The position numbers and the translations under genes were made by a program. Source: Liolophura sinensis (Eukaryota > Mollusca > Polyplacophora > Chitonida > Chitonidae). Taken from it: a DNA stretch of 64,000 bases. The stretch covers positions 4,212,373 to 4,276,372 of the forward strand of contig NC_088306.1 in the NCBI RefSeq assembly GCF_032854445.1, written 5' to 3'. Positions 1 to 64,000 of this stretch are shown one piece after another. Under the pieces are notes generated by a model. That model worked only from the letters and a program-made list of their open reading frames with translations. It did no database searches and was not told the origin of the DNA. Position 1 is the first letter of the stretch; each line of letters opens with the position of its first letter.

Positions 1-442
1 GAGGGCTATTCTATCGTAGGAGATCCTGACTCAAAATCCTGGCTCGATATCAACTGGCCATTTCCATCACCTCCCCAGTTACCCGCGCATTCCGTAATTA
101 TTCTGGATATTGTTTTCGGTTCCCAAAGCGGTTCCCGATCCCTTCCCGGTTCTTCCTGGCTTAAGGATTGGATGGCCGGAAAAGCATGTCAGCAAGGACG
201 TGGCAGTCGTCGCAAAACTGCCTAAGCAAGGATCCATTCAAGTCAAGACGACAGTAGACAATGTCCAGGCCGCTCCGGCACACCCGGTGCAGACGAGCCG
301 AATAAATCTAGAGCATACCATTCATTTGAAACGGGTAAGAATAAGAACTAGCCTCATGACAGAACTAGAATTAAACACTGCACTTGCGTCCACATACATA
401 TGGCCAAGCTGTATCCAACTGTATCACCCTATGTCCCCCTGA
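1..442 (+). other. Unrecognised open-frame material at window edge
   Basis: Two overlapping frames are open here: one from the window edge to about 225, and one from an ATG at 110 to 442 (110 codons). I recognise no domain in either. The segment abuts the inverted duplication at 369-751, so it may belong to a mobile element that starts outside the window. Seen: open frames only. Coding status is not supported by anything else. Confidence 0.2.
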
Positions 443-751
443 CTGACGATCCGCACGAGTATACTAGCTAAGGGTGCCGCAATCATCGGGGACAACACCC
501 CGACCCCCGCAATGCCCAGGCCCATGCCCGACGCGAGTAGCGCGGTATCAATGCAATCGACCGCGTTGACGGCTCGGCGATATTTCTTGTACAAACCGGC
601 TCTGGCATCCCTCTCACTTTCTAGCTCCTTTTTCAGAGTGCTTATATGATGTAATCTATACTCGTGCGGATCGTGAGTCAGGTGGCCAGAGGGTTGTAGA
701 GTTGGATACAGTTTGGCCATATTTATGTGGACGCAAGTATGAGTATTTAAT
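369..751. repeat. Inverted repeat with about 95-bp arms around the small ORF
   Basis: The arm at 369-467 matches the reverse complement of 655-751 at high identity over about 95 bp, with a spacer of about 190 bp. Both arms hold the start region (MAKLYPT..., then DPHEY) of the small protein, facing each other. This could be two opposed element ends, or a fold-back made by a local inversion-duplication. Confidence 0.75.
424..720 (-). CDS. Small hypothetical protein, probably mobile-element associated
   Basis: A 98-codon frame starts at an ATG at 720. The first half is charged and helical-looking (residues about 25-50, rich in K, E and R, including KKYRRAVNA). The second half (about 60-92) is a Gly/Ala/Val-rich hydrophobic stretch that could cross a membrane once. 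From memory, similar short proteins recur in many copies in lophotrochozoan and cnidarian genomes, which suggests a repeat-borne gene; this is unchecked recollection. The start codon lies inside one arm of an inverted repeat, and the other arm carries the same N-terminal coding sequence in the opposite direction. Function unknown. Confidence 0.35.
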   Translation of the reverse strand: MAKLYPTLQPSGHLTHDPHEYRLHHISTLKKELESERDARAGLYKKYRRAVNAVDCIDTALLASGMGLGIAGVGVLSPMIAAPLASILVRIVSQGDIG

Positions 752-1140
752 TATTTCATTCTTGTTTAATATCATCTTTAAGAATCTCTCACTTATGCGA
801 TAATGGTTGTTGGTTATTTATCTACCTAGCTCACTTAATTCACCAGATTAATTGCGTTAATTGCGGGGATTTAATTAGCCTAGAAAAAGTAAGCCACCTT
901 TCAACTACTGTGTCCTGATTTGGACGTGACGGTGGTAAATGCCCTTGCCGGAGTGTTGTATATCGGGCACCTGTCGGACATGTTATGTGGTGGTGAATCG
1001 TGAACGACAAATCTGGGAAAACAATTCTCTCACTTATAAAAGTGAGTTGGACCTCTTCATTTAAGGAGAGAATTCATGTGATGGACAATGAGCAAGGACC
1101 CCAGATCTACTTTGAAGGGATATAACAGTACAGGGAGAGG
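752..1140. other. Intergenic, nothing recognised
   Basis: AT-rich sequence without an open frame of note, RNA gene or repeat that I can identify. Confidence 0.5.
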
Positions 1141-2005
1141 CTGACAGTCCTGACTGACTGACTAATTGATCGATTGATTGATTTACTGACTGACTGACTG
1201 ACCGATTAATTGACTGACGGACTGACAATAACTGACTGACCGATTAATTGACTGACTGACAATGACTGACTGCCTTACTGGCCGATTGATTGACTGATTT
1301 ACTCATTTCTGACCACTGCCTGACTGACCGATTAATTGACGGACTGAGTGACTGACAATGGCTGAATGACTGATTGACCGATTAATTTACTGACTGACAA
1401 TGACTGACTGCCTGACTGACCGATTGATTGACTGATTTACTCATTTCTGACCACTGCCTGACTGACCGATTAATTGACTGACTGAGTGACTGACAATGGC
1501 TGATTGACTGACTGACCGATTAATTTACTGACAATGACTGACTGACCGATTGATTGATTGACTGACTGACAATGGTTGAATGACTGACTCACCGATTAAT
1601 TGACTGACTGACTGTCTGACTGATTGATTGACTGACTGACTAATTGGTTTACTGACTGGCTGATTGATTGACTGACTAATTGGTTTACTGACATTGATTT
1701 ACTGACTGGCCGGTTGTTTGACTGATTGATTGACTAATTGGTTTACTGACTGGCTGATTTACTGACTGACTGCCTGACTCTCCGATGATTGATTGACTGA
1801 TTTACTGACTGCCAGGATGAGTGCCTGACTGACCGATTGATTGATTCACTGAGACACTCACTGACTTACTCACTGACTCACTGACTGACTGACTCACTGA
1901 CCGTTTGATTTACCGACTGATTTACTAAGTGACTACCTAACTGACCGAATAATTGATTGATTGTCTGATTAACAGACTGACTGACTGACTAATCGATTGA
2001 TTTAA
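1141..2005. repeat. Degenerate TGAC/TGAT tetranucleotide array
   Basis: About 865 bp of degenerate four-base repeats (TGAC, TGAT, TTAC, TAAT variants). Longer units are superimposed, recognisable from recurring GACCGATTAATTGACTGAC and TGACAATGACTGACTGCC segments. It is non-coding in all frames. Confidence 0.9.
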
Positions 2006-3639
2006 TCAATCTCAAACTAATACATGTAGATTTATTAAATGTGAGTACAACGATTTCCTCTGTCCATATAAACCCTATAGCAGTAGTTGATGTGAAATGT
2101 TCACTAGCACTTCGTCCCACTAGTCAGACAAACATTCTGGCAGATAATCCAGCTGTCCTATGTATACGATAATGGATTGTGAGAGCTACAGTTGTAGACT
2201 TTAGGCGAATCCTATCCCATCCAAAACGAGACAATATGGTGGAGTTCAGTTGGGGTAACTGGCATGGAGAAAATATATCAAGTTAACATGGAAGTTGTGG
2301 TGAAAAGCTATATAGGCCCACCTTGAAAAAGGACGCGAGACTCAGTTTTATTGAATGATAGTCCCTAACTTCTTTCTGTAATGTTACTCAAGCTAAAGAG
2401 CAAAGTCTCCCCCCTCCCCCTCTCTCCGTAGCACTGTGTTCAGTAGAATATATAAGATAGAAAAGCTGGCCCCGGGATCGCGAAGTGCTCCTAGAGTTAG
2501 TCAAAATTTCAATCATTAAACTTGGTATATTCCTTTCCGTTATTTTAGCAAAAACTTGTTTTACTTAACCACAATTCACGTAGTCAAGCAATATTTTGAC
2601 CTTATTACGTAAGTTGTAAAGTGATTTGAAATTTTGACTTAAGTCTAAAATCGCTCCGTCATCCCGGGGCGTGCTGGAATATCCTGTGTTTTGCAGTCTA
2701 GAAGTATTGTTTTTCGCGATGCATGTCTAACTCTACCGTCTAACTGAGCTATGGAAATACCTGTATAACGTTGGACGAATATGAATTTAACAATGACGGT
2801 CAACATTATGGCGGGACGAAACCGGGTGTAACCAGGAGGAAACCCAAGTTCACACGCACGTTGCTTAGAAGCCTAATGTTGGATGAATCTGGCGACAGCC
2901 TCACAGCAGACGACAAAGATATATTCTTTGTTTTGACTGAATCAAACACCATTAGTTAGTTGGTGTCCATTGTGCATTTAGTTAAAAAGAGCCATAACTA
3001 GGTAAAAATCGAACAGAAGAGTACAAAATTTGACCCTTAACTTGCCATATTGAAACTATATATAGGCTAAGTATCTAGGTTGTTGCTTTTGCGGTGAAGG
3101 GGCCACTTTCATAAAACTCCGTAAGTCATATTTCTCGTACCTTTTTGCGTAAAAGGCAGTGTCCAACGTTATAGTGCCATAAGGCGACGTCAGTTACGAG
3201 AAAAGTCAGGAAAATTGAAGTTTTGTGAGTCCAGAATTATGAATTAACTGGCATAATCTAGAACTGATATACTGCAAGAGAAAACAAAGTTTACACCAGC
3301 TTGGAATCGAGTGGCGTTTGCGTTATTTGCTGGTTCAGTGATAATTCGTGTAACGCTGGCTGGCTTGTTCGGTCTTCTACATGGTTTGTCCGTACATGTG
3401 TTCTATAGGATCGACTGACAAGGAAAAACACAGTGACAAAAATCAAACTAAAGCGGCCAATCCAGTGCCCGCCAGCCCTGCTGTGGTTTGGTGTCGGTAG
3501 GCTACGGCTGTATATTTATTAGCGGTGCTGCTTTTGCTCCAGTGTAACTGTGAGCATTAGGAGGGTTAAAATACGTTCCATCAGATCTACGTCTTCAATA
3601 GCTGAAGAACAAAAGCGCTACTTTATTGAGAGTATTTCC
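2006..3639. other. Intergenic with one decayed SINE fragment
   Basis: No gene is seen. Apart from the SINE-like fragment at 2785-2880 the stretch has no recognisable repeat. The 62-codon open frame at 2771-2959 runs over that fragment and is not considered a gene. Confidence 0.5.
2785..2880 (-). repeat. SINE-A fragment, strongly decayed
   Basis: Segments resembling CAACATTATGG, GAAACCGGG, GGAAACCCA and GCAGGTTGCT occur in the order found on the reverse strand of the common SINE of this window. Both ends are missing and divergence is high. Confidence 0.45.
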
Positions 3640-4940
3640 GGAACGAATTGGTAAAACGTAGTGAACTACGAAATCTCTCACGGTGCATTCGATGTCCAAG
3701 CTCAGTATTTAACGATATATTTCTTTTAACAGAGGTGGAATCAAAAAAGCAGTGTATAAGTAAACGCCGGGTGACTTACGGACTACGAAATTCAATATAC
3801 CGTAATAATACATATTATCGCGAGCATCTGAAAACCGATGACCTGTAGTCCCCAACAACTATAAAAAAATATCGAATAAACTGAATAAATTTTTATCCAC
3901 AGCAAGGAAATCAAATTTTACAAATGTAATCATGATATGGAGGGAACATGGAAGTTATTAAATCAACTTATGAATCGTTCTAAAATGTCCTCACTTAAAA
4001 ACAATTTCATTTGTAATGGAATAGAAATCTATGATTTACCTTCAGTCGCCAAACGACTTTGCAAGTATTTTGTTAAATCTGTTCACAAACCTGTTTACAG
4101 CCAATATGATAACAGACTTCATCGAGGCGAACAATGTAATATCCCAACCTCTCCACCACTCTCGCCGTCTGCTCATTTTTTGAAAAACTTGTATCAGGGA
4201 AAGAAAAATTAAGTAGCATTGTTACATTCCTTGACTTATCCAAGGTATTTAATACAGTTGATCATACTATCCTCTTACTTAAATGGCGGCATTGTAGCTT
4301 CTGAGACTTATCGCTGATATGGTTCAGAAGTTACTTAACGAACCGAACTCACATAGTTTCCGTTAAAAATGCCCTTTCGACATCTTCAGCTGTCCATCGC
4401 AGTGTCCCACAGAGTTCCATATTTAGTCCAATACTCTTCCTTTATTTATATGACATCATCTGCTGTTCAGACTGACTAAATTTTATTTTATTTGGTGATG
4501 ATACAAGCGTTAGCTTTTCAGCTGCTAATGCTAAGAACTTATTCCACGTTGTCTCAAAGTAACTTGAAGCAGTCCTCAAATGGCTCTCCGCTAATAAATT
4601 ATCCCTAAATGCAAACAAAACTCAATACATGATAATCAAACCTTACCATAAATCCCATCCAGCTAATCTTCCCAGTTTAACCATACACAACAGTATTTTA
4701 AACCTTGTGAGTGAACTTAAACTTCAAGATATTGTTTTAACGATAAATTTAGATTTGCCATATCCTTATAAATGTATAATTAAGAAAATATCTAGGAGCA
4801 TCGGTATAATTAACCATATTAGAAACTTCTTTCACCAAAAAACCCTTCTCATTCTGTACTAATCGCTAATCTTTCCATACCCATCCTATGCAAGTCCTCT
4901 CTGGGGTAACACCTTTTCCCACTCATCTACCGTTCCAAAT
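3640..4940 (+). mobile_element. Decayed Jockey/CR1-like non-LTR retrotransposon (LINE)
   Basis: Short open pieces in order match the linker and reverse transcriptase of Jockey/CR1-type ORF2. At 3760-3840 there is a GLRNSIYRNNTYYREHLK segment. At 3935-4060 there is a TWKLLNQLMNRSK segment, followed by a partial NYFV-like motif (KYFVKSV). At 4210-4290 there is an FLDLSKVFNTVDHTILL segment (RT motif with the first catalytic Asp region). At about 4490 there is an F/LFGDDTSVSF segment (the FADD box, read as FGDD), and at 4570-4630 a WLSANKLSLNANKTQYMI segment. Several frameshifts and stops separate these pieces. The endonuclease domain is not visible upstream, so the copy is 5'-truncated or too decayed. 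Family placement within the Jockey/CR1 group is uncertain. Confidence 0.8.
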
Positions 4941-5187
4941 GTAAAAAGTAACATAAATATGGTGAGTAAAAATAAAGAAAGAAGGAACTCTGAGATTAAC
5001 GTAACGGTACAGTATTATCGTTATTAAGAATTACACTTTCTGAATGTGATGCTGAAAATTATGGTCAGCTACGTGTACATTGTGCTACATGTAGATAGTG
5101 CCAATCTGAAATCACGTGTTGTCTGTGACAGCAGCTGCTTCTAAAAGGCAGGTTGCAAAGTTGGCATACGAACAGCTGATATGAATT
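4941..5187. other. 3' flank of GAL3ST gene 1
   Basis: Unique-looking sequence between the LINE remnant and the sulfotransferase stop codon. No clear AATAAA signal was found on the minus strand here. Confidence 0.4.
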
Positions 5188-6373
5188 TTAGACCAGTTTG
5201 GATTTACTCGTATGTAACGTTTGCCATTCTTTCACGCCATATTGTTGTTGGCCTATGAACTTAAGAAGTTCTAGCTCTTCCATTTGAAGCAGACGACAAT
5301 CTAACGTCGTCCATTCGAAACTATCGTTCCATTTAGAGGCGTTAATTCGTAGAGTGCCATTGTCTATCTTCGGGGTGGCCGATTTACAGAATCTTTTAAT
5401 AACATCCCGAATGGTACGAAAATAACTGAGTTCATCATTAAAGTCCCCCGTGTCTCTTTCTTCTTTGAGAACGGCGTTGGAAAGCTCGGACAAAAAATGT
5501 TCGTATAGCGCAAAGTCTACTTGAGCCACCAACCGAAACTGCCGTAATACTGTAATGTCCGGAAGTTGCCGTTGTTTCTGTAATGCCGTCGCCTGTTTTT
5601 TCTCGTACACTATATCTTTTAGCTTCCAGCAAAATTTCCTCTTCATCAGGAGAAGCGATTCGTCTAATCTCTCTAGGATTATGATGAAATCGAAGTCGGT
5701 TTCGATCTGCATGAGATAATCAGAGACTATGTGACGAGTGGCCTCCCTTTGGTGACGTTCCGGTAACCCGAAGTAATTCGCCATTATATTTGGAACGATT
5801 TTACGGGGCCCTTTCCAACTGCTATAAAGATCCGGGTTGACCAAGTATTCCTCCAGAGCCTTCGAGCCGTGAAAAACATGTCCGTGGAAATAATTCAGAT
5901 AACTTGACAAATGCGTTGTCGGGTTACGAAGAATACTGACGAAAACAGAGTCGACTGGAAGTGACAGTCTAAACGCAGTCCTGTTATACACCACGTGATT
6001 GCACATCGCCTCGTAGCGCTTTCCTTTCGGTGGAGGAATAATATTATCCTTTTCTATCACCGGAAAATAACTGATAAAGTTGGCAAATCTTGGCAGAAGA
6101 AAAGTTAAGTTGCGGTTGAAGCCAAAGCGATAGAAAATATTTTGAACAGTTGAACTTCCGGCTTTGGGAACCTTCAGAAAAGCGAAATGGCGCCGTTCTT
6201 TGCAGGTTGATGATCTTGGTTGGTTATCAGCGTCCGCTATAGTTACTGCCTCCTCTTCCTGACTGGAGAGATGCTTGATGTCCGACCCCTGGGATGTTAA
6301 CACAGTTAACTGCCTCATTAAATATATCGTATACATCAGCACTAGCAGAACACAATAGTACCGGAAACGGGTT
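5188..6373 (-). CDS. Galactose-3-O-sulfotransferase family protein, terminal exon (paralogue 1)
   Basis: Predicted Golgi type II sulfotransferase of the GAL3ST/cerebroside sulfotransferase family, moving sulfate from PAPS to a sugar hydroxyl. The frame is open from an ATG at 6471 to TAA at 5188 (427 codons; the family is about 420). A transmembrane anchor lies at about residues 37-52. The 5'-phosphosulfate loop FLKVPKAGSST is at 98-108, CNHVVY at 157-162, the 3'-phosphate strand SILRNPTTHLSSYLNYF at 179-195, and LERLDESLLLMKRKFCWKL at 266-284. All match GAL3ST1 blocks, although THKT in the loop reads VPKA. I start at 6373 rather than the ATG because a strong pyrimidine-rich acceptor ends in TTCTTAG at 6374-6375. 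It is phase 2, just before the anchor, exactly as in the second paralogue at 43537. An upstream exon would then supply the true start. Acceptor sugar unknown. Confidence 0.88.
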
Positions 6374-6982
6374 CTAAGAAGAGAAAGAGACAAAAAAGTA
6401 CATAAGAAAAACATGATTGGTACCGGTTTATGCGTGGAGAAATAAACCCGGAAGTGCCCGCAATAAACCATCGACCTTCAGAAAGTGCCTGACAAACCTC
6501 ATGACTTCCGCAGCCACACAAATAAAAAAAAATGGACAAAGAAATTAAGTACATATTTGTCATTGCTTTAAATAGATCATATAAATGTGGCCATACCAGT
6601 CATTCACTTATTTATTTATTTATTTGTTGTATATATATATTTTTTGGACTGGCATTAAAGGTGGTATTGAAAATTATTTCTCTCATATAACCACATTCAG
6701 GTTTATGAATAGTAAACTGATCCTATATAGACGTTCAAACTCTTTCGATGCCATCGATTTGATTAAATATATTTCTTCACTGGGGTTTGATTAATAGCTC
6801 AAGTTTTGTTTCTTTCACACAAACTGTCTGGATAAATATTTCCAAGAGTCTAATTTAGATTCGAAAGTTAAAAATGGAGGATATCATTCAAAACAACCTC
6901 GACTTTTTTCCGGGCGTCGTCATGGGGTCAGATTTAGATTTGGAAGTTAGAGTACCCGTAATACACTGTGTCCCCAAAATTA

Positions 6983-7080
6983 CTCCACGCATGACCGAAA
7001 AGGAAGGCTACATTAGCTGGACTTGAGCTCACAGCGACCGCATTGGTATGAGATTCCTGCGACATTGCGCCTGTTGGCTG
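6983..7080 (-). repeat. SINE-A head fragment
   Basis: Matches the tRNA-like head of the common SINE on the reverse strand: AGGAAGGCTACATTAGCTGG, TTGAGCTCACAGCGACCGCA and ATTGGTATGAGATTCCTG. The body and tail are absent. Confidence 0.7.
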
Positions 7081-7719
7081 ACAGCTTTAATTTATTTTTT
7101 TAACTGTTGCTAAACGTCAAAGCGGTACTCAAATGAAGATATAAAAGTGGTCAGTTTAGCAAAGGGATGAAGGAAAACAGAGATTTCAGGCTAAACAGCT
7201 CTTCTTTGGAGCTGTTTAACCCTCCAAAGCCCTGATGAACTTTACCACGTGTGACATAGCCTATATGTACTCATGTGCACTCCATGCTGGTGGAAGTCAC
7301 GTGGTCTTCAGTAAACGTTAGACTGCATAAACAGCCACACCAGCGTTATGAAAAGCTTATTGACCAAAATCCCACAAACAATGACAGTGCATACTGGGTA
7401 ATATGCTAGTATAGAAATACTCTGCGCATTCACAGGTTGAACCCGCATCTTTGGGTTTGCACATTTTGTTGCACTCATTACCTATGCTACCGCTGACAAC
7501 TTTCATTCAAATCCAGCTCTCGTTGTTTGGGCTGCGGATTTTGGTCAGGATTATTTTAACAGATGTGGTGAAGGGATTAGTCTTTCTGCATTCATCCATT
7601 CTTCAGCGTTCGAATGTATGCCCTCGACTGTAAGACAGTTTGTGTAGTCTTACGCTCGACGGCTTTCGGTGGTTTTCACTCATGATTTACGTTTGCTCCA
7701 CCCCTAAAACTAACCGTCT

Positions 7720-7850
7720 TCGTGCAAGTGACAAATTCTTGAGTAAGGTGTTAAAAAAAAAATTAGATAAATAAAATAAACGACAAAACTAGAAAGAAAT
7801 AAATAACTAAATAAAAATAAATAAATAAGAAAAAATGAAGAAATAATAAA
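7720..7850 (+). repeat. SINE-A tail fragment with A-rich extension
   Basis: An ATTCTTGAGTAAGGTGTTAA segment corresponds to the 3' end of SINE-A and is followed by about 70 bp of A-rich AAATAAAT-like sequence. Confidence 0.5.
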
Positions 7851-8170
7851 CCACCTACTGACACTCATTATGTTGCATCCCTTCCCTTCCAGCAACTCAT
7901 CACTATAATGGGCGTTATTTGTAGTGTACGATCTTTAAAATGCTTGCATCTCCTGTGTTGTATCCTAGGTAAGGCTTTGGAAGTGGCAATCTTTATGTTA
8001 CATAGGTTTTCGACGTCGCTTGGCACTTAGCATATACCCTTAGCTTGATTTTCACTCACTTCTTGCCGAATGAGAAGCTTCGATTTATCTGACCTTGTGT
8101 TCTTTAGTGAATATAAAAGAAAAGCCTTCTAACTTGGCTTCCAGTTCCCTATTTAATATTCTGATATGAA

Positions 8171-8271
8171 GTTAGTTCTCAATTTCCAATTCCGGGCTCG
8201 ATATTCACATTTGAATAATTAGCAACTGGGAACATCACATGTGAATATCGAACCGAGAACCTGGAGCTAAC
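8171..8271. repeat. Short imperfect inverted repeat
   Basis: TCGATATTCACAT at 8198-8210 pairs with ATGTGAATATCGA at 8239-8251. GTTAG at 8171 pairs with CTAAC ending at 8271. The flanking sequence is partly complementary. It may be a small fold-back element. Confidence 0.6.
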
Positions 8272-9159
8272 TTCCCTGCCATCTCCAACGAACCGCCCTC
8301 CACCCTCTTCCCATTCCCACATCGGATGCATTTAACAAGTATTAAAGCTTACCAGTGAAGCATACCTGCTCTCTCTATCCATTGCAGTAAGAGTGATACA
8401 TGTAAATCAGTTCTGTTGGTGTCGTAGGCCTGGCGTTTTTGTTTACATTATGCTGCATTACTAATCTTTCAGAGTGTTTACAGATTAGTCACATGTACAA
8501 GTACACCTTTATCAACATCATCAAAGGCACGCATAGCAGGGGCTAAACCCGAGTGTGCGCCAGACTCCACACCAAGTATACAAGTTACACTTGTAAACGC
8601 ACTAACGTTCTTAAATGTTTATATAGTAGACCTAAATTTGTCAACTTCGACTCGGTCAAAGAGTATCCCCAAACTTTCACGTGACAGTATATGTCATGGC
8701 ACCTCGTATAGCTTCCACTGTTCTCTACGTCATTTATTTATTTACAACAACAACATTATCATTCCTGACATTACGCATCACTGGGGCCGGTTTCATGAAA
8801 GGTTTTTCACTGGGATTTCACACATGACTTGATTGTCAAATCACTCTTGACTCTAAGCTAAGTGGTTCCATCAGTTTACTTACCTCGAAACGCATTAAAC
8901 TCCAAGTTACCTTGAGCCCTCACTTAAGTGCGCTTAAAAACAAAATGGCAGCAATTCCCCCAGTTTGCTTATGGGAGTTCGCCGTTAAAGTAGATTGGCG
9001 AGTTTTTCATGGTAGAAAAATTTCTGTGGAAGTTCAGGCTCAAACGCCAATCTTTAGGAAATATCGTTTCCGGCCGACGACAATATTGTTTTCCAAAGTT
9101 CACTTTAAAATGTTGGGTATAATTCAATTTATCCGATCAGTTATAATGAGTTCAAGTTG
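8272..9159. other. Intergenic, nothing recognised
   Basis: No gene, RNA or repeat family was identified. Small open frames at 8638-8832 and 8912-9160 have no recognisable domain. Confidence 0.45.
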
Positions 9160-9279
9160 ACCTCACCAGTGCCACACCAACACCACACCACTACCACACC
9201 AGCATTACACTAGTGCCGCAGCAGTACCACACAAGTACCATGCCAGTACCACACCAGCACCGCAGCAAGACCACACCAG
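9160..9279. repeat. ACCACACCAGY-type minisatellite, left part
   Basis: Degenerate tandem units built on ACCACACCAGC/ACCACACCAGTA. The array continues at 9683 after an inserted element, so both parts were once contiguous. Confidence 0.8.
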
Positions 9280-9682
9280 CACTGTAAGAATTAAATGCAA
9301 ATTTACAACCTGAAGCACTGCATATTATTACAGTGAATCATGTTGTAAATATTTTACGCCATTTGCCAGCACAATTCTGTACCTATTTTGTCTAATTTTA
9401 GTCTAGTAGATGTTTACTTACGGTAAACTGTAAAACTGTAGCGGTTTGACCATTTACAGTGCACTTTGCTGTAAATATACACTGGTGTTCTTGGTAGATA
9501 TGAAGATTTTTGTTAATTTGCAATGGAGTTAACTGATTATTTACAATGGTATATGTGGAAATATACTACTATTTTGGGTGTAAATATTAAAGAGCACATC
9601 TTGTAAATCTACAATGACAAGAACTGGTTATAAAAATTGTCAGCACTTTTCACTGTAAAATTACAGTGTAATTGTTACAGTG
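9280..9682. mobile_element. MITE inserted in the minisatellite
   Basis: A 403-bp insert starts CACTGTAAGAATTA and ends TAATTGTTACAGTG. The termini are inverted repeats of about 30 bp, with CACTGTAA at both ends and a matching AATTTAC/GTAAAATT interior. The interior is AT-rich, lacks coding capacity and is full of TTTACAGTG- and GTAAATATT-like sub-repeats. AGCAC occurs at both junctions, but an unambiguous target duplication cannot be set because the target is itself repetitive. The superfamily is unassigned. Confidence 0.7.
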
Positions 9683-9870
9683 AGCACCGCAACAGTACCA
9701 CACCAGCACCACACCACTACCACACCAGTACTACACTAGTGCCTCAGAAGTGTCACACAAGTAGCAAGCCAATATCACGCCATTACCACACCACCACCGC
9801 ATCACTACCAAGTAATACACCACTACTAAGACAGTACCGCATCAGTGCCATATCAATATCAGCACCAGTA
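9683..9870. repeat. ACCACACCAGY-type minisatellite, right part
   Basis: Continuation of the array at 9160-9279, with the same ACCACACCAG core and more divergent units toward 9870. Confidence 0.8.
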
Positions 9871-10089
9871 GGCCTACTACACATCTTCATACAGTTTCTG
9901 TAGACATGGTACACATAGAGTTTTGTGTGACAGCATCATCCGGGATATCTTACCTGTAACGTCCCCAAAACCTTCGGCTCGCAGACATTGACAACCACCG
10001 CATGACGACTGCTACAGCCCCCGCAAGTGTTGCATCTCGCGTGCTGCGTTTTTTTTTTAGCTATTGAGATTCCTAATTGTTGAGAATAA

Positions 10090-11215
10090 TTGCTAAACTC
10101 CGAACGTCCGCTTAAACCGTCATGGAATCTAGGAGGTCTGGACTCTGAACGTCCACTTAAACAATTATGGAATCTAGGAGGACTGGACTCTGAACGTCCA
10201 CTTAAACAATCACGGAATCTAGGAGGACTGGACTCTGAACGTCCACTTAAACAGTCACGGAATCTAGGAGGGCTGAATTCTGAACGTCCACGTAATTAAT
10301 CACGGAATCTAGGAGGGCTGAATCCTGAATGTCCACTTAAACAATGGAATAAATCTAGGAGAGCTGAGCTCTGAAAGTCCACTTAAACAATCAAGGAATC
10401 TATGGGGGGGGGGGGGGGGGCGGTGAACTCTGAACCTCAACTTAAACAATCACGGAATCTAGGAGGGTTGGACTCTGAACGTCAACTTAAATAATCCTGG
10501 GCTCTGCAGGGGTGTTCTCCAAACGTCCAGATGAACACTGCTGGAATCTAGTCGGCTTAACTACAGACGTCCAGAAAAACGCTCGCGGAACCTGGACGGC
10601 TGAACTCCAGACGACCAGATAAACACTGCCGGAATCTAGACGGCTGAACGCCAAACGACCAGACAAGCACCGCCGGAATCTGGACGGCTTAACTCCAAAA
10701 GTCCAGACGAACACTGCCGGAACCTGGACGGCTGAACTCCAAACGACCAGACAAACACTGCCGGAATCTGGACGGCTTAACTCCAAACGACCAGACAAAA
10801 ACTGCCGGAATCTAGACGGCTTAACTCCAAACGACCAGACAAACACTGCCGGAATCTGGACGGCTTAACTCCAAACGTCCAGACGAAAACTGCTGGAATC
10901 TGGACGGCTGAACTCTAAACGACCAGACAAACACTGTCGGAATCTAGTCGTCTTAACACCAAAACGTCCACACAAACACTGCCGGAATCTGGAAGGTTTA
11001 ACGCCAAACGACCAGACAAACACTGCCGGAATCTAGGCGGCTTAACTCCAAACGACCAGACAAACACTGCCGGAATCTAGACGGCTTAACGCCAAACGTC
11101 CAGACAAACACTGCCGGAATCTGGATGGCTTAACTCCAAACTACAAACTAAACACTCCCGTAATCTGGACGGCTGAACTCCAAAGGTACAGCTAAACACT
11201 GCAGAAACTCCGAGC
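10090..11215. repeat. 45-bp minisatellite
   Basis: About 25 tandem units of 45 bp. The first eight or so (to about 10500) follow the pattern GGACTCTGAACGTCCACTTA... and the later ones GGCTTAACTCCAAACGACCA.... The two blocks are clearly homologous. A run of 18 G interrupts the array at about 10404. Because 45 is a multiple of three, frames stay open (SERPLKQ-type repeats on the plus strand, VCLVVWSSAVQVPA-type on the minus strand). No other coding sign is seen. Confidence 0.9.
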
Positions 11216-11632
11216 ATCCACTCAGAATCCAGTTGGAACTCGTATAAGATAAGTAGTAAAACTGGCCATGACGTCACCGTAAACGACATGTGCAGATTGG
11301 AAGAGCATGTGTTTTCGCGTGTAGGCCTATTGGTAGCTTGGCTCTAAGAGTTAGAATGGACATAAGATTATATCGATTTTTTCACTCGGCATTATATGGC
11401 CTAACAATCCGTCAGCTGTGATTTCAATAGTGGAGAGGTTTAGTAACAAAAACAGAAAATACACGTTTTATTGTATATTGGATTACTAGTATGGTCAATA
11501 ACAGCAAGTTTACATTTCACTAGTCACAATATGGTTTTACATACACTGACAATGTTACAGCCGCATCGTGGAGAGCCTCTAACATAAATCTGGTTCAGCA
11601 GCAGACCAGGTTCTATTTACAGCATACATGTA
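11216..11632. other. Intergenic, nothing recognised
   Basis: No supported feature between the 45-bp and 28-bp arrays. Confidence 0.5.
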
Positions 11633-11885
11633 TAAGGGGGCATGTTTTCTTAACAGGATATAAGGGACCAGATTTTCTTAGCAGGATAGAGGGTGTCAGG
11701 TTTTCTTAACAGGATATAAGGGACCAGATTTTCTTAGCAGGATATGAGGGGCAAGGTTTTCTTAACAGGATATAAGGGACCAGATTTTCTTAGCAGGATA
11801 TAAGGGGCCAGGTTTTCTTAACAGGATATAGGGGATCAGGTTTTCTTAACAAGATATAAGAGACCAGATTCCATTTGCAGGATCT
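11633..11885. repeat. 28-bp minisatellite with alternating unit types
   Basis: Nine units of 28 bp. Units alternate between a CCAGATTTTCTTAGCAGGAT type and a CAGGTTTTCTTAACAGGATA type, so the true duplication unit is probably a 56-bp dimer. The last units decay. Confidence 0.85.
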
Positions 11886-12167
11886 AAGGTGCATGGTATG
11901 TCTGAACGGCAAATGGCAATCGTAATTTGAGGGCAGATCTTAATTCGCCCCGGGTTTGTGCTAGACAAAATTATTAATCATTGCTAACTCTTCATGCAGT
12001 CCTTATACGTGCAGTGCATATACATGATTCTGACAGGTGATTTCATGTGTGTGTTGTCTAAGGTCTTACCTTATACTAAAAAACCTTCAAAAACAACTTT
12101 GTGTAGTGTGTGGGAACACTTACATATGCCATACAGATCCTCTGTTTAGTGTACCATACATTGTAAC

Positions 12168-12477
12168 ATTTTTTGCTATCAATTTATTTATTTATTTATT
12201 TATTTGATTGGTGTTTTACGCCGTACTCAAGAATATTTCACTTATACTACGGCGGCCAACATTATGGTGGGTGGAAACCGGGCAGAGCCCGGGGGAAATC
12301 CACGACCATCCGCAGGTTGCTGAAAGACCTTCCCACTTACGGCCGGAGAGGAAGCCAGCATGAGCTGGACTTGAGCTCACAGCAACCGCATTGGTGAGAG
12401 GCTCCTGGGTCATTACGCTGCGCTAGCGCGCTAACCGACTGAGCCACGGAGGCCCCTTAATTTTTTGTTATCAAATT
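12168..12477 (-). mobile_element. Full-length SINE-A with target duplication
   Basis: The best copy of the window's main SINE. The element proper is 12186-12459 on the minus strand, bounded by imperfect direct repeats ATTTTTTGCTATCAATTT and ATTTTTTGTTATCAAATT. Read on the minus strand, the head is tRNA-like with GTGGCTCAGT (A box) and GAGCTCAAGTCCAGCTC (B-box region). The body contains GTCGTGGATTTCCCCCGG..., CCACCATAATGTTGG and GTGAAATATTCTTGAGTACG, and the tail is GGCGTAAAACACCAATCAAA followed by (TAAA)n. The tail suggests mobilisation by a partner LINE that recognises a shared 3' end. Similar tails are known from molluscan SINEs; the exact family name was not verified. Confidence 0.92.
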
Positions 12478-12642
12478 AACACTTTCACTTTAAAGGAGAT
12501 AAGCCAATTATATTTTCTGGTAGTTTCAAAACGTGACCAAAATGTTATTTTGGTTGAGTAAAACCAGAAAAATGAAAGTTAACACTAAGTTTACACTAGA
12601 TAAAACAGATAATTTCGGAGGATGAAAAAAAGAAAAAGTAAT

Positions 12643-12726
12643 TGTCAGAAGTGGGATTCGAACCCACGCCTGGAGAACCAGACTGCGACCTGAACGCAGC
12701 GCCTTAGACCGCTCGGCCATCCTGAC
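12643..12726 (-). tRNA. tRNA-Leu (CAG)
   Basis: An 84-nt intact cloverleaf on the minus strand. The acceptor stem GTCAGGA pairs with TTCTGAC (one G-T pair). The D arm is TGGCCGAGCGGTCTAAGGC, and the anticodon stem-loop TGCGTTCAGGTCGCA has anticodon CAG (positions 12690-12692). A long class II variable arm and the T loop GTTCGAATC follow. It closely matches metazoan tRNA-Leu-CAG and has no intron. The minus-strand 3' flank TTACTTTTTCTTTTTTTC supplies oligo-T terminators for RNA polymerase III. Confidence 0.97.
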
Positions 12727-13159
12727 AGACGAAGAACAGTGTGCCAATATATTAATAAATACTTAGTTTTCAATATCAATTATTTGTTGAAGATGTTTAT
12801 TCCTTTAGTAACTCAGGATAACGAATACATTTTTACGTTTTATCATATTTACTTTTTCTCGGTACATTTTTCTCTTAAAACGCCAGAACCTTGTACACTA
12901 TATAAGAGCTCTTCTTCGCAGGAGGAAGAAAGGGTTCATCGACGGGTTCTCGAAAATCAGATAATTTGTTGGCTTTAAATGATTAACTAACAACTTTTAC
13001 AAAAAAGAGAACGATTTCATAATGGTGATTCGGTCTGTTTTAAAGTGTAAAACCGGTGTCTTTCAAGTACTGCATGTGAGCTGATGAACGGAACTTGACA
13101 CTCCGAGATCACTGAGAACGCCTTTTGACCAAGTACAACAACATCGACAACGAGTCAAA
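12727..13159 (+). promoter_or_regulatory. Probable ALG9 5' flank and 5' UTR
   Basis: 433 bp between the tRNA gene and the ALG9 start codon. No TATA box is evident near the expected position. The A of the ATG follows GAGTCAAA, giving A at -3. No specific factor site is claimed. The transcription start cannot be placed from sequence alone. Confidence 0.35.
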
Positions 13160-13248
13160 ATGTCAGCAGACGAACACGTGAAAAAACGTGGAGGTTCTAA
13201 ACCCACATCGGCGATAGAAGACACAAAAAGCAGTCGATCAGATACGAG
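13160..13248 (+). CDS. ALG9: ALG9 exon 1
   Basis: Encodes the hydrophilic N-terminus MSADEHVKKRGGSKPT..., residues 1-29 plus two bases. The donor GAG|GTTATT is the weakest in the gene. It was chosen because its phase 2 fits the acceptor at 15186, giving an Arg codon across the junction. An alternative donor (TAC|GTACAA at about 13258) would be phase 0. The N-terminus is poorly conserved, so this is the least certain exon. Confidence 0.72.
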
Positions 13249-16200
13249 GTTATTTTACGTACAATTTCTCGTAACTAGTGGTTGATCAGCTGAGATTTGT
13301 GTACATTGATAAGATGTTGGCACACTCTTCTTAATTTTTAACTAGACACTAAACCTGTTATGCGTGCCACCCACACTTTCTGACATTGCCGGCGTGATTG
13401 ACAGTAGTTTCGTCCGTTTAAAATAGCGGTCTTTTTTCACTCAACTTTAATTGAATCAATCAGTCACAATACGGATGTTCACGTTTGTTTAAATCAACAT
13501 TAGCTATAATCTGCCAAAAAAAATGACATCAAAATTGCAATCAGTAATGCTGAAACAGAACTCGGCCATCACAGCTATGAAATTGTCACACCAACATTTT
13601 CATCTTTAAGCTACATACAATTATAAATGTAATAAAATGTAGCATAAGGAAGTTTTTCACTTTATGCCTACGTAGACTTATGGTCAGGGGAAACAGCAGC
13701 GTTATTGGCCATCAGTATACCGTAACCAAGTCTTACAGTAGCCACTCAGACATTAGTGCATTTAGATGGACTCAGTGTACTATTTTACAATTCTGACATT
13801 CATCGTAACACTCAGTGCGTCAGCGCCTGGCCATGGCATGGATTTCAACAATCTCCATCCCACTCTTGGCAATCTAACTCACCTTCTCTGCTCATTAATA
13901 TGTACTTTCATAGTGGAATCACTGATACTATCCTCTTAATTTACCATTCTCACTTATGAAACTAATTAATTTGCTGCGTTGGTGGTCACATTGACTTTTA
14001 GAACTTTGCCAGTACCGAGTGCCTTGTCCTCGATAGCGATTTTGAAGTGTAACGTGACCTACTTCTGGGTTTGAAATGCAACTAAGTTTTGGTATTAAAA
14101 TCCTCAAAATTAAAAACTGTTATATTTTGATTGTTATCTGGATGAACAACTTCATCCTTCTTTATTCAATCCAAAAAGGTATAAAAAAGAACATGTATTT
14201 TTAGTGCAGGTAAGTTTGGGCCCCGTGAGTAGGGACCTCATTGAGATCGGCTCCAGCAGGTTGGAATGCGCAGATATACAGCGATTTGTTTGATAGGTGG
14301 TATTGGACTCAATGTAATGATGAATGTCAGAATTTTAAAATGGCACACTGAGTCCATCTAGACTGACTACTCAGACATATGATAACCATTCAAAACATGC
14401 TAAAAATCATACTGCTTACAGTGCATTCGTCGCTCTCTACCTTTGGATTTACATCACTGCCACCAATAGACAAACATAATCTTTGGAACACGTGAGACGC
14501 AGGAAGGCCTGTTCAGAATTAGTCTCATCACTTGTGTCCTTCCACGGAATTACTTAATCAACATTCATCAATAAAATTCTTGTAGGTTCTGGTTAGAATC
14601 GTGTTGCACATTCTTTAAATAAAGAGAATGCATGTGGATAACGTATTATTAGACGAAGGTTGAGACAGATTGTTTGTGTCTTCTGACAAACACTTCCTGT
14701 CTCATCACCGTGACAATAGTGACCTCGGCGTTGTTCAAGATTTCTGTACAAAATTTGCTACTGATGAGAGTGATGTGATGCGAAGGGTAGAGAGCGACAC
14801 AGGCGCTGTAGGGAGTATGGCTAAAGATCTGTCACACAGCTATACCTATTCATATTCCTATTGGGCCTTGAATTGGTTAGCGCGTTAACACATCATAATG
14901 ACCCAGGAGCCTCTCACCAATGCAGCCGCTGTGAGTTCAAGTCCAGCTCTTGCTGGCTTCCTCTCGGGCCGTACGTGGGAAGGTCTTCCAGCAACCTGTG
15001 GATAGTTGTGGGTTTCTCTGGGCTCTGCCTGGTTTCCTCTCACCATAATGCTGGCCACCATCATATACAAGAACAATAAGATATGCCTGGTTCTTGTGCA
15101 CAGTTTCCAGGTGATGAAAACTGTTTTAGTAGGGTAATAGGTTAGTCACCGCAAGTTTAGTGAGGTATTTGATATGCATCTTTCAGAAGAGACAGTTATT
15201 ATCAGCCCTGGACCCCTTCTGCATACACAGCCTTTAAAACATTTCTGTCTGCTCGTCTCTGTGCAGCTGTGTGGAGCATCATCACAGACTGTGATGAAAC
15301 CTTCAACTACTGGGAGCCAGTAAGTACATTCACTATGTGGCATATAAGTTTGTTGTCTATGGGAGTACTAGCGCGACAGTCACTCTCTGTCCTCTCTACA
15401 CCTGGCCCAAGTAAACACATCTCCCCTTACCCCCATCCCATTGGTTCTTCCTCTTCCTTGACAGTTTCCCACGTGGACCCCAATCTCTCGAATGTAGGCA
15501 AATCTAAATTATGTTATACACCAGGTATACATGTAGCTCCATGTTGCCATTTCCACTGATAACCGTCGGACAGCAGAGTATGGTGGTAACTCCAACAAAA
15601 GATGCAAGGCACTGGATGATTCAATGTTTTGGTTTTATTTAAACCATTTTCAAGAATAAATGAAATTATACAAGATGGCATATATATACAGGAGACAATG
15701 TTTTTAAAGTAAATTGAATATGGTATAGTGGACAGAGCCTTAAGAACAGGTTAAATGAACTGGTATATCATACTAAGATTGTCAGAACATACAGTGGGGC
15801 CACAACGTAGATGTAAACAGATGAATAATAAGCAAAACAAGTCAGTGATAATACACACAGACAGTGGGTGGTTGACAGTAAAGCATAAGAGACAGTTGGA
15901 TATCTCAAGATGTCATGAAATCCCCCATTTGTATTGAGAGATTTTGCAGAGATATGTAATTTGATCTTGATTAAAGTAAAAGGTAGTGAAATTTAGAGTA
16001 AATATGAGTGGAAAGACCTCTAATTAAAAGTAAGAAGCAAAACTACAAGGTGAGTGGGAGTGGGGGTGGGGGCAGAGGGGGTTAGCATGCCAACGCTGTG
16101 CAGTGACCCAGGAGCCTCTCACCAAAGGGTTCGCTGTGAGATCCAACTCATGCTGGCTTCCTCTCCAGCTGGTCATAGGTTTCTCCCAGGATCTGCCCGG

Positions 16201-19200
16201 TTTTCTCCCAGGATCTGCCTAGTTTTCTCCCTGGATCTACCCGGTTTTCTCCCACCATAATGCTGGCTGTCATCATATAAGTGAAATATGCTTGAGTGCG
16301 ATGTAAAACACCAATTGGATAAATAAATGAAATCAAAACTCCCATTACTTATTCATTTTAATTTTACTTAACACTTTTCATTGAATATGATAATGTTTGA
16401 AATTTTTTTTGAATTTTTTTTTCCCTGGCCATATATCACACTGCTGAGATGTGTTTCTTCAGTGTGCTAAACGCCAATCAAATAAATATTCAGAAATGAT
16501 ATATGTGCAGCTCTGTGTAATTTGTTTTCAGAAAAAGCTTGATGATACTTTGGTTGCCACATGCCAAAAATAGGGCCAAAAAAAAAAAATGTTTAAAATT
16601 TGTCGCTTGACTTTGTGTCATAATCATGCCATTATATTTTCAGCTGCACTATGTGGTTTTTGGGTCTGGCCTGCAGACCTGGGAATACTCACCTGTGTAT
16701 GCAATACGGTCCTATACTTATCTAGTCCTACATGCAATACCAGTTTATATATACAACTTCATCTTCCAGTCTAACAAGGTAAGTTTGATCTGTAGCCATG
16801 GAAGTTAGACTTCTGCAGAAAGTTTCAAGGTTAAAAAGCAAATTTTAAAAGCTGATTTAAACAAACATAAATTTTCTGACATTATTAACTGATATGAACA
16901 AGTTGTGTATGTACACAAGAAACACATGACATTACAGATTGTGACATTGTTTGGAGAGCCAGTCGATTCCAGTTCATTCTGGCTTCAGTGGGGTTTTATC
17001 TGGATTAGGGCAGTTATCATACACTGTGTCATGTTTAGTGGATTGTTGGATACAGGTCTGTTATGAGGTGTACAGCCCGGATAGGCATTTTATTTGTAAT
17101 ACTTTGTCTTATTCTTTGTTTTATTAAAGAAACAATTTTCTCTGTGGAGTGTTGTTTTTCAGGGATCTAAGTTTTCAGAAAATGAATATTTGAAGTCCTG
17201 TTGGCCATCAGTTATTTTAACTGAAATCAAAAACCAATTTAGGGAATTCAGCCAGATCCGTATGGTAATTGATGATCATGAGAATTGCGGAAGAGGAATG
17301 TGAAATGTCTAGTTGTGAAATTCTGTTCTCACCAAACATGTCTGGTGTCTGCGGCACGATACTTCAGTGGCAGCAGCACTTTGGCGACACGGAGTGAGTG
17401 AGCGCTTGGGGTTTATTGTTGTACGTAACAATTTTTGTACGACCCCGCCATTAGGTGGAGAGTGTTATGGCAGTGTGATTTTGTCCGTCTGTCCATGTTC
17501 ATGTCCTGGCTATAACTCCAACGGTTTTCTGCGTAAAGCTTTCATATTTGGTGAATACATACATACACACACAGATGATGATGTGTCACGACTCACATTT
17601 GTCCATTTTTGCAGTTGTCATGGTAACCAGATAGCCATTTTCCTTATATATACTACATAAATAGAAATGATTTAGTGTCTGGGCTACAACTCCAACTGTT
17701 TTCCACATAAAGTTTGGATTTGAGTTGGACACCTTTGTTCACTTGTGATGAAGATTCCCCTCAGGGGCTATAGTCACCGCAATGCTGCTGGGAATCTTTT
17801 ATACATTTCAAACAAATGCATTTCTTGGGGTGTATGTTGTGTTCACCTGAACTCTTGTGTGAGTCGATGATGAAGGAGTCCTTGTAATGAGAGCATGTAA
17901 TGTGCCTCCTTGTTGCAGGACGGATTTCCACCGCTCTATTATCTGTTGCTTCACTGAGGCCACGTACCGAAGGCAAGTAAGCCGCCCCGCCCGAGCCATT
18001 ATACTGATACAGGTTAACCAGTTGTTGTACTACCCCCTTAATGCTGAATGCCAAGCGAGAAAGCTCCAACTTCCTCTTCTAAAGTATTAGGTATGACGCA
18101 GGATTGACCCTGGATCTACCACCCCTGAAGCGGACTTGGCAACATTGACTTGCCCTACCAAAAGAAGAAACAGTATATGTACACTCATCTATTAACTCCT
18201 CCTCGTCATTTGAAAAATTGTTAAGCAGGACATAATACCCCAAGCATGCATAGGCCTACATACTTTTGGTTTCAGATTGTTCTGTTTTATGTCCTGAGAT
18301 GTGTGCTGGCCATTTGCTGTGCTCTCAGTGAAGTCTACTTCTACAAGTGAGTATATGAATACACGCATGTTAATGGGTAATAGGCTTTATCCTTCGGTTA
18401 CCCTAAACACGGTCTCATTATTGATCAATAGGAAGAGGGCACCTGTGTTCCAGTATGGATAAAATTTTACGCCCTTGTTTTATAGAAGGCTTGTGACATC
18501 ATAGAATACATTATCCCGAATCAGACAAAGTACTTCGCTTTTCATTGGCCAACTGCGGTCACGTGGGGTACAGATATATTCTGGAATCCTGCAGACGACG
18601 TGAAATGTGTGTGCTGAGTAGGTTATCTCCCTTTGTTATGTTGTGACAACAATCAACAATGGTCACATCGCTGAAGCAATTCATTTATACATTGGTCTTC
18701 TGCACTGAATTGACGGGTCTTTGCAGGATAAATTAGTTACATGGTTACTCGGTGATAGGATACGCAAATACATGGTGTCGGTTATCCTCATATGGTGTCA
18801 AAAATCCAATACGAGGATGATAGACACCATATATTTCCATATCCTATCACTGAGTAATTATGTAACTAATAGTACACCAGCTGGTTTCATTCATCATGAA
18901 GAGCTGTGGTTGTTTTCTCTTTGTGTAAATTGCGTGGTTTCCGCTTCCCTTGAGAATGTCACAGTCTCCTGTTATAAACCTGATCCGTGTCCTCCACTCC
19001 ATATTCTGTGGACTAGAATTTCTTGCATGAGTTATCCAAACTTTTATCCTGAGTAACGAATAATGGATGAGGCCTTGAATACAAAAATATGAGTTGGGAT
19101 TGTGGTGAGTTATTCATGGTTTCTCCACCTACAGGGGCGTATGTAAGCAATTTGGAGCCAACACGGGCCGCATCATGCTCTGCTTCCTCCTCTTCTCCAC

Positions 19201-22200
19201 GGGAATGTTTATCGCAAGCTCCGCCTTTCTGCCTAGCAGCTTTTCCATGTACCTCACCATGGTTGCCATGGGAGCCTGGTTCCTAGGCAACAATCAGGTA
19301 AGTGTTGTGCACTGTGTGAACATGAAATTTAAAATCTGTACTTCACAGTGAACTGTTACTAGATCATGTACCTCAAATAAACGCTTATGAATGCCTGTTA
19401 AAGTTAACCAATATCAAACACACAGACTTTTTCTTGTCCCTGACATTGGTCAAACAGTAAACGAAAGAGAAGTGAATGAAAAGTGTGTACTTTTGGGATA
19501 TCAACCCTTGGATCATTTATGTAGATTATGCCTTGCACTGTAATGTATCTACATGTACTGTTATGTTAACTTGTTGCTGCCTAGCCTGGCACTCAGCATG
19601 GAGAGTTTAGAGCAAGGAAACATGACTGGTTTGTCCTGGTGTCAGTATAATGTGACTGGGTGAGGTGTCATGCCTGGTGTGTCTTCGGCATGATACTTCA
19701 GTGCGGCAGCACTTTGACGGCATGCACTTGCCTTGCCTTGCACACAATGACTAATGACTGCTCGTCGTCATAATTGTTATGGATGACTTAAAATCCCAAG
19801 CATGCCATTCTAATGTAAAACTTTTTAACTCCAGTCAAGTGTTAAAATAGTTTCTGTGTTTTAGGTGGCCATCCTTGGTATTGCTGCCAGTGCCATACTG
19901 GGCTGGCCATTTGCAGGAATCTTGGGGTAAGGTTGATGTACAACAGCTATATCATGTCCACACTCAGTATTTATATAGTTTTTATGTTCGTTAGTTGCTA
20001 TGGTTACATTTTTACCCACTGAGTCTTTGAGTAGAATAGTTTCATTCTCAATATAATGTTGCATAAAAGCTACATTTATTAATTTGTTTATTTACTTGAC
20101 TGTTTTACGCCGTAACTCAAGAATCTTCCTTTACAGGTGAGGGAAACACTAGCATAAAGTACTGTATTTGGCCAAAAGTTTGACCTGTAAAACTGCTCTT
20201 TCATAAGCACATAAAGGCCTGATTACTTGTAAGTAAGGAAAGTAGTCAAACTTCAGAAAACATTGTCCTATTAAAGTGACTCTATAAATAGGATGTATCA
20301 AGCAGAGCTACGTGTAAGCAAAACATGAAAATTGCTTATGTAAATTACAGCAAACATCAGATAAAATGTCAATAAACAGTGTCTGAGAAAACAGTTGATT
20401 TATGTTTTTAGATAAATCAAAATTTTTTTTCAAGTGAGTAAAACACTCTCAAAACTCAAAAATAGGTTATGTGGAGAGGTTTTTATTGAGTTTTTTTTCA
20501 ATAAGAACTTTCAAAGCTAACCCTATAAGATTTGAATTTTACATAAAATGGACTGTGCCTGTTTCAGAGCTCCGATTGCCTGGGATATTGTGGTGAGGAA
20601 AAAGAAAGTCATCTTCTTTATAAAATGGTGTGTGGCTGGAGCCGTTGGGATTTTAGTAAGTCAACACAGCTTTAATTGTTCATTCATTTGGATGACCCCT
20701 AATCCACGGTTGAACTAGGTAATATTGGTGGCTCTGGTCAGCTTGAACGTTTTATACTAATTGTTCATTCATTTGGATAACCCCTAAGCCACTGTCGAAC
20801 TAGGAAATATTGGTGGCTCTGGCCAGCTTGAACATTTTATACTAATTGTTCATTCATTTGGATAAACCCTAAGCCACGGTTGAACTAGGAACTATTGGTG
20901 GCTCTGGCCAGCTTGAACATTTTATACTAATTGTTCATTCATTTGGATAACCCCTAAGTCACTGTTGAGCTAGGAAATATTGGTGGCTCTGGTCAGCTTG
21001 AACGTTTTATACTAATTGTTCATTCATTTGGACAACCCCTAAGCCACGGTTGAACTAGGAAATGTTGGTGGCTCTGGCCAGCTTGAACATTTTATACTAA
21101 TTGTTCATTCATTTGGATAAACCCTAAGCCACTGTTGAACTAGGAAATATTGGTGGCTCTGGTCAGCTTGAATGTTTTATACTAATTGTTCAGTCATTTG
21201 GTTGACCCCTAAGCCACTGTTGAACTAGGAAATATTGGTGGCTCTGGTCAGCTTGAACGTTTTATACTAATTGTTCATTCATTTGGATAACCCCTAAGTC
21301 ACTGTTGAGCTAGGAAATATTGGTGGCTCTGGTCAGCTTGAACGTTTTATACTAATTGTTCATTCATTTGGATAAACCCTAAGCCACTGTTGAACTAGGA
21401 AATATTGGTGGCTCTGGCCAGCTTGAACATTTTATACTAATTGTTCATTCATTTGGATAAACACTAATCCACTGTTGAACTAGGAAATATTGGTGGCTCT
21501 GGCCAGCTTAAGCATTTTATACTAATTGTTCATTCATTTGGATAAACCCTAATCCACTGTTGAACTAGGAAATATTGGTGGCTCTGGTCAGCTTGAACGT
21601 TTTATACTAATTGTTCATTCATTTGGATAAACCCTAAGTCACTGTTGAACTAGGAAATATTGGTGGCTCTGGTCAGCTTGAACGTTTTATACTAATTGTT
21701 CATTCATTTGGATAAACCCCTAATCCACTGTTGAACTAGGTAATATTGGTGGCTCTGGCCAGCTTTAACATTTCATACTAATTGTTCATTCATTTGGATA
21801 AACACTAAGGCACGGTTGAACTAGGAAATATTGGTGGCTCTGGCCAGCTTGAATGTTTTATACTAATTGTTCATTCATTTGGACAACCCCTAAGCCACTG
21901 TTGAACTAGGAAATATTGGTGGCTCTGGCCAGCTTGAACGTTTTATACTAATTGTTCATTCATTTGGACAACCCCTAAGCCACGGTTGAACTAGGAAATG
22001 TTGGTGGCTCTGGCCAACTTGAACGTTTTATACTAATTGTTCATTCATTTGGATCAACCCCTAAGCCACTGTTGAACTAGGAAATATTGGTGTCTAAGGT
22101 CAGCTTGAATGTTTTATACTAATTGTTCATTCATTTGGATAAACCCTAAGCCACTGTTGAACTAGGAAATATTGGTGGCTCTGGTCAGCTTGAATGTTTT

Positions 22201-25200
22201 ATACTAATTGTTCATTCATTTAGATGACCCCTAAGTCACTGTTGAACTAGGAAATATTGGTGGCTCTGGCCAGCTTGAACGTTTCATACTAATTGTTCAT
22301 TCATTTGGATAAACCCTAAGTCACAGTTGAACTAGGAAATATTGGTGGCTCTGGTCAGCTTGAACGTTTCATACTAATTGTTCATTCATTTGGATAAACC
22401 CCTAAGCCACTGTTGAACTAGGAAATATTGGTGGCTCTGGCCAGCTTGAATGTTTTATACTAATTGTTCATTCATTTGGATAAACTCTAAGCCACTGTTG
22501 AACTAGGAAATATTGGTGGCTCTGGTCAGCTTGAACGTTTTATACTAATTGTTCATTCATTTGGATCAACCCCTAAGCCACTGTTGAACTAGGAAATATT
22601 GGTGGCTCTGGTCAGCTTGAACGTTTTATACTAATTGTTCATTCATTTGGACAACCCCTAAGCCACTGTTGAACTAGGAAATATTGGTGGCTCTGGCCAG
22701 CTTGAACGTTTTATACTAATTGTTCATTCATTTGGATAAACCCTAAGCCACTGTTGAACTAGGAAATATTGGTGGCTCTGGTCAGCTTGAACGTTTTATA
22801 CTAATTGTTCACTCATTTGGATGAACCCTAAGCCACTGTTGAACTAGGAAATATTGGTGGCTCTGGTCAGCTTGAACGTTTTATACTAATTGTTCATTCA
22901 TTTGGATAAACCCTAAGTCACAGTTGAACTAGGAAATATTGGTGGCTCTGGTCAGCTTGAACGTTTTATACTAATTGTTCATTCATTTGGATAAACCCTA
23001 AGTCACAGTTGAACTAGGAAATATTGGTGGCTCTGGCCAGCTTGAACGTTTTATACTAATTGTTCATACATTTGGATAAACCCTAAGCCACTGTTGAACT
23101 AGGAAATATTGGTGTCTAAGGCCAGCTTGAATGTTTTATACTAATTGTTCATTCATTTGGATAAACCCTAAGCCACTGTTGAACTAGGAAATATTGGTGG
23201 CTCTGGTCAGCTTGAACGTTTTATACTAATTGTTCATTCATTTGGATAAACCCTAAGTCACAGTTGAACTAGGAAATATTGGTGGCTCTGGTCAGCTTGA
23301 ACGTTTTATACTAATTGTTCATTCATTTGGATAAACCCTAAGCCACTGTTGAACTAGGAAATATTGGTGGCTCTGGTCAGCTTGAACGTTTTATACTAAT
23401 TGTTCATTCATTTGGATAAACCCTAAGTCACAGTTGAACTAGGAAATATTGGTGGCTCTGGTCTACTTGAACGTTTTATACTAATTGTTTATTCATTTGG
23501 ATAAACCCCTAAGCCACTGTTGAACTAGGAAATATTGGTGGCTCTGGTCAGCTTGAACATTTTATACTAGTGAAATATCGTGACCTAAACTAAGGCGGCT
23601 TCATTTTGGACAGCTTTTTCAGACCCGCCAATTTTGGTGGCCTAAGTTAATTAAGATGGCTCGGTTTAGTCCACCATTTTTGCGGCCACAGATATGTGTG
23701 CAAATCAAGCGCTAGTTCTACTGATCAACTTGTTAACACAAGCAGCCATAAATTCGTGATCTAAAAGAACCTGGCTCCAAAGTTATGCTGGTGTAACCAT
23801 GACTGTGAAATCGTAATCACATGGGTAGATTTTATCTGTACATGTACTGTAATGACCACAAAACATCAACCCCCCGAATAATCGACCACTGGCAATCATC
23901 AATGGATATACGCAATTCCGTCCTGGGATGAATTTAATCTGTGCTGCCACAGTATGAAAATTCAGCTGATCGCATTGACTAACCTGGAGAACCTAGGTAT
24001 CTAGTGTAATAATGTCAACAGTATGCAGAGAACCAACCTTAATTATATCACGAATACTTGTGGGGGTAAACTTTTTTCTGCCGTTCTTGGTGGCTGTGTA
24101 GTTGACAACTCGCCATTTTAACTTCTGCGTTATTTACGACAAGTTTATTCAGTTGCAGTCATAATCTGCAGGATCCGCTGTTCTTACCGTCTGCTTTCTA
24201 GGCCTAGTATCTTCCCCAAATAGTATTGCAGGGGTACATGTGTGGTGACATTTACCACCGAGATTGTAGGATACAAGAACATTTAAGTTCCATCTGGGAA
24301 AATATCGTCACCTGTATATTAGTCAGTTAAATTCTTTCTGACTAAGCTTTCAGAAGGCTCAGAAAATGATGCTGGAAACACCACTTACAGATCTTTGTAC
24401 TATGTAGTGCGATAAGTGCCTCCTTCAGATTAATCAGGTCATGGGATTTGGAAGTTTTTAATGTAGGCGATGCATCTATGAATATCTCAGCCATTTTGTC
24501 TAATGCTGAAAGATGTGTTGAGACTGAAAAAGGTGATTAAAGGTTTATTTTAGAGGTAGGATGATGACTTTTTGGAAAAATTGTAAATTTCAGCAGCAGA
24601 TTGAAGATTTAATGTCCTTTATTTACCTCTGAAATGCGTTCTGTCGGGGCGAATGTGAAGGGCGAATACAGTGTTCGCACAAGATCACACTGCCTACTTC
24701 CATTTTGAAAAACGTCTGATTTCCATCTGATTGTCAAAAACCATAAAACAACCTATGTCTGATTTAGTATAGTATTGATTTAATGGTTATTCAGATGTGG
24801 CCTAAAACTTTTTCTTTTCATCTGTTTTAGGTCCCTATGGGTCATATAGATCACCACTTTTATGGGAAAATTGTAATAGCTCCATTGAACATAATCCTCT
24901 ATAATGTATTTAGTGAACATGGGGCTGATCTCTATGGTAAGTTTTCTGTTTTGTGATGTTGTTGTTGTATGTGTGTTTTCTGTCAGTTTTGTGTTCATTT
25001 TCTCTAACTTGTAAAATTAACTAAAGTTTTCTAAAGTGGAATGTTCTGGAAAAATGGCTTTAAATCTATCACAGAACCTTGATTAGTGAGTACTCGTGTT
25101 TGAATCTTGCTCTCTTTGACCTTAATCTAGGTAGCCCAAGACTGACCATGCACTGACTACTGTATAAAACAAAGCTAAAATGAAGTACTAATTCATATTG

Positions 25201-28200
25201 TTTTTTCAGGAGTGGCACCAATGTCATTTTACTTCATCAACGGTTTTCTCAATTACAACATAGCTTTCATCCTGGCCTTGGTCAGTTTACCTCTAACAGT
25301 AAGTAAACATTCTTCAGTACTGTAATTCTTCAGTACTGTAATTCTTCAGTACTGTTATTCTTCAGTACTGTAACTCTTCAGTACTGTAATTCTTCAGTAC
25401 TGTAATTCTTCAGTACTGTTATTCTTCAGTACTGTAACTCTTCAGTACTGTAATTCTTCAGTACTCTAATTCTTCAGTACTGTAATTCTTCAGTACTGTA
25501 ATTCTTCAGTACTGTAATTCTTCAGCCTTATTGCATGTTCCGAAGGCATTATTCAGTATTAACTGATAAAATTAGGCTTTTTTTAAAGCCCTGACACTGG
25601 CCAATCCAAGTAGTGTAGTTTTGTCTCCAAAATCAAATGTGGCTTCATAGTTTGCACTGAAAGTTGCTCTTTCATATGAGAAAAGATTGAGGAATGAGGG
25701 TATCAGTGGTTTCCCTGATGACAACATAGACTTCATCTTGGCCTGCTCAGTTTACCATTTAAAACTCTAAGTAGGAATCCTCTCCGGCCATACGTGGGAA
25801 GGTCTGCAGCAACCTGCAGATGGTCATGGGTTTCCCCTGGGCTCTGCCCGGTTTCCACCCACCATAATGCTGGCCGCTGTCGTATAAGTGAAATATTCTT
25901 GAGTACGGCGTAAAACACCAATCAAATAAATAAATAAATCTAAGTAGGAAATATGCAGATGGGCTCACTGACTATGGTTTCCTTGTCTACAACATAAATT
26001 TGATCTTGGCCTAATCAGTCAAACCGTAAGGACGATATGCAAAAGGAGTCACTATCTGTGGTTTCCTTGTCTACAACATAAATTTGATCTTGGCCTAATC
26101 AGTCAAACCGTAAGGACGATATGCAAAAGGAGTCACTATCTGTGGTTGCCTTGTCTACAACATAAATTCGATCTTGGCCTAATCAGTCAAACCGTAAGGA
26201 CGATATGCAAAAGGAGTCACTATCTGTGGTTTCCTTGTCTACAACATAAATTTGATCTTGGCCTAATCAGTCAAACCGTAAGGACGATATGCAAAAGGAG
26301 TCACTATCTGTGGTTGCCTTGTCTACAACATAAATTCGATCTTGGCCTAATCAGTCAAACCGTAAGGACGATATGCAAAAGGAGTCACTATCTGTGGTTT
26401 CCTTGTCTACAACGTAAGGTTACCCAGGGCACTTGGGGTTTCCTCGACCCCAAAATCCCATAGATGTGAAAGTGCAAACTATAGCATAATAGGAAAGTTT
26501 AAACTTTTTTCTATCACCAAATTCAGGTAAAAAATTCTTACTGTACCTTGTGACTTGTCAGTGACGTTAGGAAACCCTTTTTTGATTACATACTAGTATA
26601 CTATGTTTAGAGTAGACGAACGATGGTGAAAATTAGCATCTGAACATTTGTGAACTTCAGAAGATTTATTTGTATATCTTGAGACAGGTGTTTGGTAAAG
26701 TAATGTCACCAAAACTTGTTTAACATACTTGACAAGTCACATGATGCAATAAGGCTTGTCGGTCTGCCTACCCATACAGAGCTTCGTACAACAAAACTAC
26801 TAACCTAACCAACATCCACCACCCCCCACAATAAAAGAAGGGGGCGGGGCAGATGTTGGTTAGTAGCAGTCATTGCGCTGCACTGGCATGTTAACCACCT
26901 CTGCCATACAGGGCTTCATACATCAAAACTACTAACCAACATTCCCCCCCCCCTTTTATTGTGGGGGGTGGCGGACGTTGGTTGGTAGTTTTGATGTATG
27001 AAGCTCTGTATGGCAGAGGTGGTTAAAATGCAAGTGCAGCGCAATGACCGAGGAGCCTCTCACCAATGAGTTTCTTGTTTTGTTTTTCCTCTTCCTGTAC
27101 AGTTTTGTGTTGGACGATTGGTGAAGACTTCAACCAGAAGTGAGTATAAATCCAAGGTAGAATATAATTTTAAACAGTGTACAACAATCCTATAATGGTT
27201 AATCTTTAAATCTGAATTTAAAATCATGAAAATGTTTGGTCCGCTGTCACATGCTTCCTGTTTGGTTTGCTGTCACAAGCTTCCTGTTTGGTTTGCTGCC
27301 ACGTGTTCCTCTTTGGTCTGCTGTCACAAGCTTCCTGTTTGGTTTGCTGTTACGTGCTTCCTGTTTGGTTTGCTGTCACGTGCTTCCTGTTTGGCCTGCT
27401 GTCACGTGCTTCCTGTTTGGTTTGCTGTCACATGCTGCCTGTTTGGTTTGCTGTCACATGCTTCCTGTTTGGTCTGCTGTCACGTGCTTCCTGTTTGGTC
27501 TGCTGTCACATGCTTCCTGTTTGGTCTGCTGTCACGTGCTTCCTGTTTGGTCTGCTGTCACGTGCTTCCTGTTTGGCCTGCTGTCACATGCTTCCTGTTT
27601 AGTCTGCTGTCACATGCTTCCTGTTTGGTTTGCTGTCACATGTTTCCTGTTTGGTCTGCTGTCACGTGCTTCCTGTTTGGTCTGCTGTCACATGCTTCCT
27701 TTTTGGTCTGCTGTCACGTGCTTCCTGTTTGGTTTGCTGTCACGTGCTTCCTGTTTGGTCTGCTGTCACTTGCTTCCTGTTTGGTCTGCTGTCACATGCT
27801 TCCTGTTTGGTTTGCTGTCACGTGCTTCCTGTTTGGCCTGCTGTCACGTGCTTCCTGTTTGGTTTGCTGTCACATGCTTCCTGTTTGGTCTGCTGTCACA
27901 TGCTTCCTGTTTGGTCTGCTGTCACGTGCTTCCTGTTTGGCCTGCTGTCACGTGCTTCCTGTTTGGTTTGCTGTCACATGCTTCCTGTTTGGTCTGCTGT
28001 CACAAGCTTCCTGTTTGGTCTACTGTTACGTGCTTCCTGTTTGGTTTGCTGTCACGTGCTTCCTGTTTGGCCTGCTGTCATGTGCTTCCTGTTTGGTTTG
28101 CTGTCATGTGCTTCCTGTTTGGCCTGCTGTCACGTGCTTCCTGTTTGGTTTGCTGTCACATGCTTCCTGTTTGGTTTGCTGTCACATGCTTCCTGTTTGG

Positions 28201-31200
28201 TCTGCTGTCACGTGCTTCCTGTTTGGTCTGCTGTCACATGCTTCCTGTTTGGTCTGCTGTCACGTGCTTCCTGTTTGGTTTGCTGTCACGTGCTTCCTGT
28301 TTGGTCTGCTGTCACTTGCTTCCTGTTTGGTCTGCTGTCACGTGCTTCCTGTTTGGTTTGCTGTCACATGCTTCCTGTTTGGTCTGCTGTCACATGCTTC
28401 CTGTTTGGTTTGCTGTCACATACTTCCTGTTTGGTCTGCTGTCACATGCTTCCATATTAAAATCATAAGCTAATTATTAGTTACATGATTACTCAGCAAC
28501 AGGATAAGCAAATATATGGCGTTAGTAATTCTCATATGTCTTCACAACCCAACAAAGGGAGATAACCTACCCAGCAGACACATTTGACATCTGCAGGATT
28601 CAAGAATATATCTGTACCCCCATGTGACGGTTATTGGCCAATGAAAAGTGCAGTATTTTGTCTGATGCGGGATAATAATCTGGGTATGCTCTTGTGTTTG
28701 TCTGGCACATGTTGCTTTTCATGCAATGACTGCTCCAAGTATCAGCTTACCCTCAGTGCAGTTTTGAGTGCAGGCTCATTTTGTGAAACCTCAGGCTATG
28801 TTGAAGAGCAGCTCAATCCTCAAGAAGTACTGTAACTTTTGGACATATAGTGTTTTCTGTATGATTCCCATTGATGTTGATTTCAGTGAGGTTATTGCTC
28901 CAAATTTTGTCCTGTGTGCAGTTTTATTTTCTGTAGCCTCAGATTAAGTTTGAAAGCAGTTGGTTTTAATTTATTTATCATGTTTTCCATCCAACCTTAT
29001 TTCGTTCATGCTGTCTGACTTGTGGACTTTTTCTTGCCATGTCTCCAAAAGCTATTTGCCAAACGTAAAAGAGAGGACAACAAATAATATAACCTGACTT
29101 CAGGAAGAGAAGTGGATGGAGACCCAAAAGCCAGGAGTCATTTTTTTCTGATGTGCTCGGCAACTCTATAAATTAATTTTTAATCTGGAATTCTTACGAG
29201 GCCATGGGATGCGCCATGATGAAGGAACTAGGAACATGTAGTCTCGTCGCTCCCATGCACATATTGTTAAAAGGCAAATCAGGGTTCAGGGGGAGTATGC
29301 ACAAACAGCTGTGTTTTCAGGTTATAGAGATAGCTCGCAACTGATTGGTCAGACTGATAACATTGTGGCACTTTTGATTTTCTCATTATTTGTCATCGTC
29401 ATATGACTGAAAAACTGTGAAGTATGACGTTAAACCCCGAGCACTCACTCACTCACTCTCATTACTTGCTGTTGGTTTGGACTGTGATTTCTCGGTTATG
29501 GAACATTACAAAGACAAAAGGTTATGTTTATTAATATGCGTGTGAGATTCTTTATCAGCACATACATGTACATACTGTTAGCCTTTTGTTGTGTTTTCTT
29601 TTAATAACTGACTTTGATTTGAAGCTCAGTGATATGGTCCTTGAGAAGTGAACAAGCTTTTCAGGTGTTTTATTGGTGCTATATAAAGGAGTGTTTTTGG
29701 TTTTTATCCACAGGTAGTCAGCTGCCTCTGTGGCTTAGCCTCCTACCTATGTATATTTGGATTTTGATCTTCTTCACAAGATCTCATAAGGTGAGAGCAA
29801 TCAGCAGATTGTCATGGGTTTTCCCCTAGGCTCTGCCCGTTTTCCTCCCACCATAACGTTGGCTGTCATTGTACAAGTGAAATATTCTTGATCAAACTGT
29901 AAAGCACAAAGTGAAATATTATTTCTTGCCTCAGTGCAAATACAGTTATAAACCATCCCAATGTTTTGTATTCATTCCAGTTAGATTGCCAAAAAGCAGT
30001 TGACAGAGATCAAATGGCCACTATTTTATTCAGGCAGTGTTACATAAAGTTTGCTTGAGATCATTAGCTCACTTTTACTTAAATTAGTATGTCACATAAT
30101 CTACATGTATGGGAAAGGATGTCTTGGTTGGTTAGTTGTTCCCTCTATTCTGAAACCTGACCATCTATTAGAAACATGAGTGTTGTGGAAGTTAATTTCT
30201 GGATGTAAATATGCGAATGATTTAAGACAGCATAGTGACATGCTCTTCAAGTCTGATACCGAGTAGACACCATCTTACAGTGTCACAGCTGTCCGCTTAT
30301 TTTGAGTTGTCGAAAATGGGATGGCTGGCTGTTTTTGATTCTGTTCTGATTAAATCATATTCTTTTGGTAATTTTTGCCTGGTTTTGTTTTTCAGGAAGA
30401 GAGGTTTTTATTCCCTATTTACCCATTTTTTGCTTTGGCTGCTGCGCTGTGCGTGGATTACGTCCAGGTATGTGGCCCACAGCAGCATGATACTGTTTTG
30501 GTAAATGTCAAAGGTCACTCCAGACACTACAGTTTACTCCAGACACTACAGTTTACATCCAGACATTACAGTTTACTCCAGACCCTACAGTTTTCTCCAG
30601 GCCCTACAGTTTACTTCAGACATTACAGTTTACTCCAGACCCTACAGTTTTCTCCAGGCCCTACAGTTTACTCCAGACATTACAGTTTACTCCAGACATT
30701 ACAGTTTGCTCCATGCAATAAGCCCAATAAACCTGACTGCCTTTATATCCGTGAAAACACCAATCAATCAATCAATCAGTTCAAAAGTCTTCATACAGAA
30801 GATTTTTTCTGTAACAAATATGTTACATGAAACTTATGTTATTGCATCTTGGCCTAGTGATTAGTTGACTAGCGCATCGCAGTGACCCAGGAGCCTCTCA
30901 CCTATGCAGTCACTAAGTCCAGCCACTGCTGTCTTCCTTCCAGGGCATACGTAGTTAGGCCTGGCGGCAAGCTGCGGATGGTGCTGGGTTTCTCCCAGGT
31001 TCTGCCCGGTTTCTACCCACCATAATGCTGGTTGCCATGATATAAGTGAAATAATCTTGCGTATAGAGTAAAGCACCAATCAAATAAATAAATACAAATT
31101 TGAAAGTGGATGTTCTGAAGGTTTCTTTTTTTTTCCTTTTCTCCTTTCTTTCTCCTTTGAGTTTTGTTGAATTTCATTTAGTTGTAGACATTCTGTTTGA

Positions 31201-34200
31201 AATAGCAGATTTTATGTATTCTGTAATAATTTCAGGCAATACTGTTCTAATTTCATACTTTTGGTGCTATTTTTGAGACATTTTAACGCAATTTCAAGAT
31301 GATTTCGTGGATTTTCAGACTTTTTTCTCTCAGAATCTAGAGAATCTTATCAGAAACTGAGGAAGACTTCTTTGGACAAAAATCGTATCTTTTGTATTTT
31401 TTCAGAAGCTGTATACATTCCTTACTCCCAGAACTGCTTATAGTCATTACACAGAAAAAAGTAACTGGATTGCCATAGCAACAGGCATCATATTTGCAGT
31501 GTTGTCAGTGTCCAGATCTGTGGCACTGTACCAAGGTAAGCACAGTCTACATCAAGGTAAGCATAGTCGACATCAAGGTAAGCACAGTCTACATCAAGGT
31601 AAGCACAGTCTACATCAAGGTAAGCACAGTCTACATCAAGGTAAGCATAGTCGACATCAAGGTAAGCACAGTCTACATCAAGGTAAGCATAGTCGACATC
31701 AAGGTAAGCACAGTCTACATCAAGGTAAGCATAGTCGACATCAAGGTAAGCACAGTTTACATCAAGGTAAGTATAGTCGACATCAAGGTAAGCACAGTTG
31801 ACATCAAGGTAAGCACAGTCGACATCAAGATAAGCACAGTGTATCAAGGTAAGCAACCAGCCCAGATAGCACGGTTGGTAGAGCGTCCGTTTTGGGACCG
31901 GTAGATCCAGGATCAATCCTTGATCGGGTCACACCTGAGACTTTAAAAGAGGAAGTTGAAACTTCCTCGCTTGGCGTTCAGCATGAAGGGGATAGTGCAA
32001 CGACTGGTTGACCCGTATCAGTATAATGGCTCGGGTGGGGCGTCTTACTTGCCTCCGGTAAGTCAGTCTCAGTGAAGCAGCACTAAATAAAAGAGCGGTG
32101 GAAATCCGTCCTGCAACAAGGAGGCACATTACACGTACATGCACCCTAATGATTCCTTCGTCGTCATATGACTGAAAAATTGTTGAGTACGACGTTAAAC
32201 CCCAAGCACTCACTCACTCAAGGTAAGCACAGTCGACATCAAGGTAAGCACAGTTGACATCAAGGTAAGCACAGTCTGCATCAAGGTAAGCACAGTCTGC
32301 ATCAAGGTAAGCAGATTCTACATCAAGGTAGGCTGAGTCTACATTAAGGCTCATGAAAGTTATGTGAGAAAGCGTTAGGGACTTAAATGGTTTGATGCTC
32401 TGAGGACAGTTTTGTGGGGATTTGTGTCTCTAAATGCAGTCAGGGTTCTTAAAAAATCAGGTAAGCGCCACAGAAATGCCCTGTCTGGAAAGCTGAAATT
32501 TACAGAAATGCAAGGAATAGACTACCACTAACGGCGACTCAAAAGTAGGCATTTCCTTTGCTGTAACCGTAGGGGTAGAAATGTTTTTAACCATGCTGTT
32601 TGTTATGAAGTAAATCATGTGGTCTCCATGCTGTCTTATAGACATGACAGAATGTCTGCATAAGGCCCTAGTTATGGGGAGGGGGGCGGGAGGGGATTGT
32701 CAGGCACCTAGCAGAAAACAAAACCAGATTATTTGATCAGTTTATACTCTGAGAGATCAATGAAATGATTAAGCTATCAACTCCCACATCTGTACCATTA
32801 AATTTTCTAAAGTATCTTACTTCTCAGTCTGCACCATTTTCAGTCAGTCAGCTGCTCCTGTTAATGAATCATGTTTCAGTCTACCTGTACCCCAATTTCA
32901 CAGTCAGTCAGATGTTATTCTCTTCAGTCTCCATTCACATCTGTTTTATGCAAACCTCATTTTGTACTCTTCTCTCACTTCTACCTGAGTCAACAAAATC
33001 AGCCTCCTCAATTCTGTCACTCTTCTACTGTAGGTCATTGAGTGGTACGTGCTCATGGTAGGAGCTCAGTAACTTTTCATTTGTTTTAAGCCTTAGTCAC
33101 TGTCAATCAATCTGTCACCCATTTCTGTTAACTCCTCCCACTGACAGGTTACCACGCCCCTCAGGATATCTTCCTGGAGCTGACAAAGGTCATGTCTGAC
33201 CCACATATCCACACCATGCCCGCGGACCGACCCGTCAATGTCTGTATCGGCAAGGAGTGGTACCGCTACCCCAGCAGCTTCTTCTTACCTGCAAAACAGT
33301 GAGTCCAGTACGATATTCATGTCAAAGCTGTTTGTGTTGGGTAATACCATCTACCCACTGAAAAACCCATCTGCCCTATCGACCTAAAGTTTTATTATTA
33401 AAATCCGGCCCCATTTGTGGAATTGGACTCAGCATTTTAACATTTGACTTTTTTTTTTTTTATATTTGTTTCATGTGAAATGTAAGTCTGTATTAAGGAA
33501 TCATGAATTTATCATGAAATCTGGTGTTTGGAGGGGAATTCTTTATTAAATAATTTCTGGAATCACTTTCACATATAAATGTTATAACTGTTATGCTTTA
33601 GAATGTACTCCAGACAAATTGAAGAAAAAAAAAAATAATGAAACATGCCTACCAGAAATTCACAAACTTAATTTCTTACACCATGTGATGTTCGTGTATT
33701 TTACAGCGTATGCCATCAACAGTAAAACATAATAAATAAACCAATATATAAATAGAGTCTCCTCTGTCAGAAGATTTCTGAACTTTTTCCATAAATAGCC
33801 CTCACTGCCCCTATCTTTGCCACTGCTGTAGCCAATGGCAATAAACACAGGTTATACACAGTCATCATTTAGTCAGATGCATATTGTAGAGACAGTATCT
33901 GACCAGAAGACCAACACGTCGCTGTGAGTTCAAGTCCAGGTCATGCTGGCTTCCTCTCCGGCTGTATGTGGGAAGGTCTGCCAGCAACCTGCGAATGGTC
34001 GTGGGTTTCACCGGGTTCTTCCGGTTTCCTCCCACCATAATGCTGGCCGCCGTCGTATAAGTGAAATATTCTTGAGTACGTCATAAAACACCAATCAAAT
34101 AAATAAATAAATCAGAAGAGCACCACATGATATTGGTCATTATAGCGGATCTTTCTGTATTACCCAATAGTACCCTAATTCCTGTTCGCTTATGAAAAAA

Positions 34201-37200
34201 CTACATTAGTTGGATTGTCCAGTTTCAGAACTTCACAGTATAATTTGATCAGTCTACACAGAATAATACCTTCAGATTATGCTAGAATAAACAACTTGTG
34301 ATACATGCGAAAAGTTTGAAGAATAACAGTAGTTCTGCCATGATATGGCTGTAATTCTGGCAATGCGGCATTAAGGCACGGTCATTAATGTATTCCTGAT
34401 TGTTCCATAGTTAAGTTTCGATAGCAACACAACTGTTTTTTGTTGGAACGGACTGTTTCAGTTGGCACTTGCGCTTCATTCAGTCAGAGTTCAAGGGTCA
34501 GCTGCCAAAACCATACGGAGAAGAACCTGATGCGACTTCAAGGATACCAGAAAACATGAACGATATGAACCTGGAGGAACCCTCCAGATATGTAAGTATG
34601 TGTACTGGATGTAATAAAGAACCCTCCAGATATGTAAGTACTTGTACTGGATGTCATAAAGAACCCTCTGAATATGTAAGTGCATGTACTGGATGTCATA
34701 AAGAACCCTCTGAATATGTAAGTACATGTACTGGATGTCATAAAGAACCCTCTGAATATGTAAGTACATGTACTGGATGTCATAAAGAACCCTCTGAATA
34801 TGTAAGTACATGTACTGGATGTCATAAAGAACTCTCTGAATATGTAAGCACTGGAACCATCATGTATAGAAATATAAAGAATCCTCCAGATATGTGAGTA
34901 CTGTAAGCATTCATCTATTATTAGTGATGTTAGAGCCCTTCAGATGTGTGAGTACTGCAAGCATTCATCTATTATTAGTGATATATGTAGGGGAGCACTA
35001 AAACCATATGTCTTGTATGTGAGACAAGCAGGAAAGTTTTAGACACAATTCATTGACATCAGCAATGCAGTGTTTGTTGTCACTTTATACATGAACTTTT
35101 CAGATATAGGAGAATTGAGATGTGTGATATCAGTATCACATTATTCTGAGTGAAGTCAGTCTGCAACATGCAACAAGTTTGTCAATGACTTGCCAAAGGC
35201 CGTTGGTTTATTCTGAACACTCTGATTGTCTTCAGCCATGACAGTTACATGTACCAGCATCATATACATGTGTATGTGAAATAAGGGGCCTCTGTGGCAG
35301 ACGGGGTTAGCACGACAGTACGACACAATGACCTCTCTTCCTCTCTCAAGTCTCTGGCCGTACGTGGGAAGGCCTGCCCGCAACTTTCGGATGGTCGTGG
35401 GTTTTCCTTGGGCTCTGCCCAGTTTCCTTTAACCATAATGCTGGCTGCCGTTGTATAAGTGAAATATTTTTGAGGACAGGGTAAAACCCCAATCGAATAA
35501 CATGAGATACCAATCAGTCAGCCAGTTAATCTGCCAGTCAACATATAACTCTTCTGAACTCTTCAGACTGTTGCAAATAATTTCAGACAAACATCAGCAA
35601 ATGTCATTACCTGGTGGATTTAGACCTGCCGGAAGAGTCGGTGCTTCAGCCTCGCTTCTCACAGGAGAAAGACAAATGGAAGATCCTCGCGTCTTATCCA
35701 TTCCTGGACAACAGCAGGTAAGATCTGGTGTCAGGAAAATCCACTCAGGCATGTCAGGACAGTTCCGTAGGACCTGGTACTGACTGCCGGAATCAAAAAA
35801 AACGGTCGTACACTTGAGTCAGATATAGCCTGAACTTGTGGTATTATTCATGAGCTTAAGTCCATACGTTCATGCAAATTTTTAATTTTGTGATAAATGT
35901 CATTCACCACACGAAGTATTAAAATAAACATTTCTAAGGTACCGTAAATCTTCAACCTTTTCAACCACGAAAGCACTTCTTTCATTGGAGTTTAAGCATA
36001 CAGTTATTATCAAAATGGTGCTAAAATAATTTGTTTGTGTCACTAGAGATACAAGCTTTATAAAACAGTGCAAATTAGGTTGTCTACACCCCATTAACTC
36101 TCATTCACAGAATGTTTCAAAATATTGGTTATGAAGACAGACTAAAGGTTGTAAGTCTCAGTTTTAGTGCAGTGAACTGTTTTGAAATGAAGATAAAGTC
36201 TGCCGTAAGTCCCAAAGGGCTTTGCGATCCTGGTGCCAGTACCTCTCAAAAAGTCATGACAATAGCATCCTCCATAACCTAGAGTTGCAACTTGTGCAAA
36301 GTAAAGTCTTCAAAGAAATCGTAAAGATTTCACCAGTCCTTTACAAAGGGAAGCAAACCTTGTAACTAATGAAACAGCAGTGCCCTCTACCTACTTGAAA
36401 AACAATATCAGTTACATACTCCTTACAGCGCATACATCACTCTCCAGCCTTTCTCTTTGCATCACTGCCACCATCAGCGAGGTCACTGGGTCACAGTGAT
36501 GAGGCAGGAAGCGATGTCGAAAAACACAATCAATCCGTCTGAACCTTTGTGTCTGATAATAATTATTACCCATGCATTCTGTTTATGTAAACTATGTACA
36601 ACATGATTCTAACCAACACCTAAAGCAGTATTATTGATGAATGCTGATTAAATAGTCCCGCAAAAGGACACCAGTGATGAGGCTAAGTCTAAGCAAGCCT
36701 ACGTGCACCCCACAGACTCCAAGGGTCAAACTTGTCTAGTGATGGCGGTGATGTGAAGCAAAAGGTAGAGAACAACACATGCTATTAGGAGTATGTATCA
36801 GTTGTTTCAGTAACAATTCAAGTGATCATAGCTGGCATTGTTATTCTAGTAGGTAGACAGCACTGTTCTTTCATCCGTCACAAGATTTGCCTCCCTTTAC
36901 AAAGGGCTTGGGAGCCCATTTTCACTGAGTAAACTCCTTTTTTATCTTCACTTAAAAAGAAAGAACACAACCTATTCTTCAAATGAAGGAGCTATACAAA
37001 CTGTAGATTTTTTTTTTGTTTAGATTTTTAAAGTTTTTGTAAGAGAAAAAAAAGCGGTTATAAACATTGTCATTTTCTACCACATCCACAGAGTCTAGGC
37101 ACCTTATAAGTTCTGTCATGTTTTAGGCTTATCTAACGAAAAGCCACCTTTCCTCCTGTTGATAATTCATTGTGACATCACTGGGCTTAAGGGTTTACTC

Positions 37201-38120
37201 CCACCATAGGATTAACGTGTATTTCCAGGCTCAGCTAAATATGTATGCATATCATTATAATTAGGGATTTTAAGGTCATGTAGTTGAGGGTCACGTCATG
37301 CCTACATGTGTGGCTGTAGACTGCCAAAATGGGTCTGGAATGCCATACCCTGAAGAGCCACTGGGCAAAGCTAAGCATGATGATGTATGTAATCTGTTTA
37401 AATGGCAGCCTAAAGAAGACTTCTAAGCTTGACTGTTTTGCATGTTTAACTGTTAAATACTCAAATAACAAGCACTGCTGGCAGAAAAGTGAGATATTTT
37501 ATTTAGCCTTAAGTATAGGTCATTTGTTTTAAGGTATAGGTAGTATAAATGTGTTATTTTCTTTAAAGTCTGAGATGTGCATCACAGCCAGCTGGCAAGT
37601 GGGATCTCATCATTTATCTGTCTGATACTCTGCTACCTGATGAATTATAGTGCCGTTCAGAACACCCCAGCTGATTATCCCTGCACGAATGAAGCAGATG
37701 GAACCAATCAAACTCTGAGGTTTGACTGTGAGTCTAAGACAGGAGGTTTGTCATGTATCTTGGAAAGGACTGCAGTTTACCCTGAGCAACCTGGTTTCCT
37801 CTCCCAAAATCTGACTCATTATAAGAGAAAAATTCTAAAGTATGGATTTGACTTCGATGAAATAATCAAATAAACCATTGAGAATCTAAACCTTGGCAAT
37901 TTCACCAAATCTGTTCACCTGAACTTTCAAACAAATTTGTACCTGTGGCCTTCTTTTTTTTTCCTTTTGCAGGTCTAACAGATTTTTTAGGGCTTTCTTC
38001 ATTCCGTTTGTTTCTGCCAAATACTGCTCGTATGTGGACTACAACCTGCTGAGGACCAAGCGCACAAAGAGAGCCAGTAAAGCCAACAGTGCCCAGAAAT
38101 CGCGCAGCACTGCCAGGTAG
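13160..38120 (+). CDS. ALG9: ALG9 alpha-1,2-mannosyltransferase, complete 17-exon gene
   Basis: ER multi-pass GT22 enzyme that adds two alpha-1,2 mannoses from dolichyl-phosphate mannose to the lumenal lipid-linked oligosaccharide for N-glycosylation. Exons: 13160-13248, 15187-15319, 16644-16778, 18276-18346, 19135-19297, 19865-19926, 20568-20655, 24831-24936, 25210-25298, 27103-27139, 29714-29790, 30396-30467, 31406-31535, 33148-33298, 34462-34591, 35587-35717, 37973-38120. They sum to 1812 nt, 603 residues; human ALG9 is 611. All introns are GT-AG and phases agree at every junction. The GT22 acidic motif DCDETFNYWEP is at residues 64-74. LQTWEYSPVYAIRSY, YFINGFLNYN, EERFLFPIYP, VNVCIGKEWYRYPSSF and MNDMNLEEPSRY align with human ALG9 as remembered. 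Introns hold 13 or more SINEs, MITEs and arrays; the donors of exons 13 and 15 are tandemly amplified (see findings). AATAAA at 38523 may be the poly(A) signal. Confidence 0.95.
13765..14358. mobile_element. Tc1/mariner-like MITE in ALG9 intron 1
   Basis: 594 bp with terminal inverted repeats of about 45 bp (GATGGACTCAGTGT..., sharing TTCTGACATTCATC) and a TA dinucleotide at both outer junctions (13763-13764 and 14359-14360). It has no coding capacity. The TA target duplication and TIRs point to Tc1/mariner mobilisation; family not verified. Confidence 0.7.
14408..14819. mobile_element. Mutator-type MITE, copy A (ALG9 intron 1)
   Basis: 412-bp non-coding element. The left end CATACTGCTTACAGTGCATT and the right end ...GCGCTGTAGGGAGTATG are inverted repeats of about 50 bp sharing GGTAGAGAGCGAC. 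It is flanked by 9-bp direct repeats GCTAAAAAT (14399-14407) and GCTAAAGAT (14820-14828). Homologous copies lie at 36415 and 39372. Long TIRs with 9-bp target duplications are the hallmark of Mutator-like elements. Confidence 0.85.
14863..15080 (+). mobile_element. SINE-A, tail truncated (ALG9 intron 1)
   Basis: Has the head (GGTTAGCGCGTTAACA, TGACCCAGGAGCCTCTCACC), the B-box region (GTGAGTTCAAGTCCAGCTC) and the body up to CCATAATGCTGGCCACCATC. The usual tail is replaced by ATACAAGAACAATAAG. Confidence 0.85.
15187..15319 (+). CDS. ALG9: ALG9 exon 2 (GT22 acidic motif)
   Basis: Completes codon 30 and encodes residues 31-74. It includes YTAFKTFLSARLCAAVW (start of the first membrane segment; human TAFKCLLSARLCAALL) and the conserved DCDETFNYWEP. 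Acceptor ATCTTTCAG, donor CCA|GTAAGT. A second acceptor at ATTATCAG (15204) would drop six codons and shift the phase. Confidence 0.93.
16056..16330 (+). mobile_element. SINE-A with internal triplication (ALG9 intron 2)
   Basis: Head and tail are typical (GACCCAGGAGCCTCTCACCA; ACACCAATTGGATAAATAAA). The central segment TTCTCCCAGGATCTGCCCGG is present about three times in tandem at 16180-16250, where other copies have it once. Confidence 0.85.
16440..16490 (+). repeat. SINE-A-like tail scrap
   Basis: GTGTGCTAAACGCCAATCAA followed by ATAAATA resembles a SINE-A 3' end. Nothing else of the element remains. Confidence 0.4.
16644..16778 (+). CDS. ALG9: ALG9 exon 3
   Basis: Residues 75-119, phase 0 at both ends. 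Contains GLQTWEYSPVYAIRSYTYL, one of the most conserved ALG9 blocks, and ends in FIFQSNK, the counterpart of human RILQTNK. Donor AAG|GTAAGT. Confidence 0.96.
17335..17720. repeat. Dispersed repeat block, ALG9 intron 3
   Basis: GATACTTCAGTG-CAGCAGCACTTTG at 17357-17386 recurs at 19690-19720 in intron 5. Within the block, CTATAACTCCAACGGTTTTC (17510) has a second copy, CTACAACTCCAACTGTTTTC (17684). Family unknown. Confidence 0.5.
17860..18130 (-). mobile_element. SINE-B copy (ALG9 intron 3)
   Basis: The reverse complement aligns with the better copy at 31857-32217 over the body: AGAGGAAGTTGGAGCTTTCT, AGTATAATGGCTCGGGCGGG and GAGCGGTGGAAATCCGTCCT. The characteristic tail is lost. Confidence 0.8.
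18276..18346 (+). CDS. ALG9: ALG9 exon 4
   Basis: Residues 120-142 plus two bases: IVLFYVLRCVLAICCALSEV, a membrane segment (human ILVFYFLRCLLAFVSCICEL), then YFYK completed in exon 5. Donor CAA|GTGAGT. Confidence 0.95.
18505..18870 (-). mobile_element. Fold-back repeat family, copy 1 (ALG9 intron 4)
   Basis: At 18731-18868 two arms of about 60 bp (TTAGTTACATGGTTACTCGG... and its reverse complement) flank a 17-bp loop. The neighbouring 18505-18640 segment (TTCATTGGCCAACTGCGGTC, GTAGGTTATCTCCCTTTGTT) is the reverse complement of sequence at 28555-28680 in intron 10. The two loci are therefore copies of one element in opposite orientation. Confidence 0.75.
19135..19297 (+). CDS. ALG9: ALG9 exon 5
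   Basis: Completes codon 143 and encodes residues 144-197: GVCKQFGANTGRIMLCFLLF then STGMFIASSAFLPSSFSMY, matching the human STGMFCSSSAFLPSSFCMY block. Donor CAG|GTAAGT. Confidence 0.96.
19865..19926 (+). CDS. ALG9: ALG9 exon 6
   Basis: Residues 198-217 plus two bases: VAILGIAASAILGWPFAGIL, matching human IAVLGVAAGAILGWPF. Donor GGG|GTAAGG. Confidence 0.96.
20083..20137 (-). repeat. SINE-A tail scrap (ALG9 intron 6)
   Basis: TTTACTTGACTGTTTTACGC then CGTAACTCAAGAATCTT is the reverse strand of a SINE-A 3' end. The rest of the element is missing. Confidence 0.6.
20568..20655 (+). CDS. ALG9: ALG9 exon 7
   Basis: Completes codon 218 and encodes residues 219-247: APIAWDIVVRKKKVIFFIKW then CVAGAVGIL. 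Donor TTA|GTAAGT. A long minisatellite begins 16 bp after the donor. Confidence 0.94.
20671..23568. repeat. 85-bp minisatellite in ALG9 intron 7 (about 34 copies)
   Basis: 2.9 kb of tandem 85-bp units, each with ATTGTTCATTCATTTGGATA, CACTGTTGAACTAGGAAATA, TTGGTGGCTCTGGTCAGCTT and GAACGTTTTATACTA. Copies differ mainly at a few recurrent sites (GAACGTTT, GAACATTT, GAATGTTT; GGTCAG, GGCCAG). There is no open frame through the array. It starts 16 bp after the exon 7 donor. Confidence 0.97.
23569..24830 (+). other. Remainder of ALG9 intron 7
   Basis: 1.26 kb of apparently single-copy intron between the minisatellite and exon 8. No element or RNA gene was recognised. Confidence 0.5.
24831..24936 (+). 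CDS. ALG9: ALG9 exon 8
   Basis: Residues 248-282 plus one base: VPMGHIDHHFYGKIVIAPLN then IILYNVFSEHGADLY, matching human DSYYYGKLVIAPLNIVLYNVF. Donor ATG|GTAAGT. Confidence 0.96.
25210..25298 (+). CDS. ALG9: ALG9 exon 9
   Basis: Completes codon 283 and encodes residues 284-312: VAPMSFYFINGFLNYN then IAFILALVSLPLT. Donor ACA|GTAAGT. The second half of this exon, with its donor, appears to be the source of the 84-bp intronic array at 25700-26420. Confidence 0.96.
25309..25527. repeat. 16-bp minisatellite (ALG9 intron 9)
   Basis: About 13 units of ATTCTTCAGTACTGTA with single-base variants. It begins 11 bp after the exon 9 donor. Confidence 0.95.
25700..26420. repeat. 84-bp array derived from exon 9, with SINE inserted
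   Basis: Five near-identical 84-bp units lie at 25975-26415, preceded by a more divergent unit (about 25700-25770) that is split by a SINE. Each unit contains GGTTTCCTTGTCTACAACAT then ATCTTGGCCTAATCAGTCAA and CCGTAAGG. Exon 9 reads GGTTTTCTCAATTACAACAT then ATCCTGGCCTTGGTCAGTTT and ACAGTAAG at the same spacing. The split unit (GACAACATAGACTTCATCTT, GGCCTGCTCAGTTTACC) is closest to the exon. In the five regular units the exon frame is lost (TAA after GCC), so they look like exon ghosts rather than functional alternatives. Confidence 0.8.
25766..25950 (+). mobile_element. 5'-truncated SINE-A with 12-bp target duplication (ALG9 intron 9)
   Basis: The element is 25778-25938, starting in the mid-body (TCCTCTCCGGCCATACGTGG) with an intact tail. 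It is flanked by exact TCTAAGTAGGAA repeats (25766-25777, 25939-25950). It splits the first unit of the exon-9-derived array, so the array is older than the insertion. Confidence 0.93.
26783..27050. repeat. Nested inverted repeats with poly-C/G core (ALG9 intron 9)
   Basis: CATTGCGCTGCACTGGCATG...AACCACCTCTGCCATACAGG (from 26871) pairs with CCTGTATGGCAGAGGTGGTT-like sequence ending with GTGCAGCGCAATGACC at 27050. The arms are about 90 bp and meet at a C-rich/G-rich centre (26941-26974). A second, shorter palindrome of the same sequence (26783-26868) precedes it. Both contain the TTTTATTGTGGGGGG motif. Part of the arm is a SINE-A-like head. Confidence 0.8.
27003..27070 (+). repeat. SINE-A head fragment 33 bp before ALG9 exon 10
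   Basis: GGCAGAGGTGGTTAAAATGC, GCAATGACCGAGGAGCCTCT and CACCAATGAG correspond to the SINE-A head. It stops just before the pyrimidine tract TTTCTTGTTTTGTTTTTCCT of the exon 10 acceptor. Confidence 0.75.
27103..27139 (+). CDS. ALG9: ALG9 exon 10 (37-bp micro-exon)
   Basis: Residues 313-324 plus one base (FCVGRLVKTSTR). Length and phase are right to join exons 9 and 11. Acceptor CTTCCTGTACAG, donor GAA|GTGAGT. Sequence conservation is low, as in the corresponding human loop, so support comes from splice sites and phase. Confidence 0.85.
27234..28456. repeat. 26-bp minisatellite (ALG9 intron 10, about 47 copies)
   Basis: 1.2 kb of 26-bp units of the form TGCTGTCACGTGCTTCCTGT + TTGGTC. Nearly every unit has CACGTG or CACATG, followed by CTTCCTG. 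Because 26 is not a multiple of three and no frame of the unit has a stop, long open frames of up to 415 codons arise in all three plus-strand frames; they are not genes. Confidence 0.97.
28470..28690 (+). mobile_element. Fold-back repeat family, copy 2 (ALG9 intron 10)
   Basis: TTAGTTACATGATTACTCAG and the following segment to 28680 (AAAGGGAGATAACCTACC, TATTGGCCAATGAAAAGTGC) match the reverse complement of copy 1 at 18505-18870. Confidence 0.75.
29385..29460 (+). repeat. SINE-B tail fragment (ALG9 intron 10)
   Basis: CGTCATATGACTGAAAAACT, GTATGACGTTAAACCCCGAG and (CACT)n are the 3' end of SINE-B (compare 32160-32218). Confidence 0.85.
29714..29790 (+). CDS. ALG9: ALG9 exon 11
   Basis: Completes codon 325 and encodes residues 326-350: SQLPLWLSLLPMYIWILIFF then TRSHK (human YWLTLAPMYIWFIIFFIQPHK). 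Donor AAG|GTGAGA. A SINE fragment follows within a few bases. Confidence 0.96.
29797..29910 (+). mobile_element. 5'-truncated SINE-A starting at +7 of ALG9 intron 11
   Basis: GCAGATTGTCATGGGTTTTC, CTCCCACCATAACGTTGGCT and GTGAAATATTCTTGATC match the body and tail of SINE-A. The element begins right after the donor hexamer GTGAGA. Confidence 0.8.
30396..30467 (+). CDS. ALG9: ALG9 exon 12
   Basis: Residues 351-374, phase 0 at both ends: EERFLFPIYPFFALAAALCV then DYVQ (human EERFLFPVYPLICLCGAVAL). Donor CAG|GTATGT. Confidence 0.97.
30516..30714. repeat. 19-bp minisatellite (ALG9 intron 12)
   Basis: About ten units of ACTCCAGACATTACAGTTT with variants (GACCC, GGCCC, TTTTC). It starts about 48 bp after the exon 12 donor. 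Confidence 0.93.
30850..31094 (+). mobile_element. SINE-A (ALG9 intron 12)
   Basis: Near full length but diverged: CAGTGACCCAGGAGCCTCTC in the head, CCACCATAATGCTGGTTGCC in the body and CACCAATCAAATAAATAAAT as tail. Confidence 0.88.
31406..31535 (+). CDS. ALG9: ALG9 exon 13
   Basis: Residues 375-417 plus one base, with TEKSNWIAIATGIIFAVLSV then SRSVALYQ (human TVTSNWLALGTVFLFGLLSFSRSVALFRG). The end is set at the first of a series of CAAG|GTAAGC donors because it gives the human-like junction YQ-GYH. Every later donor in the 21-bp array is in the same phase, up to the unit with a stop at about 31800. Confidence 0.94.
31536..31856 (+). repeat. 21-bp splice-donor array (ALG9 intron 13)
   Basis: Fourteen 21-bp units, one 19-bp unit and a final partial copy. 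Each complete 21-bp unit is GTAAGC + ACAGTCTACATCAAG with variants (TCGAC, TTGAC, GTAAGT). Every unit boundary is a CAAG|GTAAG 5' splice site; there are 15 before the SINE-B insertion. The unit resembles the exon end itself (GCACTGTACCAAG versus GCACAGTCTACATCAAG), so the array probably arose by duplication across the exon-intron boundary. In the exon frame the units read GKHSLHQ or GKHSRHQ. The frame is open until unit 13. Confidence 0.95.
31857..32217 (+). mobile_element. SINE-B, full length, inserted in the donor array
   Basis: The tRNA-like head has GCACGGTTGGTAGAGCGTCC (A box) and a B-box-like GGATCAATCC. A body of about 250 bp follows, with AGTATAATGGCTCGGGTGGG and GAGCGGTGGAAATCCGTCCT. 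The tail is GAGTACGACGTTAAACCCCA then (CACT)n. Such tails occur in bivalve and gastropod SINEs (recollection). The 21-bp array resumes at 32218, so the insertion postdates the array. Confidence 0.9.
32218..32345 (+). repeat. 21-bp splice-donor array, continuation
   Basis: Five further CAAGGTAAGC junctions and a diverged CAAGGTAGGC continue the array from before the SINE-B insertion. Confidence 0.93.
33148..33298 (+). CDS. ALG9: ALG9 exon 14
   Basis: Residues 419-467 plus partial codons at both ends. Contains GYHAPQDIFLELTKVMSDPH, then RPVNVCIGKEWYRYPSSFFL (human RPVNVCVGKEWYRFPSSFLL), in the lumenal C-terminal part. Donor ACA|GTGAGT. Confidence 0.97.
33903..34123 (+). mobile_element. 5'-truncated SINE-A (ALG9 intron 14)
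   Basis: Starts in the B-box region (CGCTGTGAGTTCAAGTCCAG) and has a complete tail. It is flanked by similar CAGAAGACC and CAGAAGAGC repeats that look like a target duplication. Confidence 0.9.
34462..34591 (+). CDS. ALG9: ALG9 exon 15
   Basis: Completes codon 468 and encodes residues 469-511: WHLRFIQSEFKGQLPKPYGE then ENMNDMNLEEPSRY (human DMNDQNLEEPSRY). The first donor TAT|GTAAGT is chosen because exon 16 continues TNISKCHYLVDLD as human IDISKCHYLVDLD does. Six more in-phase donors follow at 42-bp steps. Confidence 0.95.
34592..34893 (+). repeat. 42-bp exon-end plus donor array (ALG9 intron 15)
   Basis: Six 42-bp units, each 27 bp of intron start (GTAAGTACATGTACTGGATG + TCATAAA) and a 15-bp copy of the exon end (GAACCCTCTGAATAT, exon GAACCCTCCAGATAT). 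A seventh, altered unit follows. Donors GTAAG lie at 34592, 34634, 34676, 34718, 34760, 34802 and 34844, all phase 0. The exon frame stays open, adding VSTCTGCHKEPSEY-like 14-residue units with a CTGC motif. Confidence 0.96.
34894..34985. repeat. Two-copy 52-bp tandem repeat (ALG9 intron 15)
   Basis: GTGAGTACTGTAAGCATTCA then TCTATTATTAGTGAT is repeated once at about 34946 (GTGAGTACTGCAAGCATTCA). It follows directly on the 42-bp array and again begins with a donor-like GTGAGT. Confidence 0.85.
35170..35283 (+). repeat. SINE-C fragment (ALG9 intron 15)
   Basis: AAGTTTGTCAATGACTTGCC, AAAGGCCGTTGGTTTATTCT and GAACACTC recur at 51855-51910 and, in part, at 51215-51265. This defines a third SINE-like family here. 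Confidence 0.6.
35284..35503 (+). mobile_element. SINE-A (ALG9 intron 15)
   Basis: Starts GGGGCCTCTGTGGCAGACGG, lacks part of the B-box region, and has the body CCATAATGCTGGCTGCCGTT and tail ACCCCAATCGAATAA. Confidence 0.85.
35587..35717 (+). CDS. ALG9: ALG9 exon 16
   Basis: Residues 512-554 plus two bases: TNISKCHYLVDLDLPEESVL then KDKWKILASYPFLDNS (human SKCHYLVDLD... EEWISLAYRPFLDAS). Donor CAG|GTAAGA. Confidence 0.96.
36415..36795. mobile_element. Mutator-type MITE, copy B (ALG9 intron 16)
   Basis: 381 bp from CATACTCCTTACAGCGCATA to ...TATTAGGAGTATG, TIRs about 50 bp, flanked by TATCAGTTA (36406-36414) and TATCAGTTG (36796-36804). Homologous to copies A and C. Confidence 0.87.
37770..37880 (+). 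repeat. Decayed SINE-like segment (ALG9 intron 16)
   Basis: GAGCAACCTGGTTTCCTCTC, then ATAAGAGAAAAATTCT and ATAATCAAATAAAC in SINE-A order. A 98-codon open frame (37577-37873) overlaps it and is not considered a gene. Confidence 0.4.
37973..38120 (+). CDS. ALG9: ALG9 exon 17 (C-terminus and stop)
   Basis: Completes codon 555 and encodes residues 556-603, then TAG at 38118. NRFFRAFFIPFVSAKYCSYV then DYNLLRTKRTKRASK matches human LLRAFYVPFLSDQYTVYVNYTILKPRKAK. It ends in a basic tail, as in the family. Confidence 0.96.
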
Positions 38121-38522
38121 CCATCTGCAGCGGAAATTCTCTCTGAGAATAGTCGACTTGAAAATTCACCCCAAAAAGGTGCAGTTTTAGGGGCAATTGG
38201 AGCTTGAAAACTGCGGGGCTGCATCTGTGTCATGTTTTTCAAGGATTGTCGGCTGTGCCATCATAAGTTTTGTAAGAGAAGCATAAGAGGTTGTAGCAAA
38301 TTGTACCTTTGGGTGAAGGGATGGGGGTGTGCATTATGTCTGGAAGATCTCTTTGTTTTGTGGTATAAATTTGAGAACAAACATGGTAACTATGTTCAGG
38401 TGCATTTTTGAGACAAAAGCTTGTGGGGAAACTGTACTATAAATGTAAATGGGCAGACATGGGCAAAGATAAAGACTTTGGGACAACTGTGTTCAAGGTG
38501 TATGAAATGGGAGACATTTTAA

Positions 38523-38528
38523 AATAAA
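38523..38528 (+). terminator. Candidate ALG9 poly(A) signal
   Basis: The first AATAAA hexamer that I see downstream of the stop codon, about 400 bp after it. Use is not demonstrated. Confidence 0.4.
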
Positions 38529-38689
38529 GGCTAAGGGAGTTAAAAAGGAAAATTTACTCATTTTGGTGCAAAATTGAGAGAAAAGCTTTCATGGCCATGG
38601 AGTAGTATTCAGATCTGAAGCTTATGGGCTGTTTTTATGCTTTAAATCTAGATGAAGTGGTTCAAATCCAGCAGATGGTGGTTGTGCTA

Positions 38690-38870
38690 GTGTATAAATG
38701 TTCATTCGCTGCGACTAAGCAGCTTTGTAAGTTCGTTATTCTGTCTGTCGGTTAGCTGGTAAAGTATGTGACACCCTGTGTTTGAAACTGGGCCTATATT
38801 TCAACATGGATCATTTTCTAACAAGGGTCCTGCGTGCAAAATGACATGAAATCACAGATACCTGGAATGT
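38690..38870 (+). repeat. Dispersed repeat pair, copy 1
   Basis: CTGTCTGTCGGTTAGCTGGT, CAACATGGATCATTTTCTAA and GGTCCTGCGTGCAAAATGAC align with 42555-42730 in the same orientation and order. Family unknown. Confidence 0.6.
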
Positions 38871-38892
38871 CACAGCTGTCGCGATTGTATGC

Positions 38893-38975
38893 TTGTTTAT
38901 GTATTGATTTATTTATTAATTTGATGTCGTTTAACACTATTTTCAAGAATTTTTTACTGATACGATGACGGTCAG
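38893..38975 (-). repeat. SINE-like 3' end fragment
   Basis: The reverse strand shows CTGACCGTCATCGTATCAGT, AAAAATTCTTGAAAATAGTG and a (TAAA)n tail, like the shared SINE-A/C 3' end. Confidence 0.6.
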
Positions 38976-39117
38976 TACATTATAGTTAGGCGATAGGGGG
39001 AATGGAGTGCTGACCTTTGACCTTTACCGGCGAACTCTCCCACATGTAACGTAGGGCCTACGTTTGTATTGGGGGAAGGCAAGTTGTCTCTAATGAACTT
39101 CAGGAAGATCATACAGT

Positions 39118-39215
39118 AAAGCACCGTCGACCACTTATTGCCACAAAGACCACGCAATAGAGCACCGTCGACCTCTTATTGCCACGAAGACCACACAATA
39201 GAGCACCCTCTACCA
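39118..39215. repeat. About 41-bp tandem duplication
   Basis: AGCACCGTCGACCACTTATT, GCCACAAAGACCACGCAATA and variants occur about 2.4 times. Confidence 0.85.
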
Positions 39216-39371
39216 CCAAAAGTCCATTACCTAGAAGTGAGGAACTTCCCTATAGCTGGTCTCCACGGCACATTACACATGTTACGTCATCTGTAGAAGA
39301 CCACAAGAACAGTGAAAGCTCAGCAGGGAAAGCTGGATGTTGGAATTTCTCTCGGGTGTAGAGTTAGATTT

Positions 39372-40017
39372 CATTCTCCTTACAGTGCATTTGACTCTCT
39401 CAACGCTCGCTCTACTTTTCCGCAACCACTAGACAAGCTTGATCTTTGGAGCTTGTACCACGTACATATTAACTTGCATAGCTTTGGCTTCGCCACTACT
39501 GGCCTTACGCAAAACTATTTAATCAGCATTCATTGATAAAATTATTTCATCCGTTGATTAGAATCATGTGTGGGCCTCCGTTGCCGAGGTGGTTAGCCAG
39601 GCACAATGACCCAGGGGCCCCTCACCAGTGCGGTCGTTTTAAGTTTGTTCAGCTCATGATGGCTTCATCTACGGCGTGAGAAGGTCTTCCAGCAACCAGC
39701 AGAGGGTCGTGGGTTTTTCCCGGGCTCTGCCGAGTTTCCTCCCAACACAGTGCTGGCCGCCGCCGTATAAGTGAAATACACTTGAGTACGGCGTAAAACA
39801 CCAATCAGACAAAGGAAATAAATAAGTGAATAAAACAGAATCATTTGCATTCTTTAGATAGAGAGAATGCATATGTAGAAAGTATCATTAGAAACAAAGG
39901 CTTTTGCCTTCTCTACCTCATCACGGTGACCTCGGTGACGTTCAAGATTTCCATAACGGTACAAAATTTGCTAACTTGCTAACGGTGGAAAATGTAGTGA
40001 CCACCGTAAGGTGTATG
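39372..40017. mobile_element. Mutator-type MITE, copy C, with nested SINE-A
   Basis: Left end CATTCTCCTTACAGTGCATT, right end ...CGTAAGGTGTATG, flanked by GTTAGATTT (39363-39371) and GTTAGATGT (40018-40026). A SINE-A at about 39572-39830 splits it. Confidence 0.85.
39572..39830 (+). mobile_element. SINE-A nested in Mutator-type MITE
   Basis: Head GGGCCTCCGTTGCCGAGGTG, tail ACACCAATCAGACAAAGG. AGAATCATGTG before it and AGAATCATTTG after it look like the target duplication. The SINE therefore landed after the MITE. Confidence 0.9.
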
Positions 40018-40883
40018 GTTAGATGTGTGTACTGTCCCTCCCCTCTCTCTCCCCCCCCCCCCCCCAAATAAGACATAGGAATAATATAACATATAATAAA
40101 GGTTAAATTAGCGCCAGGTAAACAACAGACAATTTCAAAGCTTTTGCCAAAAAGTTGTTAGATGAAATGTGGTTTGTAGCAGTCAGATACATCATTATTC
40201 AATGTATTTCTCCTAATGTTTAGTATATCAAAAATTCGCTTTCAAAAGCACACAAAGGCCATGAAATGATACGTTCGATTACTACGTTTAAGTTTTTCTA
40301 ATAAGAAATTAATCAAATTTTTACAAGAAATTCTAAAGTGGCAAAAAATGGTGGAAGAATCGGCCGGAAACAGGCGAAATGTGTATATTGAAGAATGCTA
40401 ATCTTAAGGTGAAATACAGTACTTCAGATTTGCGCAGTATTAATATATATTATTCTGTGAGTCGAAAACCAACGTGCTCAAGAAGAAATGCAACATTGCT
40501 GTGAGTTTACGTGTGGATTGTATATAAAGCAAAGTTTATATTGAAACAGAAATACAAGGGTGTTGTCGTGAAGAGAACTAAATGTAGAGTTCTTTGCAAA
40601 GACCGGACGCATAAAGCCCCTTGCGCAGTGTTAGCAACCGGTATTAGGTTAGGAATGAAGATATAAGAAACGGGGTCTATTCCACTTTACGCCAAATTTG
40701 ACCTTTATATTGAAAACACCATTGTGCAGTATTACAAGATGTAAAAATGAATGACAGTTCACTTATTGCAATAGGGTACTCTGTTCGTGCGGCAATGCTT
40801 GTGAGATTTATTTTTACAATGTTCATTATCACACTTAACTACTTCCTATCATAGATTTTGAAATGAAACTTAGCCTGTATTAG
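40018..40883. other. Intergenic with a CT/poly-C tract
   Basis: A CCTCTCTCT tract running into about 14 C lies at 40040-40066. No gene is recognised in the rest. Confidence 0.5.
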
Positions 40884-41147
40884 AGGCCTCTATGAACCCG
40901 ATATGGTAAGCATGCAGGCGTGGCGCATGACCCAAGAGCCTTCCACCAATGCGACCACTGTGAGTTCAAGTTCAGGTCATGCTGGCTTCCTCTCCTGTCG
41001 TACGTGGGAAGTTCTGCCCCCAATCTGCGGATGGTCGTGGGTTTCCCCCAGGCTCTGCCCTGCTTCTTCCCACTATAATGCTGGCCTCCGTCGTATAAGT
41101 GAAATATTCTTGAGTACGGCATGAAACGCCAATCAAATAAATAAATA
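40884..41147 (+). mobile_element. SINE-A, near full length
   Basis: GAGGCCTCTATGAACCCGAT head, CACTGTGAGTTCAAGTTCAG B-box region, CACTATAATGCTGGCCTCCG body, GAAACGCCAATCAAATAAAT tail. Confidence 0.9.
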
Positions 41148-42089
41148 ATGTTGTGCATGTAGACTTTGGAACCATATTCTAGAATTATACCTGCTCAATA
41201 TACAACATGTATAGTCGACTGCGCAGGTCAAGATGTGAATAAATATGCAGAAGTATTTGTCAGGCATTGTAAAGAAAATAGTATGTGGTCATATAATTAA
41301 AGTCGTACCGCTACAAAATATTGAAAATAAACTACAGGTACACTTTATAGTTTACTTGTGTCCTTTTCTTGTGTTGAAATGCTGGATGTCAATGAAAAGC
41401 CACCTTTGTAGATTTCCCAAAGCTTTAGGTTAGAAGTCTCTGGTCACGATTCCACCATATATGGATTTCTTACTCCTCACTGAAGAATGGTCTGCAATAA
41501 ATTTCATTGACATGAAATGGGAATTCCCGTATGATGCATTTGGGTGTGAAATTTACCTAAAGCCAAAATACTCTTTTCAGCGGGCTCTGCAGTATATCCG
41601 ATAGACTCATGATCACTGTCAGTTTTCGTTTTCAACAAAATTATTTCGCACTATATGATTATGAACTGCATCCCCACATTTGGAATTCGATCTGCTGGGG
41701 ATGTAATAGATTTTGACACGAACTGTGTGAACTGAAATCTCTATATCCCTACGAGGCTATTTTTTTTTACCCGAAAGAAGAGGGAATGCAAACTTACTAC
41801 TTTATGAGCTGACAAAGGACCCTTGGCCAAAGTTTTCGCGTGTTCGAAGAAAAAAAAAACGTTCTTTTTTCAGATAAATGTTCTGGATTTACAGTAAAAT
41901 TTGCTAAAATGATACAATTATCGAGTTTCATCCCGTGAACAGTGTCTTGTCTCATCACTGAATCCAGCATCCAGAACTTTGTGTGCAGGCTTTACCGTAA
42001 AGTTATGTTTGTACATTGCCAATTTCCCTTAATGCTACGTCCTTATTCCTCAGACCATAATGATAAACGGAAACGCTGTCATATGCATG
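41148..42089. other. Intergenic, nothing recognised
   Basis: No feature that I can support. Confidence 0.45.
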
Positions 42090-42235
42090 TGTTTATATAT
42101 TTGATTAGTGTTTTATGCCTTACCTTTCAAACGACGGTGGCCAGCATTATCGTGGAAGGAAACAGGGCAAATCCCGCAGGAAACCCACGGCCAAGCGCAG
42201 GTTGCTGAGAGACCTTCCCACGCACGGCCGGAGTA
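42090..42235 (-). mobile_element. 5'-truncated SINE-A
   Basis: The reverse strand shows CGTGCGTGGGAAGGTCTCTC, CAACCTGCGCTTGGCCGTGG and a tail AAACACTAATCAAATATATA. The head is missing. Confidence 0.85.
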
Positions 42236-42554
42236 ACCGAGCAACATATTCGTGATGTGGACTCTGATCAAGGTATTACCAATGACGAATTCACCTCATC
42301 CCGGAACTATAAATGGTCAGTGTAATGGGGACCTGTCAGGACTTTGACGCAATTTTGTTGACGTCCACTTCCTCCTTGTCACCATGATGACGTCACATTG
42401 TAAACAGTACGACGATACAGTAGAAATTGATATATTGTAACATTGTGGACGTTGCGCCGCTATCCACTTCTGACTTAACAATGAATCAAGGTCCTGCTTT
42501 ACACTAGCGCCATTTCACGGGATTAGAACATATGCCGTCATTACTGTCTTATTC

Positions 42555-42730
42555 TTTATTAGCCGCGGCTAAGCATCTCTACAGGTCGATCTTGTTTGTC
42601 TATCTGTCTGTCGATGGGCTGGTTGGTCAAAAAAGTAGGTCGTATAACCTGGACCTCCTATGTTTTAACATGGATCGTTCATTTGACAAAGATCCTGCGT
42701 ACAAGACGACACGACATCTCGGACTAGCGC
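42555..42730 (+). repeat. Dispersed repeat pair, copy 2
   Basis: CTGTCTGTCGATGGGCTGGT, AACATGGATCGTTCATTTGA and GATCCTGCGTACAAGACGAC match copy 1 at 38690-38870. Confidence 0.6.
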
Positions 42731-43004
42731 TTTTTTTCTTTACATATGTAATTGATTGTTAATTGCTTAAAGCTATCCTCAATACCCTAAGACTATATGG
42801 GTCTCTCGGACTTTATTCCCGCCATTTACGAGATCTGTCATTTTACATGTATTTACGTATAGTGAATAAACATTCAGTTCAATACCAGCATTTACGATAT
42901 TCCTTGTCCATAGCCAGGATTGCACACGCACTTCTGTGGCCAAATAAGTATAGGCCTAAGGTACCAGCGAGCCACATCCGGCTGCTGTCCTTTTCGTTCC
43001 TTCT

Positions 43005-43250
43005 TTCTTTAATTGAATGGTGTTTCATTCAAGAATGTTTCGCTTATACACTTCTTCACGCCGAGCAGCGTTATGGTAGGAGGAAACCAGCCACAGCCCT
43101 GGGGAATCTCTGACTATGTATTCACAAGATGCTGGCAAACATTTCCATGCACGTACGACCGGAAAGGAAGCTACATGTAGCATAAACTGGACTTGAATTT
43201 ACCGCGATCGCGGTGGTGAAAGGAAGACTCCCGTGTAATTGAGTTGTGCT
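43005..43250 (-). mobile_element. Diverged SINE-A
   Basis: The reverse strand has all parts in order but heavily mutated: CCGCGATCGCGGTAAATTCA, GCTTCCTTTCCGGTCGTACG, ATTCTTGAATGAAACACCAT. Confidence 0.7.
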
Positions 43251-43292
43251 GGTCCCCTTTTCTTTATTGAGAAGGTAAAACATATACATCTT

Positions 43293-43475
43293 CTATTTAT
43301 TTATTTATTCATTTGATTGCTATTTTACGCCATACTCAAGAATCTTTCACTTATATGATGGCCAGCATTATGGTAGGGGGAAACCGGACCGAGCCTGGAA
43401 AAAACATATGACCATCCGCAGGTTGTTGGAAACCTTCCGCGTGTGGCCGGAGAGGAAGGCAGCGTGAGGTGGGTT
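43293..43475 (-). mobile_element. 5'-truncated SINE-A downstream of GAL3ST gene 2
   Basis: The body and tail are typical. The reverse-strand tail (AATAAATAAATAAATAGAAG) lies about 230 bp past the GAL3ST stop codon at 43537 in the same orientation, and supplies AATAAA hexamers that could serve as its poly(A) signal. Confidence 0.85.
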
Positions 43476-43536
43476 TAAACTTCTAAATGACGCCCGACAA
43501 CTGTACAAACTATTTAGATGGGACTTTTCATATCCT

Positions 43537-44821
43537 CTATCGGATGTAATATTTTCTGGGTGGTGGTTCTAAGTTATGTTGTTTCTTATAATTAAAATAA
43601 ACTTTCTTAATCAACTGTCCATTCTTCATCTTAACTGCAACATTCGTTTCTTTAACGTTTTTTCCTACTCTATTATAACCTATTGGTATGTCCGGGTGCA
43701 ACTCTTCCCAGCGACTCTGGCCATATTGTCTCTTTCCCACCAAGTCTAGAAGTTGTAGCTCTGGTAGAAGCATCACGTGACACACAACTGCAGAGACATT
43801 TGTCTCTGGGTTCCACTTGGAGGATGGAATGTAGAATTGGTCTTGCCACTGTCGCCTGTTGTCCAAGCAAAAACTCTTTACGGACCTCAAGATATTTTTG
43901 TAAAAGTCCAACTCGTTTTGGAAATCGACGCCTTGCTGGACGATCTCACGGATGAGTTCGTTTTGGAAATGTTCGTAGAATCGGTATTCGGCCAGGGCTA
44001 CGGCTTTGTGCTTCGTCCTCTGCGGATGACTCCGCGCCCTACGCGGGTTGGAACGGTTAGTGTTTTTACGGATATACAAAATGTCCGTCAATTTCCAGCA
44101 GAGTTTTCGCTTCAGGAGAAGCAGAGACTCATCAAGTCTCTCGAGAACGATGATGAAGTCGAATTCCCTCTGTATTTTAGAGATAAACTCTTTAATGGCG
44201 GTCGGGTTCGTCCTGTCGCGATCATCGAGCCCGTAATAATACGTCTGTGGATTTGGACGAATGTTTTTACCGAGAGCGTATGTATACGGATCGTCCAAGT
44301 ATTCGGTCAGTTTGTCGTCTGTGGGTACGTCGTGGAAGTGATAATAATACAGGTAACTCTCCAGCTGCGGCAGAGGTTCTCGAACGATACCGATGAATAC
44401 GGCATCGCTCGGTAAAATTCTGGCAAACTCTGAGTGATCGTACATCACGTGGTTACACAGAATTTCGTACTTTTTCCCTTGCGGTGGAGGTAAAATTGCC
44501 GCATCATTGATCACTCTTGACCGCCCGATATAATTGGCGTACTTCGGCAGGACGAAAGTCAGCCATCGTAAGGTGCCAAACCGGAATAAGATATTCTGGA
44601 TGGTGCTACTTCCGGCTTTGGGAACTTTCAAGAAAGCGAAATGTGTTTTTTCCCGGCATTCCTCTGTGTTTCCTGTGAATCGGCCATCTTTTTCTAAGAT
44701 GCTTATATAGTCAGGATTTTGGTTTGAGTCAGTAGTCTGCGAGCCTGTGTATCTATGTTGGATGTACCCGAACAGCAGAATCGTCGCCCCGGCAACAGCG
44801 AGAACGACCCGCCACGCAAAC
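43537..44821 (-). CDS. Galactose-3-O-sulfotransferase family protein, terminal exon (paralogue 2)
   Basis: Paralogue of the gene at 5188-6373, likewise a predicted Golgi type II PAPS-dependent sulfotransferase. Numbering codons from 44844, the anchor VVLAVAGATILLFGYI is at about 13-28, and the PAPS 5' loop FLKVPKAGSSTIQNILFRFG at 71-90. CNHVMY is at 130-135, the 3'-phosphate strand FIGIVREPLPQLESYLYYY at 150-168, and VLERLDESLLLLKRKLCWKL follows. The C-terminal tail (KKVYFNYKKQHNLEPPPRKY) is longer than in paralogue 1. The frame has no ATG upstream of the anchor. TTTTTGTGTATGTTGCCAG ending at 44822 is a good acceptor, so the coding exon starts at 44821 in phase 2 and the start codon must lie in an unseen exon to the right. 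A SINE tail ends about 35 bp upstream of this acceptor. The sugar acceptor is unknown. Confidence 0.92.
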
Positions 44822-44855
44822 CTGGCAACATACACAAAAAGCAAATCGTAAAATA

Positions 44856-45078
44856 TTTTATTTACTTATTTGTTTGATTGGCGTTTTACGCCGTACTCAA
44901 AAATATTTCAATTATGTTGGGAGGAAACCCGATAGAGCCCAAGAAAACCCACGACCATTCATAGGTTGCTCACAGATCTTCCCACGTAAAGCCGGAGAGG
45001 AAGCCAACATGAGCTGGACTTGAACAAGGGGGTCACCTGGGTCATTGCGCCGTGCTGGCGTGCAAACCCCCTCGGCTA
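44856..45078 (-). mobile_element. SINE-A in the intron just before GAL3ST gene 2 exon
   Basis: Same orientation as the gene. Body CTTTACGTGGGAAGATCTGT, tail ACGCCAATCAAACAAATAAG. It ends about 35 bp before the acceptor, so the branch point probably lies in or at the edge of the SINE tail. Confidence 0.88.
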
Positions 45079-45529
45079 AAATATTTACTCGCCTCTATCA
45101 AGTCGATTGAGGTTTTACGCTGTATCCAAGCGTTACATATGACTTACATATATTGTGAGGCTGACATACCAGGTTTATGGATGGAGAGGAAACTTCGTGA
45201 AACAATAAAGTGAACTGATGAAAGGTGTATAAAGACGTTTTCTAAATTTTTTTGAAAGAGCCACTGCTGGGTTAATTTGACCTATAAACAGGTTTATGTT
45301 AAGAAACACAGACAAGACTGATATTTTTTGCAAGAAACATCGATGTTTCTAGGTGTAAAGATGCATCTAGGCACTTCTATTGTAATTAGCTGACCCATAA
45401 ACAACAATTTCAACTTGCAGGTACTGTAAACTTAGCGTCTATACAGGATAGCTTGTCCATGGATATAACGCGACCATGCTGTATTTTTCGCCTCGTTCCT
45501 GGCGTGTGGATCCATCTGTCTTCCGAAAT

Positions 45530-48470
45530 GGATCCAGATTAGGCCAGGGTTGAGGTCAAGCACTTGGGCTTCGAGATCACAGTCTTCGCCTTACATGGAC
45601 CAACATACACCCGTGACTGTCGCAGATTTTTACAAGCCCTTGATGGTGTTTTAAGCGATTCTAGCACTAACGTTTTACTGATCGGGGACTTCATTTGCGT
45701 TTTAGATCCTCGTCAAGATAAGCGAAGGACGGCCCCTGTAGTTCCCGACTCGTCTACGAGCCCTTTCAGCGCACTATTAAAGACTACGTTCTGTTTCAGA
45801 CAGCTTTAGGGTCCTTCCTCCTGATGCCCTAGAATACACGTGGACATCGCCAACGAGTCCTACCCTTCCCATTTGGATACAGTGTATTGTACTAAATATC
45901 TCATGGCACATTTAGTGCGTGCAGGTCATGAGCCGACAGCAATGTCGCACCTATGGTGGCAGTTGAATTTGATTCGGGGAATTGGGTGGAGAAGGTTCTG
46001 GAAACTAAACTTGGGTTTCTGAAGGAAGATGAGTTCCATGAAGGCACGAGGGAGTTCTTTTCCTCCTGGCTGTAAGAGAAGCGCTTTTTTAATACTGTTG
46101 TTGGTGTTTGGGAGGTGGGCAAAGCTGGCTTTAAACGGATAGCAATATCGTATGGTTGGGCCTGGGCACGCTGTCACAGGTGGGCCAAGCGCAAACTGCT
46201 GAAATCTTACAATGCCATCTCTGAAAGAGTAAGTAATGGTGAGACCCATGTAGTAGACCTGCTTGAACGTTTAACAAGTAAAGTGCATCCCCTTCCAGCA
46301 GTAGGCGTACAAAGTCACAGGAGTGCGAATTAAATGGCAGTTGGAAGGTGAGAGCCCCACCCTTTACTTTTGCTCCCTAGAAAAGTTTCGCGGGGTGGAA
46401 AAGTTTACAAGCTGCAGCCTCCCAGTGGAGATACTATCAGTTCCACTGACGAATTGCATAAGGCGGCTCGTTCATTCTATGCTGGTCTAGTTTGGCCTGG
46501 AGGGGTCGATAGGCAGTTAGTAGGCGAACTGCTGTTCAAAACTGATAGGCGATTGTCCCATAAGGGTGCAGTAGCATGTGATGAGGCCTTCTCCCTGGAG
46601 GGGCTTCGTACAGCTGCTATGTCGATGATTTAAACAATTCACCGGAGGTTGATGGGCCCCACTAGAATTCCTGTTGACTTTCTGGAATAGTTTAGGTCCC
46701 ATCTTCTCGGACGTAGCAAACGAGGCATATGCCAGTAGTATACTGATTGATTCCATAGATGAGTCTTTGGTTCGCCTTATCCACAAGAGGGACAACAAAG
46801 AGGATCTCAAAAATTGGCGCCCTATATCGCTTCTTTGACTACAACATTATTACAAAGGCCTTGACCCGTACACTGAGTTTTGTAATGGAGAGACTAGTTC
46901 ACAGTCACCAAGCTTGTTTTGGGCCTGGTCGGTAGATATTGACCAATAGCTTTCTGATGCGTGACCTTATTGAACTTGTTGAGCGTGAGAGCATTGAGGC
47001 TACCAAAATGCTGTGATGACAACACAGCATTTTGAGTAATTCTAAACCAGTGACGTCTAATACATTGTAGTTTACATCCCGGCATATTTTTTTCCTAAGT
47101 CTGCTTAAGCCGCGGTGCTTCTGAAAAAAATTAAATTGCTGGGTTTATAACAGGACCTCGGGGATTCGGTCTCTCAGAATTGGAAGTCGAAAGTGGAAAA
47201 GGTGGGCACCACATAGGAGGGATGGGCAAACAGATCTCTAAGCGTTATGGGACAAGTCAATGTTATTGAACTTGCTGGCCATGTCTAAACTTACGTTGAC
47301 ACAGTGTTTGAGTTGTCGGCCGAGGCGGGTCAAAGCCTAAATGAGCTTTCCAGTGATTTCCTGTGGTAGGGGAAGAAACCTCAGGTGTCTCAGGCGGTTT
47401 GTTTCTCCCCCAAGTCGGTGGGTTAAGATCCGATCGTGGGATCCGATCGTGGGATCCGACGTTTGATCCGATCGCTGAAGTTGGCCTTATTGGACAAACT
47501 TTTGTCATGTCAAGGCCGATGGGCTCAAGTTGGAAGATCCTTATTTAACCGGTATCTTAGATCTTCCAACATCCTTTCTCTGATCGATCTGGGCAAGTTT
47601 CCAGTTTCTTGCCCGAGTGGTTCCAGGGTACGGTTCAGAGTGTTAAAGCTGGCCAGGTCTGTTAGGTCTCCGGGCTATTGGGATCAGGCGCTGGAGTAGC
47701 CTTTGTACAACAACGGATTTACAGTTGAGTGACAGGACAAGGCTTTGGTTCCGAGCTGCCTGGCCGATCGTTGCTGACTGCTGATGCGGAGATTCGATGT
47801 TGGACATCCTTGGGCTTGTCCGCACAGTCTTTGATTAGAGTATCAACTGGGGCGAGTTAATTTGCTACGATCCGCACAGTCATTCCCGTGGAGTGGTTTC
47901 GGCTGGCAAATGCCGCCAGGGACTGTCAGGCGGGCATAACTATAGGACGGCATGAAGTACATCTCTTGTGCACTAAGAGATGGTATTCCTTGCTGCTGGA
48001 GGGCACTGATGTGACACCTGCAGGCATCCTGCGTTGGGAGCAGCTGGGAGCAGCCCAACTCGTGGGTTCATTTATTTCAAAGGTTGTGGGCCGCCAAGGT
48101 AAACAATAAAAGCAAGTTTGGAAATATGGAAGAGGCCTTACTGACGGGTTTTCTGGGGCGCCCATTGGTTTCTGGTGCTAGAGAATGTCCTTTGGGCAGA
48201 GTTTTTCCAGGGATTCTGAATTCGGGAACGCGACCGTTCTCAGCAGCGGTACCATCTGGAAGCATGGGTACAATGTTGAATCAAGCCAGTGTTATCGTGA
48301 CCCTTTTCAAGAGTGCTTTGTGTCTGAACTTGTTGACACAGTTTGAACGACACAGAAGGGAAGGAAATCTGTCTGATTTTGAGTCGGTCCGTTGTAGGAA
48401 TTGTATTGGCCATTATCCGGGACAGCAGAATTGTCGTGCGCCTTTAGTTGCTCATTTGGTTGTTTAAAAA
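45530..48470 (+). mobile_element. Decayed Tx1/L1-like non-LTR retrotransposon (LINE)
   Basis: ORF2 pieces in order. AP-endonuclease at 45540-45920: NVLLIGDFICVLDPRQDKRR (the GDFN/CVLDP block), then DALEYTWTSPT and LDTVY-like segments. Linker at 45950-46340. At 46400-46640, FYAGLVWPGGVD and SLEGLRTAAMSM. RT start at 46780-47000: IHKRGDKEDLKNWRPISL-like and RLSFVMERLVHSHQACFGPG, then ILTNSFLMRDLIELVE. From about 47040 only scattered C-terminal pieces remain (GGLRSDRG-like region at 47400). The RT catalytic core is not visible, so the copy has an internal loss besides many stops and frameshifts. Clade placement rests on the WRPISL...GFVPGR-type layout and is tentative. Confidence 0.8.
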
Positions 48471-48825
48471 TTGTCCATTTAGTTTTAAATCGTTCGTTTC
48501 TGTCTCTGTCTATTTACTGGCAGCCTGGACTTGTTGATAAGCGTAGGCATATTTTTATACCGTAAATACTGAATAAAGAATTCAAAGGCGAAGGGCACAC
48601 TTCCACAGAGACAATTAAATAGTGTCCAACATGGCAACGAATACAAAAGTATCTGCTTCTGTCTGCGACAGATCACCAAAAACCTGACAGCTGTAATTCA
48701 AGAGACATAAAAAGTGTCGCTAAATAAATACATACTATGTGAAAATATTACCACTAAATGTTTCAGCTGAAACAGAGATATTGTTTACTTATTTATTTAC
48801 TTGAGTGCATGGTCATTGACATGCT

Positions 48826-49105
48826 TACATTAACAAAAATAATCTGTTAATACTCGGAGAAAGTCTGTTGTCTGAGTAATGAGAGAATGCATTATGTTAT
48901 TATAATATAATATTGTGTCATATTCAACACAGTATCTTGTTAGTCTAGTAGAATCTTTATGTTGAATTAATAAAACATTATGTGCTTTATTTAACAGAAT
49001 ATTTTAACAGAATAAAAGCACGTTGTAATAGCAGAATACATTCTAGCATCCCTCAGACAACAGATTTTCTGTTAAAATTAACAGATTAATCTTTTGAGTG
49101 TATTT
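48826..49105. mobile_element. AT-rich MITE
   Basis: AATAATCTGTTAATACTCGG with GTCTGTTGTCTGAGTAATGA at the left end is inverted relative to the right end (TCCCTCAGACAACAGATTTT, CTGTTAAAATTAACAGATTA). TIRs are about 65 bp, with an AT-rich non-coding interior. A right-end fragment of the same family is at 50488-50552. Confidence 0.75.
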
Positions 49106-50120
49106 CACTTATGCAATGATAGTCACGTGTAATATACAGATTTGTACCCACAGGGAACGGGAGTGTGTACATGTCATGTTGGTAAAGGGATACTGAACTG
49201 TCGCCGATGACCTGAGTGAGACATAGGCGAGCCCAAGCTAAATCTGGGTTTAGGTGAAATTCAGATAATGTAGAATTTATTCATGCATGACTAATGATTT
49301 AACCCAGGAAACCCAATGTCCACTTATCAGTGAGTCAGCCTAATTTCCGTGTCCCTTTAAAGGCAAGTGATCTCCGATTTCGAGTGTCATGCAAGCTGAA
49401 CGATTCAGAGGTGGGGAAATCTGTGAGATTCCAATCATGTCTCACGCTGGGATTGAACCATGCACACGTCACGTCAGGTGTCTGCGCAGTTGGAGGAGAA
49501 ACCTCATCAGAAGCACGCCGCGACGAACTGCCTCCCGTCCACCCCATTAAACGGAGTGGGGGGGGGGGGGGGGGGGGAGGGAGTTTCTACCACAAACGAG
49601 CGCATAGTTAGATACCGCATTTTCTTCAAGGACGTCATGGTGAACAGCCTGCGTGAGGATCATAGCTGGATTTTATACTCAAAATGTGTTATGTTTCGGA
49701 ATTTCTGTCAGTTGTTTTCCTTCGTGACATACGGATTAATTAAACACGCATGAAAGAAGCATGTTTTCACAACAAACAATGAGGAAAAATTATCTTTGAA
49801 ATGTTTTCTTTTGTCTGCTTGTTTTTTTGTAAACATGTGTACGCGTCACCTTGCGAGTTGTATTTTCTGAGTTCTGATGTGGTTTATTTGAATTATAGCA
49901 CGATTCGTTTGTTGTACTTTATGTGCTAAACCGCGTTTGATAATGTTTGTAAGGTCAGGGAGGCAAACATTAAATATGTACGTTAAAGCACGCAATGTTG
50001 TGGGTCATAGAATGTGCGTAATTCCCATATAAAATTTAAATTAGAAATGAAGAAAAAAAAACAAAATTAAAAATAAAAGAACAATGGTTTTATGATGCCA
50101 CTTTTAGTTTGAAGAACATC
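49106..50120. other. Intergenic with poly-G tract
   Basis: An uninterrupted run of about 21 G lies at 49557-49577. No gene is recognised; open frames of 93-97 codons across the tract have no domain. Confidence 0.5.
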
Positions 50121-50303
50121 TGAAAACACTCTCCTCTCCGGCCTTACGTGGGAAGGCCTGCAGCAACCTGCGGATGGTCGTGGGCTTCCCCGGGCTTTCC
50201 GCGGTTTCCTCCCACCATAATGCTGGGCGCCGTCGTATAAGTGAAATATTCTTGAATGCGGCGTAAAACACCAATCAAATAAAATAAATGAATTGAAAAC
50301 ACT
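50121..50303 (+). mobile_element. 5'-truncated SINE-A with target duplication
   Basis: The element is 50131-50293, from CTCCTCTCCGGCCTTACGTG to CACCAATCAAATAAAATAAA, flanked by exact TGAAAACACT repeats. Confidence 0.92.
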
Positions 50304-50487
50304 GTTCCAAAAAAAACCATTTTTTTTGGTTCGTTTTTTTTTCATGTAGACCCGATGCCGTACCATCCGAAAACGTCATTAGAAAATAGGTTTTTCAACA
50401 CCGAATTAAATCGAGAACGGTTTGAGTGAAACACGAACTCACGACATGTGTGGTGTCCTTCCACACATCTAGGTCTGCCTATAGTAC

Positions 50488-50552
50488 ATTGTAGAATCAT
50501 TCAGAAATCAGGCTTTCTGTTAAATTTAACAGATTACTTTTTGAGAGCATAT
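50488..50552 (+). repeat. Right-end fragment of the AT-rich MITE family
   Basis: GTAGAATCATTCAGAAATCA and CTGTTAAATTTAACAGATTA match the right end of the MITE at 48826-49105. Confidence 0.65.
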
Positions 50553-50604
50553 ATACGGTCAGTTCCTCAGGTGATTCCCTTGTTTCGAATGGTGGAGGTC
50601 CGGG

Positions 50605-50755
50605 GCGTATGTAATGGCGGAGTGGATGTATGTAATGGCGGAGTGCTTTTATGTAATGGCGGAGTGCTTGTATGTAATGGCTAAGTGGTTGTATGGAATG
50701 GCTGAGTGGTTGTATGTAATGGCGAAGTGCTTGTATGTAATGGCTAAGTGGTTGA
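50605..50755. repeat. 21-bp minisatellite
   Basis: About seven units of GTATGTAATGGCGGAGTGCT + T with variants (CTAAG, CGAAG). Confidence 0.93.
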
Positions 50756-50794
50756 TTAGCTAATGTGTGTTTTTAGACGCGAAACGCACCTACC

Positions 50795-50880
50795 CGGGCT
50801 CTGCCCGTTTTCTTCCCACCATAATACTGACCGACGTCGTATAGGTGACACATTCTCAAATAAATAAATCAATAAATAAA
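50795..50880 (+). repeat. SINE-A 3' fragment
   Basis: CCGGGCTCTGCCCGTTTTCT, CCACCATAATACTGACCGAC and a (TAAA)n tail. Confidence 0.8.
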
Positions 50881-51214
50881 CAATCGCTAGTCAACACAAG
50901 ACGAGTTGATTAGATCCCTGCATCCGACGAAGCATCCCGAGATTCCTCTGTCTTCACTGTTCTGTGGACCTTCGTAATAAAAGTTGTCGGGGACGCACGT
51001 ATGGCTCTTGGGATGCGCCATGGTCTTAAATAATTTACCGATTCATATGATTGTTGCTTAACGCCATATTGGTCTTTATCATAGTTCACCGGACATCGTA
51101 AGGTTTTCTTCTACCTGTGTACTGAGCATGGGGTTATATTAAACGACAATATAATAAATGAACGTGATATACAATCTGAACGAGCTCATGGTGAAAATGG
51201 TATGTCACGCATTG

Positions 51215-51300
51215 TAAAGTTCGTCAGTTACTTGTCAAGAGTTGGTGGTTTACTTCGGATACTTCGGTTTCATGTTTCCATTAAAACTGGCCACCGTCTT
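51215..51300 (+). repeat. SINE-C-like fragment
   Basis: AAAGTTCGTCAGTTACTTGT then GTTGGTGGTTTACTTCGGAT resembles 51855-51905 and 35170-35230. Part of it forms the left arm of the perfect palindrome. Confidence 0.55.
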
Positions 51301-51418
51301 GAACACCGCGTACAACCCTAACCAAAAATAATTGACGTCCAGTGAGGGTTAGGGTTGTACGCGGTGTTCAAGACGGTGGCCAGTTTTAATGGAAACATGA
51401 AACCGAAGTATCCGAAGT
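51252..51418. repeat. Perfect 72-bp inverted repeat with 23-bp loop
   Basis: Arms 51252-51323 and 51347-51418 are exact reverse complements over 72 bp; the loop is 51324-51346. Arm landmarks are TTTCATGTTTCCATTAAAAC, GGCCACCGTCTTGAACACCG and CCCTAACC. The lack of any mismatch means a very recent origin, active gene conversion, or an assembly fold-back artefact. Confidence 0.97.
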
Positions 51419-51850
51419 TTGATTATCATCTCACGATATATTTAAAACTCTTAAACTTTCAAATTCCATACAGTTCTGTCCTGGAATCGCGTACAACTGT
51501 CCTTAGCGACAGACTAGATTTACTCATATCGTCAACACTCGTTAAATTTACCGGCTTTATAATCTCACTATTATTTACTGCACCCGTATAACTCTCTGTC
51601 CAGATTTGCACATGTGTTTATACGTGAAAAATTCACTGACGTCCAACTAAGGTAGGCAAATTAGAAGCGCTGGGGACAATAAAAGTTTATATACGCTCTG
51701 CAGGGGCGACGTTTTCCTGACATTATCTCAGTTTCATCTCCACGCTCTGACTGCTTATGCAGACTTGGTGACAATTCATGTGATTGGTGACAATTTAAGT
51801 GATCGGTGACTCTCGTATGAACGTTTGCGCAGTCTAACGACTTGGAACAT

Positions 51851-51990
51851 ATGGGAAAGTTCGTCAGTAACTTAGCAAAGGTGGGTGGTTTATGCCGGGC
51901 ACTCAAGGTCCCTCCACTGATAAATCTGACCACAATCGCATAAGTGAGAAAACAGTATGGCGTTGAACAGTGAACAGATAAATAATCAGT
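51851..51990 (+). mobile_element. SINE-C
   Basis: AAAGTTCGTCAGTAACTTAG, GGTGGTTTATGCCGGGCACT, CCACTGATAAATCTGACCAC and a degraded tail. Its 3' half is like SINE-A. Confidence 0.65.
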
Positions 51991-53825
51991 TCCTAGTAAG
52001 TTAACCGATGACGTCATTTCTGAATATTTTCGACCATTAGACGGAAAATTATTAACAAATATAAAACATGCCGCAAAACTGAAAAACAAAAAATGGCATA
52101 TTTTTCTTAATTTTCCCCTACAACTATGCATATTCTTTGTTCACCTTCTCAAGTATCCCTCAGGCTTTCAGCACGTTGCCCTCTTTAGCTCAGTCTAATT
52201 TTGATTGTCGTGTAAAGATTGAATATTGCGAGTATAGACACATAACATCGTCTGAATCCAATAATATTAAAAATATTAATAATACTTCTATACACGTTTA
52301 TGTATACATACCTCATGGTTCTTCAGGTACATGGCAAACCGTCTAGATTTAAATCTGACTCCATAATGGCCGTATAGCGAATAAACCGAGCAACCTAATA
52401 CAGACTAAGCATTCATTGCGACTTGCTCTAGAAAGACGGCCTCACAAATAGGGTTCACCGTACATGATAAAAACGACCGTGGCTACAGTACTGAACTGGC
52501 TGTATAGCCTGTGTTTAACCAGCACACGGCATACACGAGTTGATTGCCTGCTCTCAAAAACTGACAAAGAAATTCCACTGCCTCAGACATTTGTATTTGT
52601 TAAATTTCCTAACGTCACCTTTCACTGCAGTGATCGAATCCTAGCCTCATAGCTGGGTGTCGTCTGTCGTTTCCAGGTGTAACGTAAGTCTGCGTACAAA
52701 GTCTACATCGTGCTGACGATGTATAGGCCCATAGTCAGTCATGGGGAACACATCTCTGAGAACATTGCCTTAAGCGTCCAATAAGCGTATGGGGTCTGGC
52801 ATAAACACCTGTTCAATAAGTCAGCTTTCCTCCCGTGTGCTGCCAGCTTATCGGCCCGGTGTATGTCCCTATTCAATAAGACAGGTCATTCCCCACTACC
52901 GTCGTCATTCACTGTTCAAACAAATCTTTGTCCTTGTTTGAATGGAATGCCACTTTTTATACCATCCGCCAGTCCTATATGTACAGAGGGTAACAGCATA
53001 TATACGGCTGTCCCGTAGATAAAGACACCAGAGAGGCCTCGACAAGGCGGAACTGCAGGCCTCGGTGCACTCAGACAGCACAAAGGGCCATCCCCTTCAT
53101 AGACCAATATATATGACCGTCCCTGTCAATCTAACCCCATTCACAGAAAAAACCGGTTTTTGAGGTACTGGAATAAGACGGTCTGCAAATAAACAGGTCA
53201 TATATTTTCTATCATTCTATCATTCATTTTTTTTTCGATTTGAACATTAAACTGTACGATCTCCTTTTGAACTTTCGTCGTCTACAAACTGCCAACTCTT
53301 CACTTTTCTACATTTTACATTTTTTTGTGTGTGTCGTAATTTATATATCTTATATTTATACGTATGCGGTATATCACTGAGTATATTATATATTCCTCAA
53401 AATAAAAGACAAAAAAATTATCACAATCTTGCAGTTGTTATACCAATATACATATCTCCCAGAATAAGATACAATACCACGGAGAACACAAGAACAAGTG
53501 TTTCCTGCCAAACTAATTAATTTCTCTTTTTTTAACTTCACAACAGCATTCTATTGTAACAAGAATTATATTTTCGTTTCCGGAAGTGACCACTAATCAG
53601 GGGGCCAAATCGATAAAAACAGTCAAACAATAAGGCATTTGTCAAACGTTAACCGATTTTTTGTTTGGATACAAAGCGGGTTTATTATTCTGTGTGTAAG
53701 TATATATGTCCTATAGCATACTTTTCCCACTAGATTATGTGTTTACATGTACTTGCAAGTTGTATTTAACCTATAGCTTCCTGCGTTAGTTCAGTCATAT
53801 CATGAACGTGACTTCTTAATTGTAG
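51991..53825. other. Intergenic, nothing recognised
   Basis: 1.8 kb of AT-rich sequence without a supported gene or known repeat. Open frames here are short and domain-free. Confidence 0.45.
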
Positions 53826-54046
53826 GCGCGGCGCAATGACCCAGCAGCCTCTTACCAATACGGTTGTTGTGGATTCAAGTCCAGCTCATGCTGGCGTACG
53901 TGGGAAGGCTTCTGAGCAACCTGTGGATGGTCGTGGGTTTCCCCAGAGCTCTACACAGTGTCCTCCCACCGTCGTAATGCTGGCCGCCGTCGTATAAGTG
54001 AAATATTCTTGAGTATGGCGTACAACACCAATTAAATAAATAAATA
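53826..54046 (+). mobile_element. SINE-A, near full length
   Basis: GCGGCGCAATGACCCAGCAG head, CTCCCACCGTCGTAATGCTG body, CAACACCAATTAAATAAATA tail. AATTGTAG and AATTGTAC flank it. Confidence 0.88.
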
Positions 54047-54734
54047 ATTGTACGGCAGGTTGGTCAAAATTAATACCGACACCTTTAATAGTGCTGCCTC
54101 ACTGTACCTACTGGCGAAGACATCACACATGACAAAACACACAGAGCAATGTGCTGACACCAGACAGGACATTTAATGTAGTACCAATAGGTCAATCTGT
54201 ATATTACTGGCACCGGGCGGATCCAAAACGTACATACTTCGAGTAAACTAACGACCTTTGGCAAATTACTAACGAACTTTTCCACTTGTGATTAGAGTGT
54301 ACGATGTATTCCGCCTCATTAGGTTCCACGAGCGCCAGTCATCCTATACAAGCGGCCTTGCATTTATATCAACCCTTAATTGGTATGTGGTCGACATGTA
54401 GGCATAAAGTGCTCAAACTGTGATATTAAAGCTTCCCAAGTGTCATAAACCAGTGCTGGTTGTCGGGTTTTACTTGCCAGCTTATCACACGCTGTACAAT
54501 ACTTGTGTAACAAGATACCACTCACTATCGAGTCACTTGTTTGCTTTCAACTTCAACTCTCCCCAAGTGGCGTCTATTAGTTTTCGTTGTTAGGAGTTAC
54601 CTCCCTTAAGGGCCGCCCTGCATCCCTGTCCTTAATAGTATGGCCCTACTTAGTCAGTTTTTCATACCACTTAATCTTGGCTAGGCCATCAAATCGTAGA
54701 TGCTCCAAGCATCACGCATGAAACAAGGGTACCG

Positions 54735-55320
54735 GGTAAAGTTCTAACCACACAGTATACTGTGATGGTTTCCCTCTTATAAGGCATGACACGGTTAGCT
54801 GCAGTACTCTTCCCAGTACAACTGTAAGCACACAGTAGGCTTATACTGTGATGGGTTCCCTCCTGTAAGCTCGGACAGGCTTAGCTACAGCAGGAGAATT
54901 TAGTTACAACGCCATTCCCGATACAGGTGCAACCACACAGTTGGTTTATACTGTGATGGTTTCCCTCCTGTAAGCCCGGGCAGTCTTAGCTACAGCGCCA
55001 TTCCCGACACAGTTGTAACCACACAGTAGGTTTATACTGTGATGGTTTCCCTCCTGTAAGCCCAGACAGGCTTAGCTACAACGCCATTCCCGGTACAGCT
55101 GTAACCACATGGTAGGTTTATACTGCGATGCTTCCTTGCTGTAAGACATGACAGGTATAGCTACCGCACCCTTCCCAGTATTGCTGTCACCACACAGTAT
55201 ACTGTGATCGTTTCCCTCTTATAAGGCATGACACGGTTAGCTACAGTACTCTTCCCAGTACAACTGTAAGCACACAGTAGGCTTATACTGTGCCTCCTTT
55301 AAGCTGGGACAGGCTTAGTT
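54735..55320. repeat. About 86-bp minisatellite with higher-order copy
   Basis: Six to seven units with TTATACTGTGATGGTTTCCC, TCCTGTAAGCCCGGACAGGC, TTAGCTACAGCGCCATTCCC and CAGTTGTAACCACACAGTAG. The first unit type (TTATAAGGCATGACACGGTT, ACTCTTCCCAGTACAACTGT) reappears at about 55200, so a block of about 440 bp was itself duplicated. Confidence 0.9.
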
Positions 55321-55950
55321 ACAGAGAATTTATGACATTTCTGCTGATTTTCTTGTCGATTACGACAATTTTCTGTAGAGTATATTTCATATCTGCGCCA
55401 GAATCTAAAAAAGTCTTTATTTCCTCTGGTACAACGGGGCCAGCTAACAAATTTTGTAGATATCTATCTAACTTCTGGCCACATAGAGAAACTGTCAGAA
55501 ACATTTCAGTGTCTTTTTAAGCAAAATCCAAATGAATTAATTCTCGCTCACAAGATAAAAAATTCCACGGATGTAATGGAGCCTCTGGAGGTGAATGTCG
55601 AGCTCTGACAGGCAGTGCAACTGTTCACCATTGCCTCAATGTCCTCATCAAGACCTGGGTACGACAGATAAGATCTCGCACTTTAATTCATTCTCACAAT
55701 GCCCTTATGGTTACTGTGAGATTCGTGTAATAGTCTCTGTCGAAAGATTTTGGAAGCCCGCTCTAAATGAGCTTGAACCAACATTGCGACAGCTGTGTAG
55801 AGCGAGCCCCAGGGCTGTGGCACCACAACGCTTAGTGCATTTACCATGGTGACGTGTATCTTCATTGTACGTTGCCATGGAAAATACGCCACGTGCAATT
55901 TGCGACTGCTTCTTAAAAAAGCACGTGATCGGCTGAAATTAGCTTTTCTC
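55320..55950 (-). mobile_element. Fossil fragment of a Ty3/Gypsy-type LTR retrotransposon
   Basis: The minus strand holds residual integrase sequence: the zinc-binding (H2C2) region and the start of the catalytic region, in the order known from Ty3/Gypsy polymerases. No LTRs or other genes of the element are seen in the window. The copy is broken and looks old. Family call rests on the zinc-binding region and the Pro-Leu-His-Pro-Trp-type linker. Confidence 0.6.
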
Positions 55951-56019
55951 TCCTCTGGAAATATGCTTTCAGAGGTGTACCGGCCACACAATTTGGCCAT
56001 TCATGAACGGTATAATCCC

Positions 56020-56232
56020 TAACATTAGAAAACACCGTGCGTAGGAACGTAATTAGAAAACACCCTGCGGCCGTACGTAATTAGAAAACACTCTGCGTAT
56101 GTACGTAATTAGAAAAACACCGTGCGTATGTACGTAATTAGAAAACACCGTGCGTATGTACGTAATTAGAAAACACCGTGCGTATGTACGTAACTAGAAA
56201 AACACCGCGCGTATGTATGTAATTAGAAAACA
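56020..56232. repeat. 28-bp minisatellite
   Basis: About 7.5 units of AATTAGAAAACACCGTGCGT + ATGTACGT. CpG-containing TACGTA recurs in most units. Confidence 0.93.
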
Positions 56233-58565
56233 CATACATGCATGTCTTTAGCTGATACAGCTAGTTCATCCACATGAGAAAAGTAACTGATTTAAATGTA
56301 GTTGAAACTACTTCCCCCGTGTTAGTGATCCGATCAGATATGAACGTATTTGGAACGTGACATGCGCATTAGTTCACAAAGTCGACGTAAAGTGGGAGGA
56401 GAGAGAGTTGCATTATCCAAAAAAATGACGCCATGATCCAGGGACGGTCAGGGCCCCGGAAGCTCTTGGGTCCTATATAGCCGTACACACGTTTAAATGC
56501 GTTTAAAGAGAAAAAATAAGTAGAGAGGTGGTGGGGTCATACAAAGGCACACTCAAGGACTAACTCAGTCAATATGGGTGAGTGTCTAGGAGTCGACCAG
56601 GGCCCAGAAGCTGTGAGAGCTTCTAAACCTCCGGAGACAGGTTCTAAGCGCTTTTTCGACCAATTAAAGTAAACACAAACAGATGTAAGAAGCCTTTAAC
56701 TTGAAAAATATGGAAAACCTAGAAACTTGATATATTAGAGTTCTCTATAGAAAAGACTGCATTGCGTTGTGCTGGCGGATAGCGGATAAGAGATTTTTCG
56801 GAGGAATTAACAGACGTGCATGTTGTCACTCCGTTGGAAAGTTGACTTACATTGTCCCATTTTGCAAATTACAAAATTCAAGATACCCGGTACCAATTTT
56901 GTGTAGCGACACGATCGCTTTTCCCATCATTACAATATCCCGATAATATAAAATTACCTTGCGTAAAACTGTTTGAACAAATCAAGAGGAGTGTTTTAGC
57001 CTATGATTCCAAACAGTGAAGAAAACATTGGTCTTAATTGCACATGGTGTATTTTTTTATGTGCTTTTGTTCTTTTGAAAGTGCCATGGGCTTTTCCTTT
57101 TGTCAAATATTTTCTTCATTTTCCTTCAATTCACGCTTTCGTTTAATTTAAAATACCGCGCCCTTCCAGATAGGCCTATCCTTCAAAAAAAATTTAAGGC
57201 TATCAATCGGGAAATATCGGACATATATGTCTGGTATATTCGCCCACCTTTTTTAAATTAATTTTTACCCAATAACAAATTCAAACCCTGAGGCGGAAAG
57301 TATTTGCCCAATTATCGAACCCTTCAGCTCTCTCGGAACCCTGAAGTTTGGACAGGGGTTGTGTTGTTGGGTGCTTTAGCAGGGAACTTCGGCTTCACAT
57401 AATCTTTTCCTGATTGGCCAAAGCTTTTCGAGAATACCCGAACGTCGAAAGTCTTTGTACCTCTATATTAATTTGTGAAATGTACATGATTTCAGCTATT
57501 CATACAGAAAAAAATATTTGAACAAGCACCGTAGATTTTTTGGGGATATTTTAAAGGGAATCACCAAGCAGTACCGACGTTAGTAAATTGTTAAATAAGC
57601 TGTCAAGCAATCTGCTCTTTTATTCTTTTCTTTGAGACTTAGCTGTTTCTGTATAGGCCTTATAGGCCTAGTTGTGTTCGTATAAAATCAAATACGTAGT
57701 TCAGTGCAATATAACAGTGTGTTTGAAGTCAGACGATGCTGAAGGCCGAGCCGAGCGATAAGAGGCCTATAGGTAACGTGTAAGTTAAATTCATTTACCC
57801 GCCATATTTACCCTTGGGTAAATATGGGCCGCCGAACTTCCGGTTTTTATGATAGCTGCCATGTTGAAATTAAGAATTATGGGGAAAATAGCAAGAAACG
57901 GTATATCCTCGCCAGAATCTAAAACATTAACAGCACTGCACGCCTATGATTTTCACTGCCGTATGACACACAATCACCATTAATCTTTTAAACGGCGTTT
58001 TCTTTCTAGGCCACTTTTAGCTGAAGTTGGCGTAAAAGTTTAAATGCAAAGACACGAAATAGTTCAGCGCCGAGGTATCCTAGCAATCAGGTGCAAATCA
58101 ACGACCGGCTCAGTCTGGCTGCAAGGAACTTTTCGCATGGCTTAGTTGAAGGTAAATTGATGACACAAAAATCCAAATATTGAAATGTTTCGTTACTTTT
58201 ACTATGTCATGTTGTCAATAACTTTAAATTTCATTAGAAATTTATTTCAACTTCACCACACTCGATTAATAAAATGAGTAAAACAGATATCCGAAAAACG
58301 GAGAAACACGAGGAGGCTACCTGCAGGCCTACCACGAATAATGCATGGTGTAGCGAGCGAAGTGTGAATGACATCTGATAATATATTTCAGACAGGAGGT
58401 GATTTGCGGTTCATGAAACAGATTTTATTATCGGCATTTCTACATGTATAGGCCAATCATAATACTTTTAAGTTTTGTCTTTTTTCTGTAATGAATACTT
58501 AGATCAGAGGTGGGGGTTTTTTTGTAAAAAAAAATGCTAACAGAATATGAACATAATTTCCCACA
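56233..58565. other. Intergenic, one small palindrome
   Basis: 2.3 kb without a recognised gene or repeat family. CCATATTTACCC (57802-57813) and GGGTAAATATGG (57816-57827) form a perfect hairpin with a 2-base loop. Confidence 0.5.
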
Positions 58566-58652
58566 AGTGTCCCGGTTTTCTCTCGTCATAGTGCTGGCCA
58601 TTGTCGTACTCAAAGACCCTTTGGTACAGCGTAAAACAATCAAGTAAATAAA
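58566..58652 (+). repeat. SINE-A 3' fragment
   Basis: CCCGGTTTTCTCTCGTCATA, CTGGCCATTGTCGTACTCAA and CGTAAAACAATCAAGTAAAT. Confidence 0.7.
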
Positions 58653-59439
58653 TTAAGTACACTATATAATCGGTATAACTAACATACATGTATTTAATTT
58701 GATTACAAACTTGTTTTCATTTCCTACTTCTTGTTTCCTTTTTTATGAACCATATACATTACAAATTTTGAAATCAAGTCACAAATAATTATACACTGTA
58801 TATTACAAGTAGTTATAACTTAAATAATAAAATCTTTTTGAAGTGTGTACATGTATCTCTGGTATATGTCACATGGTGAGCGGTTGCCATGTTCTCACTT
58901 TAAACTCTTTTGTTAAATACATATATTTTGCACATGCAGTTAATTTATGTGCTACCTCTTGTTAAATTTTTTAGCTACATGTAATTATGCAATTGTTTTG
59001 ATTGCTCACTTTCATGGTGCCGGTCAATTTTATGGGTAAATGAAACCAGGTATAGAACCTGGAGAAAACAATTCACAATACTCCCCGGACAGCCTACCTG
59101 CCACTTTGTATTGTGAACTCCATCTCTAAAGCAGTTAGCTTACCAATCCAGTCTATTAAAAAGTCTTACAGGTTTTGCAGCATATGCTTCATTTTTTTTT
59201 CATAGTTCACGTATGCTCTATGTATTTAAAAATGAATACTGAGATGCAAATTAAGGATATTACAGTTTCCTGTTAGCGCTACAAACACGGGCAGTAATCA
59301 GTGCAGATGTATAAGGCTATAGGCGTAAGCCAGAAAAGAGGATCAGCCAGACAAGTTTAAGACCTAAGACCATCCAGATTGATCTATATATAGGAGGTGC
59401 TAGCCTAAGATGTGTGTTATCCTTATGAGTTCACAGTTT

Positions 59440-59782
59440 ATTTAGTTATTTATTTGACTGGTCTTACGCCGTACTCAAGAATATTTCACTTGTACGACGG
59501 CGGCCAGCATTATGGTGGGAGGACACCAGGCAGTGCCTGGATGAAACCCACGACCATCCACAGGTTGCTGAGAGACCATCCCATGTACGCCGGAATGAGC
59601 TGGACCACAACAACCGCATTGGTTAGAGGCTGCAACCTCAGGTTGCTAGAAGGCTTTCCTACGTACGACTGGAGAGGAAGTCAGCATGATCTGGACTTGA
59701 ACTCACAGCGACCGCATTGGTGAGAGACTCCTGGATCATTACGCTGCACTTGGGCGCTAACAAACTGAGCCACGGAGGCTTC
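59440..59782 (-). mobile_element. SINE-A with internal duplication of about 88 bp
   Basis: Oversized copy. On the reverse strand the segment from the B-box side to the first body motif is present twice (AACCGCATTGGTTAGAGGCT and GACCGCATTGGTGAGAGACT; CACAGGTTGCTGAGAGACCA and CTCAGGTTGCTAGAAGGCTT on the plus strand). Head and tail are intact. Confidence 0.88.
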
Positions 59783-59878
59783 GTTATTTCAAAGCAAAGG
59801 ATCTATGTTTTCACTAGGTTTATACCATACATGTCATACATTTACCACAAATCTAGCTCATCACATTTCAATGACTTC

Positions 59879-60030
59879 TCTTCCTCTCCGGCAACCCGTG
59901 TATGATCGTATAGGTTTCCCCCGGCCAGGTTAGGCCTGGTTTCCTCCCACCATACTGCTGGCCGCCGTCGTAGGCCTATAAAGGCAAATATTCTTGAGTA
60001 CGACGTAAAAAGCATCAATCAAAAAACTAA
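59879..60030 (+). mobile_element. 5'-truncated SINE-A
   Basis: CTTCCTCTCCGGCAACCCGT start, CTCCCACCATACTGCTGGCC body, GAGTACGACGTAAAAAGCAT tail. Confidence 0.82.
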
Positions 60031-60445
60031 AAAAAAATGAATAAATGACTTCTCAAATTATTATTTTTTCCCCTGTCGGTCGCATTTTAATTATCTTTGC
60101 TGTAGGAGGCTGTGAAACTAACGGAACAGCCAATTATAAGCGAACGACTCTTCCCTGATAATAGCCTGGCAGACAACGTTTAAAGAACACACGAATTAAA
60201 GAAAATGCACCACATGCAACAACACAAGAACATATTTGACAAATTCCGTGTTTTCAGCTGCTGTAAATGTAGATAATGTTTAGTTATTAATTTGCCTAGA
60301 ACATTTATAGATGTGTATGTAGGCCTACACACTATGTTCGATCTCAGGCTTTGCCTTGTTCACATTATAGTCTGGAAATAGCCTGCTGAGGTGCATTTCA
60401 ATGCCTGTTTATGCATTCGCCTATTTTCTGTGAGGTTTCCGAGGA

Positions 60446-60453
60446 TGACGTCA
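60446..60453 (+). promoter_or_regulatory. CRE-type palindrome upstream of THAP gene
   Basis: TGACGTCA, the full cAMP-response-element consensus, about 140 bp before the THAP start codon. It may be functional, but chance occurrence cannot be excluded. Confidence 0.35.
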
Positions 60454-60520
60454 ACGTCAAATGCGAATCGGAGTTTTTATGGCAACAAGCCAAGAGCCCG
60501 ACCTATACATAGATTGCTGA

Positions 60521-60531
60521 CCGCCATTTTG
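60521..60531 (-). promoter_or_regulatory. YY1-like site near THAP 5' end
   Basis: CCGCCATTTTG; its reverse complement CAAAATGGCGG fits the YY1 consensus often found close to start sites. It is about 60 bp before the start codon. Confidence 0.4.
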
Positions 60532-60592
60532 TTTTATGCAGAGATTTTTCTGTAAGCCAACGAGCAGATCTGAAAGATATTTCTCTCTCGTC

Positions 60593-60997
60593 ATGGTGGG
60601 ATGTGCGGTTTTTGGCTGTAGAAACAAGAGTAAGAAAGATTCTGGTGTCAGCTTCTTCAAATTCCCGAGAGATGCACAAATTAGAAACGAATGGATTCAA
60701 CGAACCAATCGGGCGAACTTTTCTGCCTTTCACCCAAATGCTCACAGCAGAATATGCTCCGATCACTTCACGGATGACTGTTACGAGCGAAGAGCGGCAC
60801 ATATGGCCAGATTTGGGTATTCTGGAGCACAGAACCGTTTAAAACCTGATGCCGTGCCGACAATGTTTTGTTCGAAACCCTGGGAAAAACTGTGTTCTGT
60901 TGCTAACACGGAAACTGGACATCGAGTCATGCCAGAGCCTGTCATGTTACAGTCAGTTATGGGAGTCGAAGTCGGGGAGACAAACAGAAATAGACAG
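60593..60997 (+). CDS. THAP-domain zinc-finger protein, first coding exon
   Basis: The exon gives 135 codons. Residues 1-92 are a full THAP domain (sequence-specific DNA binding, C2CH zinc site): Cys4, Cys9, Cys55 and His58, with Pro25, Trp34, SDHF at 56-59, and the terminal LKPDAVPTMF (83-92, the AVPTIF box). ATG 60593 is preferred over an in-frame ATG at 60536 because THAP domains normally begin within a few residues of the start. The exon ends AATAGACAG|GTAAAC in phase 0 and continues at 62420. THAP domains occur in transcription factors and in P-element-like transposases. No transposase domain is visible in this window, and the exon is intact. Which THAP gene this is cannot be decided. 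Confidence 0.92.
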
Positions 60998-62419
60998 GTA
61001 AACAATCGCGTAAAAATAAACACCCCATCCCCACCCCTCCTCCCATATTAGAAATATAGAATGGTTGCTTTGCGACAAGACAAAGTGCCGATGCTTGCTT
61101 TTTTCATTCCCACAAATCATAAGCCAGATAGATGTTAATCGATTTCGAGTGGTATGTGTGCGCACGCGCAAACCAGTTTTTCCGTGTGATAAACAAATAC
61201 ACGTGGCTATCTATGTCAATGCTAGACGTAGTACAACGTCAGAAACTTTTTTAACTGTCCAGGGTTCAGCTCATTTCTAATCTTTGGGTGTGTATTTGTC
61301 TAACTTTTCCACATGAAACTGCTCGAGATCACTTACAGCTTCAGGTATCACAAAAATTCACCTGAGTTCCTGATAAAATATATCTTACGTGTAACTGCTG
61401 GAGTTATTCTTGAAGACACCCTAGGAAGTTGGAAGTCTTGTGTTCGACCCAACCTGGGCTAAAATATAATGGCCACTTCATGTTAAAGCATATACTCCAT
61501 ATGTCTTTGACTAGTAAACCATGATGAAAACACACACACAAAAAAAAAACAAAAAAAAAAAAAACATCATATATACATGTAAGTGTAAAGAAATAATCAG
61601 ACTATCTGGAAAGCTGAGTCTAAATAATACACCATCATAAGTCTCGTGAGTTCATGCAGCTTTGGGTGACACAGAGTAGGGGCTTTTGCTAACTAATGCA
61701 GCTAAAAGAAGTGATTTTACAGTACCGTAGCTGTTAATGGCGTTGTTGACCCGACTAACCTGGCTGAGGTGCTTAGCATGCCTGCAGCGCACAATGACTA
61801 CTAACCTATCCGGTCATTGTCAGTTCAAGCCCGGCTCATGCTGCCTTCCTCTCTGACAGAAGGCCTAATAGGAAGGTCTGATAAAAACCTGCGAATCATC
61901 GTAGGTTTCCCTCACTTTCCTCCCACCATAATGCTGGCTACTGTCATATAAGTGATGTATTCTTGAGTACGACATAAAACATCAATCGAATAAATAAATA
62001 TATTAGGAATTGTGTTTAAATTTGGAACAGCTAATTCAGCCTGAGACTCCCAAATGAGTAATTTCCATCACAGATCAGTGTCATTTAACTTCTATATGCA
62101 GCACTTGTCAGAGAAATGAGAAGGCGGCATATTGAGGTGCCACTGGTGTGAAGCAGTGTCAAAAAATAGTTGTGACACAATGTCTAAAATGTTATAATGT
62201 ATTAGTTTCCACTGTAACGTTGTCTTGTCTTTTTTTGTTATGTCGTAATGATAAGCTGGGAAAGAAACGTTTAATGTCAGAATAATGACATCAAGGTCCT
62301 ACTGGAGGGTGTTTGACATTTCTGTGATGTTACCCTAGACAGTCACAGTCATACTTTTAAATGCCATACATGTATGTGTCAGTTTTGGGAAATTATAGAC
62401 ATGACTTCTTTGTTTACAG
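60998..62419 (+). other. THAP gene intron 1
   Basis: Contains an A-rich tract (61540-61565) and a SINE-A at 61756-62008. Nothing else was recognised. Donor CAG|GTAAAC, acceptor TTCTTTGTTTACAG. Confidence 0.75.
61756..62008 (+). mobile_element. SINE-A (THAP intron)
   Basis: Diverged full-length copy: CAGTTCAAGCCCGGCTCATG, CTCCCACCATAATGCTGGCT, AACATCAATCGAATAAATAA. Confidence 0.88.
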
Positions 62420-62573
62420 TCAAAGAAGAAAGCAACGCGGAGCAGAGTTTCGAAAGCCAGCATAATGACATGTTTACCTGAGAAGAATATAGCTGAGGTA
62501 AAACTCAACCAAGACGAGATGCTACAAGAGGAAAGGGAGACCATGCTTCAGTATTACTCCAGAAGACCTGAAG
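62420..62573 (+). CDS. THAP-domain protein, second exon (partial gene)
   Basis: Follows the acceptor TTTGTTTACAG in the right phase. Encodes a basic segment (SKKKATRSRVSKAS, a possible nuclear localisation signal), then an acidic, helical stretch (KNIAEVKLNQDEMLQEERET). The end is uncertain. A weak donor GAAG|GTTGGC lies at 62574; if it is not used, the frame runs on to a TGA at about 62642, adding about 23 codons. No further exon is recognisable before the window ends. Confidence 0.7.
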
Positions 62574-62934
62574 GTTGGCAGCTAGGTGCTTTTGAAAATT
62601 CATATTTCATGTTAGCATTTAGAAAGAAGTGCTATTCTGAATGAAATCGTTTTAAATTTTAAAATTTTTTAAATTTATAATGAAACAAATACATGATCAA
62701 TATTCGTGCATTATGTTATATGAGGCATTTGTCTGTTTGCTTGTTCATTCATCCATCAACAGTTTTACATAAACGCTTATGGATGAATCTAAATGAAATG
62801 GGGTCAACTTGGCACAGCTTTTATACATTTTGGGGTAATCCACAAATGGATCTTAATCCAGGAAGTTTTTAAATGGTTCATGACCATTGCAGGATAGGAC
62901 ACAAAATGGAGAGTATTGTCCCCTTATTTGTGGT

Positions 62935-63975
62935 ACGGGAGTTGCACATGTATGTACAGTTCTGGTGAAGGTTTGTTTGTTGTAGGGGAGTTGTGCATGT
63001 ATGTACAGCTCTGGTGAAGGTTTGTTTGTGGTAGGGGAGTTGTACGTGTGTGTACAGCTCTGGTGGAGGTTTGTTTGTGGCAGGGGAGTTGTACATGTGT
63101 GTACAGCTCTGGTGAAGATTTGTTTGTGGTAGGGGAGTTGTACATGTGTGTACAGCTCTGGTGGAGGTTTGTTTGTGGTAGGGGAGTTGTGCATGTATGT
63201 ACAGCTCTGGTGAAGGTTTGTTTGTGGTAGGGGAGTTGAACATGTGTGTACAGCTCTGGTGGATGTTTGTTTGTTGTAGGGGAGTTGTGCATGTATGTAC
63301 AGCTCTGGTGGAGGTTTGTTTGTAGTAGGGGAGTTGTACAGGTATGTACAGCTCTGGTGAAGGTTTGTTTGTGGTAGGGGAGTTGTACAGGTATGTACAG
63401 CTCTGGTGAAGGTTTGTTTGTGGTAGGGTAGTTGTACATGTATGTATAGCTCTGGTGAAGGTTTGTTTGTGGTAGGGGAGTTGTACAGGTATGTACAGCT
63501 TTGGTGAAGGTTTGTTTGTGGTAGGGGAGTTGTACAGGTATGTACAGCTCTGGTGAAGGTTTGTTTGTTGTAGGGGAGTTGTGCATGTATGTACAGCTCT
63601 GGTGGAGGTTTGTTTGTAGTAGGGTAGTTGTACATGTATGTGTAGCTCTGGTGAAGGTTTGTTTGTGGTAGGGGAGTTGTACAGGTATGTACAGCTCTGG
63701 TGAAGGTTTGTTTGTGGTAGGGGTGTTGTACATGTATGTACAGCTCTGGTGGAGGTTTGTTTGTGGTAGGGGAGTTGTATATGTATGTACAGCTCTGGTG
63801 GAGGTTTGTTTGTGGTAGGGGGGTTGTGCATGTGTGTACAGCTCTGGTGGAGGTTTGCTTGTGGTAGGGGAGTTGTACAGGTATGTACAGCTCTGGTAGA
63901 GGTTTGTTTGTGGTAGGGGAGTTGTACAGGTATGTACAGCTCTGGAGGAGGTTTGTTTTCAGGTAGAGGTTTGCA
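62935..63975. repeat. 49-bp minisatellite
   Basis: About 21 units of 49 bp with GGTAGGGGAGTTGTACATGT, ATGTACAGCTCTGGTGAAGG and TTTGTTTGT. The minus strand is open in all three frames (NSPTTNKPSPELYIHVQL-type repeats) because 49 is not a multiple of three; these are not genes. Several units carry ACAGGTATGTAC. Confidence 0.96.
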
Positions 63976-64000
63976 CTCCAGCTTTGTGATCTTTGATTTT

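Follow-up and report, generated by a model that had tools for sequence, protein, structure and literature searches.

When the end of an exon and its 5′ splice site are repeated in tandem into the following intron, each copy in the frame of the exon, are the additional donors used? This question is raised by ALG9 in the chiton Liolophura sinensis, where the initial annotation of the window (the whole stretch of 64,000 nucleotides that was analysed) placed such an array at the end of exon 15 and read it as a potential ladder of protein isoforms. The gene comprises 17 exons (13160-38120), and all 16 introns are of the GT-AG type. The joined exons encode the deposited L. sinensis protein (P0001) without a difference (603 of 603 residues); similarity alone did not reveal the short exon 10, which was located via this protein. 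The product matches the family profile Glyco_transf_22 (PF03901, E 5e-116), and its closest solved structure, 9s6s, is ALG9 itself (E 4e-216) and the sole solved relative at E 1e-20. In this 17-exon model the exon number 15 given by the initial annotation is correct. The donor of exon 1 (13249, GAG/GTTATT) is the weakest of the 16 (leave-one-out score 1.55), yet it agrees with the deposited protein.

The end of exon 15 (34591) reads GAACCCTCCAGATAT. GTAAG donors stand at 34592, 34634, 34676, 34718, 34760, 34802, and 34844, in exact 42-bp steps and all in phase 0, exactly where they had been described. Each unit consists of 15 bases of the exon end and 27 bases of the intron, and GTAAG is found in all seven. 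The claim that the last five exon codons are copied before each donor also stands, the pattern GAACCCTCNRRATAT being exact before six of the seven donors and the seventh copy, GAACTCTCTGAATAT, having one mismatch. With a TRF score of 460, 6.5 copies, and 95% matches, the array is not due to chance. Unit 7 diverges after GTAAGC, and the two copies of the tail that follows are alike at 45 of 54 bases, with their donors 54 bp apart. The array has the anatomy of a donor-spanning minisatellite, including the authentic donor and carrying a donor in each unit; it is slightly longer and messier than first described, and the description is otherwise right.

Table 1. Positions of ALG9 features and tandem arrays in the window
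Feature	Position	Strand	Remark
85-bp array, starting 17 bases into intron 7; not a donor copy	20673..23569	+	p 0.40
16-bp array, starting 10 bases into intron 9; possible origin in the donor region	25309..25525	+	p 0.048, one among several tests
Decayed copy, within intron 9, of the end of exon 9 with its donor	25702..25773	+	score 69; maximum of 300 shuffles 38; matched by 0 of 200 random windows
84-bp array with a likeness to the exon 9 end; every unit has an out-of-frame GTAAGG	25975..26417	+	
26-bp array, starting 93 bases into intron 10	27233..28453	+	
19-bp array, starting 49 bases into intron 12; not a donor copy	30517..30713	+	p 0.76
ALG9 exon 13	31406..31535	+	
21-bp array across the exon 13 donor (CAAG/GTAAGC...)	31532..31855	+	
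21-bp array, resumed past an insert of ~360 bp	32218..32349	+	
ALG9 exon 15	34462..34591	+	joined exons equal P0001
Seven 42-bp units (15-base exon-end copy, then GTAAG donor and 27-base intron part)	34577..34870	+	
Authentic intron 15 donor, TAT/GTAAGT, the one in the deposited protein	34592..34597	+	
Six more in-frame donors, 34634 to 34844, the last being GTAAGC	34634..34849	+	
Decayed tail, the exon end in two 54-bp copies, each with an out-of-frame GTGAG donor (34894, 34948)	34881..34988	+	
ALG9 exon 16, acceptor partner of the exon 15 donors	35587..35717	+	

The reading frame is open from exon 15 up to a TGA at 34895-34897. Splicing in silico from donors 1 to 7 to exon 16 gave proteins of 603, 617, 631, 645, 659, 673, and 687 residues, and the natural C-terminus was reached in frame from all seven, which bears out the claim that the frame continues through six added units. 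Both GTGAG donors of the tail broke the frame in the same procedure. The motif CTGC (CxxC) is present in units 1-6 and absent from unit 7; the proposal that added CxxC motifs could matter for the protein is right about the motif, and its functional part has no support beyond it.

The differences between the units hint at the direction in which the array grew. Units 1 and 2 carry CCAGATAT, encoding EPSRY as in many ALG9 homologues, while units 3-7 carry CTGAATAT, encoding EPSEY (ELSEY in unit 7). Since EPSRY is kept in units 1 and 2, and R510 and Y511 do not vary across all 41 aligned homologues, unit 1 would be the original exon end, of which an altered copy was later multiplied. Compared with units 1-2, units 3-6 (34661-34843) have TGA in place of CAG, three adjacent transitions. 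By a hand count up to the point where unit 7 diverges, eight codons change from one unit to the next, six of them with a change of residue; as most differences change the residue, restraint on the peptide is not apparent from the units, though the changes are few.

Exon 13 is a second case of a donor array in ALG9, and exon 9 a decayed third. The initial annotation had announced another boundary amplification in the gene with a unit divisible by three, and this was confirmed at exon 13, with a unit of 21 bp. Thirteen of its donors, from 31536 to 31788, are in frame when spliced to exon 14, the 14th lies after a stop, and the 15th lacks GT. The insert that splits this array (31856-32217) is perhaps a SINE, judged by eye; ARAGORN calls no tRNA in it. 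We rejected divisibility by three as a sign of selection, such a period being shared by six of 19 arrays that were hand-picked from the TRF list, with overlapping or small rows merged or omitted. In intron 9, two of the three stretches of the 84-bp array resembled the exon 9 end more than all 300 shuffles did and the third equalled their maximum, a weaker likeness than that at 25702-25773. We compared 14 of the 16 donors (those of exons 1 and 10 were left out) with their own introns, searching the first 2 kb of long ones: no random window of 200 matched as well for exons 9, 13, and 15, against 9 of 200 for exon 3, 26 of 200 for exon 8, and at least 78 of 200 for the other nine. No clear copy was found for any of 15 acceptors, a set without exon 10 and with the exon 17 probe one base off; the lowest count was 11 of 200 random windows.

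The deposited protein gives a hint of donor use: in it EEPSRY is followed directly by TNISK, and VALYQG by YHAPQ, the products of the first donor at the exon 15 and the exon 13 array, respectively. Among the 120 matches listed of 2640, no other entry is from Liolophura. The published annotation drew on RNA from five tissues, and RNA of digestive gland, foot, gill, gonad, and heart is published for the species (PMC11068029); P0001 may be just the model that a predictor preferred. A search for the ladder region returned none of 3088 candidate proteins at E 0.001 or better, in a database of predicted proteins, which cannot exclude a ladder. Insertions were absent from all 41 aligned homologues, both where exon 15 meets exon 16 and where exon 13 meets exon 14. 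These were 41 of the 120 listed proteins with the repeat-bearing P0016 and P0018 left out, and another alignment that included those two showed none at the exon 15-16 junction. A structure prediction (mean pLDDT 84.2) places this junction after the last long helices, with residue 511 in a bridge, 512-513 in a turn, and 514-516 in a short helix. A loop insertion would be thinkable in this model, though it would adjoin the invariant residues.

A preference for the first donor has no obvious cause in its sequence. Over positions -3 to +6, donors 1-6 do not differ (TAT/GTAAGT), and donor 7 is GTAAGC, so sequence alone leaves the preference unexplained, which counts against the reading that we favour below. 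By analogy, DOK7 may count against it as well: there the intron-proximal of two donors is preferred, which is also the stronger one (PMC5585400). Within the donor core, defined as GTAAG and the four exon bases before it, one of 27 columns varied, compared with 17 of 57 elsewhere (Fisher p 0.009, edge units dropped; 2 of 27 versus 32 of 57 and p 1e-5 with edge units included), where the columns are not independent and the copies were recognised partly via the core itself. Other nine-base blocks were equally constant at 11 of 42, 5 of 21, and 6 of 21 positions. The low variation, as if later donors had been kept, is a weak hint. We also considered RNA structure that would hide the later donors and rejected it as too weak (z -2.1; 1 of 100 shuffles folds as well).

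The exon 15 array is of a known kind, of which we found descriptions for two human genes. Intron 18 of ABCA7 holds a VNTR with a 25-bp repeat that includes the exon 18 donor, and its units start with the donor GT (PMC5954066). The gene is linked to the risk of Alzheimer's disease, and its array has ~12 to 427 units between people; the isoform that retains one unit amounts to 2 ± 1%, a figure unaffected by array length, more exon 19 is skipped with a longer array, and the alternative forms jointly exceed the canonical one in some brain samples (PMC5954066). ABCA7 resembles the chiton gene in that the array begins at the authentic donor and has a donor per unit, with the first donor canonical in ABCA7; it differs in its unit of 25 bp, which is not divisible by three, so that retention breaks the frame. 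In CBS, a 31-bp VNTR at exon 13, c.1444_1467+7(16_21), has 16-21 copies (PMC2630376), and more units are reported to reduce activity (PMC5188458). Like the chiton unit, that of CBS unites an exon end (24 bases, from its name) with an intron start (7 bases) in many tandem copies; unlike it, the CBS unit of 31 bp is not divisible by three, and its copy number varies between people. Later donors of CBS are used in RNA. The chiton array provides an invertebrate example that, compared with ABCA7 and CBS, is in frame and free of stops, so that leakage would show as a longer protein and not as decayed RNA.

The same gene has an in-frame repeat at an exon edge in Gigantopelta aegis, for which both a long and a short isoform are deposited. 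ALG9 X1 (P0018) has seven extra 17-residue blocks (GTEPVSFYLVNGFVCFT-like) at residues ~284-402, where the counterpart of exon 9 begins, and X2 (P0013) lacks them. X1 looks like the product of an in-frame array on the acceptor side, as deduced from the protein, and would be the mirror image of the chiton case, from which it differs in the exon, the side, and the 17-residue unit. The deposited ALG9 of Owenia fusiformis (P0016) repeats several stretches that match whole exons.

We consider it probable that the exon 15 array is a donor-spanning minisatellite from which splicing proceeds mainly at the first donor, with slight in-frame leakage. Judging from the unit series, a tandem duplication would have captured 15 bases at the end of exon 15 together with 27 at the start of the intron, and slippage or unequal exchange would then have multiplied the altered copy (the EPSEY units). 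The spliceosome would mainly pick 34592, the exon end with the conserved EPSRY, as the deposited protein suggests; later copies would be removed with the intron and hence be tolerated. If a later donor were used now and then, whole 14-residue blocks would be added and the protein left intact, because the unit is 14 codons long and stop-free; the frame is seen directly, and the use is our inference. By analogy with ABCA7, which points to minor later-donor use and not to a ladder, such use would amount to a few percent or less.

The ladder of the initial annotation would require meaningful use of the later donors, with some effect on the C-terminal domain. It would add one to six blocks at exon 15 and one to 12 at exon 13, or up to 7 x 13 = 91 proteins as a matter of arithmetic only. 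The frame kept from all seven exon 15 donors and, at exon 13, from 13 of the first 15, the match of the later donors to the first, the less variable donor core (weakly), and the deposition of Gigantopelta X1 beside X2 all speak for it; the deposited L. sinensis protein without blocks, the empty search, the 41 homologues without insertion, and the invariant residues at the junction speak against it, and we think it unlikely. The gene, exon, anatomy, and in-frame potential that had been claimed stand, whereas production of the ladder finds no support in the first-donor protein or in the search, which gave no hit among the candidates; the evidence speaks against a prominent ladder, and a rare, low-level one is possible, unproven. 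A very improbable alternative is that the array aids the first donor without being spliced, many U1-binding sites raising U1 density at a weak donor or shielding the nascent RNA. The exon 15 donor was indeed the lowest of 15 by a profile from which exons 13 and 15 were withheld, and donors are intact in all seven copies, but by the fairer leave-one-out scoring it ranked third lowest of 16, the exon 13 donor was middling, and donors near arrays were not significantly weaker (p 0.12). The same p value led us to reject the idea that weak donors attract arrays.

Hardly any weight falls on intron gain by tandem duplication (the Rogers model), in which the copies would provide new AG and GT sites for a new small intron. 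Duplications with AGGT have created introns elsewhere (PMC4974935), and as in that process splice signals were copied here, with CAG just before the donor in units 1 and 2. In the chiton, however, every copy is within the same pre-existing intron, no new intron with a duplicated AG/GT was seen, and the exon 16 acceptor has no clear upstream copy (39 of 200 random windows were as good). A length of 42 bp is also short for an animal intron. An error of the assembly in copy number appears just as remote. Tandem repeats are known to cause assembly errors, which counts for such an artefact; the units, however, can be told apart from each other, and the assembly is built from PacBio HiFi reads at 14x with a mean length of 8,347 bp, enough to span the 294-bp array (PMC11068029). 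It was first published under the name L. japonica, since corrected to L. sinensis (PMC12441733).

Beyond exon 15, arrays begin less than 100 bp from the donor in six of the 16 ALG9 introns (7, 9, 10, 12, 13, and 15). We compared eight of the ten TRF loci with random placements, dropping 32204-32349, which continues the exon 13 array, and 37501-37541, which has 2.0 copies. Four of the eight arrays start within 20 bp of a donor (expected 0.31, P 0.0003), five within 50 bp (expected 0.56; 0 of 4000 placements had as many), and six within 100 bp (expected 0.98, P 0.0003). As for acceptors, no array end lies within 100 bp of one, and the expected count of just 0.86 allows no claim of a deficit. Thresholds and test were chosen post hoc, after the pattern had been seen, and cover eight of ten loci in a single gene; we therefore grade the clustering as a lead only. 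As candidates for donor copies, the arrays of introns 7 and 12 were rejected, as they did not stand out from 500 shuffles (p 0.40 and 0.76), so the lead concerns place more than copied donors. In the open PMC literature we found no report of arrays clustering at donors or of repeats in ALG9; what is new is that several introns of one gene start with such repeats, which would be surprising if it held genome-wide.

It is conceivable, though we rather doubt it, that minisatellites arise preferentially at 5′ splice sites in L. sinensis, a donor-tied factor promoting local tandem duplication. Candidate factors would be U1 or spliceosome-bound nascent RNA, R-loops, or the donor motif itself. Introns would then repeatedly begin with arrays, some of them including the donor and able to lengthen the protein in frame. 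If the clustering holds genome-wide, minisatellites would arise in connection with splicing or transcription, which can be tested on the existing assembly.

Some arrays in the window are very long, namely those at 20673-23569 (85 bp x 34), 27233-28453 (26 bp x 47), and 62927-63958 (49 bp x 21). ALG9 is flanked on both sides by open reading frames on the minus strand that match galactose-3-O-sulfotransferase (PF06990) (43540-44865 and 5191-6477), and an open reading frame with a THAP domain (PF05485) lies on the plus strand at 60521-61048.
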